DNA of 64,000 nucleotides from Rubellicoccus peritrichatus (GTDB lineage Bacteria; Verrucomicrobiota; Verrucomicrobiia; Opitutales; Cerasicoccaceae). The position numbers and the translations under genes are program-made. The stretch covers positions 682,001-746,000 of the forward strand of contig NZ_CP136920.1 in the NCBI RefSeq assembly GCF_033100135.1. Reading direction: 5' to 3'. Below the pieces are notes generated by a model. It was not told the origin of the DNA. It was given only the letters and a program-made list of their open reading frames with translations, and ran no database searches. Below, piece by piece: positions 1 through 64,000 of the stretch (the first letter of the stretch is position 1; every line of letters begins with the position of its first letter).

Positions 1-1470
1 CATCCATAACGTGCTAAAAGCCGTTGAGACATCATCATCAGTCAGCGTATTATCTTGGATAACCTCGCCGTTTAATTCAATCCAGCTGACAGTTCCCTGC
101 GCATGATCATTTCCATAGACCGGATCAACCAGTGCTTCATCGTATAAATCACGGTTTGTTTGCAACGAATAATCAATGGAGACCGAAGCAGCTTGATCGC
201 TGTAATTGTTAACGACCATCATCCCTCCAAAAGGAACCCCCGGCTCACCCCAGCCCGGACTGGACATACTCAGTTCAAGAGGCTGCTCTGGTGCTGTGAT
301 CTGTGTTGCAATCACTAAACCATCGGCCCCAAGTGAAGTCGGGCCTGCGCCAGGAGTAAACCAGACAAAAGAAACCGCCTGTAGAGGAAAATCAATGACA
401 CCGTTCTTATCTGTCTGAGGGTAGGCTTGAACAAAACTGCCTGGGGTCGTTGGGATTTCCAACCAATTCCATCCAAGCCAATCGCCATTCTGTAATGCGT
501 AGAGATTTTCCCCCTCTGCATCACGTAATTGAATACCAACGGTCTTTACATTCGATTGATCATGCAGATAAACCCAAACACCGAAATAATCGACTGCTCC
601 CGGGATATTAGTACTGAGGAGATAATCACCTTTTGCCTGGTGTTTCGCTTCTCCAAAAAATTCAAGCGCAGTCGTTCCTGCTTTTGCATCCACTTCGCCG
701 TAAGGCTCATATGCGGTGAATTCCATGTTCCAGTCATAAATAGTCAGAACACCACCCTCTTCCAGAGGATTGAGCAACACTCGCTGCACATCAGTACCCA
801 AACCAGCGATAATGCTATTGGCCGGAATGACATCGGTTGCGATGGGTGACTCGCCAACAACTTCCATTGCGTTAAGATAAGCATAGCCGCCTTGAAGAAC
901 CGACAGATTCAAAACGATTTCACCCAGAGCATTGGGACGAACTTTAGCCAGAGTAGCAACTGAGGCATTGTTGGCATTCGGACGGCTACCACTACCGATT
1001 CCAGGACCACTGCTAATGAGTGTATCTGAAACGGTGTTAGCGCCCACAGCTTCGTATAAGCCTTCACGAACAGTCGCTATATCTCGTGAACCGAAAATGG
1101 TAAATGTGTAAACGAGGGTAGGATCCAAGTTGGATAGGGTCAACGAGCCTCCACCGTTCCATGAATTAACGTAGTAGCAATCACTGACAGCATTCAATTC
1201 TGCCAAAGCACCAACGCTTGCGAGCGGATCCAGCGTCCCACTGGCATTCGCACTCCAACCACTGGAAAATGTCAGGGTGATACCTGTATTCTCACCGGAA
1301 GTATCAATCAGGTTATGCAGCGGGCTGTAGGTATATACTGGATTCCATGAATTGCCATTAGTGTCAGGCTGAGATGGAGGTGGGTAAAAGAAATCCAACA
1401 GCAACTGTTGGGATTTTAAGCAGGAGGCACTGAATAGCACACAAGCAAGAGCCACAATATGTATCTTCAT
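1..1470 (-). CDS. Secreted protein of unknown function, C-terminus cut by window edge
   Basis: An open frame of 490 codons runs from an ATG at 1470 to the left edge without a stop, so the C-terminus is missing. The N-terminus is a clear export signal (MKIHIVALACVLFSASC). The Cys at residue 17 suggests a lipoprotein, but the lipobox is poor (Ser at -3). Residues about 70-190 look like a beta-sandwich of the carbohydrate-binding type, with a run of NLDPTLVYTFTIFGSRD and later GGYAYLNAMEVVGE, a pattern common in secreted proteins of Verrucomicrobiota. The rest is rich in Gly, Asn and aromatic residues and shows no motif I recognise. A role in binding or degrading polysaccharide is a guess from composition and from the lyase gene nearby. 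Confidence 0.75.
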   Translation of the reverse strand, partial: MKIHIVALACVLFSASCLKSQQLLLDFFYPPPSQPDTNGNSWNPVYTYSPLHNLIDTSGENTGITLTFSSGWSANASGTLDPLASVGALAELNAVSDCYYVNSWNGGGSLTLSNLDPTLVYTFTIFGSRDIATVREGLYEAVGANTVSDTLISSGPGIGSGSRPNANNASVATLAKVRPNALGEIVLNLSVLQGGYAYLNAMEVVGESPIATDVIPANSIIAGLGTDVQRVLLNPLEEGGVLTIYDWNMEFTAYEPYGEVDAKAGTTALEFFGEAKHQAKGDYLLSTNIPGAVDYFGVWVYLHDQSNVKTVGIQLRDAEGENLYALQNGDWLGWNWLEIPTTPGSFVQAYPQTDKNGVIDFPLQAVSFVWFTPGAGPTSLGADGLVIATQITAPEQPLELSMSSPGWGEPGVPFGGMMVVNNYSDQAASVSIDYSLQTNRDLYDEALVDPVYGNDHAQGTVSWIELNGEVIQDNTLTDDDVSTAFSTLWM

Positions 1471-1663
1471 AGATATTTATTATTAGGTGATTGAGATAGG
1501 ATGCCTAAATCGGCAGGGGACTAATTTACAAAACATATATTTTGTAAATTCATCAAGCAAAATCTTTCATTCCCTCTCAAATTAAAACTACAGTATTTCA
1601 GGTAATGCCTGCTGAAAGTTAGTGCTCAACTAAAAGAAAGTAGAAACCACACAAGCCAATGAT

Positions 1664-2092
1664 TTAACAGCCTGCCATATGGTCACGCTTTCGCATCTCA
1701 CTGACTGACAACGTGATCAGTTTCTTCAAAACATCCAAATCAACGTCACTCAATCGCTTAACATAGAGGCAGGAAACACCGTTTTTGTACTTTCCCATTT
1801 TCTCCATAAGGTGGCCGTAGTCATCAAAGCCGGTCATGATGTGAATCGACAAGCTCTTCTTACGTGGTGAAAAACCTGTCAGAAACCACCCTCCCCTGCA
1901 ACCACTTCGCGTTTTGTAATCGTAATGCCCGAATCCAATAATGGCCTTACCCCACATCTTCGGCTCCTCTCCGGTAAGTTCCTGCATAAGCAAAAGCAAA
2001 ACTTCACAATCATGACGCTGCTCCGGATCTTCGACAGATTCCAGAAATTGAGCAACGCTCGCATCGTTCTGCTTGGTTTTAGGCTCGTACAT
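1664..2092 (-). CDS. DUF1801 domain protein
   Basis: The 142-residue protein matches the small DUF1801 fold, recognised by the segment MWGKAIIGFGHYDYKTRSG followed by GGWFLTGFSPRKKSLSIHI and a C-terminal LSDVDLDVLKKLI helix. There is no signal peptide or membrane segment, so it should be cytoplasmic. The biochemical role of the family is not established. It stands alone between the left-edge secreted protein and the rpmH block, on the opposite strand to the latter. The ATG at 2092 gives the usual family length. Confidence 0.8.
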   Translation of the reverse strand: MYEPKTKQNDASVAQFLESVEDPEQRHDCEVLLLLMQELTGEEPKMWGKAIIGFGHYDYKTRSGCRGGWFLTGFSPRKKSLSIHIMTGFDDYGHLMEKMGKYKNGVSCLYVKRLSDVDLDVLKKLITLSVSEMRKRDHMAGC

Positions 2093-2235
2093 GGCAAATC
2101 GTGAAGTGCATTAAATGAATTGGCTAATTCATTATGGCCTCTCAATCAAGCGATACTGCTTGACAAATTTCTCCAGACTGCTTTGTTCGAGCGCTTTTCC
2201 ATAGACAAAACCTTTAACCTTAGACCAATTTCAAC

Positions 2236-2373
2236 ATGGGACCGACCTATCGTCCACACCGCGTCAAGCGGGTTCGCAAATGCGGCTATCGCGCACGTAT
2301 CAAGACCAAAGGAGGCCGCTCCGTCATCGCCGCTCGCCGCCGCAAAGGCCGCAAGCGCTTGACCCAGGTCTAA
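2236..2373 (+). CDS. rpmH: 50S ribosomal protein L34
   Basis: This 45-residue, very basic protein carries the L34 signature: [18 protein letters not shown], then [17 protein letters not shown]. It is a component of the large ribosomal subunit. The length is typical of L34. It is the first gene of the conserved rpmH-rnpA-yidD-yidC order, and its stop lies 2 nt before the proposed GTG start of rnpA, so translation is probably coupled. The ATG at 2236 is the only sensible start. Confidence 0.97.
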
Positions 2374-2375
2374 AC

Positions 2376-2741
2376 GTGACCAAGGGCGGCGAACGTTTCC
2401 GTCCCGGGCAACGGCTGCGTAAAAGCGCAGAATTTAATCGCCCGCGCAATCTCGGCTTTACAGCTGACTGCGCGGGTTTTGTTTGCCGAATTCTCCCGCC
2501 GATGGACCCAGAGGCCCCGCCAGTGAAGCGCCTAGGTTTGATTGCATCCCGCCGTGTTGGCAATGCAGTGATAAGAAACCGAGCCAAGCGGCTTTTGCGC
2601 GAGATTTTCAGAAAAAACCAAGCCGCCCTACCCGAAGCCTGTGATGTTATCATTGTCGTTCGGAGCTCATACGCTCGATATGATTACCACAATCTGGAAG
2701 CTCGCTTCCTCAAAGCATGTAAGCGATTTGCCGAGCAATGA
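2376..2741 (+). CDS. rnpA: Ribonuclease P protein component
   Basis: RnpA is the protein subunit of RNase P, which matures the 5' ends of tRNAs together with the catalytic RNA. The RNR motif is intact ([21 protein letters not shown], shown across residues of the central helix), as is the N-terminal [14 protein letters not shown] longer frame opens at an ATG at 2280 inside rpmH, but translation from the GTG at 2376 gives 121 residues, the normal family length. It avoids a long overlap with rpmH and begins 2 nt after the rpmH stop. The 3' end overlaps yidD by 4 nt (ATGA). Confidence 0.93.
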
Positions 2742-3076
2742 AAGCCAAGGAACTTCCAACAAAGTTGGCCATTGCACTGGTTCGACTTTATCAAGTGACG
2801 ATTTCGCCACTTAAACGGCTTTTTTTCGGCCCAAATGCCGGCTGCCGTTTTTATCCGACCTGTTCGGAGTATGCACGACAGGCCCTTGTTACACATGGAC
2901 TACTCAAAGGTGGCTGGATGGCACTAAAACGCATCCTGAGTTGCCATCCCTTCCATCCGGGCGGTTTGGATCCTGTGCCTCCGAAAAGCGCATCCAAATG
3001 CTGCAACGGCGATGATAAGCACACTACTCAGTCGGAAAAAGTGCTTTTCCCTTGCGGCTCGCCGAAACGCGGTTAA
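2738..3076 (+). CDS. yidD: Membrane protein insertion efficiency factor YidD
   Basis: YidD is a small membrane-associated protein that assists YidC-dependent insertion. The family hallmarks are present: [12 protein letters not shown], then [15 protein letters not shown] and the [13 protein letters not shown] segment, with three conserved cysteines. The N-terminus forms the usual amphipathic helix. Residues after about 85 form a polar, non-conserved tail ([10 protein letters not shown] and onward) that makes the protein longer than many homologues. It overlaps rnpA by 4 nt and lies 18 nt before yidC. Confidence 0.93.
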
Positions 3077-3094
3077 TCCCTTCCGGTTTCTCTA

Positions 3095-5095
3095 ATGGAC
3101 AAGAAGAATACAATTATTGGTATCATTTTACTGGGCGCTGCCTTTGCCATGCTTATCTGGCAGGGCAAAACCGCGCAGGATGCCGCTCAGGAATACGAGC
3201 AAACACGCCAAGCTCAAGAGACTTTAGCTGATGAAACCGGACCACAAGGCCCTTCGCAAGGCCTGACCACAGGCAGCAATGGCACTGCTCCAGCGATTCC
3301 ATCCGCAAACGGTGAAGAATCTGATGGAATTTTTAGTCGAGCAGGCCAGGCAGCCGCAGAGATTGCTCCGACTAAACAGGACGCCCCCGAAGAGCTTTAT
3401 GTTCTGGAAAATGATTTCGTCCGGGTGACCTTCAGCTCGCATGGTGGTTCAATCAAGAGCGTTGAGTTTGTCCACCGCATGGCTAATGGTAAACTGGATT
3501 ACCCTGCGACTCTAGACTCAGACACTCCATACATGTTCAATGAGGGGGCCAGCCTCCCTGCCCTTGCAATCAGTCTGGACGCAGATCGGGACGGCGTGCC
3601 AGAGGAATATGCGCCTGCTTACCACTTGGAAAAGCAGACTGATTCTACAATCCTTTTTTCGCTTACGACCAAGGAAGGAGGCCGGATCTACCGGGGCTAC
3701 GCGATCGACAAGCTGAACGCAGATGGAGAATACACCTTTCCCGACCCCTATGTAATTCTTCACGAAACAAAATTCCTGAATCAAACGGATGCTCCTCTGG
3801 ATCTTAAACGCCTATGGGTCAACGTCGGCACTGCTCCAGCGACCAAGGGAGATACTCGAAACGAATTCCTGAATTTTGGCTATTACAATGGAGCTGATTC
3901 AGAATTCATCAAGATGACCAAGTTTACCGGCAGCAGCGGCTTCCTTGGCATTGGTGCAAGCCTGCCTCATGAGTCCGTATTGGAACCAGTGAAACCACTT
4001 GTCTGGGCTTCGGTCAAAAATCAATTTTTCGCGGCAGTCCTAACACCAGATATTCCTGGCAACGGTATCTTTTCAAAGCCTGAGGATCTGAGTGCCACGA
4101 TTAAAGATCCTGACCTGCAACAAGGACTAACTGGTAGCGTTGAATTCAACCTTGGCCAACTGGCCGTTGGAGGCGAACAGCTCCTAGGTATGCAATACTA
4201 CGTTGGTCCAAAGGAATACCTTCGCCTCGCCGAGCTAGGTAAAAATCAGGACGAAGTCATGCAGTTCGGTTTCCTGAGTGGAATCAGTAAATTACTTCTC
4301 TTACTACTCATTTGGATTCACGACCTTGTCGTCAATATCTCACCCACCTGGGCCTGGGGCTGGGCTATCATTGTTGTCACTATAATCATCAAAGGCTGCC
4401 TCTGGCCATTGACGCGCGTTCAGGTTCGTTCCGCCAAACGCATGGCCAAGATCCAGAAGCCACTTGCTGAGTTACGTGAAAAGTACAAAGACGACCAGCA
4501 AATGATGATGCAAAAGCAAATGGCACTCTTTAAGGAGAACCGCATCAACCCTGCCGCCGGCTGCCTTCCGCTTCTTGTTCAGATGCCGATCTTCATTGGG
4601 CTGTTTTACATGCTCAGAACAGCATCCGAACTTCGTTTTGCCCCCTTCCTCTGGATTAACGACCTTGCTCTCCCCGATACAATTGCCCATGTAGCTGGCT
4701 TTCCAATCAACATCCTGCCGCTACTTATGACTGCGGCAATGGTTGTTCAGATGCGCATGACGCCGACGCCAACCACGGACAATTTCCAGCGCAAGGTCTT
4801 CCAGTTCATGCCTGTAATCTTCCTGGCCTTTTGTTACACCTTCCCTTCGGGTCTCGTGCTTTACTGGACTTGCCAAAATCTGATTTCCGTCCTCCAACAG
4901 TTTATTACAAACCGCAGTAAAGACGAAGAACCAGTAAAACTGAAACCTGGTGAGAAGCCCAAGGAGTCCTTCATGGAGCGCATGCAACGCAAAGCCCAGG
5001 AAGCCCAGAAAGCCCAGGCAGAGCAGCAACAAAAGCTGAAAGGCCGAGGGCCCAAAAACACAGCACCCACTAAAAAGCGCTCCAAAAAGAAGTAG
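3095..5095 (+). CDS. yidC: Membrane protein insertase YidC
   Basis: YidC inserts and folds inner-membrane proteins, alone or with SecYEG. The 666-residue protein has the Gram-negative architecture: an N-terminal membrane anchor (residues about 7-23), a large periplasmic beta-sandwich domain (about 95-385), then the conserved five-helix core starting near residue 390. The core includes WAIIVVTIIIKGCLWPLTRVQ and the RINPAAGCLPLLVQMPIFIGL loop. The tail after residue 615 is highly charged and Gln/Lys-rich, ending KKRSKKK, as in YidC proteins that contact ribosomes. The gene order with rpmH, rnpA and yidD supports the call. The periplasmic domain indicates a diderm host. Confidence 0.97.
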   Translation: MDKKNTIIGIILLGAAFAMLIWQGKTAQDAAQEYEQTRQAQETLADETGPQGPSQGLTTGSNGTAPAIPSANGEESDGIFSRAGQAAAEIAPTKQDAPEELYVLENDFVRVTFSSHGGSIKSVEFVHRMANGKLDYPATLDSDTPYMFNEGASLPALAISLDADRDGVPEEYAPAYHLEKQTDSTILFSLTTKEGGRIYRGYAIDKLNADGEYTFPDPYVILHETKFLNQTDAPLDLKRLWVNVGTAPATKGDTRNEFLNFGYYNGADSEFIKMTKFTGSSGFLGIGASLPHESVLEPVKPLVWASVKNQFFAAVLTPDIPGNGIFSKPEDLSATIKDPDLQQGLTGSVEFNLGQLAVGGEQLLGMQYYVGPKEYLRLAELGKNQDEVMQFGFLSGISKLLLLLLIWIHDLVVNISPTWAWGWAIIVVTIIIKGCLWPLTRVQVRSAKRMAKIQKPLAELREKYKDDQQMMMQKQMALFKENRINPAAGCLPLLVQMPIFIGLFYMLRTASELRFAPFLWINDLALPDTIAHVAGFPINILPLLMTAAMVVQMRMTPTPTTDNFQRKVFQFMPVIFLAFCYTFPSGLVLYWTCQNLISVLQQFITNRSKDEEPVKLKPGEKPKESFMERMQRKAQEAQKAQAEQQQKLKGRGPKNTAPTKKRSKKK

Positions 5096-5283
5096 CTCCT
5101 TCTGATTCCATTCTATATCTATCAGAAGTACAAACGCAGATTGCTAATCTGTGTCCACCATCGTAAAGTGGACCGATATTGTTGTGACATTATTCTCTAT
5201 GTCGGCATTAATGATGCTATCAAAGGCTTGAATCCATCCAAAGAATGCATCGGAATGACCACTGCGTATTGATTTACCCAATT

Positions 5284-5868
5284 ATGATGAAGCTACGTTT
5301 TGCTCTTATTACTGCAGCAATGACTGCATTATTTTTGACTGGTTGTTTTACATCTGAGGAAACAGCCACCGTCCCTCAACCTACCCTTTCAACAGAAGTA
5401 GCGACAGAAACATCAACGGAAGAGCTCCCGGAAAAAATTGAGCGCATGTCGACGATCACAGTATTGCCGGCAAAAGAAGCTCAAACTCCAGCACAAGGTG
5501 AATCCGTTATTCAAGTCAGAGCGGCCGAGACCGAACCAACAGTCGAGACAATAGAAGAAGTGTCAGTTATTGCCGTAGCCCCACCTAAACCGGAGCCAGT
5601 TGAAAAGCCAACACTGGCAAAAGTAACTGTTGCGCCTCCTAAGCAGGAAAAAGCCCCTAAAGCCATGGCTGCTGCCTCCAACTCGGTCGCAAAGCCAAGC
5701 AAACCTGCTATTCCAACTAAACCAAAAGAGGAATCAGTCAGCATTTCCATTGGCTCAAAGGTCAATATGAGCAGCTACTACGAGAAGCAACTCGCCCGCG
5801 ACGATCTATCTCCTGAACTAAAGGCCTACTACTCCAGAAAACTAGCCGAAGCCAAGGCCGACGAGTAA
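5284..5868 (+). CDS. Predicted lipoprotein with Pro/Lys-rich linker
   Basis: Starting at the ATG at 5284 (MMKLRF) gives a textbook lipoprotein signal ending in LTGC. The frame opens upstream at 5245, but the extra residues (MHRNDHCVLIYPI) would spoil the signal, so I reject that start. After the lipidated Cys the protein is a low-complexity linker rich in Thr, Glu, Pro, Lys and Ala (repeated PPKPEP and PPKQEKAPK blocks, about residues 90-145). A short ordered C-terminus (SSYYEKQLARDDLSPELKAYYSRKLAEAK) follows. I recognise no family. A periplasm-spanning tether is plausible from composition only. Confidence 0.8.
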   Translation: MMKLRFALITAAMTALFLTGCFTSEETATVPQPTLSTEVATETSTEELPEKIERMSTITVLPAKEAQTPAQGESVIQVRAAETEPTVETIEEVSVIAVAPPKPEPVEKPTLAKVTVAPPKQEKAPKAMAAASNSVAKPSKPAIPTKPKEESVSISIGSKVNMSSYYEKQLARDDLSPELKAYYSRKLAEAKADE

Positions 5869-6320
5869 GACTTGTTTGTAACCAACATGCTTGACCGCCT
5901 GAAGAGCAGATTTGCACTTCTAGGAATGTATGAGCATGAAGACTCCAGAGATCATCCAAGAGGCTCCTTAGGCTAAGTAGCATTATCTCCTGCCGTTCTT
6001 TCATCTGTTTTAAGATAAAAGAATCCAATTGAAATTTAGCGTAGAAGGCCACTGAAAGCGAAATTCTCGCTTATTTATGTCTATTTACATGTGAAAGCAC
6101 TGAAAATACGCTTTTCCTTGAAATTTAAAGAACTATTGCCATGTTATTTTAACACTATTAATTGGGCTCAAATGAACCCTCTATCCTATTCCAATATAGC
6201 GACCTTTCTGAATTTCCGATGAGCTCATTTACCTCGACTATATTTAGTCAACTTTAACTCGTTCAATTGAAGAATATCAAGAAAACCATGTTATATCGCG
6301 AGGCACTTGGAGAATTCTTG
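5869..6320. other. Intergenic region upstream of the PL8 lyase
   Basis: No convincing gene lies in these 452 bases. The stretch is AT-rich toward the right. A possible housekeeping-type promoter is TTGAAA at 6118-6123 with TGTTAT at 6142-6147 (18-bp spacing), pointing to the lyase gene. A small hairpin (AAGCGA, 5-nt loop, TCGCTT) lies near 6057-6075. Both are weak. The lyase frame continues back to a TTG at 6267, but GGAG at 6309-6312, 8 nt before the ATG at 6321, fits a ribosome binding site for the later start. Confidence 0.4.
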
Positions 6321-9300
6321 ATGTTAAAAATTCGAGATACGCTCGTCGCGATTCTAGTATCAACGAGTTTTGCTTACGGGGCACTAGTCGACAGCTTTAC
6401 TGACACATTCACCGTGGGCGGTGCAAACGAAACAGGATTCTATACGCCGCTCAATGGCAACCCATCAAACATACAGACGTTTACTGTAACAAATGATGTT
6501 CCCGATGGTAGTTTTTTTGATGCCGCAAACGATGGGTTTGGCCATTTACATCGGACTGCAAATGCGAAAGCAACCATCGGCATGATTCGAGACCTCGGCG
6601 TGATTGAAGCGGAGGATGTTGGCAAAACGCTAATTGTGGATGCTGGCGCTCGCCATCGCAGTGGCCTGGTAAGCACTTGGGCGCTGAGCCTTGACGGTTT
6701 CAGCCTAGAAGGCGATGCGCAGATGAGCCTTTCCTCTTTTAGCAGCGGCAATATCAGCGGCAATAATGATGTGTTACTTTCTACTGTCGCTCTCGGTAAT
6801 ATATCTGATAATAATAATCGCAGCGAAAGTGGGCCACTAACCTATACTGTATTACCTGGAGATGTTGGTAAATCGGCAGGAATAAAATTCACGGTCTACG
6901 ACAGTACCAATGACGGAACAGGTGAAGGGATTCGAGACCTCAGCGTTGACTTCATCAGCCTCCAAACAGTAGCTGCCAAATATGGAAACTATAAAAATTC
7001 CCGCATCGGAAATATCAACAATCAGACTCCAGATGCTTTACTCTTTTTTCCCTGGAGAGAATGGCTTTACGATTTTGATACAACAGAGCCTCTTGATGGA
7101 GTGACTCCAAATAATTCTAACATCGTGGGGAGCACAGACTATTACATGACTTCACCACAGTCATTGAAATGGACTTCCTCCGTTGGCTCTTTTCTTTCAT
7201 TCGATGCTGGAGTGTCGCTGAGCTATGAATGGCGTGTTATTTACTACCTAACCTTGGGGTTATTCCAGGAAGACAGCCCAACTGGAAGTAACAAGCGAGC
7301 TTTTCAAATCGATTTGATCTCCGCTGACGGTGTCGTTCGTCAAACGCGCCAAATGTACCTTCATAAAAGCGGATGGAATATCCTGTGCTCTGAACTCGAT
7401 GATCTACGTAATTACCCAGTCGATAAAGTCAGGATAACTCAAACAGCCGGCCAGCCTGGAGATGTGTTCCTGGATAACTTTATGATTTACGCATCTCAAA
7501 GGACCATCGTTGGAGTGGCAACAAGCGGGATCGAACGTGAAACCCAGTGGTTGGAAAATGCGGCTGATTACCCAGTGACTCCGCTAACCGAAGAAGAGAA
7601 AAATGCTTTTTCTACAATAGCTGAACGAGTCATTACATACCCGAAGAAAGTCTCCAACATATCCTCATCCAAAATGAACGAATTTCGCGCATTACATAGC
7701 TACTATAAGATTCAAACAAATGGTGATTACGCAAACGGTGTAAATCCTCTATACTATTATCGAGGTCTGGATAAATTGGATGCAGAATCAAACCCAACAC
7801 TTCAGTATAGAAAGAACAACGAGCTGTGTGACCGACTCGAAGACTTGGGTAAAGCATGGTATCAAACCAATGACATCGGCCAGAAAGCCGAATTGGGTGA
7901 TATGATTACAGACATCATCCGCTTGTCCATTACCTATGGTGGAATACCGAACCCCTGGTATAATGGTCGTGGCTTTGTAGAAGGAGTCTACTACACAAGA
8001 GAGTTATTGGAAAGCGAAGGCCTGCTCGACCGGGTTGCAGGACAAATTTTTCTGCAGTATAAAGTAGACCGCATTCTATACAATAATCACAGCTGGGATA
8101 ATCCACTTGCGCAAACAGAGGGGAAGCCTGAATTTTTCTGGCAAGCTACCGCAGACGATCTGAATACAGCAGCTAAAAGCACGATGCTAAGCATCTTGAT
8201 CGCACCCGATTCACCCGAGAAAGCAAGAAATCTCAGACGAACCAAAAGCTGGCTTGAAAATGTGGCATTGGCATTTTCACCACACACATCCGGAACCCTA
8301 AAACCGGACGGTTCCTGGTATCATCATTGGGGCAATCGATTTGATAACTATGGATGGGTTGCTGGTTGGCGAGGTGCTACTGAATGGGCGTGGTGGATTA
8401 GTCACACGCCCTTTGAACTTAACTCAGAGACGAAAGAACGAATGCATTACATGGCCGACATTCACTTTAATGTGATGAATAGTGATGGTTACGTTGGCCC
8501 GCAGGATGCAATGAGCCGCGTACCGTCATCCGGGTTCATGAATCTGGCTCGGGCTGGATCAGCTGATGGAGCAGAAGCGATCGACCCGGTCATGGGCAGC
8601 TACTGGCTAGCCTATCCAAACGACAGCACCTACACAAGAAATGGAGATCTTGTCGCGGATATGCAGTCTCGAAATATCCAACCTGCAACGAAATCATCGG
8701 GAAATGCGACACTCAGTTATGACATTTCAAATGTTCATCGCAGAGGCGATTGGCAGGTTTATACCCGTGGCTTATCAAAATCACTTTATCATACACAATA
8801 TGAGCGTGATGGTTTCCTATTCTACAACATAGGCGGAGTTTCTTTGGTCAAAGAAGGCGAAGCCACTGGCATGCAAAATGAGTATGGCGCATCGCTAATG
8901 CTAAGACATACCTCCGACGAATCCAATATTACATCTGGTTATAATTTCAGCCGAGCACCGCTCGTTACGTCTATTGCTACCGATTATAGCAACTTACGCC
9001 AAATCTACTATCAGAGAGGTTCATCGGAATTCGTTGGAGGACTCTCTACATCTAATGGGAATGGGATATTTGTTCAGGAATTTGATGGTAGTAACATTAA
9101 TTCGTATTCTGGTCGAGTTGCTGAGAATCTTCAGTTCAAGAAATCGTACTTCTATTTTGGAGATGACATCGTAATGCTTGCCAGCGATATTTCAGACGGT
9201 GCTGACAACATCAATACCGAAACCGGTCTGCTACAAGAGCCTGCGAATGACGGCCGCAACGCGCTCACGCTTGCCAACGGCTTCACCACGGGGTCCGCTA

Positions 9301-10985
9301 CCCATGATGAGCTGTATACATCATCAGATATCCCATGGATGCTCAATGAAACATATGGTATTGGTATTTACCTAATGCCTGATCAAAACTACCGGCTGCT
9401 TCAAGGCACCCAGACATTTGGAACATCAACTGGGCACATCATTAGCACATATCTTACCCATGCGGGCCAAAACGAGGGGTGGTATGAATGTATCATGCGT
9501 CTGAATGCGTCGGAATCCAGCATGATGGATCTAGCTTCCGGCATGCAGAGTGATAGTCCTGACTATGAGGTTTTGCATCGTGGCTCCAAGGCTCATGTTG
9601 TGCATAGTAAACCTCACAATACAACTGGCTACGCGATTTTTGATCATCTGGATCTTATCCTGGAAGAAGATGACATACTCGCTAGCGTTGATAAGCCCTG
9701 CGTCGTGATGATTCAGAGAAATAGCGCAGAGGATGTGAGCATTACAGTTTCTTACCCCAATAAGAGAATAGAAAAAACGGCTGATAACCCCGTTGGGTGG
9801 AGCGAACCAACAGAAATTGAACTAGTCTTAAACGGAATCTTTGGCCTGGAGAGATACTTACAAAATAATGCTCAATTCAATATCGATTACGTTGGAACAA
9901 AGACGATCCTTAAAGCAACTGTGCAAGACGGCCTCGCCGGTGAAATTCATTTACGCAAATCAATAGCCCCCACCACAATTTTCGCATCATGGAATTTTGA
10001 TGATGCGGGGCCAGGAGGCGTGGATTCAGGACAGACGGTAACGGATTGGTCAACAGCAACACCAACGACTGCGAACCCTGGATGGATTTTGACGCAAACC
10101 GGAGCAGGCGCAGATTCCGGTATATCGGTTGATAAAAGCAATGGAAAATTGATTTTAACAGGCAATGGCGGCGGCATAACTCAAGCGATACTTCCATTTG
10201 GGAAAAATGAAGTAGAAGGCCGTATTCTGTCGGACCTTGGCGTAAACTCCGGCTACACTTGGAGCGGTGCGAAATTCAACTTAGTACATGTCGATGGCAT
10301 GGACATCAATACATTGATAAGTGTTAGTATTCAGCGAGACGGCGACAACAGCAACAATTTGATTACAACTGGTTCGACAAATGCGAGTATTGATGGGGCA
10401 TGGGAAGACGTCTTTAACAGGCTGGAAATACGCTGGGATGTGGATGGTGCTGATGTATCGGTGGCCGGGCTTGATGGCGGCGACATTCAAGTCCGAAGAG
10501 TAGATTTCCTTTCAGCATATGCTCCGAATGCATTGTTAATCGAAGTTGATGCCTCAGATGATCGCATACGAAAGCTTGAGATTGATTCATTGGACATAGA
10601 AATCCCATTGGTCGGATACGCGAACTGGATAAGCAACTTTGGAATAGCAGACACATCCCTCAGAGCAGCAACGCTCGATTATGACGGTGATGGTTACGAT
10701 AATTTTTCGGAATACATTGCCATGACCGACCCAACTTTAAGCAGTAACTTTTTATCCGTTCTCAGCTTAGAATTAGAAGAAGTCGAAGAGACCTTCGCAT
10801 TGACTATTAATTGGGATGCTCTCGAAGGACGTGTCTGCGATATTTACTCTTCTACCAACTTGATGGAAGGATTTTCACTTATCGAAAGCAATCTGGCTTA
10901 TCCATTAAACAGCTACACATGGATGATTCCATCGGATGCGGCACATGGATTCTTACAGTTGGAAATCCGCCTGGAGGAGGAGTGA
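6321..10985 (+). CDS. Secreted chondroitinase ABC-like polysaccharide lyase (PL8 family)
   Basis: PL8 enzymes cleave uronic-acid-containing glycosaminoglycans by beta-elimination. From ATG 6321 the product is 1554 residues with a signal peptide (MLKIRDTLVAILVSTSFAYG). The order is: a beta-sandwich (about 20-230), a Lyase_N-like module (about 240-395, ending VFLDNFMIYAS), an alpha/alpha-toroid (about 400-760) and PL8-type beta-sheets (about 790-1200). The catalytic neighbourhood KPDGSWYHHWGNRFDNYGW (about 662-680) supplies candidate His and Tyr residues and resembles the KPDG...GN...Y block of chondroitinase ABC. A further beta-sandwich (about 1213-1430) and a DYDGDGYDNFSEY segment near 1455 follow. 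The substrate could be chondroitin, dermatan, hyaluronan or a marine analogue. At 1554 residues it is much longer than the roughly 1000 of classical chondroitinase ABC. Confidence 0.82.
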   Translation: MLKIRDTLVAILVSTSFAYGALVDSFTDTFTVGGANETGFYTPLNGNPSNIQTFTVTNDVPDGSFFDAANDGFGHLHRTANAKATIGMIRDLGVIEAEDVGKTLIVDAGARHRSGLVSTWALSLDGFSLEGDAQMSLSSFSSGNISGNNDVLLSTVALGNISDNNNRSESGPLTYTVLPGDVGKSAGIKFTVYDSTNDGTGEGIRDLSVDFISLQTVAAKYGNYKNSRIGNINNQTPDALLFFPWREWLYDFDTTEPLDGVTPNNSNIVGSTDYYMTSPQSLKWTSSVGSFLSFDAGVSLSYEWRVIYYLTLGLFQEDSPTGSNKRAFQIDLISADGVVRQTRQMYLHKSGWNILCSELDDLRNYPVDKVRITQTAGQPGDVFLDNFMIYASQRTIVGVATSGIERETQWLENAADYPVTPLTEEEKNAFSTIAERVITYPKKVSNISSSKMNEFRALHSYYKIQTNGDYANGVNPLYYYRGLDKLDAESNPTLQYRKNNELCDRLEDLGKAWYQTNDIGQKAELGDMITDIIRLSITYGGIPNPWYNGRGFVEGVYYTRELLESEGLLDRVAGQIFLQYKVDRILYNNHSWDNPLAQTEGKPEFFWQATADDLNTAAKSTMLSILIAPDSPEKARNLRRTKSWLENVALAFSPHTSGTLKPDGSWYHHWGNRFDNYGWVAGWRGATEWAWWISHTPFELNSETKERMHYMADIHFNVMNSDGYVGPQDAMSRVPSSGFMNLARAGSADGAEAIDPVMGSYWLAYPNDSTYTRNGDLVADMQSRNIQPATKSSGNATLSYDISNVHRRGDWQVYTRGLSKSLYHTQYERDGFLFYNIGGVSLVKEGEATGMQNEYGASLMLRHTSDESNITSGYNFSRAPLVTSIATDYSNLRQIYYQRGSSEFVGGLSTSNGNGIFVQEFDGSNINSYSGRVAENLQFKKSYFYFGDDIVMLASDISDGADNINTETGLLQEPANDGRNALTLANGFTTGSATHDELYTSSDIPWMLNETYGIGIYLMPDQNYRLLQGTQTFGTSTGHIISTYLTHAGQNEGWYECIMRLNASESSMMDLASGMQSDSPDYEVLHRGSKAHVVHSKPHNTTGYAIFDHLDLILEEDDILASVDKPCVVMIQRNSAEDVSITVSYPNKRIEKTADNPVGWSEPTEIELVLNGIFGLERYLQNNAQFNIDYVGTKTILKATVQDGLAGEIHLRKSIAPTTIFASWNFDDAGPGGVDSGQTVTDWSTATPTTANPGWILTQTGAGADSGISVDKSNGKLILTGNGGGITQAILPFGKNEVEGRILSDLGVNSGYTWSGAKFNLVHVDGMDINTLISVSIQRDGDNSNNLITTGSTNASIDGAWEDVFNRLEIRWDVDGADVSVAGLDGGDIQVRRVDFLSAYAPNALLIEVDASDDRIRKLEIDSLDIEIPLVGYANWISNFGIADTSLRAATLDYDGDGYDNFSEYIAMTDPTLSSNFLSVLSLELEEVEETFALTINWDALEGRVCDIYSSTNLMEGFSLIESNLAYPLNSYTWMIPSDAAHGFLQLEIRLEEE

Positions 10986-11022
10986 TCATCGCTTACCAGC
11001 AACTCTAACTCAGTAACGCACT

Positions 11023-12324
11023 TTAACTACTATATTGTCGGCGTGAACCCTTCAACCATGCAGGATCGCAAGACTCGTCTGTAAAGCGTAAACCTTGTGG
11101 ATCCCAATAGATTGGTTGTTGATGATAGTAAGACAGGTTCATCAAATGGCAGCACATTGCCGAACGCGATCCAACTTCAGCATTAGCAATTGGTTTATCC
11201 CGCGAAATAACGCAATCAAGGAAGTTCGCGACGTGACCGTTTTTAGACCGTGGTAAACGAACCTTGGCGTCCTTCAAAAACTCACGCTCGGTAAGCACTA
11301 CTGCACTGTTTAAAGAGCCTCCATCTTCACGGGTAAGGAATTTCTGTATGGTTTCGCCTTCAAGCTGGAACTGGAACTGACCGCGGCTTGCCTGGATACG
11401 TCCATTCTCACATTCAATATCCACATGGAAGCCGTCCTGACGTGTAACTTCAATACCATTATCATAGACGAGGCGAGCTCCGGGACCATTACCCAATTCC
11501 GGAGGTGGCAACGCTTTGACTGGACCGGATGTATCCATATCCAAGGCCCATTGTATGATGTCGAGATGATGTGCACCCATATCACAAACACCTCCACCTC
11601 CAAACTCTTGAAAGGCTCTCCACATCGGGAAACGATCTGGGAACCCTCTTGGACTTAGAACAGAATGATAGGGACGCATGGGGCTTAGCCCAAGCCAACG
11701 ATTCCAGTCTAATCCAGGTTCAAGCGACTCTTCCCCAAGGTCACAAGGCCTACCAGGCCCCCAGAAGTTGGAGCTAATGCGTATTATTTTTCCCGCGACT
11801 TCATTACGAGCCAACTCAGCGGCTAGACGAAATTCTTTGTTCGACCGTTGCTGGGATCCTGTTTGCAGGACGACACCGGCATCCTCCACTTCACGCATGA
11901 CCTGTATCGACTCATCAAGATCATGTGTCAGCGGCTTCTCACAATAAATGTCTTTCCCTGCCCGGGCAGCATCGATCACCATACTTGCATGCCAGTGATC
12001 GGGGGTCGCAATGACCACAATGTCTATATCATCCCTGGCCAATAAATCGCGATAGTCGATGTAGGCCTTACAATCCTGATTGCCATAATACTCATGAACT
12101 CGATTCAGCGCATGCTCTCTCCGTGTGGTATCAACATCGCAAACCGCAACAACAGTCGTTCGAGTCATGAACGAATTGAGCAGCCCTATTGTGATCCTCC
12201 CCATACCGATACAACCGACTCGAAGGTCGTCAAATTGGCCCTTTGTCGGCTTTCCAATGCTGAAGAGAGGCAATGTGCTAGCACCTAATGCAGCTGTGCC
12301 AATGATAAACTTTCTACGATTCAT
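11023..12324 (-). CDS. Gfo/Idh/MocA family oxidoreductase with Tat-like leader
   Basis: This is a predicted NAD(P)-dependent sugar or inositol-type dehydrogenase. After a twin-arginine-like leader (MNRRKFIIGTAALGASTLPL) comes a Rossmann fold (LRVGCIGMGRITIGLL, then VVAVCDVD). It is followed by VVIATPDHWHASMVIDAARAG and the YCEKPLTHD motif with the catalytic-type Lys of EKP. The GfoIdhMocA_C region contains FGGGGVCDMGAHHLDIIQWAL. The ORF extends upstream to 12390, but the ATG at 12324 starts exactly at the RR leader. Export in folded form is typical for these proteins in Verrucomicrobiota and Planctomycetota. It is convergent with the lyase gene and divergent from the AraC-type regulator. The substrate cannot be told from sequence. 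Confidence 0.9.
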   Translation of the reverse strand: MNRRKFIIGTAALGASTLPLFSIGKPTKGQFDDLRVGCIGMGRITIGLLNSFMTRTTVVAVCDVDTTRREHALNRVHEYYGNQDCKAYIDYRDLLARDDIDIVVIATPDHWHASMVIDAARAGKDIYCEKPLTHDLDESIQVMREVEDAGVVLQTGSQQRSNKEFRLAAELARNEVAGKIIRISSNFWGPGRPCDLGEESLEPGLDWNRWLGLSPMRPYHSVLSPRGFPDRFPMWRAFQEFGGGGVCDMGAHHLDIIQWALDMDTSGPVKALPPPELGNGPGARLVYDNGIEVTRQDGFHVDIECENGRIQASRGQFQFQLEGETIQKFLTREDGGSLNSAVVLTEREFLKDAKVRLPRSKNGHVANFLDCVISRDKPIANAEVGSRSAMCCHLMNLSYYHQQPIYWDPQGLRFTDESCDPAWLKGSRRQYSS

Positions 12325-12445
12325 GTGGGTAAATTTTCTACGGTTAAGGCTCAAACATGGCTGTTGGCAGCATTTTTGGCCCTTATTCAAGGTTGTATGA
12401 AATCCTTAGTTTAACACTGTTTGCTAATTTTTGGAATAGATGTTC

Positions 12446-12474
12446 TATTCACAAACATGGACATTTTATTCACA
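12446..12474 (+). promoter_or_regulatory. 21-bp-spaced direct repeat at the start of the AraC-type gene
   Basis: TATTCACA occurs at 12446-12453 and again at 12467-12474, exactly 21 bp apart. The surrounding bases also match (ATGGA follows each after 3 nt). Two same-orientation half-sites separated by two helical turns are the layout bound by AraC-family regulators (the known araI1/I2 pair has this spacing). The site overlaps or precedes the start of the regulator gene, depending on whether ATG 12457 or ATG 12478 is used, and faces the divergent oxidoreductase gene. An autoregulatory operator is an inference. Confidence 0.45.
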
Positions 12475-13284
12475 GTAATGGAGCTTGCTCCCCGAAACTA
12501 TCCTTCCGGGCTTCATCTCGTGAATATTGGATATTTGCCGAAGAAGTATGAATGGATCGACTTGGAATTCGAAACCTACAATTACTCCCTCATTCTTGAG
12601 GGCAAGGGGCGTTACGAGTCACCAGGATACTCAACTGATATTGTGGCACCTTGCGTCATTACTCAGGCACCAGGTAGAATACAAAGCTATGGTCCCGACG
12701 AAGCAGGCTGGAAGGAAATTTACCTGATTTATGACAAAAAGCGCCTGCCAGTTTTAAAAGAACGTGGAATCTGGCCACAACCAACCCCTGTTTGGTCGGT
12801 GCAGTGTCTTGATTTATTCAGGGATACAACCCAGTTATTGATCAGCCGACTAAAGCTGGCGCAAAGCAGCGAACAAGCCGATTACTTAGACCGCCTGGTT
12901 GAGCAGTGCATTCTAACAAGTCTTATGCGGGCACCACTGATCCAGAACAATGATCCTATGGCATCGAAGGTACTTAGCATACGCCGCATAGTCGAAGCCA
13001 ACCTTAGCAGCCCTGTCGATTGGGAAACCTTGGCTGCCTCGGTGCATATGTCTTTATCGACTTTTCGCCGTCACTGGTTAAAATTCATAGGGACCCCACC
13101 TGCAATCTACTTAACCCGCAAGCGAATGGAAGAGGCAGCCCGCCTGTTAGCCACCAGCAAGCTCTCGATCAAGCAAATCGCCGAACAAGTTGGTTACGAC
13201 GATCCATTACACTTCTCGCGTGTGTTTCGGCGATACTTTGGAACTGCGCCACGGGATTACCGCAATGGAGGACGAAAGAAGTGA
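12457..13284 (+). CDS. AraC family transcriptional regulator
   Basis: The C-terminal hundred residues form a canonical AraC/XylS double helix-turn-helix: WETLAASVHMSLSTFRRHWL, then GTPPAIYLTRKRMEEAARLL, IKQIAEQVGYDDPLHFSRVF and the closing RRYFGTAPRDYR. The N-terminal region (about 1-150) is a cupin-like sensing domain of the type that binds sugars. The frame opens at a TTG at 12421. ATG codons at 12457 and 12478 are better starts, and neither has a strong ribosome binding site. It is divergent from the Gfo/Idh/MocA gene and next to the lyase, so control of glycan use is the natural guess. Confidence 0.9.
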   Translation: MDILFTVMELAPRNYPSGLHLVNIGYLPKKYEWIDLEFETYNYSLILEGKGRYESPGYSTDIVAPCVITQAPGRIQSYGPDEAGWKEIYLIYDKKRLPVLKERGIWPQPTPVWSVQCLDLFRDTTQLLISRLKLAQSSEQADYLDRLVEQCILTSLMRAPLIQNNDPMASKVLSIRRIVEANLSSPVDWETLAASVHMSLSTFRRHWLKFIGTPPAIYLTRKRMEEAARLLATSKLSIKQIAEQVGYDDPLHFSRVFRRYFGTAPRDYRNGGRKK

Positions 13285-13683
13285 CCACTGCACTTGAATT
13301 AATCCTATAAGCGCAATCAAGCACATTTCCTGTCATGAACCAAACCGCTCATAATCAATAAACATACGGGATATCAACAGCCTACGGGCAGAATAGTGGC
13401 GTAGAGGGCGGGATTCGAACTCGACAGACATAAATCGCAAGTCATTGCTCAACAATCGCTAATGAAATTTACCGATTTGAAAATGCCTACATATACGGGT
13501 ATTTATGCGCATTTTATTACTGAATTTAACTGACGATATACATACTACATCGTCAATGATTTCATTAAGATTCAAAGTAGAAAAGATCTTGTATTCTGCT
13601 TGGACCAATAGCCATCAGCACACGTAATAAATCTATCAGGATACAGTCAGGACAAAGAACTAGCTCTCAAGGAAACCCTTAGA
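13285..13683. other. Intergenic region holding the left tRNA-Ser fragment
   Basis: No protein gene is visible in these 399 bases. The notable content is a tRNA-Ser 3'-end fragment at 13399-13423 (separate entry). Near it are ATAATCAATAA at 13351-13361, which also occurs beside the intact tRNA at 47871-47881, and an AT-rich tail with AAAATGC...GCATTTT inverted arms around 13481-13516. The EPS operon ends just to the right at 13684. Confidence 0.6.
13399..13423 (-). pseudogene. Fragment of tRNA-Ser 3' end, candidate attachment-site repeat
   Basis: These 25 bases match 47890-47914, the T-arm and 3' acceptor strand of the intact tRNA-Ser(GCT), at 23 positions. An uninterrupted 18-bp identity runs over 13403-13420 (AGAGGGCGGGATTCGAAC). 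The orientation is the same and the offset is 34,491 bp. No D-arm, anticodon arm or 5' acceptor strand is present here, so it is not a functional tRNA. A lone 3' tRNA end is the usual product of site-specific integration into a tRNA gene. Confidence 0.75.
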
Positions 13684-14910
13684 CTACAACGAGTCCACCA
13701 AGTAACTATCAATTTCCTGAGTAATTTTCTCGAGATCAAAGGACGAAACTATTTGCTTACGAGCTGTCTGGGCAATGCTAACCCTGAGAGGCTCATCAGC
13801 ATCAAGAACGGATAGTGCACTTGCCAAAGATACAGGTTCTCCGGCTTTCGCAAGTATGCAATTCTTTCGATCCTGCCCAAGCTCCGCATCACCTCCATCA
13901 GGGCAAAGGATCACAGGAACTCCTGCAGCCATCGCTTCCAAAGGGGTCAAAGCAAATGGCTCTCCCCAGTTGCTGGTAAATAGCAGAGCATCATATTCAG
14001 CATAAACCTTAGGCATCTCTGTCGCCGACACAGATCTAAACTCAATCGAATTTCCCAAACCCAATTCCGAGATTTCTGCCTGCAACATTGTCATATAATC
14101 GGCATCGCCATGACCATAGAGGTGAAGCGAAAGATTTGTCAGCCCTTGTGCATGAGCTTCGCCAAGAGCTCGGATTGCCGTCAGTGGATCTTTGTCTTCA
14201 TTCATACGTCCAACCCAAAGTAGCTTATCAAAGCTTAACCAATCCGTACGTTTCTCAAAAAGGGCGGTCTCAATGCCACAATAAATGACTTCGCCATGCT
14301 CAACATTAAAACCAGCCTTTGCAGTCAACCCTCTCAAAAAAGCACTACAAAAATAGATACGCTTGAATTTCAGGATTTCCCATGAAGATGTGGGAACTTT
14401 TCTATCAATCCATTTGCGAACCCCAATTGCAGCCAGAAAACTTCTTCCAATAGAACGAAAAAGACTGCCTGATTCGTTCCACCATGAAAGCCAAACGTCG
14501 GCTTTGAGACTCCGTGCTATCCAGTGATCAGAGACATCATAAACGACTGGAACCGCCCCACGCTCAAGACGATGAAGCAAAGATTTCGAAATGCCTCCCA
14601 TGTTCCATACATGAACGACATCGGGAGAAAAGTGCTTAAGAGTTGACGCCAATACATCGTGGTTATCCCTTTCCAGGCGATACAGCTTCCAAATTGGCAG
14701 CCATGGATGGTTAAAAAAGCCATGAATTCGTAAAGCCCGCTGAACATGCGGTTCTTCGACGTCATCGACTCCTGCTTTGCGATGATTCGACGTCAAAACA
14801 TGAACCCCATGCCCACGCATGATCAAACGATCGACTACCTGCCGGCAGCGGACCTCATAGCCACCCACATTGTGGGGTGGGTACAAATTGCTTATGACAA
14901 GAATTTTCAT
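13684..14910 (-). CDS. Glycosyltransferase family 4 protein
   Basis: This is a GT4 (GT-B fold) enzyme expected to transfer a sugar from a nucleotide donor to a growing EPS repeat unit on the cytoplasmic face of the membrane. The 408-residue protein has the N-terminal VISNLYPPHNVGGYEV loop, DVVHVWNMGG in the first domain, LLWVGRMNEDKDPLTAIRAL at the start of the second Rossmann domain, and the donor-binding segment GEPFALTPLEAMAAGVPVI with its paired Glu residues. It is the last gene of the 12-gene minus-strand operon and overlaps the preceding GT2 gene by 4 nt. Donor and acceptor are unknown. Confidence 0.92.
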   Translation of the reverse strand: MKILVISNLYPPHNVGGYEVRCRQVVDRLIMRGHGVHVLTSNHRKAGVDDVEEPHVQRALRIHGFFNHPWLPIWKLYRLERDNHDVLASTLKHFSPDVVHVWNMGGISKSLLHRLERGAVPVVYDVSDHWIARSLKADVWLSWWNESGSLFRSIGRSFLAAIGVRKWIDRKVPTSSWEILKFKRIYFCSAFLRGLTAKAGFNVEHGEVIYCGIETALFEKRTDWLSFDKLLWVGRMNEDKDPLTAIRALGEAHAQGLTNLSLHLYGHGDADYMTMLQAEISELGLGNSIEFRSVSATEMPKVYAEYDALLFTSNWGEPFALTPLEAMAAGVPVILCPDGGDAELGQDRKNCILAKAGEPVSLASALSVLDADEPLRVSIAQTARKQIVSSFDLEKITQEIDSYLVDSL

Positions 14911-15797
14911 ACATCAACCTTTGCCCCATGGTAATGCGTCCAACCCGCGTGGAAGCCTTTCCATTTTCCTAGTCTTTGAGCAAGGCGAACAACAAAGCAA
15001 TGTGGTGCCTCTGTTAGCTTTCTCTGTTGCTTACACCATTTTAGATCTCTTTGAAAATCGCGAACAGTTCCCAATGCTACGGTGTAATGTAAATTGACTG
15101 CACGGGGCTCAACTGTAGATGTCGCCGCCATCGCCTTGGAATCACCGAAAGCTCTCTTATACGCCTGCTTGATAGTGTAGTTATGCGAATGAATCGCTAC
15201 CGATTTCGGAGCAAAGGCCACAGCATAACCAGATGCTTTCAAACGCCTCGACCATTCATCGTCCTCGGCATATTGCAGATCTTCACGAAAAGGTTGAGCT
15301 TCCCAGACAGATCGATTGACAACACAACTCACCATGCTGAAAAAGTGATCCCAATTGACAGACTCACGGTTCGGGCCGAAGCAACGGTCATAGTCATGCG
15401 CAAAAACGGCCTGACAATCATCACGAGGAATCTGGCGACTAAAGACCGTTCCCCAATTTGGAGTGCCCAATGCGACATCGAGTAACTCAACCAGCCAACA
15501 ATCATTAGCTGGCGTTGCATCTGCATTGAGAAAAACGACGTAATCATGCGAAGCCTCTCGCATTCCTCGGTTCAAGACAATACCAGGCACATACTCATGC
15601 GGCTGAATTTGGACAAATCTTTGCGGATTATAACTTTCGATAATTTCAACTGAGCCGTCAGTTGAACCGCTATCAATAACAATCAATTCAATTTCTCCGT
15701 TGAAGTTCTGCTTAAAAAGAGACGCAAGCGTCCCCTCAAGTGCCCAAGCCTCGTCTTTACTACGCATCACAACGGATATGGCAGTTGGCCGTTTCAT
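14907..15797 (-). CDS. Glycosyltransferase family 2 protein
   Basis: The 296-residue protein shows the GT-A hallmarks: SVVMRSKDEAWALEGTLASL near residue 10, ELIVIDSGSTDGSVEII, and a DxD-like stretch VFLNADATPANDCWL. EDDEWSRRLKASGY forms the acceptor-side ED motif. It should add one sugar to the lipid-linked EPS intermediate in the cytoplasm. It overlaps its neighbours on both sides by 4 nt, so expression is tightly coupled to the two flanking GT4 enzymes. The sugar specificity is not readable. Confidence 0.92.
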   Translation of the reverse strand: MKRPTAISVVMRSKDEAWALEGTLASLFKQNFNGEIELIVIDSGSTDGSVEIIESYNPQRFVQIQPHEYVPGIVLNRGMREASHDYVVFLNADATPANDCWLVELLDVALGTPNWGTVFSRQIPRDDCQAVFAHDYDRCFGPNRESVNWDHFFSMVSCVVNRSVWEAQPFREDLQYAEDDEWSRRLKASGYAVAFAPKSVAIHSHNYTIKQAYKRAFGDSKAMAATSTVEPRAVNLHYTVALGTVRDFQRDLKWCKQQRKLTEAPHCFVVRLAQRLGKWKGFHAGWTHYHGAKVDV

Positions 15798-17053
15798 GAA
15801 CTTCTATTCAATAATTGCTTTTCTGCATCCTGGTAAATGATCTCCTGTTTTTCAGCAATCGCACTCCAACAATAATTACTTCTCACTTCTATGTTTCCAT
15901 TCTCAATTAACGAATTGCAAAGTTCACTATTTTTCATTAAAAAACTTATCTTTTCAACTAAATCTTCAGTATTTCCATCACGAAAGTGCAATCCATTTTG
16001 CTCATTACAAATTAGGCGTGAAAGGCCACCAACATTCGAGGCAACAACCGGAACACCCGCCGCCCATGCTTCCAGAATAACTATCCCGAACGGCTCGTGA
16101 CGTGAAGGAAGCACAAAACAATCCAATGCTGCCAACGTGGAGCGATGCTCTTCCGACTCGACCTCAACCGCAGGTAATATCCTAAAAGAATTCTGCAAAT
16201 TCGCCTTAGCCACAGCTAATTCAATCTGCTCAAGGTAATCGGGATTGGTCACTGGGCCAGCCAGGATCACCGCCACTTTAATGCCATCAGCGACAAGTTT
16301 AGCAAGCGCAGAAACAAGCAGTAATTGATTCTTTTGCGGATCAATACGGCTTATACATCCAAATACAAAAGTGTCTTGATCAATTCCCAATCTCGACCTG
16401 ACGATTGAGCCATCGCCTCCTCCAAACAGATCTGGGTTAACCCCATTCGGCAGATGATGGACACGCTCAGCTCCAAGGGCTTTACTTGCTTTCTGATATT
16501 CTGACCACCCAACACAAACAACAGCATCTGCCTCATCCAAAACATGACGACTACGAAAAAAAGCACCAAAGGGTTTGCCCCACTCAAAGTGCCCTTGTTG
16601 TGCCTCTACAATGGAAGCCGCTTCTAATTTTGGTACATCAAATATATTACCATGCAAAGTTACAACAAAAGGGCATTTTCGTTTATGTGCTGCAACCATG
16701 ACACTCCCCCCCATACGTTTCGTCACGTGGGCATGAAACAATCGCACATCTCTCATACCACGCAAAGACCGATAAAGAGCGATTGATAGCAGATTTCCAC
16801 CTTTTTTATCAAGCGAGAGAATATCCTCATTACTGAGTCCGAAAAATGGATAGCAATGGCGATAACGGTGAATTGGGATATTTCTCCAGATTTCCTGACT
16901 GGTTTTGGCCAAAGCCTGTGACGTATGAATTTCTGGCTTAAAGCCGGCTCGTGCTTGCTCATCACAAAGATGATAAACGACACTTTCTGTCCCTCCCCAT
17001 TCATCGAGTGCAAAACGGCGAGGCACATGGATGATTCTAAGGGCTTCAGACAT
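15794..17053 (-). CDS. Glycosyltransferase family 4 protein
   Basis: This 419-residue GT-B enzyme has the GT4 pattern: an N-terminal DEWGGTESVVYHL loop, FVVTLHGNIFD, then FVFGCISRIDPQKNQLLLVSAL opening domain two. The C-terminal donor site is HEPFGIVILEAWAAGVPVVAS followed by GGLSRLI. It presumably builds the EPS repeat. Its ATG shares a base with the stop of the upstream pyrophosphatase gene (TAATG), and its stop overlaps the GT2 gene by 4 nt. Confidence 0.92.
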   Translation of the reverse strand: MSEALRIIHVPRRFALDEWGGTESVVYHLCDEQARAGFKPEIHTSQALAKTSQEIWRNIPIHRYRHCYPFFGLSNEDILSLDKKGGNLLSIALYRSLRGMRDVRLFHAHVTKRMGGSVMVAAHKRKCPFVVTLHGNIFDVPKLEAASIVEAQQGHFEWGKPFGAFFRSRHVLDEADAVVCVGWSEYQKASKALGAERVHHLPNGVNPDLFGGGDGSIVRSRLGIDQDTFVFGCISRIDPQKNQLLLVSALAKLVADGIKVAVILAGPVTNPDYLEQIELAVAKANLQNSFRILPAVEVESEEHRSTLAALDCFVLPSRHEPFGIVILEAWAAGVPVVASNVGGLSRLICNEQNGLHFRDGNTEDLVEKISFLMKNSELCNSLIENGNIEVRSNYCWSAIAEKQEIIYQDAEKQLLNRSS

Positions 17054-18681
17054 TATTCAATCATCGTTCTTAATTTATTTAGCAAGTAAGGAATCATTTG
17101 CTTCTTACGAGAAACCAAACCCTTCTCTTCCCAGATTGCATTTCCAGTTGGCGAAAGTTCTTGAATCAATGAACTTTTTTCACAAACCAACTCAATACGA
17201 CTAAACTGCTTCAACACATCGGTAATCATGACAACTCCAAACGAAGCTTGAGTTTTGGTCACTAGAGCCGACATAGCTTCATAGAATTTCCCGGCTTTGA
17301 CTTCATCCAATTGTCCCAAATCAACTGTTTCAACTTGGCTCACAAAAAAAACTTTTTCATCACTCGTAAACTGTTTGCAATCAGCAAGCAGTAAGCCATC
17401 CGGGTCAGCAGTACCAAGGCGATCGTTACGCCTGAGGACTTCGAGGCCAAATGCCTCGATGTCTAATTGTGAGGCTTCCGCCAGCTTTTTTGCCCAAAAA
17501 CGATCATGCTCAGTCGTGGTAGGAGACTTAAACAACAAGGTATCCGAAACGATTGCACCAAGCAGTAGAGTCGATAATGAAGTCGGCAAAGTAATGTCTG
17601 CCTCACCTGCACGAGCTGTCAGGATCGTAGCGGTAGAGCCCCATTGGCGACAATCAACCTCTGCAGGCGCAAGTGTCTGTACATCCCCGACACGGTGATG
17701 ATCAATGATTGCAAAGATTTCGGCTTCAGAGAGACCGTCAATACTCTGAGTAGCTTCAAAGTGGTCGACTAAGGCAACTTGAGGAGCAGGCACTTCAAGC
17801 AAACGTCGTATAGAAAGCGTTCCGATGAGCTGTCGATACTCATCCATGACAGGGAGCGGCGTAGAACTTCTGAGCAATTTGGTCCTACAATCTGTCAAAG
17901 GTGTCGTATGATCAATATAGTCAAAATCAGTCTCCATAGCTGCCTCACATGGGAAACAACCTCCCAAACGCGAGATCGCGGAAACCAAACTACCTGGACA
18001 ATAAAAAACAGGGACATGAGCTGAATCCGCAATTTCAATAGCCCTTTCATGTGTGATATCCGCCAGAATAACAGCTGATGCATGAGCCCTACCTGCTCCC
18101 TCAATTACTTCAATGTTATCTCCAGAAAAAATTACATCACCAGATCGAAGTGCCTCCTTATGAATTGGGCTAAATGATGCAATAATAACGCGCTTTAAGC
18201 CAATCGACACTTTATGCTCATTCAATGGGATCAAACCAAGACCATTAGACAATTCTTCCATTCCTATCAAAGTCCCAACCATATCTTCAACATTACACTG
18301 AAGAAGAAAATTAGTCCTTTGAGAACGATTACTAATCAAACCAATCAAGGTTCCATCCTCCTCCAAAACCGGGATGGCTTCAGAATGACCTTTGTCGATC
18401 AAACGAAGCGCGGCATTAAGCGGTGTTTTTCGAGAAACGGATTGCACTTTCATGGCGACATCCCCGGCAGTAGGCCGACAATCCATCCTGAGCCCAGGCA
18501 TTTGCTCTCCAGCCTTCTCAAAAAGCCATGAAGTCTGGGGATTGGGCTCACCAAGGCGTATTGGTATTATTGATTCATCAGATTTTGTTTTCCTTAGCAG
18601 CCAAGCCAGAACATGAGCAGATACTATTGCATCGGTATCAGGATTACGATGACCAGTTACATATTTCATTCCACCAAACAT
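17053..18681 (-). CDS. DHH-family manganese-dependent inorganic pyrophosphatase with CBS/DRTGG regulatory insert
   Basis: Family II pyrophosphatases hydrolyse PPi with Mn or Co. The metal site is visible as YVTGHRNPDTDAIVSA at the N-terminus and VDHFEATQS...IIDHHRVGD around residues 320-355. The C-terminal DHHA2-like domain follows. Between the DHH halves (about 60-310) sits a long regulatory insert with paired CBS-like segments and a DRTGG-like middle. In this family that insert binds adenine nucleotides and tunes activity. The ORF extends to a TTG at 18690. I chose the ATG at 18681, which overlaps the upstream stop as TAATG; ATG 18669 is also possible. Removal of PPi would pull the sugar-nucleotide reactions of the EPS pathway forward. 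Confidence 0.88.
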   Translation of the reverse strand: MFGGMKYVTGHRNPDTDAIVSAHVLAWLLRKTKSDESIIPIRLGEPNPQTSWLFEKAGEQMPGLRMDCRPTAGDVAMKVQSVSRKTPLNAALRLIDKGHSEAIPVLEEDGTLIGLISNRSQRTNFLLQCNVEDMVGTLIGMEELSNGLGLIPLNEHKVSIGLKRVIIASFSPIHKEALRSGDVIFSGDNIEVIEGAGRAHASAVILADITHERAIEIADSAHVPVFYCPGSLVSAISRLGGCFPCEAAMETDFDYIDHTTPLTDCRTKLLRSSTPLPVMDEYRQLIGTLSIRRLLEVPAPQVALVDHFEATQSIDGLSEAEIFAIIDHHRVGDVQTLAPAEVDCRQWGSTATILTARAGEADITLPTSLSTLLLGAIVSDTLLFKSPTTTEHDRFWAKKLAEASQLDIEAFGLEVLRRNDRLGTADPDGLLLADCKQFTSDEKVFFVSQVETVDLGQLDEVKAGKFYEAMSALVTKTQASFGVVMITDVLKQFSRIELVCEKSSLIQELSPTGNAIWEEKGLVSRKKQMIPYLLNKLRTMIE

Positions 18682-19820
18682 TAAGCACAAGATTCTTTCA
18701 TAACACTAAAAATATCAGGCAGAGACCTCACCGGTAGAGTCTCACAATTTGTCAACCAACATGCAGCACAATCGGGATGACTCGGGTCATATCCATGCAT
18801 TCCGGGAACATGCCTTTGATTCAGAAATGATGGGACAAAAAGCGATCCAGCCGGTAGCAAATAAAAATACTCACCATAAAGGCGATCAGGAAAAAGACAA
18901 CCCCATGCCTCAAGCTGCTCATCCGTGAGTAATTGCCCATCAGGTTGTTGTGTTAACCACTGAAGAGCTTCAATACGTGTCCGGTCATTATGAAACCAGA
19001 AACGTGCCATGGTTGAATCCCAGACAGCGGTATAATCTCGGCCATAGCGCCATGGTTGGCGATTCCAGCGAAGCATCATATCCGATTTTGAACTTACATC
19101 CGACATACCATGATCGCTAAACAAATGAATTCGCACTTCTTTGTAATGCCGAGAAGCAATGTCAGCCAACATGGTCAGCTTTTTTGCAAAATCATCAAAT
19201 GCAGCATCCACTGCAGGGTCATTCGTACCATAGCGGTGCATCACAGCATCCAAATGTGCAGTAAAAAGATAAAGCAGTTCGACTTTGCCAGCTTCAATCT
19301 CGCTTCGTGCATGATCGATGTTTGCGGTATCACCCAAGCGCCAATCCGAGCGGCACCAGACTTTGGCACTATCCTCCCATGATTCGAAAATAGTTGGCTG
19401 CCCTCCAATAATACCACCCTTCTCGTAGATATCCTGCTTCTCGGTATAATCAAGGTAAGGCAGTTTTGAGAATGGTACACTATAGAGTTGAAAGTAGCCT
19501 GTGTAATTTAGCTTTTGGGCATACCATCGGCTAATTCGATTGCGAACTCGATGGTGGGCTGCGATTCGATCAGGCAACCACGCCAGAGCCTTAAAATCTT
19601 CAAAAGGACTTTCTGATTGCGCCTTAACAAAAAAAGAAAAATGACCATGCTCATAAGGCAGGCAGCCAGTAAGGATCGTTGGATCGCAAGTTGAGGAATA
19701 ACCGAAAAGTGTCTCACATCGGTTCCTATTAGGTAAAAGAGACTTGAGATAATCACGTTTCTGCACCTGTTCCCAACCGAGGGCATCAGCAAAAACAAAC
19801 ATATCCAGGCGTGGCTTCAT
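18681..19820 (-). CDS. Alkaline phosphatase superfamily (type I phosphodiesterase/nucleotide pyrophosphatase-like) protein
   Basis: The 379-residue protein has the metal-binding layout of the superfamily. FVFADALGW near the N-terminus supplies the first Asp, TCDPTILTGCLPYEHGHFSF supplies the nucleophile region, LYLFTAHLDAVMHRYG the middle Asp/His pair, and HLFSDHGMSDV the second Asp-His pair. No signal peptide is seen, so it is probably cytoplasmic. The substrate is unknown; nucleotide sugars or phospho-linked glycan intermediates are possibilities suggested only by the EPS setting. It overlaps the response regulator gene upstream by 4 nt and is coupled to the pyrophosphatase downstream. Confidence 0.82.
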   Translation of the reverse strand: MKPRLDMFVFADALGWEQVQKRDYLKSLLPNRNRCETLFGYSSTCDPTILTGCLPYEHGHFSFFVKAQSESPFEDFKALAWLPDRIAAHHRVRNRISRWYAQKLNYTGYFQLYSVPFSKLPYLDYTEKQDIYEKGGIIGGQPTIFESWEDSAKVWCRSDWRLGDTANIDHARSEIEAGKVELLYLFTAHLDAVMHRYGTNDPAVDAAFDDFAKKLTMLADIASRHYKEVRIHLFSDHGMSDVSSKSDMMLRWNRQPWRYGRDYTAVWDSTMARFWFHNDRTRIEALQWLTQQPDGQLLTDEQLEAWGCLFPDRLYGEYFYLLPAGSLFVPSFLNQRHVPGMHGYDPSHPDCAACWLTNCETLPVRSLPDIFSVMKESCA

Positions 19821-20197
19821 TTCCCTTCGATATCCTTATTCAACAGTGTCTTAATGTGTTGCACTAACTTGACCGGACTAAATGGCTTACCAATGACCTC
19901 TACTGCACCAGCTTCTTTCAGTTCCATTTCGACGGATGGCTTGAAACGTGATGTTACAAAAATAACAGGCACCTCTTTGCAAACTGAACTAGCTTTTAAG
20001 GCCTCAAGCACCTGCAGACCAACACCATCTGGGAGATCAACATCCAAAACGGCGACATCAGGCACTATGCTATCAAGCTCTTTGATTGCAGGTTTCACAC
20101 GATCAAAGAAAAAACCTTCAATGCCATTTCTACGAAAGTGCAGCTGATAAAGCCGAATAATTGCAACCTCATCTTCAACTACCAAAACTTTACTCAT
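19817..20197 (-). CDS. Single-domain response regulator
   Basis: This 126-residue receiver domain has no output domain. The acidic pocket is seen in VLVVEDEVAI, the phospho-acceptor in VAVLDVDLPDGVGLQVL (Asp near residue 52), VIFVTSRF supplies the Thr/Ser switch, and VIGKPFSP supplies the conserved Lys. As a stand-alone receiver it can only signal through a partner. The obvious candidates are the HATPase/PP2C protein, whose gene it overlaps by 4 nt, and the hybrid kinase two genes further upstream. Confidence 0.93.
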   Translation of the reverse strand: MSKVLVVEDEVAIIRLYQLHFRRNGIEGFFFDRVKPAIKELDSIVPDVAVLDVDLPDGVGLQVLEALKASSVCKEVPVIFVTSRFKPSVEMELKEAGAVEVIGKPFSPVKLVQHIKTLLNKDIEGK

Positions 20198-21909
20198 TTG
20201 ATTACCTTAAGGTGAAAAAGAGTCAGATCGTCACTAAACTGATTTGCTGTATCTCCATGTTGAATTTCACTGATTAGCGCATTCCAAAGGTTCTCGATTC
20301 CGTCACAACGTTTCCTGTTAAAGAAATCAGTCATCGCCGCCCAACCAAACATTTCATTATTTTTACGCCATTCGTAGCAACCATCCGAAACAAGAAAGAT
20401 CTCACAGCCTTTTTCGATATTGAAGCGCTCCGTCTCATACTTAACTCCGCATGACAAACCAAGCGGTGGGCCAGAAGGTTCGATCTCTAACAGGTCATCA
20501 CGGGCTGGAAAAATAAGTGTTCTACAATGACCTGCATTTACTTGCTCTAGAAACGCGCAATTCGAGTTAAAACGAAGCACAGTGCAAGTAACAAACATCG
20601 TCATTTCTCCCAGCTGACGGCACAAGACATCGTTAATAGCTTCCAGCATTTCATCGAGGTGAGTGTAATTATGAACGAGATCAAATGCAGACCGAAAAAT
20701 ACTTGCTAGAAGCGCAGCAGAAACCCCCTTTCCCATCACATCAATGATAGCCACGACAAGGTTACCGGATTCGTCGTGCCGCGTTTCACAATAATCACCT
20801 GCAACGTCGAGAGAACTGATCTGCTTGATTGAAGCTTCATAGAAAATGGAATCCAATGGTTGGATGATCGGCAAAAGCGAACGTTGAATTCCGACGGCAA
20901 TCTGAAGCTCTCTCTCATACTGTTGAGATTTATCGCGCTCAAGTCGCAAGCGCATGTTTGCACAGGCAATTCCAAAAATCTCACCCAGAGTTCTTAAACT
21001 CTCAATCGAATGAGATTTAATCGCCTCAATTCCATTCGCCCTCAAAGCGATAATGACCCCATAACAGTGCTCGTCATGACTGATTGGAATTATACAGCCT
21101 TGCTCCGCAAAATCATAAACACGAACATCAATTTCACTCGTACCCACACGATCATTTTGATCCCAGACATATTCTTTTTGGGTCATTGCCAATGCTGATA
21201 AGATCTCAGGCAAAGACTCATCAGATTGGTAAAAGTTCGAATGCTCCAACTGCGAAAAAAGGGTTCTTTTAATATTAATTGATGGCACTATGGATATTTT
21301 CGAGAACTCATGAATTTCTGAAAAGTCATTCAAAGCACCATCAAAAAAACTTGATATCTCATAACTATGAATCAAGTTCTTGGCTAATGAATGAAAAGAT
21401 GCCAGACTCTCATAGGCTCCAGATAATTCGTCCAATATAGGATCTAACTCGGGACTAGCAGGAAGGAGAGAGTTTAATCGCGCATATGTTTTTTCGATTC
21501 TAATACTAAAACCATCGCTTCCGCTAGACCAGTATACACGATCAGCAAATTCACTGATAATAAAAAGGCCACGTCCGGATTCAGAGATTGGATCTTCAGG
21601 AAGCTCAGGATTTTCTAATCTTGATAGCTCTGGACCATTTCCCGTGTCATTAACAATCAAATTAATTTTATATTTTGACACATACCAGTCTATCTTCACA
21701 TCGCCACCACCACCATGCAAGATAGCGTTATTTGTAATTTCTGTGAACACAAGTTTCCAACCTTGTTTCTCTTTGTCATTCACCCCTAGTGATAAAAGAA
21801 AGCTGATGAATCGCTCCCTTACAGGCTGAATAGCGGTGAGATCAGAAGGGATACAAGCTTGCTCAACATGCAACTGCTGAAAGTCTACATTTTCTTCCAC
21901 CGCATCCAT
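20194..21909 (-). CDS. Partner-switch regulator: HATPase (RsbW-like) + GAF-like + SpoIIE/PP2C phosphatase
   Basis: The 571-residue protein joins two opposing activities. Residues about 15-145 form a GHKL ATPase of the anti-sigma-kinase type (N-box FTEITNNAILHG, G1 VNDTGNG, G2 SESGRGLFII). Residues about 190-330 resemble a GAF sensor. Residues about 345-571 form a PP2C-type phosphatase (DVAGDYCE, IDVMGKGVSAALLAS, NAGHCRTLIF, SGPPLGL, LVSDGCYEW, DDLTLFHLK). In known partner-switches the kinase part phosphorylates a STAS protein on Ser and the phosphatase part removes it. STAS partners are encoded nearby at 27126-27452 and in 29779-31239. It has no receiver domain of its own, but its gene sits between two response regulator genes. 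Confidence 0.9.
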   Translation of the reverse strand: MDAVEENVDFQQLHVEQACIPSDLTAIQPVRERFISFLLSLGVNDKEKQGWKLVFTEITNNAILHGGGGDVKIDWYVSKYKINLIVNDTGNGPELSRLENPELPEDPISESGRGLFIISEFADRVYWSSGSDGFSIRIEKTYARLNSLLPASPELDPILDELSGAYESLASFHSLAKNLIHSYEISSFFDGALNDFSEIHEFSKISIVPSINIKRTLFSQLEHSNFYQSDESLPEILSALAMTQKEYVWDQNDRVGTSEIDVRVYDFAEQGCIIPISHDEHCYGVIIALRANGIEAIKSHSIESLRTLGEIFGIACANMRLRLERDKSQQYERELQIAVGIQRSLLPIIQPLDSIFYEASIKQISSLDVAGDYCETRHDESGNLVVAIIDVMGKGVSAALLASIFRSAFDLVHNYTHLDEMLEAINDVLCRQLGEMTMFVTCTVLRFNSNCAFLEQVNAGHCRTLIFPARDDLLEIEPSGPPLGLSCGVKYETERFNIEKGCEIFLVSDGCYEWRKNNEMFGWAAMTDFFNRKRCDGIENLWNALISEIQHGDTANQFSDDLTLFHLKVIK

Positions 21910-22577
21910 TAGTTCGCCTTACGCCCTTCTAATAATCTTTCTTCGGCATCTGCCAATAGAGATTTAATCGTTGCTTCACATTGGTTCGCAGAAAGGACAA
22001 CAATATTAATGAGCTCATCACGATCTGAATCAGTTAGTTCAGCACTCAATGTGCGAAATGTCTCCATTGCCCCAAGAATACCTGCGATAGGATTACGAAT
22101 ATCATGGGCAACTGTATGCGCAAACCGTTCAAGTTGGCCAATAAGAGCATCCTTCTCCTGAATGCGCTCTTGTAGCTTAGCCTGAAGACGCGCAATCTCA
22201 AGGTGAGTGCGAATACGCGCCTCGACTTCTTTTGTCACTAATGGCTTAGTAATAAAATCAACACCTCCAGATTCAAACCCAGAAAGTTTGCTTTCAATGT
22301 CATCAAGCGCACTAAGAAATATAACCGGAATTGAAGCCCATTCCGGGTTTTGTTTAATCCGCATTGTTGTTTCTATCCCAGACATTCCTGGCATCATCAC
22401 ATCCATGAGAATGATATCAGGACGAACTATCTCAAGACGCCTTAATGCGGTTTCTCCGTTCTCAGCGACAAGGACACGGTACTGATGCTGTTCAAGAATA
22501 TGATTAAGCAAACTGATATTGTCCGGCGTATCATCAACGATTAGTATCGTTTCCTGAGCTTCACTGTTAATATTCAT
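21909..22577 (-). CDS. Response regulator with C-terminal histidine-kinase dimerisation helix
   Basis: From ATG 22577 the product is 222 residues. Residues about 8-125 form a receiver (ILIVDDTPDNISLL, phospho-acceptor in PDIILMDVMMPGMSG, FLSALDD, FITKPLVTKEV). A coiled coil follows, then a HisKA-like segment FAHTVAHDIRNPIAGILGAM with a phosphorylatable His in HDIRNP. The ATPase domain that normally follows is absent, so the protein ends as a DHp stub. It may serve as a phosphotransfer platform between the hybrid kinase and the other regulators. The ORF extends to 22628, but that would overlap the kinase gene. Confidence 0.86.
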   Translation of the reverse strand: MNINSEAQETILIVDDTPDNISLLNHILEQHQYRVLVAENGETALRRLEIVRPDIILMDVMMPGMSGIETTMRIKQNPEWASIPVIFLSALDDIESKLSGFESGGVDFITKPLVTKEVEARIRTHLEIARLQAKLQERIQEKDALIGQLERFAHTVAHDIRNPIAGILGAMETFRTLSAELTDSDRDELINIVVLSANQCEATIKSLLADAEERLLEGRKAN

Positions 22578-22578
22578 T

Positions 22579-24585
22579 CTAACCTTCCTTATCGGACTGA
22601 ACAGATTCAAGATAACGACAAAGTGCATCTATTTGAAACTTGTCGCAATAAGTAGAAACGGTTTCTCGAAAATGGCCTAGCTCTGTGTCACTCGCATCAA
22701 TATTGGAAACCTGTCTCTTCAACGCATTAATATCTCCAATCATAGCAGCCTCTAACATGGGTTTAAGAATTGCGTCGCTAACAGTGACCGATGCCTTGGC
22801 AGCAACCGATTTCGCTACACTAACAGATTTTAGTATTTCATTATCGCTGAGCATCTTATTAACCACATTTATTACGTTATCCACACCAATAGGTTTAAGT
22901 AAAAAATCATCGAACGAGCGATGCCGCTCACTGGGAAGGTCTAGAACATTAGCACTAACTGCGACAATCCTCGTATGAGAAAATCGCTTCATACTTCTAA
23001 CTTTGCGGCATAACTCATGACCATCCATGTCCGGCATTCTAATATCAGTAAGAATCAAATCTGGCCCAAAAGATTCTGCCATCTTAAGGCCAGTACGTCC
23101 GTTTTCTGCAAATGCCAAACCAAACCCGAGAGGCTCTAGTATGTCCTTAAGCAGATTCCGGCTAGATTCATTATCATCAACAATCAAAACGCGTTTGGAT
23201 TGTTGGACCTCTTGTTTCCAGGGACTTTGAGTTGTGCTCGATGCATTACGAGCGACTGCTTCAGTCGATTCTAAATGTAATGTAAAGCTAAAGATACTGC
23301 CAATACCTTTTGTTGAATTAACAGTAAGCTCCCCTCCCATTAACTCTACCAAGTTTGCACTTATCGCCAAGCCAAGCCCAGTCCCCTCCATCAAAACCGC
23401 ATTCGAACTACTCTGCTCAAAAGGTCTGAATATCGAATTCACTTCGGATGCTTCGATGCCTATTCCTTCATCTTCAACAACAAATGTGTAGCGGCAATTT
23501 GAGTGAATAGAAAGTGCGCAATTAACACTACCAGAATCAGTAAACTTGATGGCATTACCCACTAGATTAACCAAGATTTGTCGAATAGCTTTTGCATCGC
23601 CTAATACATTCGGAATTTCACCGCCGCTCCAAACCTGACCAGTTTCTCCATCCAAAATAAGAAACGACAAATTCAACCCTTTCTGAGCCGCCTTGAGTGT
23701 AAATAATTCAGCCACTCCTGAAAATAACTGGGGCAGGTCTATAGGTGCATGCATGATCTGCATTTTCCCAGCTTCGATCTTGGACAAATCAAGTATATCA
23801 TTAATCAGCGCAAGTAAATGCTCACCATTGCGCTGCACGACATCCAGCTGGGCTCGATCTTTCTCCGTAAGATTAGGAGACTGCAAAAGCAATTGCGCAT
23901 AACCTAAAACGCCATTCAAAGGCGTTCTAATCTCATGACTCATATTCGCTAAAAAAAGACTTTTGGCCTTATTTGCTTCAGCAGCTTCAATCGCAGCATT
24001 TTCAGCACGAATAATAGCTTCTTCTAGTGCATGCTCTGCATTTTTCTGATCGGTAATATCTGTCTCGATTGCAATGTATTGAGTTAGTAATCCTTCATCA
24101 TTTAAGATCGGGTCAGCATCAATACGTATCCAATACGGTCGTCCTTCTTTCGTATAATTAATCAACTCGACATTAAAAGATTTTCGTTGGGCAATAGCAT
24201 CTCGAATTATCTGAACAGTGTCCTGATCGGTCTGTGGGCCTTGTAACAATTCTCCTGGTTTCCGGCCAATCAAGTCATCAATTGTATATCCGGTAACTCG
24301 TGTAAACCCCTCGTTAATCCAAAGCGTACCTCCAATGTCATCTGTGATAATGACGCCATTTGCAGTTTTTGCAGCTACCAGGGACAAACGCTTCAGTTCG
24401 CCCATTCGCTCTTCCACCAGTTTTTCTAAGCGATCTCTCTGATCAGCCAGCTCGTTGTTACTTTTCCAAAGTTCATGACTTTTATTTTCAAGTAATTGCT
24501 CAGCGGCTTTTCGTGCTTTACGTTCGCGCTCATAACGCACACGCCACTTAGCGCTTGCATCATTAAACTGGTCAGAAGAAGTCAT
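22579..24585 (-). CDS. Hybrid sensor histidine kinase (PAS-HisKA-HATPase-REC)
   Basis: This 668-residue cytoplasmic kinase has no membrane helices. The order is a coiled coil (about 15-65), a PAS/PAC domain (about 68-190, VIITDDIGGTLWINEGFTRV), HisKA with FLANMSHEIRTPLNG (His near 218), HATPase (VGNAIKFTDSG, VEDEGIGIE, GTGLGLAI), and then a receiver (RVLIVDDNESS, phospho-acceptor in DLILTDIRMPDMDG). A helical C-terminus follows. Soluble hybrid kinases encoded next to an H-NOX gene are known NO-responsive partners. Here the H-NOX gene overlaps it by 4 nt and precedes it in the operon. The PAS domain offers a second possible input. Confidence 0.93.
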   Translation of the reverse strand: MTSSDQFNDASAKWRVRYERERKARKAAEQLLENKSHELWKSNNELADQRDRLEKLVEERMGELKRLSLVAAKTANGVIITDDIGGTLWINEGFTRVTGYTIDDLIGRKPGELLQGPQTDQDTVQIIRDAIAQRKSFNVELINYTKEGRPYWIRIDADPILNDEGLLTQYIAIETDITDQKNAEHALEEAIIRAENAAIEAAEANKAKSLFLANMSHEIRTPLNGVLGYAQLLLQSPNLTEKDRAQLDVVQRNGEHLLALINDILDLSKIEAGKMQIMHAPIDLPQLFSGVAELFTLKAAQKGLNLSFLILDGETGQVWSGGEIPNVLGDAKAIRQILVNLVGNAIKFTDSGSVNCALSIHSNCRYTFVVEDEGIGIEASEVNSIFRPFEQSSSNAVLMEGTGLGLAISANLVELMGGELTVNSTKGIGSIFSFTLHLESTEAVARNASSTTQSPWKQEVQQSKRVLIVDDNESSRNLLKDILEPLGFGLAFAENGRTGLKMAESFGPDLILTDIRMPDMDGHELCRKVRSMKRFSHTRIVAVSANVLDLPSERHRSFDDFLLKPIGVDNVINVVNKMLSDNEILKSVSVAKSVAAKASVTVSDAILKPMLEAAMIGDINALKRQVSNIDASDTELGHFRETVSTYCDKFQIDALCRYLESVQSDKEG

Positions 24586-25127
24586 TTAACCGAGTTGACT
24601 TTGACAACAAATATAGTTGTCCCGTCACCTTGTTTATCACTCTGAATACTTCCATCTTCTTCAAAATGTTTAAAGCATCCCAATATCAAACCTTCAGCAA
24701 AGTCCTCCATGTGACGCTCAGAGATATAGTGCATATGTAGCTCATTCTCTGCAACGCGTGTGGTTCTAAACTCCGGTAGTTCTGCATCCGGATAAAGCTT
24801 ACGAACCTCTACATGGATATAATCATGAATATTTTCCAGGAAAGCCAAACTACTGTCAAGATTCTCAAAGAATACTGGATAACCGACAACGAAACGCTGG
24901 AATAAATGCTCACCATAGGTCTTAAGAAGGTCAGAAACGGATACCTCTGTTGCCTTATGCAATTCAGTTACAAGCGATACCATCTCTTCGTGCGGATAAG
25001 TGCCGACAGCCGTATACGCTCCTTGGGAAACCGGCAGGTCCGCTCGTTCTATTAGGTCATCAACCATATCGATTCCAAACCGCTCCTCCACCATCTCGAG
25101 AAACTCCGTAAAAACCATACCTTTCAT
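24582..25127 (-). CDS. H-NOX heme nitric oxide/oxygen-binding sensor protein
   Basis: H-NOX proteins bind NO, and in some cases O2, through a histidyl-ligated heme and control partner kinases or cyclases. The 181-residue length is typical. The heme-propionate motif Y-x-S-x-R is present as YISER (residues 134-138). A His at position 105 (in DYIHVEVRKLYP) lies 29 residues before that Tyr, the spacing expected for the proximal ligand. The N-terminus MKGMVFTEFLEMVEERFG also matches the family. The position next to a soluble hybrid kinase suggests gas-controlled phosphorylation. Facultative anaerobes usually have the NO-selective form, but selectivity cannot be read here with confidence. Confidence 0.92.
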   Translation of the reverse strand: MKGMVFTEFLEMVEERFGIDMVDDLIERADLPVSQGAYTAVGTYPHEEMVSLVTELHKATEVSVSDLLKTYGEHLFQRFVVGYPVFFENLDSSLAFLENIHDYIHVEVRKLYPDAELPEFRTTRVAENELHMHYISERHMEDFAEGLILGCFKHFEEDGSIQSDKQGDGTTIFVVKVNSVK

Positions 25128-26293
25128 TTAAGTCCTTTCATATACTGTTCAACTAATGGCATTATACACGCTATATCCTGAGTAGCATGGAATACAGAAT
25201 GCAACGCCTCATCAGCATCCTGTGGCTTATGGCAATGATGGCAATCAGCATAGCCAAAAACTCCCGGCGTTGCTGATTCTAAAATAGATCTCCATTCACG
25301 ATTCTCTATCCTATCTAAATCTTCTTCAGTTCTAGGGTTTACTCCAACCAATCTCAAGCGCCCAGCGCATACTTCTTTGAGCCATACAACTTTAACGGCC
25401 ATTGAATCATCAGACAAAACCTTGGGCAGCATAAGCCCGTTGATAAACTCAGTTTTACCTTCGATAGATGCATTGCGCAAATGATGTCTTAATTTAAAGT
25501 ATAGCCTCAAGGCATAAATCCGCTCCCAAATGGGTGGCTTAATATTGCCCTTATGCTCAAAACTCTCAGCTAAATGCCCCTCCAACCGCTGATGGTGAAC
25601 TCGATGCTTGAGATCAAAGAGTTCAGAGCCTCCCAAAATTCCGTATTGAATCGAAGTAACTGGCCCTAAAAAAGTATGGGCTAAAATGTGGGCATTAGAC
25701 ACCTCACTATGACCGGCAAGCATAGAACCTTCTTCAATAACACAATTCGGGCCAACCACACAACCTGGCCCAATAAAGACATGATCACCGATTAATACTG
25801 GCATGCGTAATTTCGCTTCAGAATGAATCATGCAGTAACGCCCAACAGCTAAATGTTCTACGAGATCTCCATTCTCTTTGTTTATTTCTGAAAGCCACTG
25901 TCTCTCCAACTCCAACCAAAAATCTAGTAATGTCCAACCATCTGATGGTAAGCCACCAGCGACGTCCTTTCCAGGTAGTCCATAATGGACAAACTCTCCA
26001 ACATCAGCAACCGCAAGTACTTTCCACTCAATAGGCCAAAGAGATGCATGACTCAAAGCATCTCTGATATCAGCAGGCCTGTCAGAAACGCGAAAAGTGA
26101 TCTGTGAATAGCCCTCATTAATTGCATAATCAAGCCAATGAAATACAAGGCCTTGATCTCCAATTGGCCATAAGGCAAAGGGTTCGGGACTACTTCTCAC
26201 CAAATCAATATTACTGAAATCAGGTAGCTCTACTTCCAAAACACCTCGGGCTTGTCTTAGACTGCCGGGTAATGATGGTACTGATGCACTCAT
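25124..26293 (-). CDS. Nucleotidyltransferase-like protein with left-handed beta-helix and Cys-rich C-terminal region
   Basis: The 389-residue protein combines a degenerate nucleotidyltransferase-like N-terminus (about 1-150; no clear GxGxR signature) with hexapeptide repeats (about 165-215: MPVLIGDHVFIGPGCVVGPN, then CVIEEGSMLAG). The C-terminal region (about 290-389) contains LRLVGVNPRTEEDLDRI and a CHHCHKPQDAD motif. That tail recalls the C-terminal part of some bacterial sugar transferases, and the next gene upstream encodes the membrane sugar transferase proper. It may therefore act with that enzyme when EPS synthesis starts on undecaprenyl phosphate. The activity is unproven, and the CxxC could bind metal. 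Confidence 0.65.
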   Translation of the reverse strand: MSASVPSLPGSLRQARGVLEVELPDFSNIDLVRSSPEPFALWPIGDQGLVFHWLDYAINEGYSQITFRVSDRPADIRDALSHASLWPIEWKVLAVADVGEFVHYGLPGKDVAGGLPSDGWTLLDFWLELERQWLSEINKENGDLVEHLAVGRYCMIHSEAKLRMPVLIGDHVFIGPGCVVGPNCVIEEGSMLAGHSEVSNAHILAHTFLGPVTSIQYGILGGSELFDLKHRVHHQRLEGHLAESFEHKGNIKPPIWERIYALRLYFKLRHHLRNASIEGKTEFINGLMLPKVLSDDSMAVKVVWLKEVCAGRLRLVGVNPRTEEDLDRIENREWRSILESATPGVFGYADCHHCHKPQDADEALHSVFHATQDIACIMPLVEQYMKGLK

Positions 26294-26297
26294 TCGA

Positions 26298-27005
26298 TCA
26301 GTATGCTCCCTTCCCGGCCAGCACAGCTGGAACTGTTAAAAACAGTATCTTAATATCTGTCCAAAAGTTCGCTGAACGTATATACTCCAAATCCAACCTA
26401 ACTTGGCCTTCAAAATCGATATCAGCACGACCACCGATCTGCCACAGACATGTTATCCCGGGCTTCGCCTTCAGTCTTCTCAAATGAACGGCACGATACT
26501 GAGCCACTTCTCGTGGCACTGGTGGACGCGGGCCAACTAATGACATTTCACCCTTCAGGACGTTATAAAACTGAGGAAATTCATCCACACTTGCTTTGCG
26601 AATAAACTTACCTACTTTAGTAATGCGTGGGTCATCTTTAATTTTAAAAGTAACTCCTACCGCATGCTGATTGCCCTCAGCTAAAGCATCTTTAATCTCA
26701 TCAGCATTGGTGACCATGGATCTGAATTTAAACATACCAAATGGTTTACCACCATCGCCAACACGAGTTTGCTTAAAAAAGATGGGGCCACCGTCCTCAA
26801 TTTTTATCAGTAGCGAAACAATGAGGAACACTGGAGAAAAGGCGATCAACGCAGCAATCGATCCTAGAATATCCAATAAACGCTTCAACAAGTGAGATAG
26901 TTTAATCGTAATGCGCCACCATAACATCTTCCGCCTGGTTGCCCTTATCCAAGCACGCACACGACTCACTTCAACCGCAGATGCCCAGTAATGTTCAGGA
27001 TTCAT
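26298..27005 (-). CDS. Polyprenyl-phosphate sugar-1-phosphate transferase (bacterial sugar transferase family)
   Basis: This priming enzyme loads the first sugar-phosphate on undecaprenyl phosphate. The 235-residue protein has one membrane segment (about 42-66) and the WcaJ/WbaP catalytic domain: GGPIFFKQTRVGDGGKPFGM, FKFRSMV, then KFIRKASVDEFPQFYNVLKG, MSLVGPRPPVPREV and KPGITCLWQIGGRADIDF. It lacks the extra membrane helices of long-form enzymes. It is the first gene of the minus-strand operon and is divergent from the STAS gene. A 17-bp palindrome lies 15 nt upstream of its start. Confidence 0.95.
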   Translation of the reverse strand: MNPEHYWASAVEVSRVRAWIRATRRKMLWWRITIKLSHLLKRLLDILGSIAALIAFSPVFLIVSLLIKIEDGGPIFFKQTRVGDGGKPFGMFKFRSMVTNADEIKDALAEGNQHAVGVTFKIKDDPRITKVGKFIRKASVDEFPQFYNVLKGEMSLVGPRPPVPREVAQYRAVHLRRLKAKPGITCLWQIGGRADIDFEGQVRLDLEYIRSANFWTDIKILFLTVPAVLAGKGAY

Positions 27006-27019
27006 TGTTTACAGTTATC

Positions 27020-27036
27020 AATATCTAGTAGATATT
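27020..27036. promoter_or_regulatory. Perfect 17-bp palindrome in the divergent EPS control region
   Basis: AATATCTA at 27020-27027 and TAGATATT at 27029-27036 form a perfect inverted repeat about a central G. It lies in the 120-bp AT-rich region separating the two divergent EPS operons, just upstream of the sugar transferase start at 27005. The size and symmetry fit a dimeric repressor or activator site. No regulator can be assigned. Confidence 0.5.
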
Positions 27037-27125
27037 AAATTAAATAACAATAATAGTATCAAATAAAGTGGCACTAGAAGTCAAATACTGCTTAACATAT
27101 TTAACAATTAAACGATAACCAAGCT

Positions 27126-27452
27126 ATGAGTAATAACTCGATTTTTTTATGCAGTAAAGAAGGCGATAGTATTATTCTCAAAATGATAGTTGAGAACTTT
27201 GACGCAGCTCTAGCACCAGAGTTCAAAGAGTATGTAAGCGTGCTCAAGCTATCTGAAATTGATCAAATCACTGTCGATATGAAATCCGTTGAATTCATGG
27301 ACAGTTCTGGCATTGGCGCGCTTCTTTTCTTAAATAACCAGCTGCCTCCGGATAAAAGACCGCTCAAGCTACTGAATACAGCCCCACATGTCGTTAGTTT
27401 GCTGGAACTCCTTCGTGTTCACCGAATGCTGAAAGTCGAGCCCTCAGCCTAA
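27126..27452 (+). CDS. STAS-domain protein (anti-sigma-factor-antagonist type)
   Basis: The 108-residue protein is a single STAS domain of the SpoIIAA/RsbV type. The phosphorylation loop reads VEFMDSSGIGALLFL, with candidate Ser60/Ser61. Such proteins switch partners according to Ser phosphorylation by a HATPase kinase and dephosphorylation by a PP2C phosphatase. Both of those activities are encoded in one protein on the opposite strand at 20194-21909. It is the first gene of the plus-strand EPS operon and lies 12 nt before the next gene. No anti-sigma or sigma factor is visible in the window. Confidence 0.9.
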   Translation: MSNNSIFLCSKEGDSIILKMIVENFDAALAPEFKEYVSVLKLSEIDQITVDMKSVEFMDSSGIGALLFLNNQLPPDKRPLKLLNTAPHVVSLLELLRVHRMLKVEPSA

Positions 27453-27464
27453 AGATTTCCAGAA

Positions 27465-28553
27465 ATGAGTCATTTCTTTCCAGCGGAGCATCCTTCTCTA
27501 GAAGCGAAACTGGAAGCTCATTTTGCGCGCGCACGAAATGGAGCTGAAAGCAAGTTAGGCAAATCGGCAACAGCCCTAATTCTTGGGGGCGGTTACGGAC
27601 GCGGTGAAGGTGGTGTTGTCACCAACAGAAATGATGGGACTGAGTCTTTATTCAACGATCTCGACTATTTTCTTTTCACTGAATCGCCTGATACGCCTTC
27701 AGTAGAATCCTGGCGCACTATTTTTGAGAAAGAAGAATCAAAAGCACTTGGAATAGACGTAGAGGTCAAAGCTCTCCCTGCAAAAGATGCACATAGCAGC
27801 ATCAATTCAATGATGTTTACAGACCTGATTCATGGTCATTATTCTGTTTGGGGAGACCCAAGTTTCCTACTTAAACTTAAACCGAATTGTAATCCCAACA
27901 ACCTACCCCTCATTGAAGCGACACGTTTATTATGGAACCGAGGAACTGGGCTTTACTTCGCGCGATGTGAACTGGAAAGAAATGGTGAAGCTAACTTCAT
28001 CGAGCGAAATTTGAATAAGCTGAAGCTCGCATTAGGAGATGCCTGGTTGATACTCAATGGAAAATATGCTCCCCATGTCAGGACTCGAGCAGAATTGCTG
28101 GATCAAACGAATATTGATAGTGATTTTGAAGTTCTAAAGGAATGGCACCGCAAAGGTGTAATATTTAAATTTCAGCCAGAGGTTCAAACTCGCTCAAAAG
28201 AAGAAAGATATGCTGACATAAACAAGCTTAGTACCGTCTGGCTAAAACTCTTTCTACAGATCGAAACAAAGCGTTTATCCACTCAATTTACAGTTGCAGA
28301 TCAATATGCGACTTACTCAAAACAATTGTTTCCAGGTAGTGGAATAATGCGCAACTGCGCTCTAGCGATCAGAGATGAGCTGAAGCGAGGTAGTCATCTA
28401 CGACCATTCACTGATTATCCCCGAGGTGCACTTATGCGAGCCTTGGTCCTACTGCTTTCTGAAAGACAAGATTCCAACCCTGAAAAATACTTTAGTAAGA
28501 TCAACGGAACACTGGAAACAGATTATCTCCGCTGGTGGGCCCATTACAGCTAG
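27465..28553 (+). CDS. Putative nucleotidyltransferase-fold protein, EPS-associated
   Basis: I do not recognise a named family for this 362-residue protein. An N-terminal LILGGGYGRGEGG followed by LFNDLDYFLF resembles the G-(G/S)-x9-13-D-x-D signature of the nucleotidyltransferase fold, although the spacing is stretched. The rest is alpha-helical and charged, with no signal peptide or membrane segment. It lies between the STAS gene and a GT4 gene. Its TAG stop shares the final G with the proposed GTG start of that GT4 gene. A modifying or accessory role in EPS synthesis is suggested only by position. Confidence 0.55.
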   Translation: MSHFFPAEHPSLEAKLEAHFARARNGAESKLGKSATALILGGGYGRGEGGVVTNRNDGTESLFNDLDYFLFTESPDTPSVESWRTIFEKEESKALGIDVEVKALPAKDAHSSINSMMFTDLIHGHYSVWGDPSFLLKLKPNCNPNNLPLIEATRLLWNRGTGLYFARCELERNGEANFIERNLNKLKLALGDAWLILNGKYAPHVRTRAELLDQTNIDSDFEVLKEWHRKGVIFKFQPEVQTRSKEERYADINKLSTVWLKLFLQIETKRLSTQFTVADQYATYSKQLFPGSGIMRNCALAIRDELKRGSHLRPFTDYPRGALMRALVLLLSERQDSNPEKYFSKINGTLETDYLRWWAHYS

Positions 28554-29782
28554 TGAATGCACGGCTACTTATCATGCTACCTTACGTTCCCTTTCCACTA
28601 ATGCGAGGGACTTACCAACGGGTGTATCATTTGGCAGAGATACTAGCCAGCGAATACACTAGCGATTTATTTTGTTTAAGCCAGGAAGATGGAGATCAAG
28701 ACCACCTTTCAAGATTTCAAAATATTTTTAGCAGAGTTCAATTTTGCCCTTTTAAGCACCCACCCTGGCCCGGATTCTGGACAAATCGAATTTGGAATTC
28801 CCAACCTACAACAGTGAGACATTGGCAGAATGATTCAGTGACTCAATCACTCAAATCATTCACTGCGGGAAAAGAATATGATGTAATTTGGTTCTGCGAC
28901 CTTGTCCTCTGGCCTTACGTTAAGAAAGCATTCCCCAAACACTACAAACTCATCCTTGATCGCAGCCGTGTCGACTGGCTTTTCCAAGCAGAAGAGTTAA
29001 GAACTTTAGAGCAATCATGGGTTCAGAAGCTTATGCGTATGGAAAACATATGGAAAGTTTCTCGAATCGAACGAGAGCTGATTCATGAGTTAGACCTGAT
29101 GATTGTATGTGGCCCAGACGACAAAGCATTTCTGCAAAGTAAAGTCGGCCCACAAGACAATATCTGGGTCCTCCCCAATGGGGCTAATGAAATGTTCTTC
29201 AATGCCTCCAGTTTTCCTCAAGAACCAGCATCAAATCCAACTGCATTGTTTTGTGGTGCGCTGGATTACGTGCCAAATATCGATGCATTGCAATGGTATG
29301 CAGAAGACATTCACCCTCAGATCCTAAAAGCCCGACCAGATTATTCGCTTACACTTGTCGGCAAGAATCCGACAGATGCCATTAAGGCGATGGCCCATAT
29401 AAAAGGCATTAACTTTGTAGGGGAAGTTCCCGATGTACGCCATTACTACCAAAATGCGTGGTTCCAAATTGTCCCACTTCGCATCGGCGGCGGAACACGT
29501 CTGAAAATTGCCGAAGGATTATGCCTGTCAAATCCAGTGATTTCCACAACTCTAGGTGCTCAAGGTCTAGAATTGAGGGATGAAGAGCATCTGTTACTTG
29601 CTGACGAATCTGCCTCTTTCGCTAAAGCTTGTCTGAGACTAATCAGTGACGACAGCCTTAGAAGAAAGCTCGGCAAGAGTGGTCGTGATAAAATTCTGAA
29701 ATCCTATACATGGCAAGCCATTGGACGTCGACTAGTTGAAAAAGCGAACTCGATTCTCAAACAGGAAGTGACCACCAAATGA
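28553..29782 (+). CDS. Glycosyltransferase family 4 protein, PEP-CTERM/EPS-associated type
   Basis: This GT4 enzyme begins LLIMLPYVPFPLMRGTYQRV and resembles the sugar transferases often found in PEP-CTERM/EpsH gene clusters. Domain two starts with ALFCGALDYVPNIDALQWYA, and the donor site includes VPLRIGGGTRLKIAEGLCLS. The open frame reaches back to a GTG at 28535. I prefer the GTG at 28553 because it overlaps the upstream TAG stop by one base and gives a normal N-terminus (409 residues). The 3' end overlaps the next gene by 4 nt. Confidence 0.88.
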   Translation: MNARLLIMLPYVPFPLMRGTYQRVYHLAEILASEYTSDLFCLSQEDGDQDHLSRFQNIFSRVQFCPFKHPPWPGFWTNRIWNSQPTTVRHWQNDSVTQSLKSFTAGKEYDVIWFCDLVLWPYVKKAFPKHYKLILDRSRVDWLFQAEELRTLEQSWVQKLMRMENIWKVSRIERELIHELDLMIVCGPDDKAFLQSKVGPQDNIWVLPNGANEMFFNASSFPQEPASNPTALFCGALDYVPNIDALQWYAEDIHPQILKARPDYSLTLVGKNPTDAIKAMAHIKGINFVGEVPDVRHYYQNAWFQIVPLRIGGGTRLKIAEGLCLSNPVISTTLGAQGLELRDEEHLLLADESASFAKACLRLISDDSLRRKLGKSGRDKILKSYTWQAIGRRLVEKANSILKQEVTTK

Positions 29783-31239
29783 GTTTTCAGAATGATAATT
29801 CACATAATGAACCAGCTGAGCCCCCCATAGTTGTCCTGCTCGGATTGCCCTTCCATGACCTCACACTGAAAGAAGCACTTGAGGAATGTAATCGTGCTTT
29901 GAAAGGGAATTCACCGGAGTACTTCGCAACTGCAAATGTGGATTTCACCGCACAAGCATATAAGGACAACGACCTCCGGCGTATTCTCTTTTATGCCCAT
30001 CGAATTGTATGTGATGGCATGCCCCTTGTCTGGGCTTCGCGCATCCTCGGGCGCCCACTGCGCGAACGAGTTGCTGGCTCTGATCTTGTACCTCGCCTGT
30101 TCGAACAGTGCGCCCGAAACCAACACAAGATATACTTTTTTGGCAGTGATGAAAAGACACTGGCCGAATGCAAAGAGTGTCTTGAAGAAAGGTATGTGGG
30201 CATTCAGATAGTTGGTTACGAATCACCTCCCATGGGTAATGTCGAAGAATGGAATAACGAAGAGATTGCTCGACGTATACGCTCATGTGAGGCCGACCTT
30301 CTTCTCGTAGCCCTTGGTTGTCCGAAGCAGGAGCGCTGGATATATGCCCATCATAACGAAACCGGAGCCCAATTGAGTATCGGTATCGGAGCGAGCTTGG
30401 ACTTCATAACTGGCAAGCAAGTACGTGCTCCAGAATGGATGCAAAAAATTGGAATGGAATGGTTCTGGCGGATGGCCAGTAATCCAAAACGTCTTGCGGG
30501 CCGTTACTTCAACGACCTTATTTTCTTAACCTTTGCAGTCTTTCGACAAAAATTAAGTCTACTAAGACGAAAAACCAGACCGGATGCCTCTAAGCCCCAT
30601 CCCACTCCACCTCCTGATTTTGACCTTATTGAATGGCCTTCTGACGTTGAACGCGCGAACGTAAATAGTGCACCATTCCCAGGTAGCATTACGAAGGCCA
30701 TTTTATTGGATTTAAGTGCCATTGAGTTTATTGATAGTTCCGGTCTGGGCCGCATAGCAGCACTGGGTCGGCTGTGCCGTGACTCAAATCAAAATCTGGT
30801 GTTGCTCAATCCATCCACTGCCGCCAAATCAGCATTGGCATCCGTTCGAATGGATTCCTTGTTTCCAATCGCAATGTCGAAAAGTGAAGCGGCAGAGTTG
30901 CTGGCAAAAAACAATTCTGCAACTGCTATAACACAAAAAGAGAAGAACCACATACGCTTACGTTTTGAAGGAACATTAGAAGCCGCAACATACGATCAGA
31001 TGATGGACGAGCTTCTCCTAGCAATCCAAAAAGGAGGCACAAATGTCATCATCGACCTATCGAAAGTTGATTTCATAGACAGCAGGGCAATTGGCGGTTT
31101 GATTAAAATCAAACGCGAGCTAGCACATCAGAAGCGAGAGTTATTTATCGATAATGCAAAAGAATCTGTTCGTGAAACACTGAGACTTCTGCGCATCGAT
31201 AAACTCTTGCCTGAGTATCCCTCATCAGTCGAACCATGA
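29779..31239 (+). CDS. WecG/TagA/CpsF-family glycosyltransferase fused to two STAS domains
   Basis: Residues about 20-260 form a complete WecG/TagA GT26 enzyme: TANVDFTAQAYKD, IVCDGMPLVWASRILG, RERVAGSDLVPRLF, then LLVALGCPKQERWIYAH and IGVGASLDF-like IGIGASLDFITGK. The family transfers N-acetyl-mannosamine-type sugars to lipid-linked acceptors. After a short linker come two STAS domains. The first (about 285-370) keeps the phospho-loop EFIDSSGLG (Ser320/Ser321). The second (about 395-480) reads DFIDSRAIG, with Arg436 where the second Ser would be, so it is probably not phosphorylatable. The fusion ties a sugar transferase directly to the partner-switch encoded on the other strand. It overlaps both neighbours by 4 nt. 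Confidence 0.92.
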   Translation: MSFQNDNSHNEPAEPPIVVLLGLPFHDLTLKEALEECNRALKGNSPEYFATANVDFTAQAYKDNDLRRILFYAHRIVCDGMPLVWASRILGRPLRERVAGSDLVPRLFEQCARNQHKIYFFGSDEKTLAECKECLEERYVGIQIVGYESPPMGNVEEWNNEEIARRIRSCEADLLLVALGCPKQERWIYAHHNETGAQLSIGIGASLDFITGKQVRAPEWMQKIGMEWFWRMASNPKRLAGRYFNDLIFLTFAVFRQKLSLLRRKTRPDASKPHPTPPPDFDLIEWPSDVERANVNSAPFPGSITKAILLDLSAIEFIDSSGLGRIAALGRLCRDSNQNLVLLNPSTAAKSALASVRMDSLFPIAMSKSEAAELLAKNNSATAITQKEKNHIRLRFEGTLEAATYDQMMDELLLAIQKGGTNVIIDLSKVDFIDSRAIGGLIKIKRELAHQKRELFIDNAKESVRETLRLLRIDKLLPEYPSSVEP

Positions 31240-32378
31240 AGGTACTCATCTCCGCAGGCATGGTTCAAGGTGGCCGATCAGGTGTAGCCAGATACATCAT
31301 CGAACTTGTCAGATCTTTTGCTGAAATGAACCAGAACGATCTCGACCTTTATGTATTGGGACTGAAATCTGACCAGCATTTCTTCCCAACAATTACCGAA
31401 GATCACTGGATAACAATTCCTCAGGCATTTGCAAAAGGTCCAATGAATTTGCTTTGGCATCAGTTATTCCTCGCGAGTAAGCTGCGACAGCTAAAAATCG
31501 ATATTTTGCACATACCCAGCTATCGTCGTATCCTTTACAAAAGCCCGGTCCCTCAAGTCGCCACAATTCACGACTGCGCACCATTTATAATGGCAGCAAA
31601 ATACGATGCCAGCCGCAATTTCTTTGGGACAAAAGTTGTGCCTCATCTTGCTCGTCGACTGCCATTGATCTTCACGGTTAGTCAAGCGACAGCCAAGGAC
31701 ATCACAGGATACATGAAGGTTGACAGCAAACGTATTGAGCTAGCTCCAAACGGAATCGACCACAGTCATTTCAAGCCCCAAAGCAGCACCGCAATCAAGG
31801 CATTTAAAGAACGACATAAATTGCATCGCCCGTATTTCATCTACGTCGCGCGTCTTGAACATCCTGCTAAAAATCACATCAGGCTGATCCAGGCATTTGA
31901 GAAATTTCAGAGCCAATCAGGACTTGATTATGAATTGATTCTGCCAGGTGCGGACTGGCATGGCTCAGAGACTATTCGCGCAACGGTAGAAACCTCACCA
32001 GAGAGGAATCGAATACGCTTGGCCGGATTCGTTAAAAACGATGATCTTCCCCTTTGGTATGCATCCTCTGAAGCCTTAGTTTTTCCTTCCTTAATGGAAG
32101 GCTTCGGCATACCTGTGATTGAAGCGCAAGGCTGTGGAACGCTTGTGGCCTGCGCGGATGCAACAAGCTTGCCAGAAGTCGCTGGTGAAGCAGCAACACT
32201 GTTTGATGGAAAAAACATAGACTCGATGAGCAAGGTAATGCTCCAACTTTCTAAACTATCCAGTTCAAAAAGAAATGAAAAACATAAACAAGGACTACAG
32301 TGGGCATCAAATTTCACTTGGAAAGCAACAGCCCAAAAGTGCTTAAAAGGATATACCAAAGTCCTGAATAAAAACTAA
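31236..32378 (+). CDS. Glycosyltransferase family 4 protein
   Basis: This 380-residue GT-B enzyme has the mannosyltransferase-like GT4 pattern: GMVQGGRSGVARYIIELV at the N-terminus, QVATIHDCAPF, and FTVSQATAKDI. FIYVARLEHPAKNHIRLIQAF opens domain two, and the donor site is FPSLMEGFGIPVIEAQGCG. It should act on the lipid-linked EPS intermediate in the cytoplasm. It overlaps the WecG-STAS gene by 4 nt and lies 12 nt before the flippase gene. Confidence 0.92.
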   Translation: MKVLISAGMVQGGRSGVARYIIELVRSFAEMNQNDLDLYVLGLKSDQHFFPTITEDHWITIPQAFAKGPMNLLWHQLFLASKLRQLKIDILHIPSYRRILYKSPVPQVATIHDCAPFIMAAKYDASRNFFGTKVVPHLARRLPLIFTVSQATAKDITGYMKVDSKRIELAPNGIDHSHFKPQSSTAIKAFKERHKLHRPYFIYVARLEHPAKNHIRLIQAFEKFQSQSGLDYELILPGADWHGSETIRATVETSPERNRIRLAGFVKNDDLPLWYASSEALVFPSLMEGFGIPVIEAQGCGTLVACADATSLPEVAGEAATLFDGKNIDSMSKVMLQLSKLSSSKRNEKHKQGLQWASNFTWKATAQKCLKGYTKVLNKN

Positions 32379-32390
32379 AAAGCAAAATTC

Positions 32391-33887
32391 ATGACAGCTG
32401 AATGGAAACGCCGTTTTTGGGCAAATACAGGAAGCAGTTATATTGCCATGGCCACGCGACTACTGCTTGGTTTATTGCTTTTTCGTCAGCTCTTCACTCA
32501 CTTAAACGATGAACAGTTCGGATTCTGGTCATTGATATGGTCTTTGTTCGGTTATGGCGTGCTTCTCGATTTTGGATTTGGATTTACGGCCCAAAAAGCC
32601 GTTGCAGAAAAAACAGCCAATGGAGACATGGAGGGTCTTAGTCGACTGTTAGCAACGATATTCTGGTGCTTCATTGGCTTATCTGCCTTTATTCTAATAA
32701 CATTCTTCAGTATTCGTGGCCCCTTTCTTGCCTCAATTGATGTGACTCCGGAATATCATGATCAATTTGGACAAGCTTATCTCATATTTTTCTGCGGCTT
32801 GGCACTTATGTTTCCCTTGGGTCTCTTCCCGGAAATGCTAAGAGGACTCCAAAGGATCGATCTCGCTAATTGGGTCAGCACAGCAAATACGATCGTGCAT
32901 TTCGTTTTCCTCGTTGGAGCCCTTTGGGCAGAATGGAGCTTTCCAGCCATTATGGCGATTAGTGTCATCTCAAGCATTATTCCAAACATAGCCGCTGCCT
33001 GTATGGCGATGAAGCGATTACCCAAAGTCTCCCTTTCCCCACGTTTCTTTACGCTCTCATCAGTCAAGTCTCAGATGAGCTTCTCAATGGCAGCATATCT
33101 TATAACTTTCAGTAACTTGCTCATGGCCAAAAGCGATCAATTGGTGATTGGGCTCACGCTTGGCGTTGGGGCTGTTACGATTTACCAGGCTGGCTATAAA
33201 ATGGGAGAAATGCTGAATTTATTTAGTGTGCAGTTACAAAGTGCACTTTCTCCAGCAGCAGCCGATCTTCACGCAAGATCAGACCGAAAAGGCCTGCGTG
33301 AACTTTTTATCCGTTCCTCACGGCTAACACTCCTGCTCATTACACCCTTTTATGTTCTGACTGCAGTTTTCCTTGAATCGCTGATCCAATTACTCACTGG
33401 CCTTGAAACAGTCCCAGCTGAAACTTATTGGACAGGGCAAGCCCTGGCTTTGGCCATCTACAGCTCACAGCTGACTAATAGCAGTGCAAAACGTATCTTG
33501 ATGATGACAGGCCGGGAGAAAGCCTTGCTCGGATTATCGATAGGAGATGCTGTCGCAAATGTTGGCTTAAGCGTTATCCTTGCCTACCAACTAGGGGTTG
33601 CAGGTGTCGGATTAGGAACACTTATTCCAACGGTAATGGTTGGCTGGCTACTGGTTCTACCCTTAGCAATGCGAGATCTGAATGTCGGTCTAGGAGAATT
33701 TTTGCTTTATAATCTGTCTGGAGTGTGGAAACCATTGCTCGCTTTTGCAGTTGTTCTTCTCTTTCTGCTCACAGTTATCCCAACACCAGAAAATGGGGGA
33801 TTCTTATCAATTGCATGGCGAAGCGTCCTTGCATTGATTCCATGCCTGCTTTTATCATATAAAACACTTAGAGAAATGACTTCTTAA
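32391..33887 (+). CDS. Wzx-type polysaccharide flippase (MOP superfamily)
   Basis: The 498-residue integral membrane protein has about 12-14 hydrophobic segments and the MOP/oligosaccharide-flippase N-terminus (WANTGSSYIAMATRLLLGLLLF, then FGFWSLIWSLFGYGVLLDFGFG). It should move undecaprenyl-linked repeat units to the periplasmic side in a Wzx/Wzy pathway. That fits the adjacent priming transferase, polymerase candidate, chain-length protein and outer-membrane exporters. It is followed by an 83-nt gap before the PEP-CTERM gene, so a separate transcript may start there. Confidence 0.9.
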   Translation: MTAEWKRRFWANTGSSYIAMATRLLLGLLLFRQLFTHLNDEQFGFWSLIWSLFGYGVLLDFGFGFTAQKAVAEKTANGDMEGLSRLLATIFWCFIGLSAFILITFFSIRGPFLASIDVTPEYHDQFGQAYLIFFCGLALMFPLGLFPEMLRGLQRIDLANWVSTANTIVHFVFLVGALWAEWSFPAIMAISVISSIIPNIAAACMAMKRLPKVSLSPRFFTLSSVKSQMSFSMAAYLITFSNLLMAKSDQLVIGLTLGVGAVTIYQAGYKMGEMLNLFSVQLQSALSPAAADLHARSDRKGLRELFIRSSRLTLLLITPFYVLTAVFLESLIQLLTGLETVPAETYWTGQALALAIYSSQLTNSSAKRILMMTGREKALLGLSIGDAVANVGLSVILAYQLGVAGVGLGTLIPTVMVGWLLVLPLAMRDLNVGLGEFLLYNLSGVWKPLLAFAVVLLFLLTVIPTPENGGFLSIAWRSVLALIPCLLLSYKTLREMTS

Positions 33888-33970
33888 CGAAATTCATATA
33901 AATAAAAATTGTGGTTAATCATTTCAGCTAAATGCCGATTCATTGACTGAACTTCAACACCACGCCCAAA

Positions 33971-34810
33971 ATGAAAAAAACAGCACTTATTATTTCGGCA
34001 ATAGCAGGTATGACACCACTTCTCGCTCAAGTCGAATCACCTGCCCAGTCGACTGCACGCCCCTTCGGGCTCGACATCATTGACACCGTTCAACTAGCTG
34101 GCTCCGATGCTGCATCAGCAGATTTCCAGCAGAATGCACTCCCTCAGCTCCAGTCTTTCGTTAACGAAAATTTAGGTGAACGCCAAGGCATCGAAAACCT
34201 TTCCACTATCGCTCTCGACCCAAGTAAACTATATCTCTCAAACGAGTCCGATGTTCGTGTATATTTTATCGGCGAGGGAGCCGGTTACCACAACACATTA
34301 GGATTCTCAACCGAGGGAGCTTCGCTCGACCCGAATGATGCATCACTTATCTTTCCTGATGCATCCAGCCCATATAGCTATTATCGAGATGGTCAATCCA
34401 ATCGTCGCTCGAACAATACACCACTTCAGGCCGGCGACTTTGTTGACCTGGGACAAATGGAAGCAGGAAGCACCCTCGACTTCTTCCTGATTGCCAACGG
34501 TGCATATGGAGGCAACTACGTTTGGTCCACTGAAGAATCAGCCAATGTTGACGGCCTTACTCATGTTGTCAGTCTCGCAGAAGATGGATCACCCTATCTT
34601 TTGATTGGCTTCGAAGATCTATATGGAGGTGGTGACAAAGATTATAATGATCTGGTTTTTGCAGTTGATATCGGAACTGCAAATGTAGCCTATCTGGCCA
34701 ATCCTGAGCCCTCAACCTTCCTGATCCTGATCGCACTTTTTGCTTTGATCGGATGGAGCCAAAAAGCTCACTTGAAACTAAAATCCGTATTCATGCGATC
34801 AACCGATTGA
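33971..34810 (+). CDS. PEP-CTERM sorting-domain protein with DUF4114
   Basis: The 279-residue protein begins with a signal peptide (MKKTALIISAIAGMTPLLAQ). It contains a DUF4114 module (about 105-235), whose hallmark acidic loop FEDLYGGGDKDYNDLVFAV is probably calcium-binding. It ends with a canonical PEP-CTERM tail: PEP at residues 245-247, a hydrophobic helix ILIALFALIGW, then a basic stretch. The exosortase encoded four kilobases downstream should cut at the PEP motif and release or attach the protein. It is the only canonical PEP-CTERM substrate inside the island and may be a structural protein of the EPS matrix. Confidence 0.92.
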   Translation: MKKTALIISAIAGMTPLLAQVESPAQSTARPFGLDIIDTVQLAGSDAASADFQQNALPQLQSFVNENLGERQGIENLSTIALDPSKLYLSNESDVRVYFIGEGAGYHNTLGFSTEGASLDPNDASLIFPDASSPYSYYRDGQSNRRSNNTPLQAGDFVDLGQMEAGSTLDFFLIANGAYGGNYVWSTEESANVDGLTHVVSLAEDGSPYLLIGFEDLYGGGDKDYNDLVFAVDIGTANVAYLANPEPSTFLILIALFALIGWSQKAHLKLKSVFMRSTD

Positions 34811-34840
34811 TATTCTCTCGGTTGCCGCAGCCATCCATGC

Positions 34841-36556
34841 ATGTTAGGGACAAACAAATTAGTTAAAGTCTGCCTCATTTTAGCCTTCAGCGCCGGACTC
34901 ATAGTCTCCGGCGTTTTTATTTGGCGGCATCAAGCACTGGCCAACCGCAACAAACAGATCAGCGAAGAAATTCCAACACTGGTCGAAATTAATAATTTCG
35001 TTGGTGCCCGAAGGTTGGCAGAGCTACTTGATGATCCTCAAGAGCGGCACTTAGCGAAAGCACAAATCAACCAGTCAGAGCTGTCATATGCCGTAAACCA
35101 GCGAAACGCAGTATCAATTGAGCGGCTGCTGGGCGATGTAAATGGATTAACTGATGAGAGAAAGGATGCCGCCCAGCGGGTAATGGCCCGTAGCTATATT
35201 CATCAAAAAAGAGAATCTGATCTGATTCCACTACTTGAAGCCAATAAAGACAAACCTCACTGGACCTTGATCGAAGCCGATTGGCATATCACGCAAGGTA
35301 ACACAATAGAAGCAGTTGAAATTCTGGAAAGCCAAACATTCTCCGGCAAAAATGAAAGCTATCGCCTCGCTCGACTGGCAGCTCTGAAGTCACGAACACC
35401 CGAACAGGCAATTGCAGCGTTGGAGGCTGCGCTTGAAGAAACTCCACGGAGTTCAGACATTCTATCATTCCGCGGACAGATTCTGGAGGCAATTGGAGCC
35501 TACCCCGAAGCCCAGATTGATTACGTCAACGCAGTCATAAATTCTCCCCACAACTTACTTTATTGGGATCAACTCGGTGAATATTATATTCGTCGCCAAA
35601 ACTACAGTGGAGCAATCCAGATATGGATCGATGCGATCGAACAGACTGGGGAGCATGTCTTCTGGTTAAAAGCATGGTTTTGGAACCGGGTAACCGTAAA
35701 AGTCGATAATCTACCTGAGGTCCCGGCAGGCAACTATCCACTTCACGCATTTTTAGTCTATTGTGACAAGCTGCCAGAATCCATCTTCTGGGATGCTGAA
35801 GCGTATATGACTGTTCCGGGTGCAAAAGCATTGGAACGAACAAGACCTGAAGTTCAATGGCTAAGCGTACTTCAACTGCTAGCCGATGGAGAAAAAGCCA
35901 AAGCCATTAATCAATTCAATATTCATGCCAAAACGATCGGCCGTTGGGCACCGCAACTCCGCGCTATGCTGCTTGCAATTCTCATGACTCAAAGGGATGG
36001 CCATTTACCAACCAATTTGGATGAGGTAAAACGCTACGCAAACCAGCATCAGTTCTTCGAAGCCATTGCAAAAAATCAAGACCCTACGTTGATCGACTTC
36101 CTGATAACGGATGCTTCCATCACAGCGGCCCTGTTAGCTTCGGGCTGGACAGAAGCAGCTCTTGTTTTTTCAGATGCAGATCAGACAATAGCAAACCGTA
36201 CACCCAAATGGCTGAACTACGCGTATGCACAGGCACTGCGTATTAATCGCTCCAATCAAGTCGCTAAGGATTGGCTGACAACCCATACCAATACTTCAGC
36301 TGATCGACTGCTTCTGGCAGAACTTCAACTTGGAGATGGTCAAATCGGGAATGCAATGAAGGCACTGATTAACCTTTCAAAAGAAGAAAACGAAATTGGA
36401 GCACGAGCCACAATGCTTCTATGCCTGGCAGAGCTTGAATTGGGAAATCCCGATAATGCACTCGCCTACCTTAGATCCAATAAGTCATTGGCTCAAAGCA
36501 ACGCCGGCATTCTGATGCTAGAGCGTTTAAATGATGCAAAACGGGATGCAGAATGA
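34841..36556 (+). CDS. Membrane-anchored TPR-repeat protein, EPS/exosortase-associated
   Basis: The 571-residue protein has one N-terminal membrane anchor (LVKVCLILAFSAGLIVSGVF) and then repeated helical hairpins of TPR type. The clearest are around residues 190-275 (AIAALEAALEETPRSSDILS, then LEAIGAYPEAQIDYVNAVI) and near the C-terminus. It should face the periplasm. Long TPR proteins are regular members of PEP-CTERM/EPS loci and of alginate-type export systems, where they form periplasmic scaffolds. Its stop overlaps the exosortase start by 4 nt, which ties the two functions together. Confidence 0.85.
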   Translation: MLGTNKLVKVCLILAFSAGLIVSGVFIWRHQALANRNKQISEEIPTLVEINNFVGARRLAELLDDPQERHLAKAQINQSELSYAVNQRNAVSIERLLGDVNGLTDERKDAAQRVMARSYIHQKRESDLIPLLEANKDKPHWTLIEADWHITQGNTIEAVEILESQTFSGKNESYRLARLAALKSRTPEQAIAALEAALEETPRSSDILSFRGQILEAIGAYPEAQIDYVNAVINSPHNLLYWDQLGEYYIRRQNYSGAIQIWIDAIEQTGEHVFWLKAWFWNRVTVKVDNLPEVPAGNYPLHAFLVYCDKLPESIFWDAEAYMTVPGAKALERTRPEVQWLSVLQLLADGEKAKAINQFNIHAKTIGRWAPQLRAMLLAILMTQRDGHLPTNLDEVKRYANQHQFFEAIAKNQDPTLIDFLITDASITAALLASGWTEAALVFSDADQTIANRTPKWLNYAYAQALRINRSNQVAKDWLTTHTNTSADRLLLAELQLGDGQIGNAMKALINLSKEENEIGARATMLLCLAELELGNPDNALAYLRSNKSLAQSNAGILMLERLNDAKRDAE

Positions 36557-37392
36557 ACGCACAACCAAATGCTGAATGCAAGCCAGAGCAAAAGCGTGCT
36601 TCCGGTCTCTGGCTGACAGCACTTGCGATATGTTACGTTATTATCTGGTGGCAGGATTCGCTCTGGTTAACAGCTCCAGCCGATACACTGCCACTTGTCA
36701 GTGGATTAATCCTTCTTCTTTTTCTTGGCCGCCCATGGATATTCCTGAAAACAAGGAAAAGCATATCGCAACCATTTTGTATTATTGCAATTGCTCTCAT
36801 CGCATTCGGTATCGCGATTAACATCATGATCCTCTCTGCCCTTGGGTGGACATTACTTTTAACAGTCTTCCTTCGGAGCTATTTTCAATTACCCAGGTAT
36901 TGGGCACAACTGCTTCCCCTCGCCTTCTTCGCGTTCCCATGGGTCGCGACAGATCTGCCAATGGTCGGGTGGTGGTTTCGAATCAGTGCTGCAACGGTGT
37001 CGGCCTGGATATTTCAGTCTCTCGGATTTTTGGTCATGCGGCAGGGGGCAGACATACAAGTCCAGGGGCTTCCAATATCAGTTGAAGCGGCCTGTTCCGG
37101 CCTCAATCTCCTGCAAGCCTTACTGTTGGCAGGTGCCGTACTCGGGTTACTTCAATTACGGGGCAGGACCAGCTACTGGGGATTTCTTCTCTCGCTGCCC
37201 CTGCTCGCATGGTTTGCAAATACATGCCGCATCTTGGTCATCACAGCCGTCGCCTTAAGCAGTGACACTACATTTGCTGCTGGATTATTCCATACATGGG
37301 GAGGCTTACTTGTCGTTGTGCTCATGTTTGGAGCTGCTCAGTTTCTCGTCACTTTCCTATCCAAAACAGGACCAAAGGAAGTTGGGACATGA
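36553..37392 (+). CDS. Exosortase (EpsH/Xrt family)
   Basis: Exosortases are polytopic cysteine proteases/transpeptidases that process PEP-CTERM proteins. The 279-residue protein has about 7-8 membrane helices and the conserved triad: Cys181 in EAACSGLNLL, Arg226 in WFANTCRILVI, and His247 in AGLFHTWGG. The partner substrate lies upstream at 33971-34810, and an EpsI-like gene follows at 37921. It overlaps its upstream (TPR) and downstream (small membrane protein) neighbours by 4 nt each. I cannot assign a numbered exosortase subtype from memory. Confidence 0.93.
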   Translation: MNAQPNAECKPEQKRASGLWLTALAICYVIIWWQDSLWLTAPADTLPLVSGLILLLFLGRPWIFLKTRKSISQPFCIIAIALIAFGIAINIMILSALGWTLLLTVFLRSYFQLPRYWAQLLPLAFFAFPWVATDLPMVGWWFRISAATVSAWIFQSLGFLVMRQGADIQVQGLPISVEAACSGLNLLQALLLAGAVLGLLQLRGRTSYWGFLLSLPLLAWFANTCRILVITAVALSSDTTFAAGLFHTWGGLLVVVLMFGAAQFLVTFLSKTGPKEVGT

Positions 37393-37931
37393 CACCTTTG
37401 GATAAGCAATCCGAGCACCACATACCGACTCAACAGGATGAGGCGAGGCAACCGCAGCAAAGTGGAAAGAGCTCTTTATTAATTATAGCCATTGCGATCA
37501 TCGCGTTCTCATGCTGGCAAGCTCGCGATCTTTTTGAGATATGGCAAAGCGATGTTTATGCGCGCCTCGCTCCACTTTGCTTTGCACTTTGGCTTTTAGC
37601 AGGACTGGTATCGATTATTTCAAAAAGAAAAGATTGGAAACCTGAAATCCTTAATCTTTCCCTGGCAATTATTGTTACTCTCATCGGAGTCATCGGATCG
37701 CTCAATATCCTGAAACAAATTGGGTTCGGACTCGCACTGGCTGGTTTGATTCCTTTCAGTGCATACAAATACATCTGGGTCATTGGTATACCCTCTTGGC
37801 TTCCTGCAACCGGATGGCTTGCAGCAACTCAACTAAACCTTGGTCCCTTGTGGTTGAGACTCCCTGCCCTTATGCTATCGCTTGTAATCCTCATCCCGTT
37901 ATTCGGAAGGAGGAATAGCAATGAAGCGTAA
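37389..37931 (+). CDS. Exosortase-associated membrane protein of unknown function
   Basis: From ATG 37389 (ATGA overlap with the exosortase stop) the product is 180 residues. A polar Gln/His-rich N-terminus (about 1-30) is followed by five or so hydrophobic helices (SSLLIIAIAIIAFSCW, LAPLCFALWLLAGLVSII, LNLSLAIIVTLIGVIGSL and two more). No Cys/Arg/His exosortase triad is present. The longer frame from 37296 lies inside the exosortase gene and is rejected. It sits between the exosortase and the EpsI-like gene with overlaps on both sides, so it is probably part of the same membrane complex. Confidence 0.75.
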   Translation: MTPLDKQSEHHIPTQQDEARQPQQSGKSSLLIIAIAIIAFSCWQARDLFEIWQSDVYARLAPLCFALWLLAGLVSIISKRKDWKPEILNLSLAIIVTLIGVIGSLNILKQIGFGLALAGLIPFSAYKYIWVIGIPSWLPATGWLAATQLNLGPLWLRLPALMLSLVILIPLFGRRNSNEA

Positions 37932-38514
37932 TCGAAAGCTACTTCTGCTTTGGGCTTTGCTGGTATTTGCTGTCTTACTCACAATCATCTGGGAAGTCGT
38001 TCCACTTCCAGATGCATCACGCAGACTGGCGGCCATCCCCGAACACGGCCCGGGCTTCGCGAGTCGTGAATTGCCATTGAGTGATCTGGAGCGCGACTCC
38101 CTGGGGAAAGCCACTGCACTCAAGCGGCTTGTCATCAGTGATCCGGGCGTTCCAATTATTCTATCCATTATAGACGGCACGCATAACCGACACGCTGTGC
38201 ATGATCCCGTGTACTGTTTTGTTGGTGAAGGCTGGAATATTGTGGAAGAAAAAGACATTGAAATCCCCAGTGGCCATGCGAGGTATTTACTACTGGAACG
38301 TAATGGTGAAAACTGTGAAGCCGTTTACTGGTTTGATGACAATGATCGCCGTTTCACTGATCCAACTGATTACTGGATGCAAGCTACTCTGCGAAGACTC
38401 AGTTTTGGGCAGAGCGGAGAAGAGCCCATCTTAGTTCTTATGCGTTCGATTCCAGGACAAGCAACAAACTGGCAAAACCTACCCTATTTGATCAATCATC
38501 TGAATTTAAATTAA
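37921..38514 (+). CDS. EpsI-like exosortase-associated protein
   Basis: The 197-residue protein has an N-terminal membrane anchor (LLLLWALLVFAVLLTIIW) and a periplasmic domain. That domain carries the family hallmark HDPVYCFVGEGWNIV, which parallels the H-x-P-x-x-C-x-x-G-x-GW motif of EpsI proteins. EpsI accompanies exosortases in EPS loci, sometimes fused to them. Its exact job is not established. It overlaps the upstream membrane protein gene by 11 nt, and its stop lies 1 nt before the GTG of the polymerase gene. Confidence 0.85.
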   Translation: MKRNRKLLLLWALLVFAVLLTIIWEVVPLPDASRRLAAIPEHGPGFASRELPLSDLERDSLGKATALKRLVISDPGVPIILSIIDGTHNRHAVHDPVYCFVGEGWNIVEEKDIEIPSGHARYLLLERNGENCEAVYWFDDNDRRFTDPTDYWMQATLRRLSFGQSGEEPILVLMRSIPGQATNWQNLPYLINHLNLN

Positions 38515-38515
38515 G

Positions 38516-39979
38516 GTGGACGCAGTCAAATTCATCATCAAAGCCCTGGTCATAATCGTAGGCTATCTGGGCATCGCGCCAACGCTTGGATACTTGATGG
38601 TAAATCGCCCCTGGCTTAGAAAGTTTCTGCTAGCCTTCATCGCCTTCATGGTTGTTCGCCCTCCGGGTAATTTCACCTTAATGCTTTATTCAGTCGATTG
38701 GTATCGTGGTCATACCAAAGGGTTTGAATTCAACTTTCTCGAAATCATCTGTATCGGTTTCATCATCGCAGGTCTGCTTGAAAAACCGCGTGGCTTCAAA
38801 CTCTTGACACCAGGCATTATTATTTATCTTGGATACTGCTTTGCCTCACTGCTTTCCATCGTTGCCTCTTATAACGGTATCTTTGTCTTAATGGGCTTTT
38901 TCAAGTTTACCAAGATCGCTTTCATCATGGTTGGTGTCGCCAATGCAATACGTGACGAGAACGATCTACAGTGGCTGCTCCGTGGATTTGCCATGGCCTT
39001 GTTCATTCAGGCCGTCGTCTGCCTAAAGATGCGCTACATTGATGGGTACTATCAAATATCCGCATGGTTCGAACATCAGAACCCAATGGCAATGTGGTCC
39101 TATATGGTTGGCCTTATCCTCCTGGCTGTTGCCTTGTCCAAGGACATTCGAGGAAGGGATGCCCTTATCTATTTCAGCGCCTTTGCCGCAGCTGGCATAT
39201 GCATTGTCTTCTCTGTTTCACGGGCTTCGCTTGCGGCCTTTGCCGCCGGTACGATTGCGCTGCTGAGTATCAGTTTACTGCGTGGCGTCACTCCTCGCCG
39301 GCTTGCCGTTTTACTCACATTGACAGCTGGCGGTTCATTTGTCCTGTTGATGGCAATGGACACTCTGATCAGCCGATTTGACTCGGCAGCTGACAATGTT
39401 CCGGAAAACGACTTACGCTGGATTCTGAATCAGCAAGCAAGAGCAATGCTCAATGACTCGCCTGTTGGCATTGGTTGGAACAACTTTGGAGTGGCCAATA
39501 GTCGTCCGGTGGAAACCAAGTACAGCAGGATGCTGGAACAGTGGAATGCCAAACGCGGGCACACGATTGTCGCCGAACACTATTACGCCAACCCCTTAAC
39601 CGAAAGCCATTACTGGCTGCTATTGGCAGAGACAGGTTACCTTTCACTCATATGCTTTCTCCTCTTTGCCCTTGCGACTTTGTATTGGTGCCTACGTGGG
39701 ATTTGGACTTATCGCAGGAGCTTCCTTGGCTTTCTTTTACTGGGCATCGGAATGGCTTTTGCCATCACTTACCTCCACAGTAATCTTGAGCGCGTCTTGA
39801 CCCAAACCAAGAACCTAACCACATGGATGATTCTCGTTGGTGTGATTGCACGGATAGAGCTCTGGAGGCGTTCAGGAAAAATCACTTACCAAAAAGGAAG
39901 GGGCAAAAAGCGAATCAGTCGAAAGCCAATGGCACGCAGTAGGCCCCGCAAACGTTTTTTCGCCGAAACGATCCAATAA
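38516..39979 (+). CDS. O-antigen ligase/polymerase (Wzy/WaaL-like) membrane protein
   Basis: The 487-residue protein has about 11-12 membrane helices and a large periplasmic loop (about 285-370) with GIGWNNFG and HYYANPLTESHYW. This matches the Wzy_C/O-antigen ligase family, in which the loop holds the active site. A polymerase acting on flipped repeat units fits the flippase, chain-length and exporter genes of this island. The C-terminal tail is strongly basic. The start is a GTG at 38516, preceded by AAG; no ATG lies close by in frame. Confidence 0.85.
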   Translation: MDAVKFIIKALVIIVGYLGIAPTLGYLMVNRPWLRKFLLAFIAFMVVRPPGNFTLMLYSVDWYRGHTKGFEFNFLEIICIGFIIAGLLEKPRGFKLLTPGIIIYLGYCFASLLSIVASYNGIFVLMGFFKFTKIAFIMVGVANAIRDENDLQWLLRGFAMALFIQAVVCLKMRYIDGYYQISAWFEHQNPMAMWSYMVGLILLAVALSKDIRGRDALIYFSAFAAAGICIVFSVSRASLAAFAAGTIALLSISLLRGVTPRRLAVLLTLTAGGSFVLLMAMDTLISRFDSAADNVPENDLRWILNQQARAMLNDSPVGIGWNNFGVANSRPVETKYSRMLEQWNAKRGHTIVAEHYYANPLTESHYWLLLAETGYLSLICFLLFALATLYWCLRGIWTYRRSFLGFLLLGIGMAFAITYLHSNLERVLTQTKNLTTWMILVGVIARIELWRRSGKITYQKGRGKKRISRKPMARSRPRKRFFAETIQ

Positions 39980-39985
39980 ATACCA

Positions 39986-41314
39986 ATGAGCCAAAAGCCG
40001 CGCATTCTTGTCATCGCAGAAGCTGCCAACCCTGAGCTAACTTCCGTTGCTTTGATTGGTTACTCTTTGAGTCAGGCGTTGCGCGGAGTAGCCAGCGTTC
40101 ATCTTGTCACCGAACTGCGCAATAATGACTGCCTGCTCAAAGCAGGGCTATCAACAGACGATTTTACTGCGATTGATAATCGAGCCGCCCAAGGGCTAGC
40201 TTTCAAAGTGGCAAAAATACTTCGAGGCGGCAACTCACTTGGCTGGACGATTTACTCCGCATTTGCAAACCTCGCCTATCCGCTTTTCGAGAAGAAAATC
40301 TGGCAACAGTTTGGTGATTCATTGAAACGTGGAGACTACGACCTCGTTCACCGGATCACTCCGCTCAGTCCGACAAGTGCGAGCCCCCTGGCCAAACATC
40401 TCGCCAGAATAAATGTCCCTTTTGTCATCGGGCCACTCAATGGCGGGATTCCCTGGCCGGATGGATTCAATCACCTTCGACGTGCTGAACGCGAATGGCT
40501 CAGCTACATTCGAGGCCTATACAAATTAACCCCCGGCTTGAAATACACCAGACGTTCCGCTGCAGCCATCCTCCTTGCTTCACGACATACTTTCAATGAA
40601 GTCACCGACAAAGATCATGCTCTGCGAAGCAAAGCCATTTATTTACCGGAGAATGCCATCGACTCCGAACGCTTCCCAGAGGCTAAGCCTATGCCCACTT
40701 CAAAAGAGGCAAAACCATTAAGTGTGGCCTTTATCGGACGTCTCGTCCCCTACAAAGGAGCTGACATTGTTTTAGAAGCAGCTGCCTCACTCATCCGCGA
40801 AGGAAAGCTGACGGTTGATATCATTGGTGATGGCGACGAAATGCCACGACTTAAATCCATTGTCGCAAAAGAAAAGATCGAAGCTGGAGTCGACCTGCCC
40901 GGCTGGGTCCCACATGAAAAACTCGGCGAACGCTTGAGTGAAGCTGATATTTTTGCCTTTCCCAGTGTTCGTGAATTTGGCGGAGGCGTCGTCCTCGAAG
41001 CCATGGCCCTTGGGCTTTGTCCCATTGTTGCCGATTACGGTGGACCGGCTGAACTGATCCCCGAAGGTTGCGGCTTTAAGTTACCCATGGGCAATCGTGA
41101 AAATCTGCTTCGCGGACTGAACCAACAACTGGCCACCCTCTGCGACCAACCAGATAAAGTAAACCAAATCGGTGCCAGAGCCATGCGGTTTGCCCGTGAG
41201 AACTTCACCTGGGAGGCCAAGGCGAGTCAAATCCGCGCTGTCTATGATTGGGTTCTCAGCGGAGGTGACAAACCAGATTGGGGAATGCCGTTTAAACTTA
41301 GCCAGTGTGCCTAA
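39986..41314 (+). CDS. Glycosyltransferase family 4 protein
   Basis: The 442-residue GT-B enzyme has FVIGPLNGGIPWPDGF in the acceptor domain. SVAFIGRLVPYKGADIVLEAA opens domain two, and the donor site is FPSVREFGGGVVLEAMALG, with the Glu pair in place. The GPLNGG segment recalls GT4 enzymes that act on lipid-linked or amino-acid-type acceptors, but the specificity is unknown. It is the last gene of the plus-strand EPS run and converges on the exporter genes across a 227-nt gap. Confidence 0.9.
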   Translation: MSQKPRILVIAEAANPELTSVALIGYSLSQALRGVASVHLVTELRNNDCLLKAGLSTDDFTAIDNRAAQGLAFKVAKILRGGNSLGWTIYSAFANLAYPLFEKKIWQQFGDSLKRGDYDLVHRITPLSPTSASPLAKHLARINVPFVIGPLNGGIPWPDGFNHLRRAEREWLSYIRGLYKLTPGLKYTRRSAAAILLASRHTFNEVTDKDHALRSKAIYLPENAIDSERFPEAKPMPTSKEAKPLSVAFIGRLVPYKGADIVLEAAASLIREGKLTVDIIGDGDEMPRLKSIVAKEKIEAGVDLPGWVPHEKLGERLSEADIFAFPSVREFGGGVVLEAMALGLCPIVADYGGPAELIPEGCGFKLPMGNRENLLRGLNQQLATLCDQPDKVNQIGARAMRFARENFTWEAKASQIRAVYDWVLSGGDKPDWGMPFKLSQCA

Positions 41315-41541
41315 ATTGAATTTTCCGGCTCCCAAACGAGAGCAGATGACAGATAAGGAAAAGCTACTTATGAGTTATCTAGCTCTACTGAAATATAATC
41401 AAATTCAAACGTAATCTAAACAATATCTGATAATACAGTATTAGCGCCTACGGTCCCATAAACGCAAACAAACGAAATACCGGCAGGGTCGAACTATATT
41501 GCCCTCTGATTTCGGTAAACGCTGCCTAAAGCTGATGAAAA

Positions 41542-42663
41542 TCAATTCCCTCCGGCCGGAATGGTGACGACGGCGCCGCCACCTTCACCAACAAAGTTCG
41601 CACCTTCGTTAATAGCAACCGCATAGGTGGCATCTCGCAGGATGAGTTCAACATATTGCCCGAGCTTCTGCCAAGGGTTTTGCGGAACCCAAACGATATC
41701 TCCCGGCTGTAAAGCAATATCAGTAGCCTCGCCTTTCATTATTTCGAGAAGGTTGACTACCGCGACTTCGGGTTCCTTTTTAGAACCTCGGACAATGACC
41801 ACTTTCGAAAGAAAGGCGTCTTTGCGGGGACCTTGTCCATAGGCAATGGCTTCGACCAGAGAAACAGAATCACGGAAATTGACAGCCGTAGGTTGCACCA
41901 CTGCACCCAATAACAATACCGTACTGGATTGCGCGGAAGGAAGATAGATAAAGTCATTTGGCTCCAGATAAATGTTTTGCGAAGTATCACCATCACGAAT
42001 CAGAGCTTTGAAATCAACTGGCAGGATAATATTATCCCGGATGATCACGCTATTTCCCAAGTCAGCCAGTTCCTCAGTAGAACCGGAGAAGCGAGCGGAG
42101 AAAAGACCGCCCGCCGAAGAGACTGCCTCAAGTATGGTTGTGGGTTGACGTAAGGGATAAAGCCCCGGCTTGTAAACGCGGCCAAGTATCCAAAAGCGGC
42201 GACTTTTCACCTCGATTAAAGTAACATTGACGACCGGGTCGGCATAATCCCGACGTAATGCTTCAGCCAGTCTATCTGAGAGCTCACTGGTCGTCAGGCC
42301 CTCTGCCTTTACTCCGCCTGCAAGATCATAATAAACCATGCCATCAGGCATAACGAAAGTCCGGGCTAGCGTGTCGGGAATCTCCGAGATCTCAATGTCC
42401 AGTAAGTCTTCCGGACCAAGACGGTATGCATACGTTGGTGGATGCAACATCTCGGGCACGATTTCACCTTCGAGGTCATACTTCTCAAAAACGACTTCGC
42501 GAGAGTCAGCTTTGGGTGCTCGCGGATCAAATTCCGATTCCGGGATATTCACACATCCGGCGAGGACCAGAAGCAAGAGAAACGCAAAGCAGGTAATCCA
42601 GCATCTAGCATGTAAAATTACCCGGGAATTCCGAACTGTCATATACTCGCTCATAAGGATCAC
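41542..42663 (-). CDS. Polysaccharide export lipoprotein (Wza-like, SLBB domains)
   Basis: The 373-residue protein is a lipoprotein (lipobox LAGC) with a Poly_export domain (about 80-165, YRLGPEDLLDIEI and VMPDGMVYYDLAGGVKAEGLT). Two SLBB repeats follow (RRFWILGRVYKPGLYPL and STVLLLGAVVQPTAVNF). It should form the outer-membrane channel for the EPS. A GTG start at 42663 overlaps the upstream stop (GTGA); ATG 42654 is an alternative. It follows a second, related exporter gene. Confidence 0.9.
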   Translation of the reverse strand: MILMSEYMTVRNSRVILHARCWITCFAFLLLLVLAGCVNIPESEFDPRAPKADSREVVFEKYDLEGEIVPEMLHPPTYAYRLGPEDLLDIEISEIPDTLARTFVMPDGMVYYDLAGGVKAEGLTTSELSDRLAEALRRDYADPVVNVTLIEVKSRRFWILGRVYKPGLYPLRQPTTILEAVSSAGGLFSARFSGSTEELADLGNSVIIRDNIILPVDFKALIRDGDTSQNIYLEPNDFIYLPSAQSSTVLLLGAVVQPTAVNFRDSVSLVEAIAYGQGPRKDAFLSKVVIVRGSKKEPEVAVVNLLEIMKGEATDIALQPGDIVWVPQNPWQKLGQYVELILRDATYAVAINEGANFVGEGGGAVVTIPAGGN

Positions 42664-43712
42664 GGTAACACAGCGTTCTCTATTAAATCAGGAAAGTTTT
42701 TATTAACCCAATTGGTGGTTGCACTGGTTAGAAATCCGCGGATAGCCGCATCCAGCAACTCCTCAACTTTGGAAAATGGCCTGTCTGAGACATAAACAAT
42801 ATCTTTTGGTTGAAGTGGAAAGTCTGGGGCATCGCCCGTCAATATGTCAGCAATATCGACCACGAAGACTTCGGGATCCTGCAAACTGCCGCGAACCACA
42901 ATGACTTTTTGAAGCCAGGCTTTGGGAGAAAACCCAGAGCGGCGTGTGATGGCTGTAACCAGGGTGGCTCCGGGTGTAAAGGCCTGGACTGACTGCGAGT
43001 TTACCGCCCCCAGCACATAATAACTGTTAACTGTATTGGATGCAATGTAGATGTAGTCATTGGGCTCGATCTCGACGTTCTGCTTTAAATCCCCCTCGAG
43101 AAAAAGGGCTCGAAAATCAACCGGTACCTTTTCGCCACCGCGCGATAGAAAAGAGCGGTCCATATCGGCAAGCTCAACCGTATTTTGTTCAAAAAGGCCG
43201 ACTTCCATCCCACCTGCACGAGCGACGGCTTCAACCAAAGTCATCGGACGATCAAGAGTGTAGATTCCTTTCTCCGTGACCTTGCCAAGCACAACGTAAC
43301 GTTTGCTCGAAATCTCGCCTGGAGTAACAATAATCCGGGGCTCTCGAAAGTACTTGGACAAACGTTCTTGAAAGGTGAGGCGAATCTCATCGATTGTCAT
43401 ACCTGCCACTTCAACACCCAGTGCCTGCAGATAACCAATGGTACCATCCGGAGCAATACGAATACCCGGCCTGTCCAATTCAGGGCGCCCATAAAAAGAA
43501 AAGTTTATGACATCGCCTGGACCAACTTCGTAACGCTCGCGCCAAGAGACATTAGCTTCTTCAGTTGTTTTGATCAGTGACCCGTCATCACTAACGCTTT
43601 CATCAGCACTAGTCGTTTGAGAAAACGCGATTAGAGATGGCATGATGAAGAAAGCAATCAATGTAATGAAGCCAAAGCGACTTTGCCATATATTCCTGAA
43701 AGCAAACATCAT
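42660..43712 (-). CDS. Polysaccharide export protein (Wza-like, SLBB domains), second paralogue
   Basis: The 350-residue protein has the same Poly_export-SLBB-SLBB layout as its downstream neighbour (YEVGPGDVINFSFYG, KRYVVLGKVTEKGIYTL, NSYYVLGAVNSQSVQAF). It starts with a signal peptide (SRFGFITLIAFFIMPSLIAF) that lacks a lipobox. The frame opens at 43766, but the ATG at 43712 overlaps the stop of the chain-length gene (ATGA) and is the better start. Both proteins also share a C-terminal extension after the second SLBB (FSKVEELLDAAIRG and WQKLGQYVELILRD). A soluble or mixed-oligomer role next to the lipoprotein is possible. Confidence 0.88.
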   Translation of the reverse strand: MMFAFRNIWQSRFGFITLIAFFIMPSLIAFSQTTSADESVSDDGSLIKTTEEANVSWRERYEVGPGDVINFSFYGRPELDRPGIRIAPDGTIGYLQALGVEVAGMTIDEIRLTFQERLSKYFREPRIIVTPGEISSKRYVVLGKVTEKGIYTLDRPMTLVEAVARAGGMEVGLFEQNTVELADMDRSFLSRGGEKVPVDFRALFLEGDLKQNVEIEPNDYIYIASNTVNSYYVLGAVNSQSVQAFTPGATLVTAITRRSGFSPKAWLQKVIVVRGSLQDPEVFVVDIADILTGDAPDFPLQPKDIVYVSDRPFSKVEELLDAAIRGFLTSATTNWVNKNFPDLIENAVLP

Positions 43713-45697
43713 TCGACATCTCCCGCATAAGAGCCAGCGAGTCTCTTCTTCCTTCTTGAAAGCCATACGCCCAATGACTCGCAGGTTCGAGCAATTGCAC
43801 TAGAACAAGGTGCTGTAACTACGGCCACTCCATCAGCCGGGTGGAGCAATGAAGCTAACACACGACGATGCTCATGAAGCACAGTAATCTGATCAGCACT
43901 TGCCTCCGTCAGGTAAAACCAGAAACCGACCTCATCAAGAATATCATGTAAACGCTCACCTGGCATGGACCCCAATCGCAGCATAACAACATGCTCTTTA
44001 TCTGCATCGCGGAGTTTTTCTGACCAGCCTGACTCCGGTGAGAGTCTTTCCATCGGAACGGAATCAGCAAATTCGCTCGGCACAGCATCTTCACCAATAT
44101 TGAAAACCAATAGCTTTCGATTATCCTTCGTAATGATATGCTTAAGTCCTTTCCAGAAGAGAATCTCCCGATCCGCCTTGATCGACGAAGTGGACACGAG
44201 TATTAAGCAACCTTCACGTCGGAGCTTGGATATCGATAACAGCCACAACTCACGGAGTTCTTTTGACCATTCCTCATTATTGCCCTCTGGCAATGCAACT
44301 AGGACTTCCGCCTCACCCGCAATGGCACACTCAAGTGCAGTCCTGCGCCTTGGCTTTCTGAACTCTAACAAAAAACTGAGAAGCAATCCAATCGCGACAC
44401 CCGCCATTAACCCTAATACTGCCAGAGCCAAGGTCTTCTTCGCTTCGGTATCAACAACGATATCTTCCACTCCAGGTAATTGAAACACTTCCCAATAGCC
44501 TTGGGCACTGCTGGAAAAGATTTCCGCTTCCTGAAGCCTGCTGTTGAGCAACGAATAAGCCTGGCGCAGGTTGTCACGCCGCTGAAGCAGATCAGCATAA
44601 TGAAGCATCTGAACGGGTAGCTTATCGATCTCGGCGTTGCGGACTTCAAGCAATCGCTCGTACTCAACGACTCGCTTTTCCAGCTCCAGGCGTTGATTCT
44701 GCAATTGAAGAATTTCCAAATAAAGCTGATTGCCAAGTGGCGTGCCTGTATATTGTTGAAGCGATTGCTTTGGGAGATCGGAAACCTCTGATAGTTTTCT
44801 CTCCAAAAACTCAATCTCATAAAGCTTTTCCTTAACCAGAGGGTTCTCATCCGTATAGCGGCCTCTTAGGAGTGCAACCTCTTCACGGCCTGATTTCAAT
44901 TGCTCGGAAATAGGACTTTGGCTTCGCAACTCCTTTGACAAACGTGCAATTTGCTCTGTCCTTGATGACAGCTCGATCTTCGTGTTCTGATATTGCAGCT
45001 CCAGCTCACCGCGACTTCTCAAAACCGCATCCAGCTGTTTGTCCCCATCGTAGTATCCCTGCTCTTCAGAAAACGCCAGTAAGTCCTTATTCATCTGTTC
45101 CAACTGGCGACGCAACTCGGCAACCTCACGACTGAGCAGACGGCTGATCGCCATCGCTTCCTGTCGTTGCAGTCGTTCCGAATAAACCTGTATTTCCTCC
45201 GCCCAGGCTTGAACCAGCTCCAGTGCTGCTTCAGGACTCTCATCTGTATGCGCCGTAATGTAGAAGAAATCTGTTCCATCCATCTGCTCAACCTGGAAGT
45301 CGCTTTTTATATTCTGAAGACCACCTGACCCCATTTTTCCGGCCCTGGCCATTGCACCAGCTAACACTTCGTTGGCTAACAACGTGGCTTCAAGTGTCGA
45401 ATCATGCATTTCTCTGGGACGAAAAGAGTCGCCAACCTCAGCCGTCTTGATCGTTGAAGTCACCGGTCTCTTTAGCAAGGGCAACGAAACTGAGAAGTGT
45501 GTTGTTTGAATGTTCTTCCCAACGGTAAAACCAATCGCTGCCAATATGATCCCAAGTAGAATGGGCCAATATATACGCGCCAGTAAGCCATAGAGATAGC
45601 GTAATGGGTCAAAGGGCAGAAAAAACCCAAAAGAGGCAGTATCTGCTACTGATGAATGGCTGGATGAGTCACGGACTGATTCCTCCTGATTTTTCAC
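43709..45697 (-). CDS. Wzc/GumC-like chain-length determinant with degenerate kinase domain
   Basis: The 662-residue protein has two membrane helices (about 42-60 and about 430-450) flanking a large periplasmic coiled-coil region (about 100-400, rich in Gln, Arg and Leu). This is the Wzz/GumC architecture that controls chain length and couples polymerase to exporter. The cytoplasmic part (about 455-662) has the position of a BY-kinase, but I see no Walker A loop (no GxxxxGKT/S) and no Tyr-rich tail. It reads ILVSTSSIKADREILFWKGL where the P-loop would be. It is therefore probably catalytically dead. Confidence 0.87.
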   Translation of the reverse strand: MKNQEESVRDSSSHSSVADTASFGFFLPFDPLRYLYGLLARIYWPILLGIILAAIGFTVGKNIQTTHFSVSLPLLKRPVTSTIKTAEVGDSFRPREMHDSTLEATLLANEVLAGAMARAGKMGSGGLQNIKSDFQVEQMDGTDFFYITAHTDESPEAALELVQAWAEEIQVYSERLQRQEAMAISRLLSREVAELRRQLEQMNKDLLAFSEEQGYYDGDKQLDAVLRSRGELELQYQNTKIELSSRTEQIARLSKELRSQSPISEQLKSGREEVALLRGRYTDENPLVKEKLYEIEFLERKLSEVSDLPKQSLQQYTGTPLGNQLYLEILQLQNQRLELEKRVVEYERLLEVRNAEIDKLPVQMLHYADLLQRRDNLRQAYSLLNSRLQEAEIFSSSAQGYWEVFQLPGVEDIVVDTEAKKTLALAVLGLMAGVAIGLLLSFLLEFRKPRRRTALECAIAGEAEVLVALPEGNNEEWSKELRELWLLSISKLRREGCLILVSTSSIKADREILFWKGLKHIITKDNRKLLVFNIGEDAVPSEFADSVPMERLSPESGWSEKLRDADKEHVVMLRLGSMPGERLHDILDEVGFWFYLTEASADQITVLHEHRRVLASLLHPADGVAVVTAPCSSAIARTCESLGVWLSRRKKRLAGSYAGDVE

Positions 45698-45777
45698 ACG
45701 TATTTATTACTTATAATCGTCATAATGCATGTCTGATTAATGATGTCTAAGCAATTAAACACCAATAAATCAGGTGC

Positions 45778-46920
45778 TTATGAACTTGAAGCAAACAATT
45801 TCCTTAGTGCGGAGGCAAAACTCACTTGAAAGTCAGAAACCGTCATTTCATTTCGTACATGCTCCCCAAGCCTCTGCGCAGTAGGCTTGGAGCTTTCATC
45901 TTCAAGCACTTTTTCAAGTGTTAAACGCATCGTGCCGGCATCCTGTGGAGGGTATCGCCAATACTCAGGTAACATTTCTCGCATCCCATCCCGATCCGGT
46001 GCGACCACTGGAACATTGTGCCCCAATGCTTCCAGCATGACTAATGGCATCCCTTCATAACGTGATGCCAAGGCAAGACAATCAAGCCCCGGGTAAAGCT
46101 TCTGCGGGTCACACCAACCAGTGAGTGTTGTTTGGTCCTGAATCCCCAAGCGCTCGGCTTCGTCTTTGATCTTCATCTCATCAGGTCCTGAACCAGCAAA
46201 AACAACATGAGCGTTCTCCCGCAAAAATGAACTCTCTGCATAGGCTTCCAGTAAAAGGAGTTGCCCTTTTTGAACCGTTTCCAAACGACCGACTAAAGCA
46301 ATGCATCGACGAGTCTGAGGCAGACCGAATTGCTCACGTGCATCGTGAGCAGAAATATCCTTATCAATGATCTCAACACCGTTATAGACGACCTCAATTG
46401 GGCAACGAGCCCCTCTCTGTCGTAATCCAGCAGCAAGCTCTTTACTGATGGTAATAAAGCCATTTGGCAATTCGAAGAGGTAATCGTTAAACAAGTCGCG
46501 GAACCTCCCCAAACGCGCCCCCATATCCTTAAGCGTATGAGGCATGGGAATATAACTCACCACTGGAATGCCTGCACTGCGCCCAGCTATTAAACACCGG
46601 GATGAAAGTTCAATATCACCTTGAACTGCGACCAATGCCTGCACTCCATCTTGCTCAAATCGGCTTGCTAAATCCTGCTGCAATCGCTTTTCAAAACGAT
46701 TTCGTATACCTTGCAACTTACGATACCGATCCGGTATCTCTCTCGCGATGACACCCTCATCATTCAATGTGTGTAAAGCATCACCAAGTTTCTTATTGCT
46801 GGGATTAAAATAAAAAATCAGCGGTTCAGAAAAAGCATAACTCAAATATTCAATTGCCTTCAAGGTCATCACTTCATGACCACCATAAATCAAACTATCG
46901 TCATAAAACGCATACCGCAT
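45778..46920 (-). CDS. Glycosyltransferase family 4 protein
   Basis: The 380-residue GT4 enzyme begins YDDSLIYGGHEVMTLKAIEY. It has ALVGRLETVQKGQLLLLEAY at the start of domain two and the donor site SRYEGMPLVMLEALGHNVPVV. It shares its N-terminal signature (GGHEVMTL) and several internal blocks (SYIPMPHTLKDMG, FRDLFNDYL) with the protein at 61666-62850, so the two are paralogues. It is transcribed toward the chain-length gene across an 80-nt gap. Confidence 0.9.
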   Translation of the reverse strand: MRYAFYDDSLIYGGHEVMTLKAIEYLSYAFSEPLIFYFNPSNKKLGDALHTLNDEGVIAREIPDRYRKLQGIRNRFEKRLQQDLASRFEQDGVQALVAVQGDIELSSRCLIAGRSAGIPVVSYIPMPHTLKDMGARLGRFRDLFNDYLFELPNGFITISKELAAGLRQRGARCPIEVVYNGVEIIDKDISAHDAREQFGLPQTRRCIALVGRLETVQKGQLLLLEAYAESSFLRENAHVVFAGSGPDEMKIKDEAERLGIQDQTTLTGWCDPQKLYPGLDCLALASRYEGMPLVMLEALGHNVPVVAPDRDGMREMLPEYWRYPPQDAGTMRLTLEKVLEDESSKPTAQRLGEHVRNEMTVSDFQVSFASALRKLFASSS

Positions 46921-46998
46921 ACAATTGTGTTTCTAACAAACCATGAATCTATTAAAAATTCAATAAGCCAATATGTATTTTCACTAGAGAAATGACAA

Positions 46999-47439
46999 CT
47001 ATGAGCGGTAAAATGCCCGCTTTTTAGAAGACTCAGCAAAGCTATCGTATTGGCTAAGGGCCTTATCAAAGTAACGCCCACCGCGTTGTAATATATCAAT
47101 TGCTTCTCTAAAATCGTTCATATCCGCACCTTTCTCAATAAAACCATCCGCCCCTCCTTCAAAAGCCAGTCGTATCTTTTCTTCTGTCACGAAACTAGTA
47201 AAAATAATAACATGGACATCGTGAAACTTACGCTTCAGAAGGTATAAAATCTCCATTCCATTCACTTCAGGTAAAGTGATATCGGTGAAGACCAGATCTG
47301 GTTGCAGTTTACACATCTCAGCCATTGCCTGATTACCGTCCCCAGCACTTCCAACTACATCAATTCCATCAATTGAATTTATGAATGAGAAAATGACTTC
47401 CCTCATCATTTCGACATCTTCAATTATGTAAGCTCTCAT
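46999..47439 (-). CDS. NarL-type response regulator lacking its DNA-binding domain
   Basis: The 146-residue protein is a receiver of NarL/FixJ type (YIIEDVEMMREVIFSF, phospho-acceptor in PDLVFTDITLPEVNG, IIFTSF, and GFIEKGADMNDF, with the switch residues in place). The linker ILQRGGRYFDKAL is what normally leads into a LuxR-type helix-turn-helix, but the protein stops a few residues later (AFYRS). Either the output domain was lost or the receiver works through protein contacts. It is the outermost gene at the right end of the EPS island. Confidence 0.88.
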   Translation of the reverse strand: MRAYIIEDVEMMREVIFSFINSIDGIDVVGSAGDGNQAMAEMCKLQPDLVFTDITLPEVNGMEILYLLKRKFHDVHVIIFTSFVTEEKIRLAFEGGADGFIEKGADMNDFREAIDILQRGGRYFDKALSQYDSFAESSKKRAFYRS

Positions 47440-47975
<536 letters not shown>

Positions 47976-48314
47976 AGTAAAAAAGAACGTGTATCAAGAT
48001 CATGCGGGAAAGGGGCTGTCAACGCAAATGTATGGCCTTAAGATCAAGTTTTATTGAGACCACAAACTCAGCCTCATAGAGACAGTAATTGGCTCTCAAG
48101 TGAGAGACACCACATGTGATCAAAAATTCACTTCAAAATACTGATGCTGTTATGCTTGAAGGAGGCTTTTGGTGCAACGCGATAAGCATGAGCGAGAGAT
48201 GTGATTAAGACATGGAAGAGATTGAAGGACTCGGCGGGCAGACAATGGAAACTCGTTTCTTTAAGTTATATTTATAATGAAACATTCTGGCCATTTCGTT
48301 GACTAAGATTTGCA
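47976..48314. other. Intergenic region upstream of the short exosortase gene
   Basis: No gene or RNA is recognisable in these 339 bases. The last 80 bases are AT-rich and include TATATTTATAATG near 48268-48280, which could hold a -10 element for the exosortase/VIT-protein pair. No convincing -35 element or terminator was found. The region separates the tRNA (minus strand) from the exosortase gene (plus strand), so promoters for both should lie here. Confidence 0.35.
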
Positions 48315-48860
48315 ATGCAAAGTAAATCTGCAATAAAAAGTATAGTGATGCATCCACTCCCTATCGCAATCCTCTGCTTAATTGTCACACAGGGCATATT
48401 TCACTTCATTCCAAGCCTGGTGAATTCGCTCTTAATCAAACCATCGGGCATTCTAGCTGCATGGTTTGCGGGTGCCGTTCCATCGATCAAAGGCAATGTC
48501 ATTGAATTCGCGTCACTGGGTCTGGAGGTGCAAGTGACGGAGGCATGCAGTGGCACCGGGTTCTTCTCAATTCTTTTGGCAACGATTGCTTACCTGCTCC
48601 TGTTGTATCGACCGAGTCGCTATATGGTTATCACGATGCTGCTTTCTGTTTGGCCGCTGGCCGTAATTGTCAATGCAGCACGGATTGTGTTCTCCGTCGC
48701 ATCACGGCGAATCGCAGGCTTCTTCCTTTCACCCGACTACTTTCCAATTGTGCATCAGGCGACAGGCACTCTGATTTTCCTGACCACCCTCATCGCGCTT
48801 GCTTTCTTCATTAACTACCTGAACCGCCATGGAACCAGAAACAACACCATCCGAGCCTAG
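48315..48860 (+). CDS. Short exosortase/archaeosortase-family protein
   Basis: The 181-residue protein has about five membrane helices and the exosortase triad: Cys78 in VTEACSGTGFFSIL, Arg123 in VNAARIVFSV, and His147 in FPIVHQATGTLIF. It is about 100 residues shorter than the exosortase at 36553, having lost N-terminal helices. This is the size of dedicated single-substrate types such as those termed XrtK or XrtN, though the subtype is not certain. It overlaps the next gene by 32 nt, and that gene encodes a protein with a PEP-type C-terminal sorting signal, its probable sole target. Confidence 0.9.
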   Translation: MQSKSAIKSIVMHPLPIAILCLIVTQGIFHFIPSLVNSLLIKPSGILAAWFAGAVPSIKGNVIEFASLGLEVQVTEACSGTGFFSILLATIAYLLLLYRPSRYMVITMLLSVWPLAVIVNAARIVFSVASRRIAGFFLSPDYFPIVHQATGTLIFLTTLIALAFFINYLNRHGTRNNTIRA

Positions 48861-51807
48861 CCAATCCCCTTCCACAAAGCCAATACCGGAGCCGCTTCTT
48901 CCGGACTTAATGCATCGCCCACATCTGTTGATTTGGGTATGGTTGATTCCACAGGTTATTCTACTGCTGCTTAATCTTTATAGCTACGACCTTGCGATTG
49001 GTGAGATGACCGATGACCAGCAGCAACTGGCCTGGATTTGGGGCGGGTTTAATCTCGCCAACATTGCCGCAGCCATCGCTCTGACCACCTACTTCCTGAT
49101 TAAACGTAAAGCAGTTTCAATTTGGCTTTCGGTAGGTTTGCTCATTGCGCAGGTGGGCTATATCTGGATGACCACAGTGACAATTGACAAGCTCGTCCCA
49201 AGCGTTCTTGAAGCATGGATACTTCCAAGCACAACTGTGCTTTTCCAACAATGGACCTGGTCGATGCCAGGAGCCTTTTATGCTGCCTTAAGGCTGGCTG
49301 GATTCCGTTCTCACTTAAGCCGAGGTCGAGACATTGGCTTATCCATTCTCTGTATGATCGGACCACCAGTCGGCTTATACCTGAGCGGCTGGCTATTGGA
49401 TAAGATTGGGATTCGCTGGTATCATTCCCTCGGAACACAAGTCATGATTGGGCTGTTCACAGGCGCAACACTTTGCCTTGGCTTCGGGTTACTGCGCTTC
49501 CTGCTCCTCCTTTTTAAAGGTGTCCTGCGAGGCAATGCCTGGAAGCTCTTTGGTTTCACTTTGATCTTTGCCTTGCTGATGCCATTGGGAGGACTCTGGC
49601 TCAACACCGAGATACCCTTTCCCGCCGATTACCAGGACACCTGGGTTTACATCATGACGTGTCTCAACGCACTTTTCCTGATGCTGCCCGCAGGAAAAAA
49701 CCGCAACTGGAACCTCTCACTCTACTTACTTCGTTGCTTAAGCTTTGCCTTTACATTATATTTCTTTGTCGTTTTTCTTCCCTACTTACCACTTTCAATT
49801 CTAGCCATCCTGGTAGCCGGTGCCGGGTTCTTGATTCTAACCCCTTCGGTGCTGTTCATCGTTCATATCATAAAGATACAGGAAGCACTAAAGGCCGGAC
49901 TTCCTATCGGTAAATGGACTACCTGCATTCTTGGGCTCCTTGCATTCAGCATCATGCCGGGATGGATCACCCTAGAAGGACTATACCAAAGGCAACAGCT
50001 CATGCAGGGACTTGACTATGTCTATGCTCCGGAGATCGGATCGGATAAAAACTTTCAAGGCAACTCACAAGCAGTTGCTGATGCGGTCGACTGGCTCAAT
50101 GACTACAAGGCCGGGCGCTACCTTCCCTACCTGACGCCCTACCGGTCATGGCTTATGTTTGACGGCCTCGTTCTGCCAGACAAAAAGATGGAGCGCATCT
50201 ACCGGGCTTTTACGGGTGAAGAGCTCGCAAAGCCTGACAAAGATTCGGGCTGGGGATTCGGTTTCTTCTCGGCCCGTTCGACGAACAGAAACGCTGGAAC
50301 AATGAGACGCGGTCCACCACCTCCGAGCGATGTCGCCCTGACCTCGGTCGATCTCTCAACAGAGGTTAAGCAAGAAGTGGCCACGAGTATTCTTCACATC
50401 GAAATGACAGCCGGCGATCACTGGCAAAGTGAATTCGTCACGCACATCAATATCCCGGAAGGAGTTTATGTCACAAACTTCTGGCTCCACATTGGTAACG
50501 AAAGAGTTCCTGGAAAACTCTTTGAAAAGAAGTCTGCGCTTTGGGTTTATCAAATGATTCGTGATTCACGACGTGATCCGGGCCTGCTCTTTTATACCAA
50601 GCCGGATGAGTTGGAGTTGCGGGTTTTTCCATTTGCTAAAAACCAAACACGTATCATCGAAATCGAATTCACATACCCGAGTAACTATGCCCGTTCACTT
50701 TTCGTAGGCAAAGAAGAAGTGCGTCTGGGCGGAGTGGATCGCGTAGCCATGGTAACGTCCATAGGTGACTCAATCATTGCCTCTCTCAATCGTCCCGCCC
50801 TGGACGAATTACCCCTCATCCAGCGCAAGCCTTACTGGCATTTCATTGTGGACCGATCGATACATGGTCCTGATGCCGAACAGTTGTCAGCCGCCATCGA
50901 ACAGTTACGCAACGCTTATCCCGAAGTCGCTGACGCACGCGCAACACTGGCGAATTACCAATCGATAGAAGTTAATAAAAACCGTGGGCCTGAATCCCTC
51001 GACACCATCGAAGCATTACTGACTAACGAACAACTGGGAACACTCCTGCCACAAGACGGAGGCTTTCTCCCAAGCCGGACTATCATGGAATCGTTCGCTG
51101 ACTATGAGAAGACGGACTTGCGCAAAGGCGAAAACTTTGAACGTTTCCCAATATTTGTATTGCTAACCAATACGGAAAGCCAACCCATCATCGAGGACCT
51201 GGAACCATTTGCCAGCTTCACACCGGAAGCCCAAGGTGTGCTGATTTCCAAGGGAGCGAATTTAACCGTAGTGGACTGGAACGGTGAACCAATCAATCTG
51301 CCTGAGCCGGGTGTCATTCCGCCCGTTGGTATGCTCAGCGCCGGAGAAGTGGTTCGCCCCACGCTTTATGGAATCTGGACAGCGACCTTTGACTTCGAAG
51401 GCGGGCCAGGACCGTTGACTTTCCTGGAAACCGAAGGCCACACATTTGTGCCAATGGATCGCATTACTCAGTTGCCCCCAAGCGACCTTTACAGTCGCGC
51501 CATGCAGCTCAACGCCGAAGTCACCCGTCTCGACCGCAACCCTGGCAAACGTCAACATGGCTTGGCCGATCAGGTCTTACTGGCAAAAGAGGCCGGAGTC
51601 CTCACTCCCTTCACCGCTTACATCGTGGTGGAAAACAGCGCACAGTGGAAGATGTTAAAACGCACTGAAAAGCAAAAGCTATCCGGCAATCCTGAATTGG
51701 AGAAAATGGAAACTCCCGAACCCAGCGTCTGGTTTCTCGCTGTGATCCTGCTTGCGCTCGAATGGCTTCGTCGCAAACTCAGACCGCAAAAAGAAGCCCA
51801 TGCCTGA
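48829..51807 (+). CDS. Multi-pass membrane protein with VIT domain and PEP-type sorting tail
   Basis: The 992-residue protein has about 10-11 membrane helices in residues 35-385. A periplasmic region follows with a vault/inter-alpha-trypsin (VIT) domain (about 505-615: SVDLSTEVKQEVATSILHIE, then KLFEKKSALWVYQMIRDSRR and DPGLLFYTKPDELELRVFPF). A mostly beta/alpha region comes next, and a PEP-CTERM-like end: PEP at 963-965, hydrophobic VWFLAVILLALEWL, then RRKLR. Such integral-membrane PEP-CTERM proteins are known as a rare family; their function is unknown. The cytoplasmic N-terminus is Pro/Ser-rich. Overlap with the short exosortase gene argues that this is its cognate substrate. Confidence 0.85.
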   Translation: MEPETTPSEPSQSPSTKPIPEPLLPDLMHRPHLLIWVWLIPQVILLLLNLYSYDLAIGEMTDDQQQLAWIWGGFNLANIAAAIALTTYFLIKRKAVSIWLSVGLLIAQVGYIWMTTVTIDKLVPSVLEAWILPSTTVLFQQWTWSMPGAFYAALRLAGFRSHLSRGRDIGLSILCMIGPPVGLYLSGWLLDKIGIRWYHSLGTQVMIGLFTGATLCLGFGLLRFLLLLFKGVLRGNAWKLFGFTLIFALLMPLGGLWLNTEIPFPADYQDTWVYIMTCLNALFLMLPAGKNRNWNLSLYLLRCLSFAFTLYFFVVFLPYLPLSILAILVAGAGFLILTPSVLFIVHIIKIQEALKAGLPIGKWTTCILGLLAFSIMPGWITLEGLYQRQQLMQGLDYVYAPEIGSDKNFQGNSQAVADAVDWLNDYKAGRYLPYLTPYRSWLMFDGLVLPDKKMERIYRAFTGEELAKPDKDSGWGFGFFSARSTNRNAGTMRRGPPPPSDVALTSVDLSTEVKQEVATSILHIEMTAGDHWQSEFVTHINIPEGVYVTNFWLHIGNERVPGKLFEKKSALWVYQMIRDSRRDPGLLFYTKPDELELRVFPFAKNQTRIIEIEFTYPSNYARSLFVGKEEVRLGGVDRVAMVTSIGDSIIASLNRPALDELPLIQRKPYWHFIVDRSIHGPDAEQLSAAIEQLRNAYPEVADARATLANYQSIEVNKNRGPESLDTIEALLTNEQLGTLLPQDGGFLPSRTIMESFADYEKTDLRKGENFERFPIFVLLTNTESQPIIEDLEPFASFTPEAQGVLISKGANLTVVDWNGEPINLPEPGVIPPVGMLSAGEVVRPTLYGIWTATFDFEGGPGPLTFLETEGHTFVPMDRITQLPPSDLYSRAMQLNAEVTRLDRNPGKRQHGLADQVLLAKEAGVLTPFTAYIVVENSAQWKMLKRTEKQKLSGNPELEKMETPEPSVWFLAVILLALEWLRRKLRPQKEAHA

Positions 51808-52615
51808 ATCCGACTCGCTCACAAAACCCAAACGCCCTCGTTCAACCGAACTCATCTCCTGGAATGTCAATGGCATCCGGGCGGTGATGAAAAAGGGCTT
51901 TGTTGAATTCCTGACCGCACAGAATGCCGACATTGTCTGCCTGCAGGAAACCAAGGCACACGAAGAGCAGATCCCGAAGCTCGAAATCCCCTACCCCTAC
52001 CAGTATTATCATGCTGCGGAGAAGAAGGGGTATTCCAGCACGGCGATCCTGAGTAAACGTGAGGCGATTGCGGTTGATACATCCTTCCCGGACACGGCCA
52101 AGCACCCGCAGGAAGGCCGTGTGCAGGCGGCGGAATTTGAGGATTATTATCTGGTCAATGTCTACGTGCCCAATTCACAGGACGGGCTCCGTCGGCTGGA
52201 TTACCGGACGCAGCAGTTCGATGCCGATTTCAGAGTGCTTTTATCCAACCTGGCCAAAGACAAACCCGTTGCCGTCTGTGGTGATTTCAATGTCGCCCAC
52301 AAGGAGATCGATATCGCGCGTCCCAAAGCCAACCGGCGCAATGCCGGATTTACGGATGAGGAGCGCGAGTCCTTCACCCAACATCTGGAGAGCGGCCTGA
52401 TTGATACTTTCAGGGAAATACATCCCGATGCCCTTGAACAATACACCTGGTGGAGTTTTCGAGGAGGCGCCAGGGCAAGAAACGTCGGCTGGCGTATTGA
52501 TTACTGGCTGATCTCAACCGAGCTGCAACCCAAGCTGAAGGATGCCTTCATTCTGGACCAGGTGATGGGCAGCGATCACTGTCCGGTAGGGATTGAGCTA
52601 AAGCTGAAGTTGTAG
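51800..52615 (+). CDS. xthA: Exodeoxyribonuclease III (AP endonuclease)
   Basis: This DNA-repair enzyme cleaves at abasic sites and degrades 3' ends. The 271-residue protein has all exonuclease III motifs: LISWNVNGIRA, LQETKAHEEQIP (metal Glu), KGYSSTAILSK, VCGDFNVAHKEIDIARPK (catalytic Asp and Asn), WWSFRGGARARNVGWRIDYW, and GSDHCPVGIEL (catalytic Asp-His). The frame opens at 51752, but the ATG at 51800 overlaps the preceding stop and gives the family length with a short polar lead. The function appears unrelated to the upstream exosortase pair despite the overlap. Confidence 0.95.
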   Translation: MPESDSLTKPKRPRSTELISWNVNGIRAVMKKGFVEFLTAQNADIVCLQETKAHEEQIPKLEIPYPYQYYHAAEKKGYSSTAILSKREAIAVDTSFPDTAKHPQEGRVQAAEFEDYYLVNVYVPNSQDGLRRLDYRTQQFDADFRVLLSNLAKDKPVAVCGDFNVAHKEIDIARPKANRRNAGFTDEERESFTQHLESGLIDTFREIHPDALEQYTWWSFRGGARARNVGWRIDYWLISTELQPKLKDAFILDQVMGSDHCPVGIELKLKL

Positions 52616-52845
52616 AAGGCGGATGGTATTATTTTAAGTAGCTCTACTGACACACAAGAAAGGCCTGATTAAGCGGCTACAGGGCCTACTGAAACGCAAG
52701 AAGAAGGCGATCAGAGGCAATTTGGGCTCAACCAGAATCACGCTGGAACGAGCCTCTGGTATGGCAAAAGGAAAATTGCCCTAAAAGCAATTTTTGATTG
52801 GGCTTGTAAGGCCAAGAGTGATACATTTATAGCTACAAGCCAACT
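52616..52845. other. Gap before hisA with an 8-bp inverted repeat
   Basis: No gene lies in these 230 bases. GGCTTGTA at 52801-52808 and TACAAGCC at 52834-52841 form a perfect 8-bp inverted repeat with a 25-nt loop. It ends 4 nt before the hisA ATG, where a ribosome binding site would lie. No good Shine-Dalgarno sequence is seen. Confidence 0.35.
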
Positions 52846-53589
52846 ATGATTATATACCCGGCCATCGACATAAAAAACGGTGTGTGCGTTCGTCTCGTCC
52901 AAGGCGTCGAGGAAATGGAAACGCAGTATTTTGACGACCCTTTGGAGCCTGCCAAGATGTTCAAAGACGTCGGCGCGGAGTGGGTCCACGTAGTGGATCT
53001 TGACGGCGCATTTACTGGGGAGCCGAAAAACACAGAGATCGTCAAAGCAATTTGCGATCTGGGCTTAAAGGTCCAGTTCGGCGGCGGCATCCGCACTTTT
53101 GAAAACGTAGAAAGTGCACTCAGTGCGGGTGTTTCCCGCATTGTTGTGGGGACGCGCGCCTGTCAGGACCGGGGATTCGTGGTCGATCTTGCCAAGAAGT
53201 ATGGCGAAAAGATCGCAGTCGGCATTGACGCCCGTGAGGGCAAGGTTGCAGTCAAAGGCTGGGTCGAAACCACCGACACACCCGCCGTCGCCCTGGCCCA
53301 AAGCGTGGCCGAGGTTGGTATTAAGACCATTATTTACACAGATATTTCAACTGACGGCGCCATGACCGGCCCCAACTTTGAAGGACAGAAGCATATGTGG
53401 GAGTCTGTCGACTGTAATGTCATCGCTTCCGGCGGTGTGCATGACAACCACGACATCACACATTACAAGGACTTGTCAGAGCGCTATCCCAATCTCGATG
53501 GCGTCATCGTCGGCAAAGCCATTTACGAGCACAAGATCGACCTCAATAGAACTTTCAACATAGCAACAAGACCGCCTTTCAGTAAGTAG
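52846..53589 (+). CDS. hisA: Phosphoribosylformimino-5-aminoimidazole carboxamide ribotide isomerase (HisA)
   Basis: HisA catalyses the fourth step of histidine synthesis, an Amadori rearrangement of ProFAR to PRFAR. The 247-residue TIM barrel shows the catalytic Asp in IIYPAIDIKNGVCVRL, VDLDGAF, the phosphate loop VQFGGGIRTFENVE, and the second Asp in AVGIDAREGKVAVKGW. TDISTDGAMTGPNFEG and VIASGGVHD, then GVIVGKAIYEH, complete the fold. It stands apart from other his genes here. The C-terminal lead-out (LNRTFNIATRPPFSK) is slightly longer than in E. coli. Confidence 0.95.
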   Translation: MIIYPAIDIKNGVCVRLVQGVEEMETQYFDDPLEPAKMFKDVGAEWVHVVDLDGAFTGEPKNTEIVKAICDLGLKVQFGGGIRTFENVESALSAGVSRIVVGTRACQDRGFVVDLAKKYGEKIAVGIDAREGKVAVKGWVETTDTPAVALAQSVAEVGIKTIIYTDISTDGAMTGPNFEGQKHMWESVDCNVIASGGVHDNHDITHYKDLSERYPNLDGVIVGKAIYEHKIDLNRTFNIATRPPFSK

Positions 53590-53605
53590 AGATCTTGTTG
53601 AGTCG

Positions 53606-54211
53606 ATGATTTGTCACGAACACAAGTTCATCTTTGTTCATATTCCAAAGACGGGCGGGACAAGCATCAGAAGAGCATTGCCGGAAGGAGATGACTGCAG
53701 CGTTGACGGCAGTCCTCATGGCACGCTGGCCATGTACCACAAGCATTATGGGGAACCAATCTTCTCCAGCTACTTCAAATTCGCCATCACGCGCAACCCA
53801 TGGGATAGAGTTGTATCGGCTTACCACTTCAACCGGATGCAACCGGAAGAGATACTCGATCAGGACATTGCGCCGAACTGGAAAAAGCTCATCCGCTACG
53901 CCAAGGAGCATTCCTTTGACGAATGGGTCAAGACACCGCCTTTTGCCGACCGGCAACTCTACTTTATTTCACTGGAGTTTGATTTCACCCGTGCAACCAC
54001 CCACGGCCTCGACTTCGTTGGTGACTTTGCTTCCCTGCAAGCAAGCTATGAAGAAGCCTGCAAGCGCATCGGTATTCCATCGACAACATTACCTGATATC
54101 AACCACGGAAGCAGCCATCACGACTACCGCAGTCAATACTCCCCGGAAACCAGCGCGATCATTCACGAACAATACCGGAATGAAATCGAGTTGTTTGGTT
54201 ACGAGTTTTAG
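53606..54211 (+). CDS. Sulfotransferase family protein
   Basis: This 201-residue protein is predicted to move sulfate from PAPS to a carbohydrate. The 5'-phosphosulfate loop is HIPKTGGTSIRRAL (residues 12-25), and the 3'-phosphate site is AITRNPWDRVVSAYHF (near 62-77). There is no signal peptide or membrane helix, so it is cytoplasmic, unlike eukaryotic Golgi homologues. It lies 16 nt after hisA but is functionally unrelated to it. A role in sulfating a surface glycan is an inference from the many glycan genes nearby. Confidence 0.9.
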   Translation: MICHEHKFIFVHIPKTGGTSIRRALPEGDDCSVDGSPHGTLAMYHKHYGEPIFSSYFKFAITRNPWDRVVSAYHFNRMQPEEILDQDIAPNWKKLIRYAKEHSFDEWVKTPPFADRQLYFISLEFDFTRATTHGLDFVGDFASLQASYEEACKRIGIPSTTLPDINHGSSHHDYRSQYSPETSAIIHEQYRNEIELFGYEF

Positions 54212-54252
54212 GGGATGGTTCAGACGATCATTTCTGCAATGCAGAGTTAGCG

Positions 54253-54329
54253 GGTAGCGCCTGGCGTCCTCACCAGGCATTGCACTTCAAACCCTTTACG
54301 AATGTCCAGGGAGGACGCTGGACGCTACC
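54253..54329. repeat. REP-like palindromic element between convergent genes
   Basis: The arm at 54253-54271 (GGTAGCGCCTGGCGTCCTC) and the arm at 54311-54329 (GAGGACGCTGGACGCTACC) pair at 16 of 19 positions around a 39-nt centre. The element lies in the 128-bp gap between the converging sulfotransferase and DUF2235 genes. It is G/C-richer than its surroundings, as expected for a dispersed REP element. It could also act as a two-way transcription stop. No second copy of this exact type is visible in the window. Confidence 0.6.
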
Positions 54330-54339
54330 TTAAGTACTT

Positions 54340-55905
54340 TCAACCAACCCGCTTGATCGTCAGGTCAATGCTGCCATGATTGTTTTCGTATAAACTCCAT
54401 ACATCATTAGGAAAGCAATACAGGTAGCCCGGTTGCTTGATCTTCAATGCGGTCGATTTGGTCTGGTGCACAGTCAGGTCAACATACTGATGCGGGGTGG
54501 CACTCCCATCATGCCCAACAGTCTGGCCCGATGTTTTACCCGCACCTTTATCATTGGCAATCGCTCCCACCATTCTGAACCACTTGATGTGCTCAACCCG
54601 CTTGGTCCCAAGAAAGTCTGTCGACTTGTTATTCGATAAGCGTCGAAAGATGTTTTCAAACTTACCCAGGAACGACGCACCAAAACGGACAATATCACTG
54701 CGCGTTAACTCATCATTTTGAGTGCCCTTCCAGTCACAGGTATCCTTGCTGTCCTGCCATTCTCCATTTCCTTTGAAGGTGTAGCTATGGCCTTTCTTAA
54801 GAAAAATGTTGGTTGGGTTCCAGCGTGTGTCCGCGAAGACCGGAACCACAACCGACTCCCCGACCTCAAGAATCCGCGTAACGTGATAAGGCGGATACTC
54901 AATAGGCGAGACGATCTGCCGATCAATCGCACTTTGATGAAACTGGGAATGGTTGGCTTCAACCATCGCCGGAATATTACGCGGACGCGATCGCAACTTT
55001 GAAAAGAGACCTTTGTAGGAATTATGGATAACTCCCAGGGAATTGGCGTTGATGTAAGGTATCACTTCAGGACGGAATGCGAGGCCAAATCGATCACTCT
55101 CACCAATCATCCATTTCAAAGCACCATTGGAAAGGTCCGAATGCGCATAGCCACCACCAACATCAGAGTGTGCTCCCGGAAACCAAAGCTCAACGGCATC
55201 GGGATGCTTGGAAGCATTTTTCCAGCGTGTCACGGTGAAACTGGTCCGCTTCTCATCAATCGCCATGGCATGGCGTGCATGCGAAACCTTGAGGCTGAGT
55301 TCGGTATCGTGGAATTCCCACTTCTCCTTGTTGTCGAAGAAATTAAGAATCTCCAAATCATCAGGAACGCCTAATGCGCCAACCGTATCCCAGACTCCAA
55401 TAAAGTGAATTGGGGTCGCCTTTCCGTCGTTGAAGAATTTCCAATCGGACTCAGCCCAGTCAGTCGTCTTTGCCTTCTCGACTCGATATCCCTCACTGTA
55501 TGCCTTATGAACACGCTCCCAGGCGGCTTTCGGTTTAAGCTTACGCAAATTGAGCAAACCCCTTCCCAACATCCCTCCAAGGCTACGAGCGGTAAATGCA
55601 CCACGGCTGAAACCATAGAGATAGATCTCATCTCCCTCCTCATAATTTTTCCCCAGCCAATAGTAACCGCTGCAAATATGCCGGCTGACACCCATGCCGA
55701 TTGCTCCACCCAAAACGGCATCAATAATGCCAGAATCTTCACCTCCAACACCCGGGTGGTAGAACTTAAGCTGCTCGACTCCTTGGTCATCAGAATCGGA
55801 CAGGGCATTGTAGAGTTTCACGACATTCGTCGGGGCAGCGATTCCGTTATCTTCCTGATCAGGATTGTTCCAAGTCCCGTCATAGCAAACAATTAGGCGC
55901 TTCAT
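54340..55905 (-). CDS. DUF2235 alpha/beta-hydrolase (Tle1-like phospholipase family)
   Basis: The 521-residue protein begins with the DUF2235 signature KRLIVCYDGTWNN. It has the nucleophile elbow YGFSRGAFTARSL (Ser100 in the G-x-S-x-G position), IGVWDTVGALGVPDD, and PGAHSDVGGGYAHSDL, giving a full Ser-Asp-His set. The family includes type VI secretion phospholipase effectors (Tle1). No VgrG, Hcp or immunity gene is visible here, so a housekeeping hydrolase is equally possible. The C-terminal part (about 340-521) is a separate beta-rich region with NIFLKKGHSYTFKGNGEW and a repeat-like close. It has no signal peptide. Confidence 0.87.
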   Translation of the reverse strand: MKRLIVCYDGTWNNPDQEDNGIAAPTNVVKLYNALSDSDDQGVEQLKFYHPGVGGEDSGIIDAVLGGAIGMGVSRHICSGYYWLGKNYEEGDEIYLYGFSRGAFTARSLGGMLGRGLLNLRKLKPKAAWERVHKAYSEGYRVEKAKTTDWAESDWKFFNDGKATPIHFIGVWDTVGALGVPDDLEILNFFDNKEKWEFHDTELSLKVSHARHAMAIDEKRTSFTVTRWKNASKHPDAVELWFPGAHSDVGGGYAHSDLSNGALKWMIGESDRFGLAFRPEVIPYINANSLGVIHNSYKGLFSKLRSRPRNIPAMVEANHSQFHQSAIDRQIVSPIEYPPYHVTRILEVGESVVVPVFADTRWNPTNIFLKKGHSYTFKGNGEWQDSKDTCDWKGTQNDELTRSDIVRFGASFLGKFENIFRRLSNNKSTDFLGTKRVEHIKWFRMVGAIANDKGAGKTSGQTVGHDGSATPHQYVDLTVHQTKSTALKIKQPGYLYCFPNDVWSLYENNHGSIDLTIKRVG

Positions 55906-56076
55906 GAAACCACATCTAACTGAAAATTAATAACAAGCAATAGTAATTCTTAAATCGGTATTAACAACAGAATCCGATCAAAACTAACACTATTTCAGAT
56001 TGCAATGAGAGCTGAAGGATGAGGACAAGTTGAAGTCACTGACCCGCCATATAACGAAGCTTAAATAAGTAAAACT

Positions 56077-56144
56077 TGAGGTAGGGCGCAGTCTCTAGAC
56101 AAGCCGAACGTTACGGTGGCGGCTTGTCCGAAGACGGCACCTCA
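56077..56144. repeat. REP-like palindromic element with nested arms
   Basis: GACAAGCCG at 56098-56106 and CGGCTTGTC at 56120-56128 form a perfect 9-bp stem with a 13-nt loop. Outside it, TGAGGT at 56077-56082 pairs with ACCTCA at 56139-56144. It lies in the gap between the DUF2235 gene start and the end of the cytidylyltransferase-like gene. The size and nested symmetry fit a dispersed REP element, of a different type from the one at 54253. Confidence 0.6.
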
Positions 56145-56165
56145 CTTCAAATGCATAATCGAAAG

Positions 56166-56840
56166 CTACTGAACGAAAGATTCTTTGATCAAACAATTAG
56201 CCAGGCGGGCATCCTCGGCAGAAGTGATTTCCAAACTCTCCGGGAATGGTACCCGATAAAAGTGCGGGCGAAAGCCAATGCGATTATTTACTTTAAAGAA
56301 AGTGTCGGCTTCAAAAATATAGAATGTCGAATTTTCAAGAAGGACCGGCTGCAATCGCGAGCTTGAGGTGAGACGCAGTGGATTATGGTTCAGCGGAACA
56401 AAACTGCCATGATCTTCACGCCACATCCGCTTTTGAATTTCCGTACAGCCCACCACTGAATCATATGGTGAGGAGAATTCAACATCCTGAAATGCACTGA
56501 GCAGGGTTTCGACTTTCAGCAACGGCGTCGTAATATGCATCTGACAGACAGGCTCGTGTTTGATTCCCTGCCGCTCCAAAAAGGAACGAATCAAATCATT
56601 CACACTGACACCAGCTTCACCGAGTGAGATGTCCCGAAAATGGGCAATAACATGATTGAAGCGACTATCGTCACGGATCTTCTCAAAGATCTCTTCTGAA
56701 TTTGTATCGATAAAGACGTTGAAGTCCTTAAGTCGATCCAAAGTCATGGACCATAATGGCTGACCATCGATTTCAACCCGATTACGGTCAAAGCCATCAT
56801 CGGCTTCCTCACGGAATGGAATAAAGATTTTAGGTTTCAT
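56166..56840 (-). CDS. Cytidylyltransferase-like protein (CMP-sugar synthetase type)
   Basis: From ATG 56840 (MKPKIFIPFREEADDGFDRN) the product is 224 residues. It follows the acylneuraminate/KDO cytidylyltransferase fold: an N-terminal nucleotide loop, then EIDGQPLWSMTLDRLKDFNV, FIDTNSEEIF, and CQMHITTPLLKVETLLSAF. YDSVVGCTEIQKRMW and ENSTFYIFEAD follow, and the C-terminus is SLEITSAEDARLAN. The usual ARGGSK-type loop is replaced by FREEADDGFDRN, so either the donor differs or activity is reduced. It probably activates an acidic sugar for a surface glycan. The frame reaches 56909, but that overlaps the ABC gene. Confidence 0.72.
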   Translation of the reverse strand: MKPKIFIPFREEADDGFDRNRVEIDGQPLWSMTLDRLKDFNVFIDTNSEEIFEKIRDDSRFNHVIAHFRDISLGEAGVSVNDLIRSFLERQGIKHEPVCQMHITTPLLKVETLLSAFQDVEFSSPYDSVVGCTEIQKRMWREDHGSFVPLNHNPLRLTSSSRLQPVLLENSTFYIFEADTFFKVNNRIGFRPHFYRVPFPESLEITSAEDARLANCLIKESFVQ

Positions 56841-56850
56841 AAAAAATAAG

Positions 56851-57549
56851 TTATGTGGAAACAAACTGGCCGTCCTGCATACGCAAACAATGATCCGCAC
56901 GCTCAGCAAGATCGGGGTTATGTGTCACCATCAATACGGCCTGTCCCTTTTCGTGGGCCAGGCGCTTCAATAAATCAAATACGGCATCGGAATTCTTAAC
57001 GTCCAGATTTCCAGTTGGTTCATCGGCCAATATGACGGATGGACTGTTTGCCAAAGCCCGAGCCACGGCAACACGTTGTTGTTCCCCACCTGAAAGTGCA
57101 GTGGCCAGACGGTCTCTTTTATCCGCAAGACCAACTTCATCCAAAAGTTCAATCGCACGTTCACGCATCTCACGGTTATTGCGATTGCCAAGCTTCCGCA
57201 TAGGGAGGATCAAATTTTCCGCAGCAGTAAACTCAGGGAGGAGAAAATGAAATTGGAAAACAAAGCCGACATGACGATTGCGTGAAGCCGTGCGCTGTTT
57301 GTCTGAAGCCGTGCTCATTTTCTGACCGGCAATCCAGATATCACCCTCATCCTGACGATCGAGGAGGCCGAGTAAATAGAGCAACGTGCTCTTACCACAA
57401 CCAGATGGCCCGGCGATGGAATAGACTTCCGAAGGTTGAATCTCCAAGCCAACCCCGCGCAGGACATGCACCCGTGTCTCACCTTCACCCAGGTAGCGAT
57501 GAATGTTCTCGGCCCGAAGAATCGAAGTATTTTGCGCAGCTTCACTCAT
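56851..57549 (-). CDS. ABC transporter ATP-binding protein (MacB/LolD type)
   Basis: The 232-residue ATPase has Walker A GPSGCGKST (residues 47-55), signature LSGGEQQRVAVARAL, Walker B VILADEPTGNLD and a switch His in VLMVTHNPD. The EPTGNLD context and small size mark the MacB/LolD/FtsE group, which powers mechanotransmission rather than substrate passage. It overlaps its permease gene by 4 nt and lies 10 nt before the cytidylyltransferase gene. Confidence 0.94.
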   Translation of the reverse strand: MSEAAQNTSILRAENIHRYLGEGETRVHVLRGVGLEIQPSEVYSIAGPSGCGKSTLLYLLGLLDRQDEGDIWIAGQKMSTASDKQRTASRNRHVGFVFQFHFLLPEFTAAENLILPMRKLGNRNNREMRERAIELLDEVGLADKRDRLATALSGGEQQRVAVARALANSPSVILADEPTGNLDVKNSDAVFDLLKRLAHEKGQAVLMVTHNPDLAERADHCLRMQDGQFVST

Positions 57550-58799
57550 GTGGCAGACCCTCGAATAATATCTCCAGGTTCAAGACGTGAAGCCCGTCTG
57601 GCTGGGACGTAACTGGCGATCATGACAACAACAGTTGCGACGACAATGGCGGCGGCATAATGCGTCCAGTCCCAATTTACGATAAAGTGGTCAGTCGCGA
57701 AGATACCACGAATCCGCAAAGGGATTTTCGAAATCCCCCAGGTCGATAACGCTCCCAATCCACAACCCAAGGCAGTTCCAAAAAGCAGGATGATTGTTCC
57801 CTGCCAAAGAAACACTCCGGCAATATCACGTTGCTCATAGCCCATGGATCGCAATATCGCTATCTCGCGATTTTTTTCCATCACCATCATGGCAAGGGTG
57901 TTAAACATCCCCAGACCAGCCAAAAGGATGATGGTCGAAACCGTGATGGCAGATGACAGCCGCAGTGCCTTGAAGACATCGAGCCAGACCTGTTCACGCT
58001 CCTGCCAACTCATCGCACTATGGCTGAGGTGATTCTCGATCTGGAGCGCAAGCTCGGGAGCAACGTCAGGATTACGCAAAGCCAGTTGCAAGCGAGCTTC
58101 GCCGAAAGGAATCTGGAGCAGGGAGCGGGCTTCAGTCAAATCCATGTAAACATACTGGCGATCGATATCGGAAACACCGGACTCAAAGATCGCCGCAATA
58201 CGATAACGGCCGCTGCCCTTCCCTGTCTCCATCGTCAGATAGTCATCAACTCTCACATTTAACCGTTCGGCTAATTTGGCTCCGAGGATTACGGAATTAC
58301 GATCCGTCGCAAAGTCTTGCAGGTCACCAAAAACTATCTGCTGCCCAAGATCGGATACTGCCAAATGATCTTCCAGCTCAATACCATGCAGACGAGAGCT
58401 TTGTTCACGAAAACCTGAAACCGCAGTCGCCCTGCCACCAACAATCTCGGAGATTCCGGCAATTTCGTCATAGTCTGAAAGCACCTCGCGAAGCTGATCG
58501 GGAAAGTCAATTCCCTCGACGTAACGGTTACCAATATCGTTCCTGATACGAAAGCTGCTATAGGTCCCTGATTCGCCTCTTGATGCGGCGGACTCAAGTG
58601 TATCCTGAAAACGATCCTCGATGCGGATCGCACCATTGGTTCCCAGAATCGTCTTAATGAAAAAGCCTTCGAAGCCACTGGTCTGGGCTTGTGTCACAAT
58701 GAAAAACCCGACACCGAAAACGATACCACAAAGCGTCATCAACATCGAACGCTTACGAGAAGTGATAAATCGCCAGGCAATCTGTAAGGTCGGCGGCAT
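57546..58799 (-). CDS. ABC transporter permease (MacB/LolC/FtsX type)
   Basis: The 417-residue protein has the four-helix FtsX layout: helix 1 (RSMLMTLCGIVFGVGFFIVT), a long periplasmic MacB_PCD domain (about 45-275), and three C-terminal helices (SAITVSTIILLAGLGMFNTL, GTIILLFGTALGCGLGAL, HYAAAIVVATVVVMIASYVP). The coupling motif EKNREIAILRSMGYEQRDI is intact. With the adjacent ATPase, the adaptor and the TolC-like channel it forms a complete MacAB-TolC-type exporter. Substrates could be peptides, lipids or glycolipids. Confidence 0.93.
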   Translation of the reverse strand: MPPTLQIAWRFITSRKRSMLMTLCGIVFGVGFFIVTQAQTSGFEGFFIKTILGTNGAIRIEDRFQDTLESAASRGESGTYSSFRIRNDIGNRYVEGIDFPDQLREVLSDYDEIAGISEIVGGRATAVSGFREQSSRLHGIELEDHLAVSDLGQQIVFGDLQDFATDRNSVILGAKLAERLNVRVDDYLTMETGKGSGRYRIAAIFESGVSDIDRQYVYMDLTEARSLLQIPFGEARLQLALRNPDVAPELALQIENHLSHSAMSWQEREQVWLDVFKALRLSSAITVSTIILLAGLGMFNTLAMMVMEKNREIAILRSMGYEQRDIAGVFLWQGTIILLFGTALGCGLGALSTWGISKIPLRIRGIFATDHFIVNWDWTHYAAAIVVATVVVMIASYVPARRASRLEPGDIIRGSAT

Positions 58800-58810
58800 A
58801 AGCGTAGTTC

Positions 58811-59935
58811 TTAGTTACGGTCTTCCGGACCAATCGCCGTAACCTGGTCTCCATCCCGAAAAAGATGTGGCGTTTCGACGATGACCATATCGCCTTCCTT
58901 GATACCTGAAATGACTTCGGCAAGATGGATTCCGGAAAATCCAACCTCAACCTGGCGGGCGATCACTCTGCCATTGCTCACAACATAGACGGTGTTGCCT
59001 ACCAGTGCTCGACGCGGAACGACGAGTGCTGAATGTCGCTCAGCCTTAGTGATGCTGGCCTGCCCTGTCGTGCCAGGTGTCATCGTATCATTGGGAGCAT
59101 CCAAAGACACATAGATACTCCTCCGGCGTGTTTGCGGATTCGCCTCCGCCAAAATGGTTTCAACTTTACCGATAAAAAGCTGATTCCCCTGCGACAACAA
59201 ACGGACCGTTACCAACTGACCGACTTCAATACCGGAGAAATCTTCCTCACTTAAACTAACCTCTACAATGCGCTCCTTCGAGATGACCTTGGCCACACTG
59301 TGCCCGTCAAAAACCAGATCACCAACCGGCGCTAAAATCTCTGTCACAAACCCATCGATCGGGCTGATGATTGAAAGCCGGGAAAGCCTGTCCTCCAGAC
59401 GGGCCAGGTCATTCTTGAGTACTTCAATGAGTTCTTCACGAACGATTTTCTCCTGCTCACGCTGAAGCTGAAGAGAAGCAACCGCACGACGTGATTTATT
59501 TAAATCGGCCTCGGGAAACTGGTCATTTGCGGCGAGCTCCTCCTCGACCTCAAGCTTGGCTTCCGCATCAGCAATCGTGGCATCAAACGCAGAGCCGGAA
59601 GCAAGCCGACGCTCCGCCGCATCCAGCTTAATTTGGACCAATTCAATTTCCCGTTCGGTATCAGTCGTATCCAGTTGAATAATGATATCACCCTCGGAAA
59701 CAGAAACCGGACCGGAATTCGGCGGCGCAATGGTTTCTGTAACACGCCCTTTGGCTTCTGATTTCAAAATGAGTTCTGTCGCTGAGAAAATGCTGACGTT
59801 ACCTGAAACCGCATCAATCGCCAAATCAAGACGAACCGGCTCAACCATCGCTTCTTTTTGCGCTGAATTGATCAGGATATAAACCGCAACGGCAATGATT
59901 GCGATAGGAATAAGAATTTTGATGAGTAGTTTCAC
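58811..59935 (-). CDS. Periplasmic adaptor (HlyD/MacA/RND membrane-fusion family)
   Basis: The 374-residue adaptor has an N-terminal anchor (LLIKILIPIAIIAVAVYILI), a lipoyl half (about 75-100, GPVSVSEGDIIIQLDTTDTE), a coiled-coil hairpin (about 105-180) and the second lipoyl half (LSIISPIDGFVTEILAPVGD). Beta-barrel and membrane-proximal domains follow, ending VVETPHLFRDGDQV. It should bridge the permease and the TolC-like channel. It lies 11 nt upstream of the permease gene. Confidence 0.92.
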   Translation of the reverse strand: MKLLIKILIPIAIIAVAVYILINSAQKEAMVEPVRLDLAIDAVSGNVSIFSATELILKSEAKGRVTETIAPPNSGPVSVSEGDIIIQLDTTDTEREIELVQIKLDAAERRLASGSAFDATIADAEAKLEVEEELAANDQFPEADLNKSRRAVASLQLQREQEKIVREELIEVLKNDLARLEDRLSRLSIISPIDGFVTEILAPVGDLVFDGHSVAKVISKERIVEVSLSEEDFSGIEVGQLVTVRLLSQGNQLFIGKVETILAEANPQTRRRSIYVSLDAPNDTMTPGTTGQASITKAERHSALVVPRRALVGNTVYVVSNGRVIARQVEVGFSGIHLAEVISGIKEGDMVIVETPHLFRDGDQVTAIGPEDRN

Positions 59936-59960
59936 CGAGTAAAATTAGTCGCTGGGTTTT

Positions 59961-60073
59961 TAGCCACAAAAAGGCACAAGAGTGCACAAAAAAGGTGACC
60001 GGATGGCAACCTAATCAAGTCTCCTAAGCCTGGTATGCTTAGCTTTTGTGTTTTTTTGTGCATTTTCGTGGCC
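59961..60073. repeat. Imperfect inverted repeat with CACAAAA-rich arms
   Basis: The left arm at 59961-59994 (TAGCCACAAAAAGGCACAAG and onward) and the right arm at 60042-60073 (ending ATTTTCGTGGCCA) are imperfect reverse complements. Both are built from CACAAAA units. The element fills the gap between the adaptor and TolC genes of the efflux operon. An inner AAGC...GCTT hairpin lies in the centre. It resembles dispersed intergenic repeats of this composition and may cap or attenuate the transcript. Confidence 0.55.
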
Positions 60074-60097
60074 AAAGAAAAAATATCATGAGGGCTG

Positions 60098-61573
60098 CTA
60101 ACGATAATCGGTCCAGGGATTAAGAATAGTAGGAAGATCGGGGCGCCCAACACGACTTTCCATCTTTTCCAGCGTTGGATCATGGCGGGTCATACCAAGA
60201 TAGTCACCAAGTGTGATCAGGTAATCGATTTTAGCTCCAATCAATGAGAGTTGCGACTGGTTGCGATTGGATTTGGCAAGAAGAAGCTCTCCGGTCGAAA
60301 TCGCACCACTGGCATGACGCCGCTCAGCCGTCTTAAGACGCTGATTGGATAATTCAAGCAAACGAGAGGCAATTCCTATACTTCTGGTATTAATATCAAG
60401 CGTTGCTCGCAAACGCTGCTCCTGAGATTGGAACAATTGCATTTCCATGTCGGCTTCCCGCTCAAGCCTGCGCTTGCGGGCCATTGTCGCCATTTTCTCA
60501 CCAGTGGCAGCATTTCCATCAAAAATGCTCCAGGTTACCAGACCACCAACAAAGAAATTAGTACGATCCTCAGACTCTGCCAGAAATGCCGAGTCAATCT
60601 GATCCCTGAAAACACCAGCGACCAAACTGAAGTGTGGAAGATTCCTGGCATGCGCAATGGTGTACTCCCGATCCTGTATCTCGATATTATTCTGAATTGC
60701 CTGGTAGGCAATACTTTTGGTTGGATCACCCCGTGGGAGAGGATCATCCTCGACCACCGGTGAGGTCAAAAAGTCCCTGAGCGAAAGGCTGAAGTTTGAC
60801 ATAATCGGACCAGTCCACCCGGTGATGGTCCTCAAACGCTGCTGGAGGAAGGCAAAATCCTGTTCCTGGTTAAGAATGTCAGCTTCGCCCTGAAACACCC
60901 TGACTTCAGCCTCAGCCAGGACAATATCCGTGACCTCACCTGCCTCATGCCGACGACGCACCAGCTCAAAGTCTTCCTCCGCGATTGCCGCGGTTTCCCG
61001 AGCTAATTCGAGCGCAACCCGTCGCTGAAAGATCTGTAAATAAAGATCTCGGGCATCACGCAGCAGTTGACGAAAAGATGCAGCATTACGAGTTTTGGCT
61101 CCATCAATGCGCAAATCTCCCATTTCCTTACGTGCCTCAATCGCACCCCATTGATAAACGGGCTGGCGAGCATCAAGACTCCAGAAATAAAGGCCACGGT
61201 CTACCGTCCCGGTATTTTCACGCTGTTCCGTCTGATAATTGAACTGTGCAAAGGTGTTGATCGAGGGCATCGATGCGCTGCGGTCAATCAAACGCATACC
61301 CTCTGCCTCATCCAGACGCGACCTGGCAATCTCGACCGAAGGTGAACGATCAACCATCTGGTAAATGATTTCGTCCAGCTCTGAAAAAATATTTTCCGGC
61401 AAAACTATTTCCGGAGGCACAACAACCACTTCCTCTTCCTCAGCATCACCTTCAACCGGCAAAACATCGACCATCGCTGGGTCTTGAGAGGCGTTTGCAT
61501 CCTCCAGCACCTCGTCTTGAACAAAACCAAACGAGGGAAGGCAAAACAATGCCGATATAAAAATCAATCTCAT
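60098..61573 (-). CDS. TolC-family outer-membrane efflux protein
   Basis: The 491-residue protein has a signal peptide (MRLIFISALFCLPSFGF), an acidic Glu/Val-rich linker (about 20-55), and the two OEP halves. These are built of long helices (YQMVDRSPSVEIARSRLDEA, ARDLYLQIFQRRVALELARE, LRATLDINTRSIGIASRLLE) joined by strands. It is the trimeric exit duct for the adaptor and ABC proteins encoded downstream. It is the first gene of the efflux operon, and its start is divergent from the GT4 gene at 61666. Confidence 0.92.
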   Translation of the reverse strand: MRLIFISALFCLPSFGFVQDEVLEDANASQDPAMVDVLPVEGDAEEEEVVVVPPEIVLPENIFSELDEIIYQMVDRSPSVEIARSRLDEAEGMRLIDRSASMPSINTFAQFNYQTEQRENTGTVDRGLYFWSLDARQPVYQWGAIEARKEMGDLRIDGAKTRNAASFRQLLRDARDLYLQIFQRRVALELARETAAIAEEDFELVRRRHEAGEVTDIVLAEAEVRVFQGEADILNQEQDFAFLQQRLRTITGWTGPIMSNFSLSLRDFLTSPVVEDDPLPRGDPTKSIAYQAIQNNIEIQDREYTIAHARNLPHFSLVAGVFRDQIDSAFLAESEDRTNFFVGGLVTWSIFDGNAATGEKMATMARKRRLEREADMEMQLFQSQEQRLRATLDINTRSIGIASRLLELSNQRLKTAERRHASGAISTGELLLAKSNRNQSQLSLIGAKIDYLITLGDYLGMTRHDPTLEKMESRVGRPDLPTILNPWTDYR

Positions 61574-61665
61574 CGCCCACGGTTAAAAGAGAGGTAGAGA
61601 CCGCCTTTCAATCAAAATCACCGCTTGCAAGAAATGGTCGGGTCTGCGTCGATGCTTTTCTGACC

Positions 61666-62850
61666 ATGGCAAACCAGCCGAACAGCACATTCCTGAAGGA
61701 AAAACGAATCATTGTTTACAACGATGCCAAGAACTTTGGTGGACATGAAGTCATGACCTTGCGTGCCATTCGCTTGCTACTATCCAAATGCGCATCTGTT
61801 TCATGTTTCTATTGTCCTCTCAATCAGAAATGGGAATCTGCCCTGCGCGGATTGGAAACAGAATCTCCAAATCTAACACTTCACGAAGTCGAACTCCCCA
61901 AGATCCGATTCCATCAACCCTATCACTTCTTTCACCCAAAGCTGGTTCGGGATATGGCAGAAAGCTTTAAGCAGCTTTCACCAGACCTCGTTTTTGTTGC
62001 CCAGGGGACTTTGGAAACCTCTGCCGTAGGAGCCCTTGCCACCCTTAAAGCAGGTTTACCATGCTTAAGCTACATACCACTGGCTCATAGCTTCCGTGAG
62101 CTGGGCAGTAATCGAGCCTTCCGACGGGATCTGTTTAATAGCTACCTTGCGAAAACCCCTACGCGGTGGCTCACAAACGGAAAAGCTCAAGTCAACCGCT
62201 TAAAAGAACGTGGTGCAAATCAGCCTATTGATTTTCTACCAAACCTTGTGGAAATTGCCAATCCACTTCCAGCCGGTGAAGCAAAACAGAGGCTAGGGTT
62301 TGCTCAAAGCGATCTCGTTATTGGGATGTGCGGAAGGATGGATAAGCAACAGAAAGGCTGTGACATTTTCATTGATGCTGTCAGGCGTGCCCCAAAGGAC
62401 AGCCTCTTGAGGCAGGCACGTCTCCTTTTCATTGGTGATGGCCCATACTGGGTTAAGATGAAAGAAGACCTCAACAACGATGGATGGGTTGACTCAATAA
62501 AGCATGTGGGGTGGACAGACAAACCAGAAAACTACTACTCCGCTTTTAGTCTTATGGTTATACCATCACGTTTTGAAGGGTTACCTGTCGCCATGCAGGA
62601 GGCCATCCTCTGCGACGCCCCTGTCGCAGCAACAGCCGTCGATGGAATGGCGGACTTCCTTCCTGCGAATTGGACATGCAAACCGAAAGATCCAAGTGCG
62701 TTGCTTCGACTGATTGAAAGCTATATTGAAAACCCGAAAGGCTATCGCGCACCATTGGAAAAACTGAAGGCAACCATAAGGACAGAATACAATCACGAAG
62801 CTTTTGAAGAAGCTCTCATTAGTTCGATCGATAACACCCTTAGGTCTTAA
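61666..62850 (+). CDS. Glycosyltransferase family 4 protein (paralogue of the island enzyme)
   Basis: The 394-residue GT4 enzyme begins IVYNDAKNFGGHEVMTLRAI. It has VIGMCGRMDKQQKGCDIFID at the start of domain two and the donor site PSRFEGLPVAMQEAILCDAP. It matches the protein at 45778-46920 along its length (shared GGHEVMTL, SYIPLAHSFRELG versus SYIPMPHTLKDMG, FRRDLFNSYL versus FRDLFNDYL). It is alone on the plus strand here, outside the EPS island. The acceptor is unknown. Confidence 0.9.
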   Translation: MANQPNSTFLKEKRIIVYNDAKNFGGHEVMTLRAIRLLLSKCASVSCFYCPLNQKWESALRGLETESPNLTLHEVELPKIRFHQPYHFFHPKLVRDMAESFKQLSPDLVFVAQGTLETSAVGALATLKAGLPCLSYIPLAHSFRELGSNRAFRRDLFNSYLAKTPTRWLTNGKAQVNRLKERGANQPIDFLPNLVEIANPLPAGEAKQRLGFAQSDLVIGMCGRMDKQQKGCDIFIDAVRRAPKDSLLRQARLLFIGDGPYWVKMKEDLNNDGWVDSIKHVGWTDKPENYYSAFSLMVIPSRFEGLPVAMQEAILCDAPVAATAVDGMADFLPANWTCKPKDPSALLRLIESYIENPKGYRAPLEKLKATIRTEYNHEAFEEALISSIDNTLRS

Positions 62851-62879
62851 GAATCCTATCCGAAAAGTGACTCATGCCT

Positions 62880-64000
62880 TCAAAGCTCGCGCACATCAAT
62901 TCGGATAAACAATGGATCACCTTGTTCATTCAAAGGTAGAGGGATTGAGTACATTGATGGATTTTCACTATCTGCCTCTAGATTATACTCGGGATCAACG
63001 GTGTTTGGCAGCCCACCTCCACGTATAGTCGCAATATCCTCCCAACTATCCGAAGCAAGACTTGGTGAGGCCTGCACCACTGATTCAACACCTGTACGGC
63101 TTGGGAGATGCGGGAAGGAATATTTGCCATCAATAATCCCAGGCAAAGCCATATCCGTCCCATCCATCGGATTACTGCCCAGTGCATATTCGGCCAGGTC
63201 GGACAAGGCATCAAAATCGGAATTGGCACTGGCAAGTACACCATCAAGCCCATATGCTGATTGCCAGGCAGCAAATGGTTCTTTGACTTCATCGAAAATT
63301 CCCAGAACCTGACAGTCGTAATTCTGATACGTTGTGTAGTCGCCATAGAACCAGAGCAAATGCCTCGTTCGTCCATGATTCTCCGGAACTATAGGGCGCA
63401 AGTTATCTTTTTCCGAATCACTGGTTACTGGCGTCCACTCAAACGTCAATCCACCATCAGCGGTAAAACCACGATAGATTTCATATCGCCTGTTAGTATT
63501 CACCGGAACATTCGTGATACTCGAAAGATCAAATGGATTTGCAGCATTTGATGAAATATAAACAATCCGTGGATCTTCGGGATCCAAGGTCATACCACCA
63601 CCATAATCACGCTGCTGATTGTAAATCCCATGGCCTGCATGTGCAATGAAACGGCGCTGCCACTCCGTCCCCGTCCAGCGTGCATAATAATAATAAATAC
63701 GGTCTCCAGTCCAGCCGCTACCAACCACATCGTTTTTCTGGACCTGAAAAACGCAGACAGGATTACCATCAGAACCATAACAGATATCCCATGTCCAGCC
63801 ACGCCCGCCGGGAATCCAGTCATCTGGTCCATCTTCGGAGCCCCAAGCGGAAGCAGTATATGGATACACAACGGTACCACGTTCACCTGCATTATGATCT
63901 ATAGGCAAGTCTGCAAATGAACTAAGCAATGCTCCATCGGACTTGCGAAAATTTCCACCTTGATAAAACATGTGATAAACAGAGCAACTTGTATCAAGTG
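62880..64000 (-). CDS. Secreted BNR-repeat (BNR_4-like) protein, N-terminus cut by window edge
   Basis: The frame stays open from the stop at 62880 to the right edge; an internal Met lies at 63971, but coding continues above it ([13 protein letters not shown]), so the start is outside the window. The visible part shows a beta-propeller of the BNR_4 type: [40 protein letters not shown], and [40 protein letters not shown] segment of the kind seen at the end of the PL8 lyase follows. Such propellers occur in glycan lyases and hydrolases of marine Verrucomicrobiota; activity cannot be assigned. Confidence 0.82.

Follow-up and report, generated by a model that had tools for sequence, protein, structure and literature searches.

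The known system that the locus described here most resembles in layout is the V. fischeri chain HnoX–HahK–SypF–SypE–SypA (PMC12369376). SypE/SypA acts below transcription, and SypA, HmpV and similar lone STAS proteins control polysaccharide or motility in model bacteria through targets that were unknown in papers of 2021–2024 (PMC8256260, PMC10120452, PMC11112999). The phosphoacceptor is Ser56 in SypA and Ser58 in SpoIIAA (PMC4517449, PMC8256260), and the residues given as contacts to the kinase include Asp20/Asp22 of SypA and the equivalent positions (PMC10120452). Partner-switch proteins attached to, or acting directly on, their output have been described in other settings: binding of SiaC activates SiaD in the P. 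aeruginosa SiaABCD system, a proven case of enzyme control via oligomeric state (PMC8457831); the Actinoplanes sigma factor SsdA carries a fused STAS domain that binds the anti-sigma domain of SipA (PMC10733313); and Anabaena all4160 is a glycosyltransferase with an N-terminal STAS domain (PMC8256260). Among sugar transferases of the WecG/TagA type (GT26), TagA requires a C-terminal appendage for activity and membrane binding and is controlled by a monomer/dimer and membrane equilibrium (PMC6493773).

Here we analyse a 64,000-nucleotide stretch of the Rubellicoccus peritrichatus genome (the window) in which a GT26 transferase of an exopolysaccharide locus carries two STAS domains. The window shares with SypE/SypA a single protein that combines an RsbW-type kinase with a PP2C phosphatase and is encoded close to a STAS gene with a conserved acceptor serine, and with V. 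fischeri syp an H-NOX protein and a hybrid histidine kinase associated with one exopolysaccharide locus. SypA is a lone STAS protein, whereas the window has a lone STAS and two more fused to the transferase. SypE has a central receiver, whereas the middle of the window kinase is GAF-like (a GAF domain was detected in homologues), Pfam found no REC domain within it and the receiver is a separate, overlapping gene; we therefore do not file it as SypE. As in SsdA/SipA, a STAS-type antagonist domain is fused to an output protein, which for SsdA is a sigma factor. As in SiaABCD, a partner-switch protein would directly control a biofilm enzyme, although SiaC is a separate protein, its target enzyme is a diguanylate cyclase and its own control is through a threonine. 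The STAS domain of all4160 likewise sits on a glycosyltransferase, at the N terminus by the review's description, and we count it, likened by description, as one literature precedent. An open-access literature search for GT26–STAS fusions returned only this mention (such absence is weak evidence), and a search for exosortase and STAS domain together in one paper returned none. The novelty of the fusion lies in a variant of partner switching, an already known principle.

Organization of the locus

Two divergent operons of overlapping genes, as judged from gene spacing only, meet at about 27005–27126 (Table 1). The rightward operon runs from the lone STAS gene through a nucleotidyltransferase, a GT4, the fusion and a second GT4 to Wzx; exosortase, EpsI, Wzy-like and Wza-like proteins are encoded downstream. 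The leftward operon reads priming transferase, hexapeptide protein, H-NOX, hybrid histidine kinase, REC–HisKA, RsbW–PP2C and REC, an order that puts the priming enzyme of the polysaccharide into one operon with a serine kinase/phosphatase, a histidine kinase and a protein of NO-sensor type. The HNOB gene adjoins the hybrid histidine kinase gene in the window and likewise in two other loci (L226, L225); its product is a candidate NO sensor, with haem/NO binding and kinase control predicted.

Table 1 Features of the window in and around the fusion gene, by position in the window
Feature	Position	Strand	Evidence
Single receiver (REC) protein, overlaps kinase gene	19817..20197	-	Pfam 1.4e-19
RsbW-type Ser kinase + middle region + SpoIIE/PP2C phosphatase	20194..21909	-	Pfam HATPase_c_2 2.7e-13, SpoIIE 7.6e-35
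REC-HisKA protein	21909..22628	-	Pfam
Hybrid histidine kinase (PAS-HisKA-HATPase-REC)	22579..24585	-	Pfam
H-NOX (haem NO-binding) sensor, candidate	24582..25127	-	Pfam HNOB 8.6e-43
Hexapeptide-repeat acyl/nucleotidyl-transferase-like protein	25124..26293	-	Pfam Hexapep
Priming sugar-phosphate transferase (Bac_transf)	26298..27005	-	Pfam 1.2e-68
Stand-alone STAS, loop MDSSG, SypA-like position, first gene of fusion's operon	27126..27452	+	Pfam 1.3e-11; SpoIIAA alignment
Pol-beta-type nucleotidyltransferase, unnamed family	27465..28553	+	Motif, predicted fold
GT4a glycosyltransferase (GT4), 4-base overlap with fusion gene	28535..29782	+	Pfam
GT26-STAS-STAS gene, 486 aa	29779..31239	+	Pfam and NCBIfam; AlphaFold2 model; alignment of 52 two-STAS homologues
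GT26 (WecG/TagA) catalytic domain + C-terminal appendage, residues 16-262	29824..30564	+	Pfam 6.9e-61; VIA Z
STAS1, residues 281-378, shortened first helix	30619..30912	+	Pfam, model
STAS1 acceptor Ser320 in DSSG (319-322)	codon 30736-30738	+	
STAS2, residues 384-482, full first helix	30928..31224	+	Pfam, model, VIA Z
STAS2 acceptor Ser435 in DSRA (434-437)	codon 31081-31083	+	
STAS2 Arg436 in DSRA	codon 31084-31086	+	
GT4b glycosyltransferase (GT4), 4-base overlap with fusion gene	31236..32378	+	Pfam
Wzx-type flippase	32391..33887	+	Pfam Polysacc_synt_3
DUF4114 secreted protein, PEP-CTERM-like end	33971..34810	+	Pfam; end judged by eye
Exosortase	36553..37392	+	Pfam 5.2e-21
EpsI/DUF3485	37921..38514	+	Pfam 2e-10
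O-antigen ligase/Wzy-like polymerase	38516..39979	+	Pfam Wzy_C 5e-8
Wza-like export protein	41542..42663	-	Pfam Poly_export

The nucleotidyltransferase matched no Pfam or NCBIfam family; it carries the motif GGYGRGEGG...NDL, its predicted fold resembles that of the ANT/AadA/MNT nucleotidyltransferases, and most loci keep it adjacent to the fusion. It may modify a sugar or a protein in polysaccharide loci.

Architecture and catalytic site of the fusion

A first-pass annotation of the window, made from the letters alone, had described a WecG/TagA transferase fused to two STAS domains, and this fusion is confirmed by Pfam, by an AlphaFold2 model and by the roughly 65 such fusions that we collected; their occurrence in many genera led us to reject a chance or assembly fusion. 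Pfam recognized Glyco_tran_WecG (PF03808; 6.9e-61, residues 75–243, 205 bits against a cut-off of 27.4) and two stretches of STAS (1.7e-25). In NCBIfam, the score for the superfamily TIGR00377 was above its cut-off, and those for the equivalogs EpsA and TarA were below both of theirs. The model contains three well-folded domains (mean pLDDT 89.9, pTM 0.89): TagA superimposes on residues 16–212 (VIA Z 29.6, rmsd 1.5 over 194–197 residues), and the last approximately 100 residues, STAS2, match TM1442, RsbV and SpoIIAA (VIA Z 16–17).

The catalytic residues T51, D79, R97, Q184, R231 and R238 are invariant among 33 aligned homologues, so an enzyme rather than a relic is to be expected. Four of them (T51, D79, R231 and R238) align with Thr37, Asp65, Arg214 and Arg221 of TagA, the roles of which we take from PMC6493773. 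Judged by its sequence, the protein should be a sugar transferase for exopolysaccharide, with transfer to a polyprenyl-linked acceptor predicted. Like TagA of T. italicus, it combines the fold and the catalytic T/D/R residues with a C-terminal arginine appendage; unlike TagA, it has about 220 extra residues, the two STAS domains, behind that appendage. All of the tail residues (R216-A-P, E227-W, R231, P236-x-R238-L...R242-Y243) are found in the fusion, and the model places tail helices at 219–223, 227–234 and 236–262. The proposal that STAS domains stand in place of the membrane-associating tail was therefore rejected on the residues, the TagA alignment and the model; the STAS domains were added behind the appendage and do not replace it.

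Two kinds of divergent member were also seen. In two genomes of one genus (L016 and L018; G131, G089), the GT26 domain is degenerate, having lost T51, D79 and R97 (residues checked in L018), and both STAS loops are intact; this is likely to be a pseudo-enzyme that retains its switch domains. A GT26–STAS–STAS protein of another genome (L010/L070; G216) has most of the appendage deleted and Asp79 replaced by Glu.

Acceptor serines of the two STAS domains

We take Ser58 of SpoIIAA to be the serine immediately behind the loop aspartate. This serine is kept in both fused domains (S320 in STAS1 and S435 in STAS2), and in the model each opens the second STAS helix (320–335 and 435–450). Across the 52 two-STAS homologues, the acceptor column holds 51 Ser and one Ala in STAS1 and 51 Ser and one Thr in STAS2, and it tops the conservation of all columns in each domain; outside the window's clade the STAS domains are only 32–36% identical, yet the acceptor serine is kept. 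Free variation of both loops, which the first-pass annotation had named as evidence against switching, is thus not what the homologues show: both loops are strongly constrained at the acceptor serine. Both domains look able to phospho-switch, as far as their residues tell.

The annotation located DSSG (Ser320/321) and the S435-R436-A437 of DSRA exactly, and read the pair as one switchable and one constitutive docking domain. The second half of this reading is not supported, because the acceptor serine is present in both domains and the arginine sits at the next, variable position (T 31, S 12, others 9 in STAS1; T 20, S 13, A 8, R 8, others 3 in STAS2; n = 52); a change from Ser to Arg there is insufficient by itself to make STAS2 constitutive, and the Arg/Ala change may weaken STAS2 switching in the window's clade. 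Arg-Ala marks that one clade in all eight of its members (the window protein, L005 and L034–L039). Family-wide, STAS2 usually reads DS[TS]G, so that the Ser/Arg asymmetry, conserved within the clade, is a clade feature and not a general rule, and the architecture is not based on it.

The two domains are unequal, as had been claimed, but it is STAS1 and not STAS2 that is the more reduced in the window's clade: its first helix has 6 residues against 16 in the model, the kinase-contact Asp that SpoIIAA has in its 'GELD' segment is missing from it in the alignment, and its mean identity within the clade is 46% against 52%. A decaying STAS2 was rejected because STAS2 is the better conserved. With S435 kept and STAS1 more reduced, the loop sequence is not informative as to which domain is switched, and the switching interpretation of the annotation is, overall, partly supported.

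Linkage to a kinase–phosphatase

The RsbW–PP2C protein of the window is the candidate writer and eraser of STAS phosphorylation, and its kinase and phosphatase catalytic motifs are invariant in an alignment of homologues. Full-length kinases were scored at E < ~1e-22 with an open frame of at least ~560 aa (one split gene included), and their RsbW part was profile-confirmed in the fetched loci. Among the matches listed, 40 of 286 genomes encode such a protein—23 of the 31 with a fusion against 17 of the 255 others. By genus, the kinase occurs in 18 of 25 with the fusion and 13 of 113 others (odds ratio 20, p 3e-9), a co-occurrence that is inflated by shared ancestry, genera not being independent, and that is drawn from genome sets compiled by hand among the matches listed.

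In 16 of the 23 co-occurring genomes, fusion and kinase lie on one contig within ~35 kb. Three loci (L222, L223 and L224) read STAS–STAS–kinase–REC–GT26-STAS-STAS on one strand, another (L148) has GT26-STAS-STAS, STAS, kinase and REC, and in L148 and L225 the kinase is within 3 kb of the fusion; the null for distance is crude, and this adjacency is hard to explain otherwise. The window's clade keeps a block of REC–kinase–acyltransferase–priming transferase divergent from STAS–nucleotidyltransferase–GT4–GT26-STAS-STAS–GT4 where the flank suffices (L034, L035, L037, L039 and L144/145), the kinase being split in two frames in L035 and the upstream GT4 having no labelled ORF in L037 and L039; in every one of these loci, the contigs of which are long enough, the kinase is present. 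At the cut-off used, the full-length fused kinase was absent from eight fusion genomes, and none was seen in flanks of ~10 kb around the fusions outside Verrucomicrobiota, which covered Desulfobacterota, Chloroflexota, Acidobacteriota and Kiritimatiellota.

The genome of the window also encodes a second RsbW–GAF–PP2C protein, which has a STAS of its own, as well as a small stand-alone RsbW, so the kinase partner of the fusion is not unique. This second module comprises RsbW–GAF–PP2C, REC and a lone STAS (L142:11325-13776; 3,656,324-3,658,775 of the genome), and no polysaccharide genes were seen in the surrounding 35 kb.

Proposed mechanism and alternatives

Partner-switch gating of the GT26 transferase by its fused STAS domains is the overall explanation that we favour, with a probability of roughly two in three on the basis of sequence and gene context; the transferase itself is most likely the output of the switch. 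A GT26 transferase of a Wzx/Wzy-type exopolysaccharide pathway would thus bear its own partner-switching modules. The RsbW–GAF–PP2C protein would phosphorylate and dephosphorylate S320 and S435, probably together with the lone STAS of the same operon, and REC and the histidine kinases would set the kinase/phosphatase balance, with H-NOX as a putative NO input. The phosphorylation state would decide the docking of the STAS pair, for which the kinase itself, the lone STAS and the neighbouring transferases are candidate partners. Docking would in turn gate the transferase, either by assembly into a synthesis complex or by a shift in its oligomeric or membrane-bound state. If SypA is a guide, activity would belong to the unphosphorylated form, and dephosphorylation would favour docking and transferase activity.

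Natural GT26–STAS–GT4 (735 aa; L231:4881-7085, also L048) and GT4–GT26 fusions (796 aa; L232:6276-8663) occur in other loci. They suggest that the transferases work as one complex, which supports complex assembly as one possible gate; an equilibrium of monomer/dimer and membrane-bound states like that of TagA could be another.

The fusion may thus mark the point of action of a biofilm control pathway. More tentatively, and at less than even odds, a serine partner switch fed by an NO sensor would have the GT26 transferase as its direct, covalently attached output; biofilm polysaccharide synthesis would then be gated post-translationally via STAS phosphorylation on the enzyme itself, and the targets of SypA-type proteins elsewhere would likewise be a pathway transferase. 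A large natural family of STAS–transferases linked to a SypE-like kinase points to a concrete target class for lone STAS proteins, and the fusion allows phosphorylation and transferase activity to be followed side by side on one protein.

Of the alternatives, the one that survives best, although we consider it unlikely, is that the STAS pair senses or scaffolds the kinase and does not gate the enzyme: unphosphorylated STAS domains would keep the RsbW domain captured at the synthesis complex, and the transferase would report its assembly or occupancy back to the switch, in the manner of an anti-sigma antagonist. STAS2 does fold like the RsbV of the RsbV/RsbW complex (VIA Z 16.4), and the degenerate GT26 domains of L016 and L018, which retain both STAS domains, indicate that the STAS part can serve without catalysis; however, the catalytic site is strictly conserved in nearly all members, and V. 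fischeri genetics places STAS downstream of the kinase (PMC10120452).

Rather less probable are constitutive, unphosphorylated STAS adaptors that act between proteins or at the membrane, for instance in dimerization or GT4 recruitment. The STAS domains of SulP transporters and of MlaB are not known to be substrates of partner switches, the natural fusions above (L231 and L232) point to a physical transferase complex, and acidobacterial members lack the acceptor; adaptors of this kind would nevertheless leave the linked kinase–phosphatase without explanation, and the acceptor serine is the most conserved site of both domains. We give least credence to the model of the first-pass annotation, a switched STAS1 beside a constitutively docking DSRA domain, which has the uniform DSRA of the clade in its favour and Ser435, the variability of the arginine position and the longer first helix and higher conservation of STAS2 against it.

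Distribution and origin of the family

The architecture search that the annotation had proposed returned the approximately 65 GT26–STAS fusions from a single GT26 clade, mostly in Verrucomicrobiota. In a tree of GT26 domains, the 65 fusions and only two non-fused rows form one group (99% SH-aLRT), which fits one origin of the fusion with later losses. By hand count among the matches listed, about 31 of the 286 genomes of the class encode a GT26 that bears one or more fused STAS domains. Two-STAS relatives occur in Verrucomicrobiota (most), Kiritimatiellota, Lentisphaerota, Desulfobacterota, Chloroflexota and one MAG assigned to Deltaproteobacteria. A fusion with at least one STAS is present in a gammaproteobacterial MAG, and forms with a single STAS come from Acidobacteriota, Armatimonadota and some members of the window's own order. 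Homologues were sampled by similarity to the query, so this spread is a lower bound. In a STAS tree, with few columns and too few to date the duplication, lone STAS proteins stand apart from fused ones.

The Asp of the STAS2 loop is lost in Chloroflexota. Acidobacterial single-STAS GT26 proteins (L072, L073, L075, L076, L077 and L080) have a loop without Asp-Ser, for example LTTTGAG, which indicates that STAS is used otherwise there. Within the window's own family, four other sampled genomes gave no full-length match to the fusion, and close homologues were found in Akkermansiaceae/Verrucomicrobiaceae; the locus may therefore have been transferred between orders.
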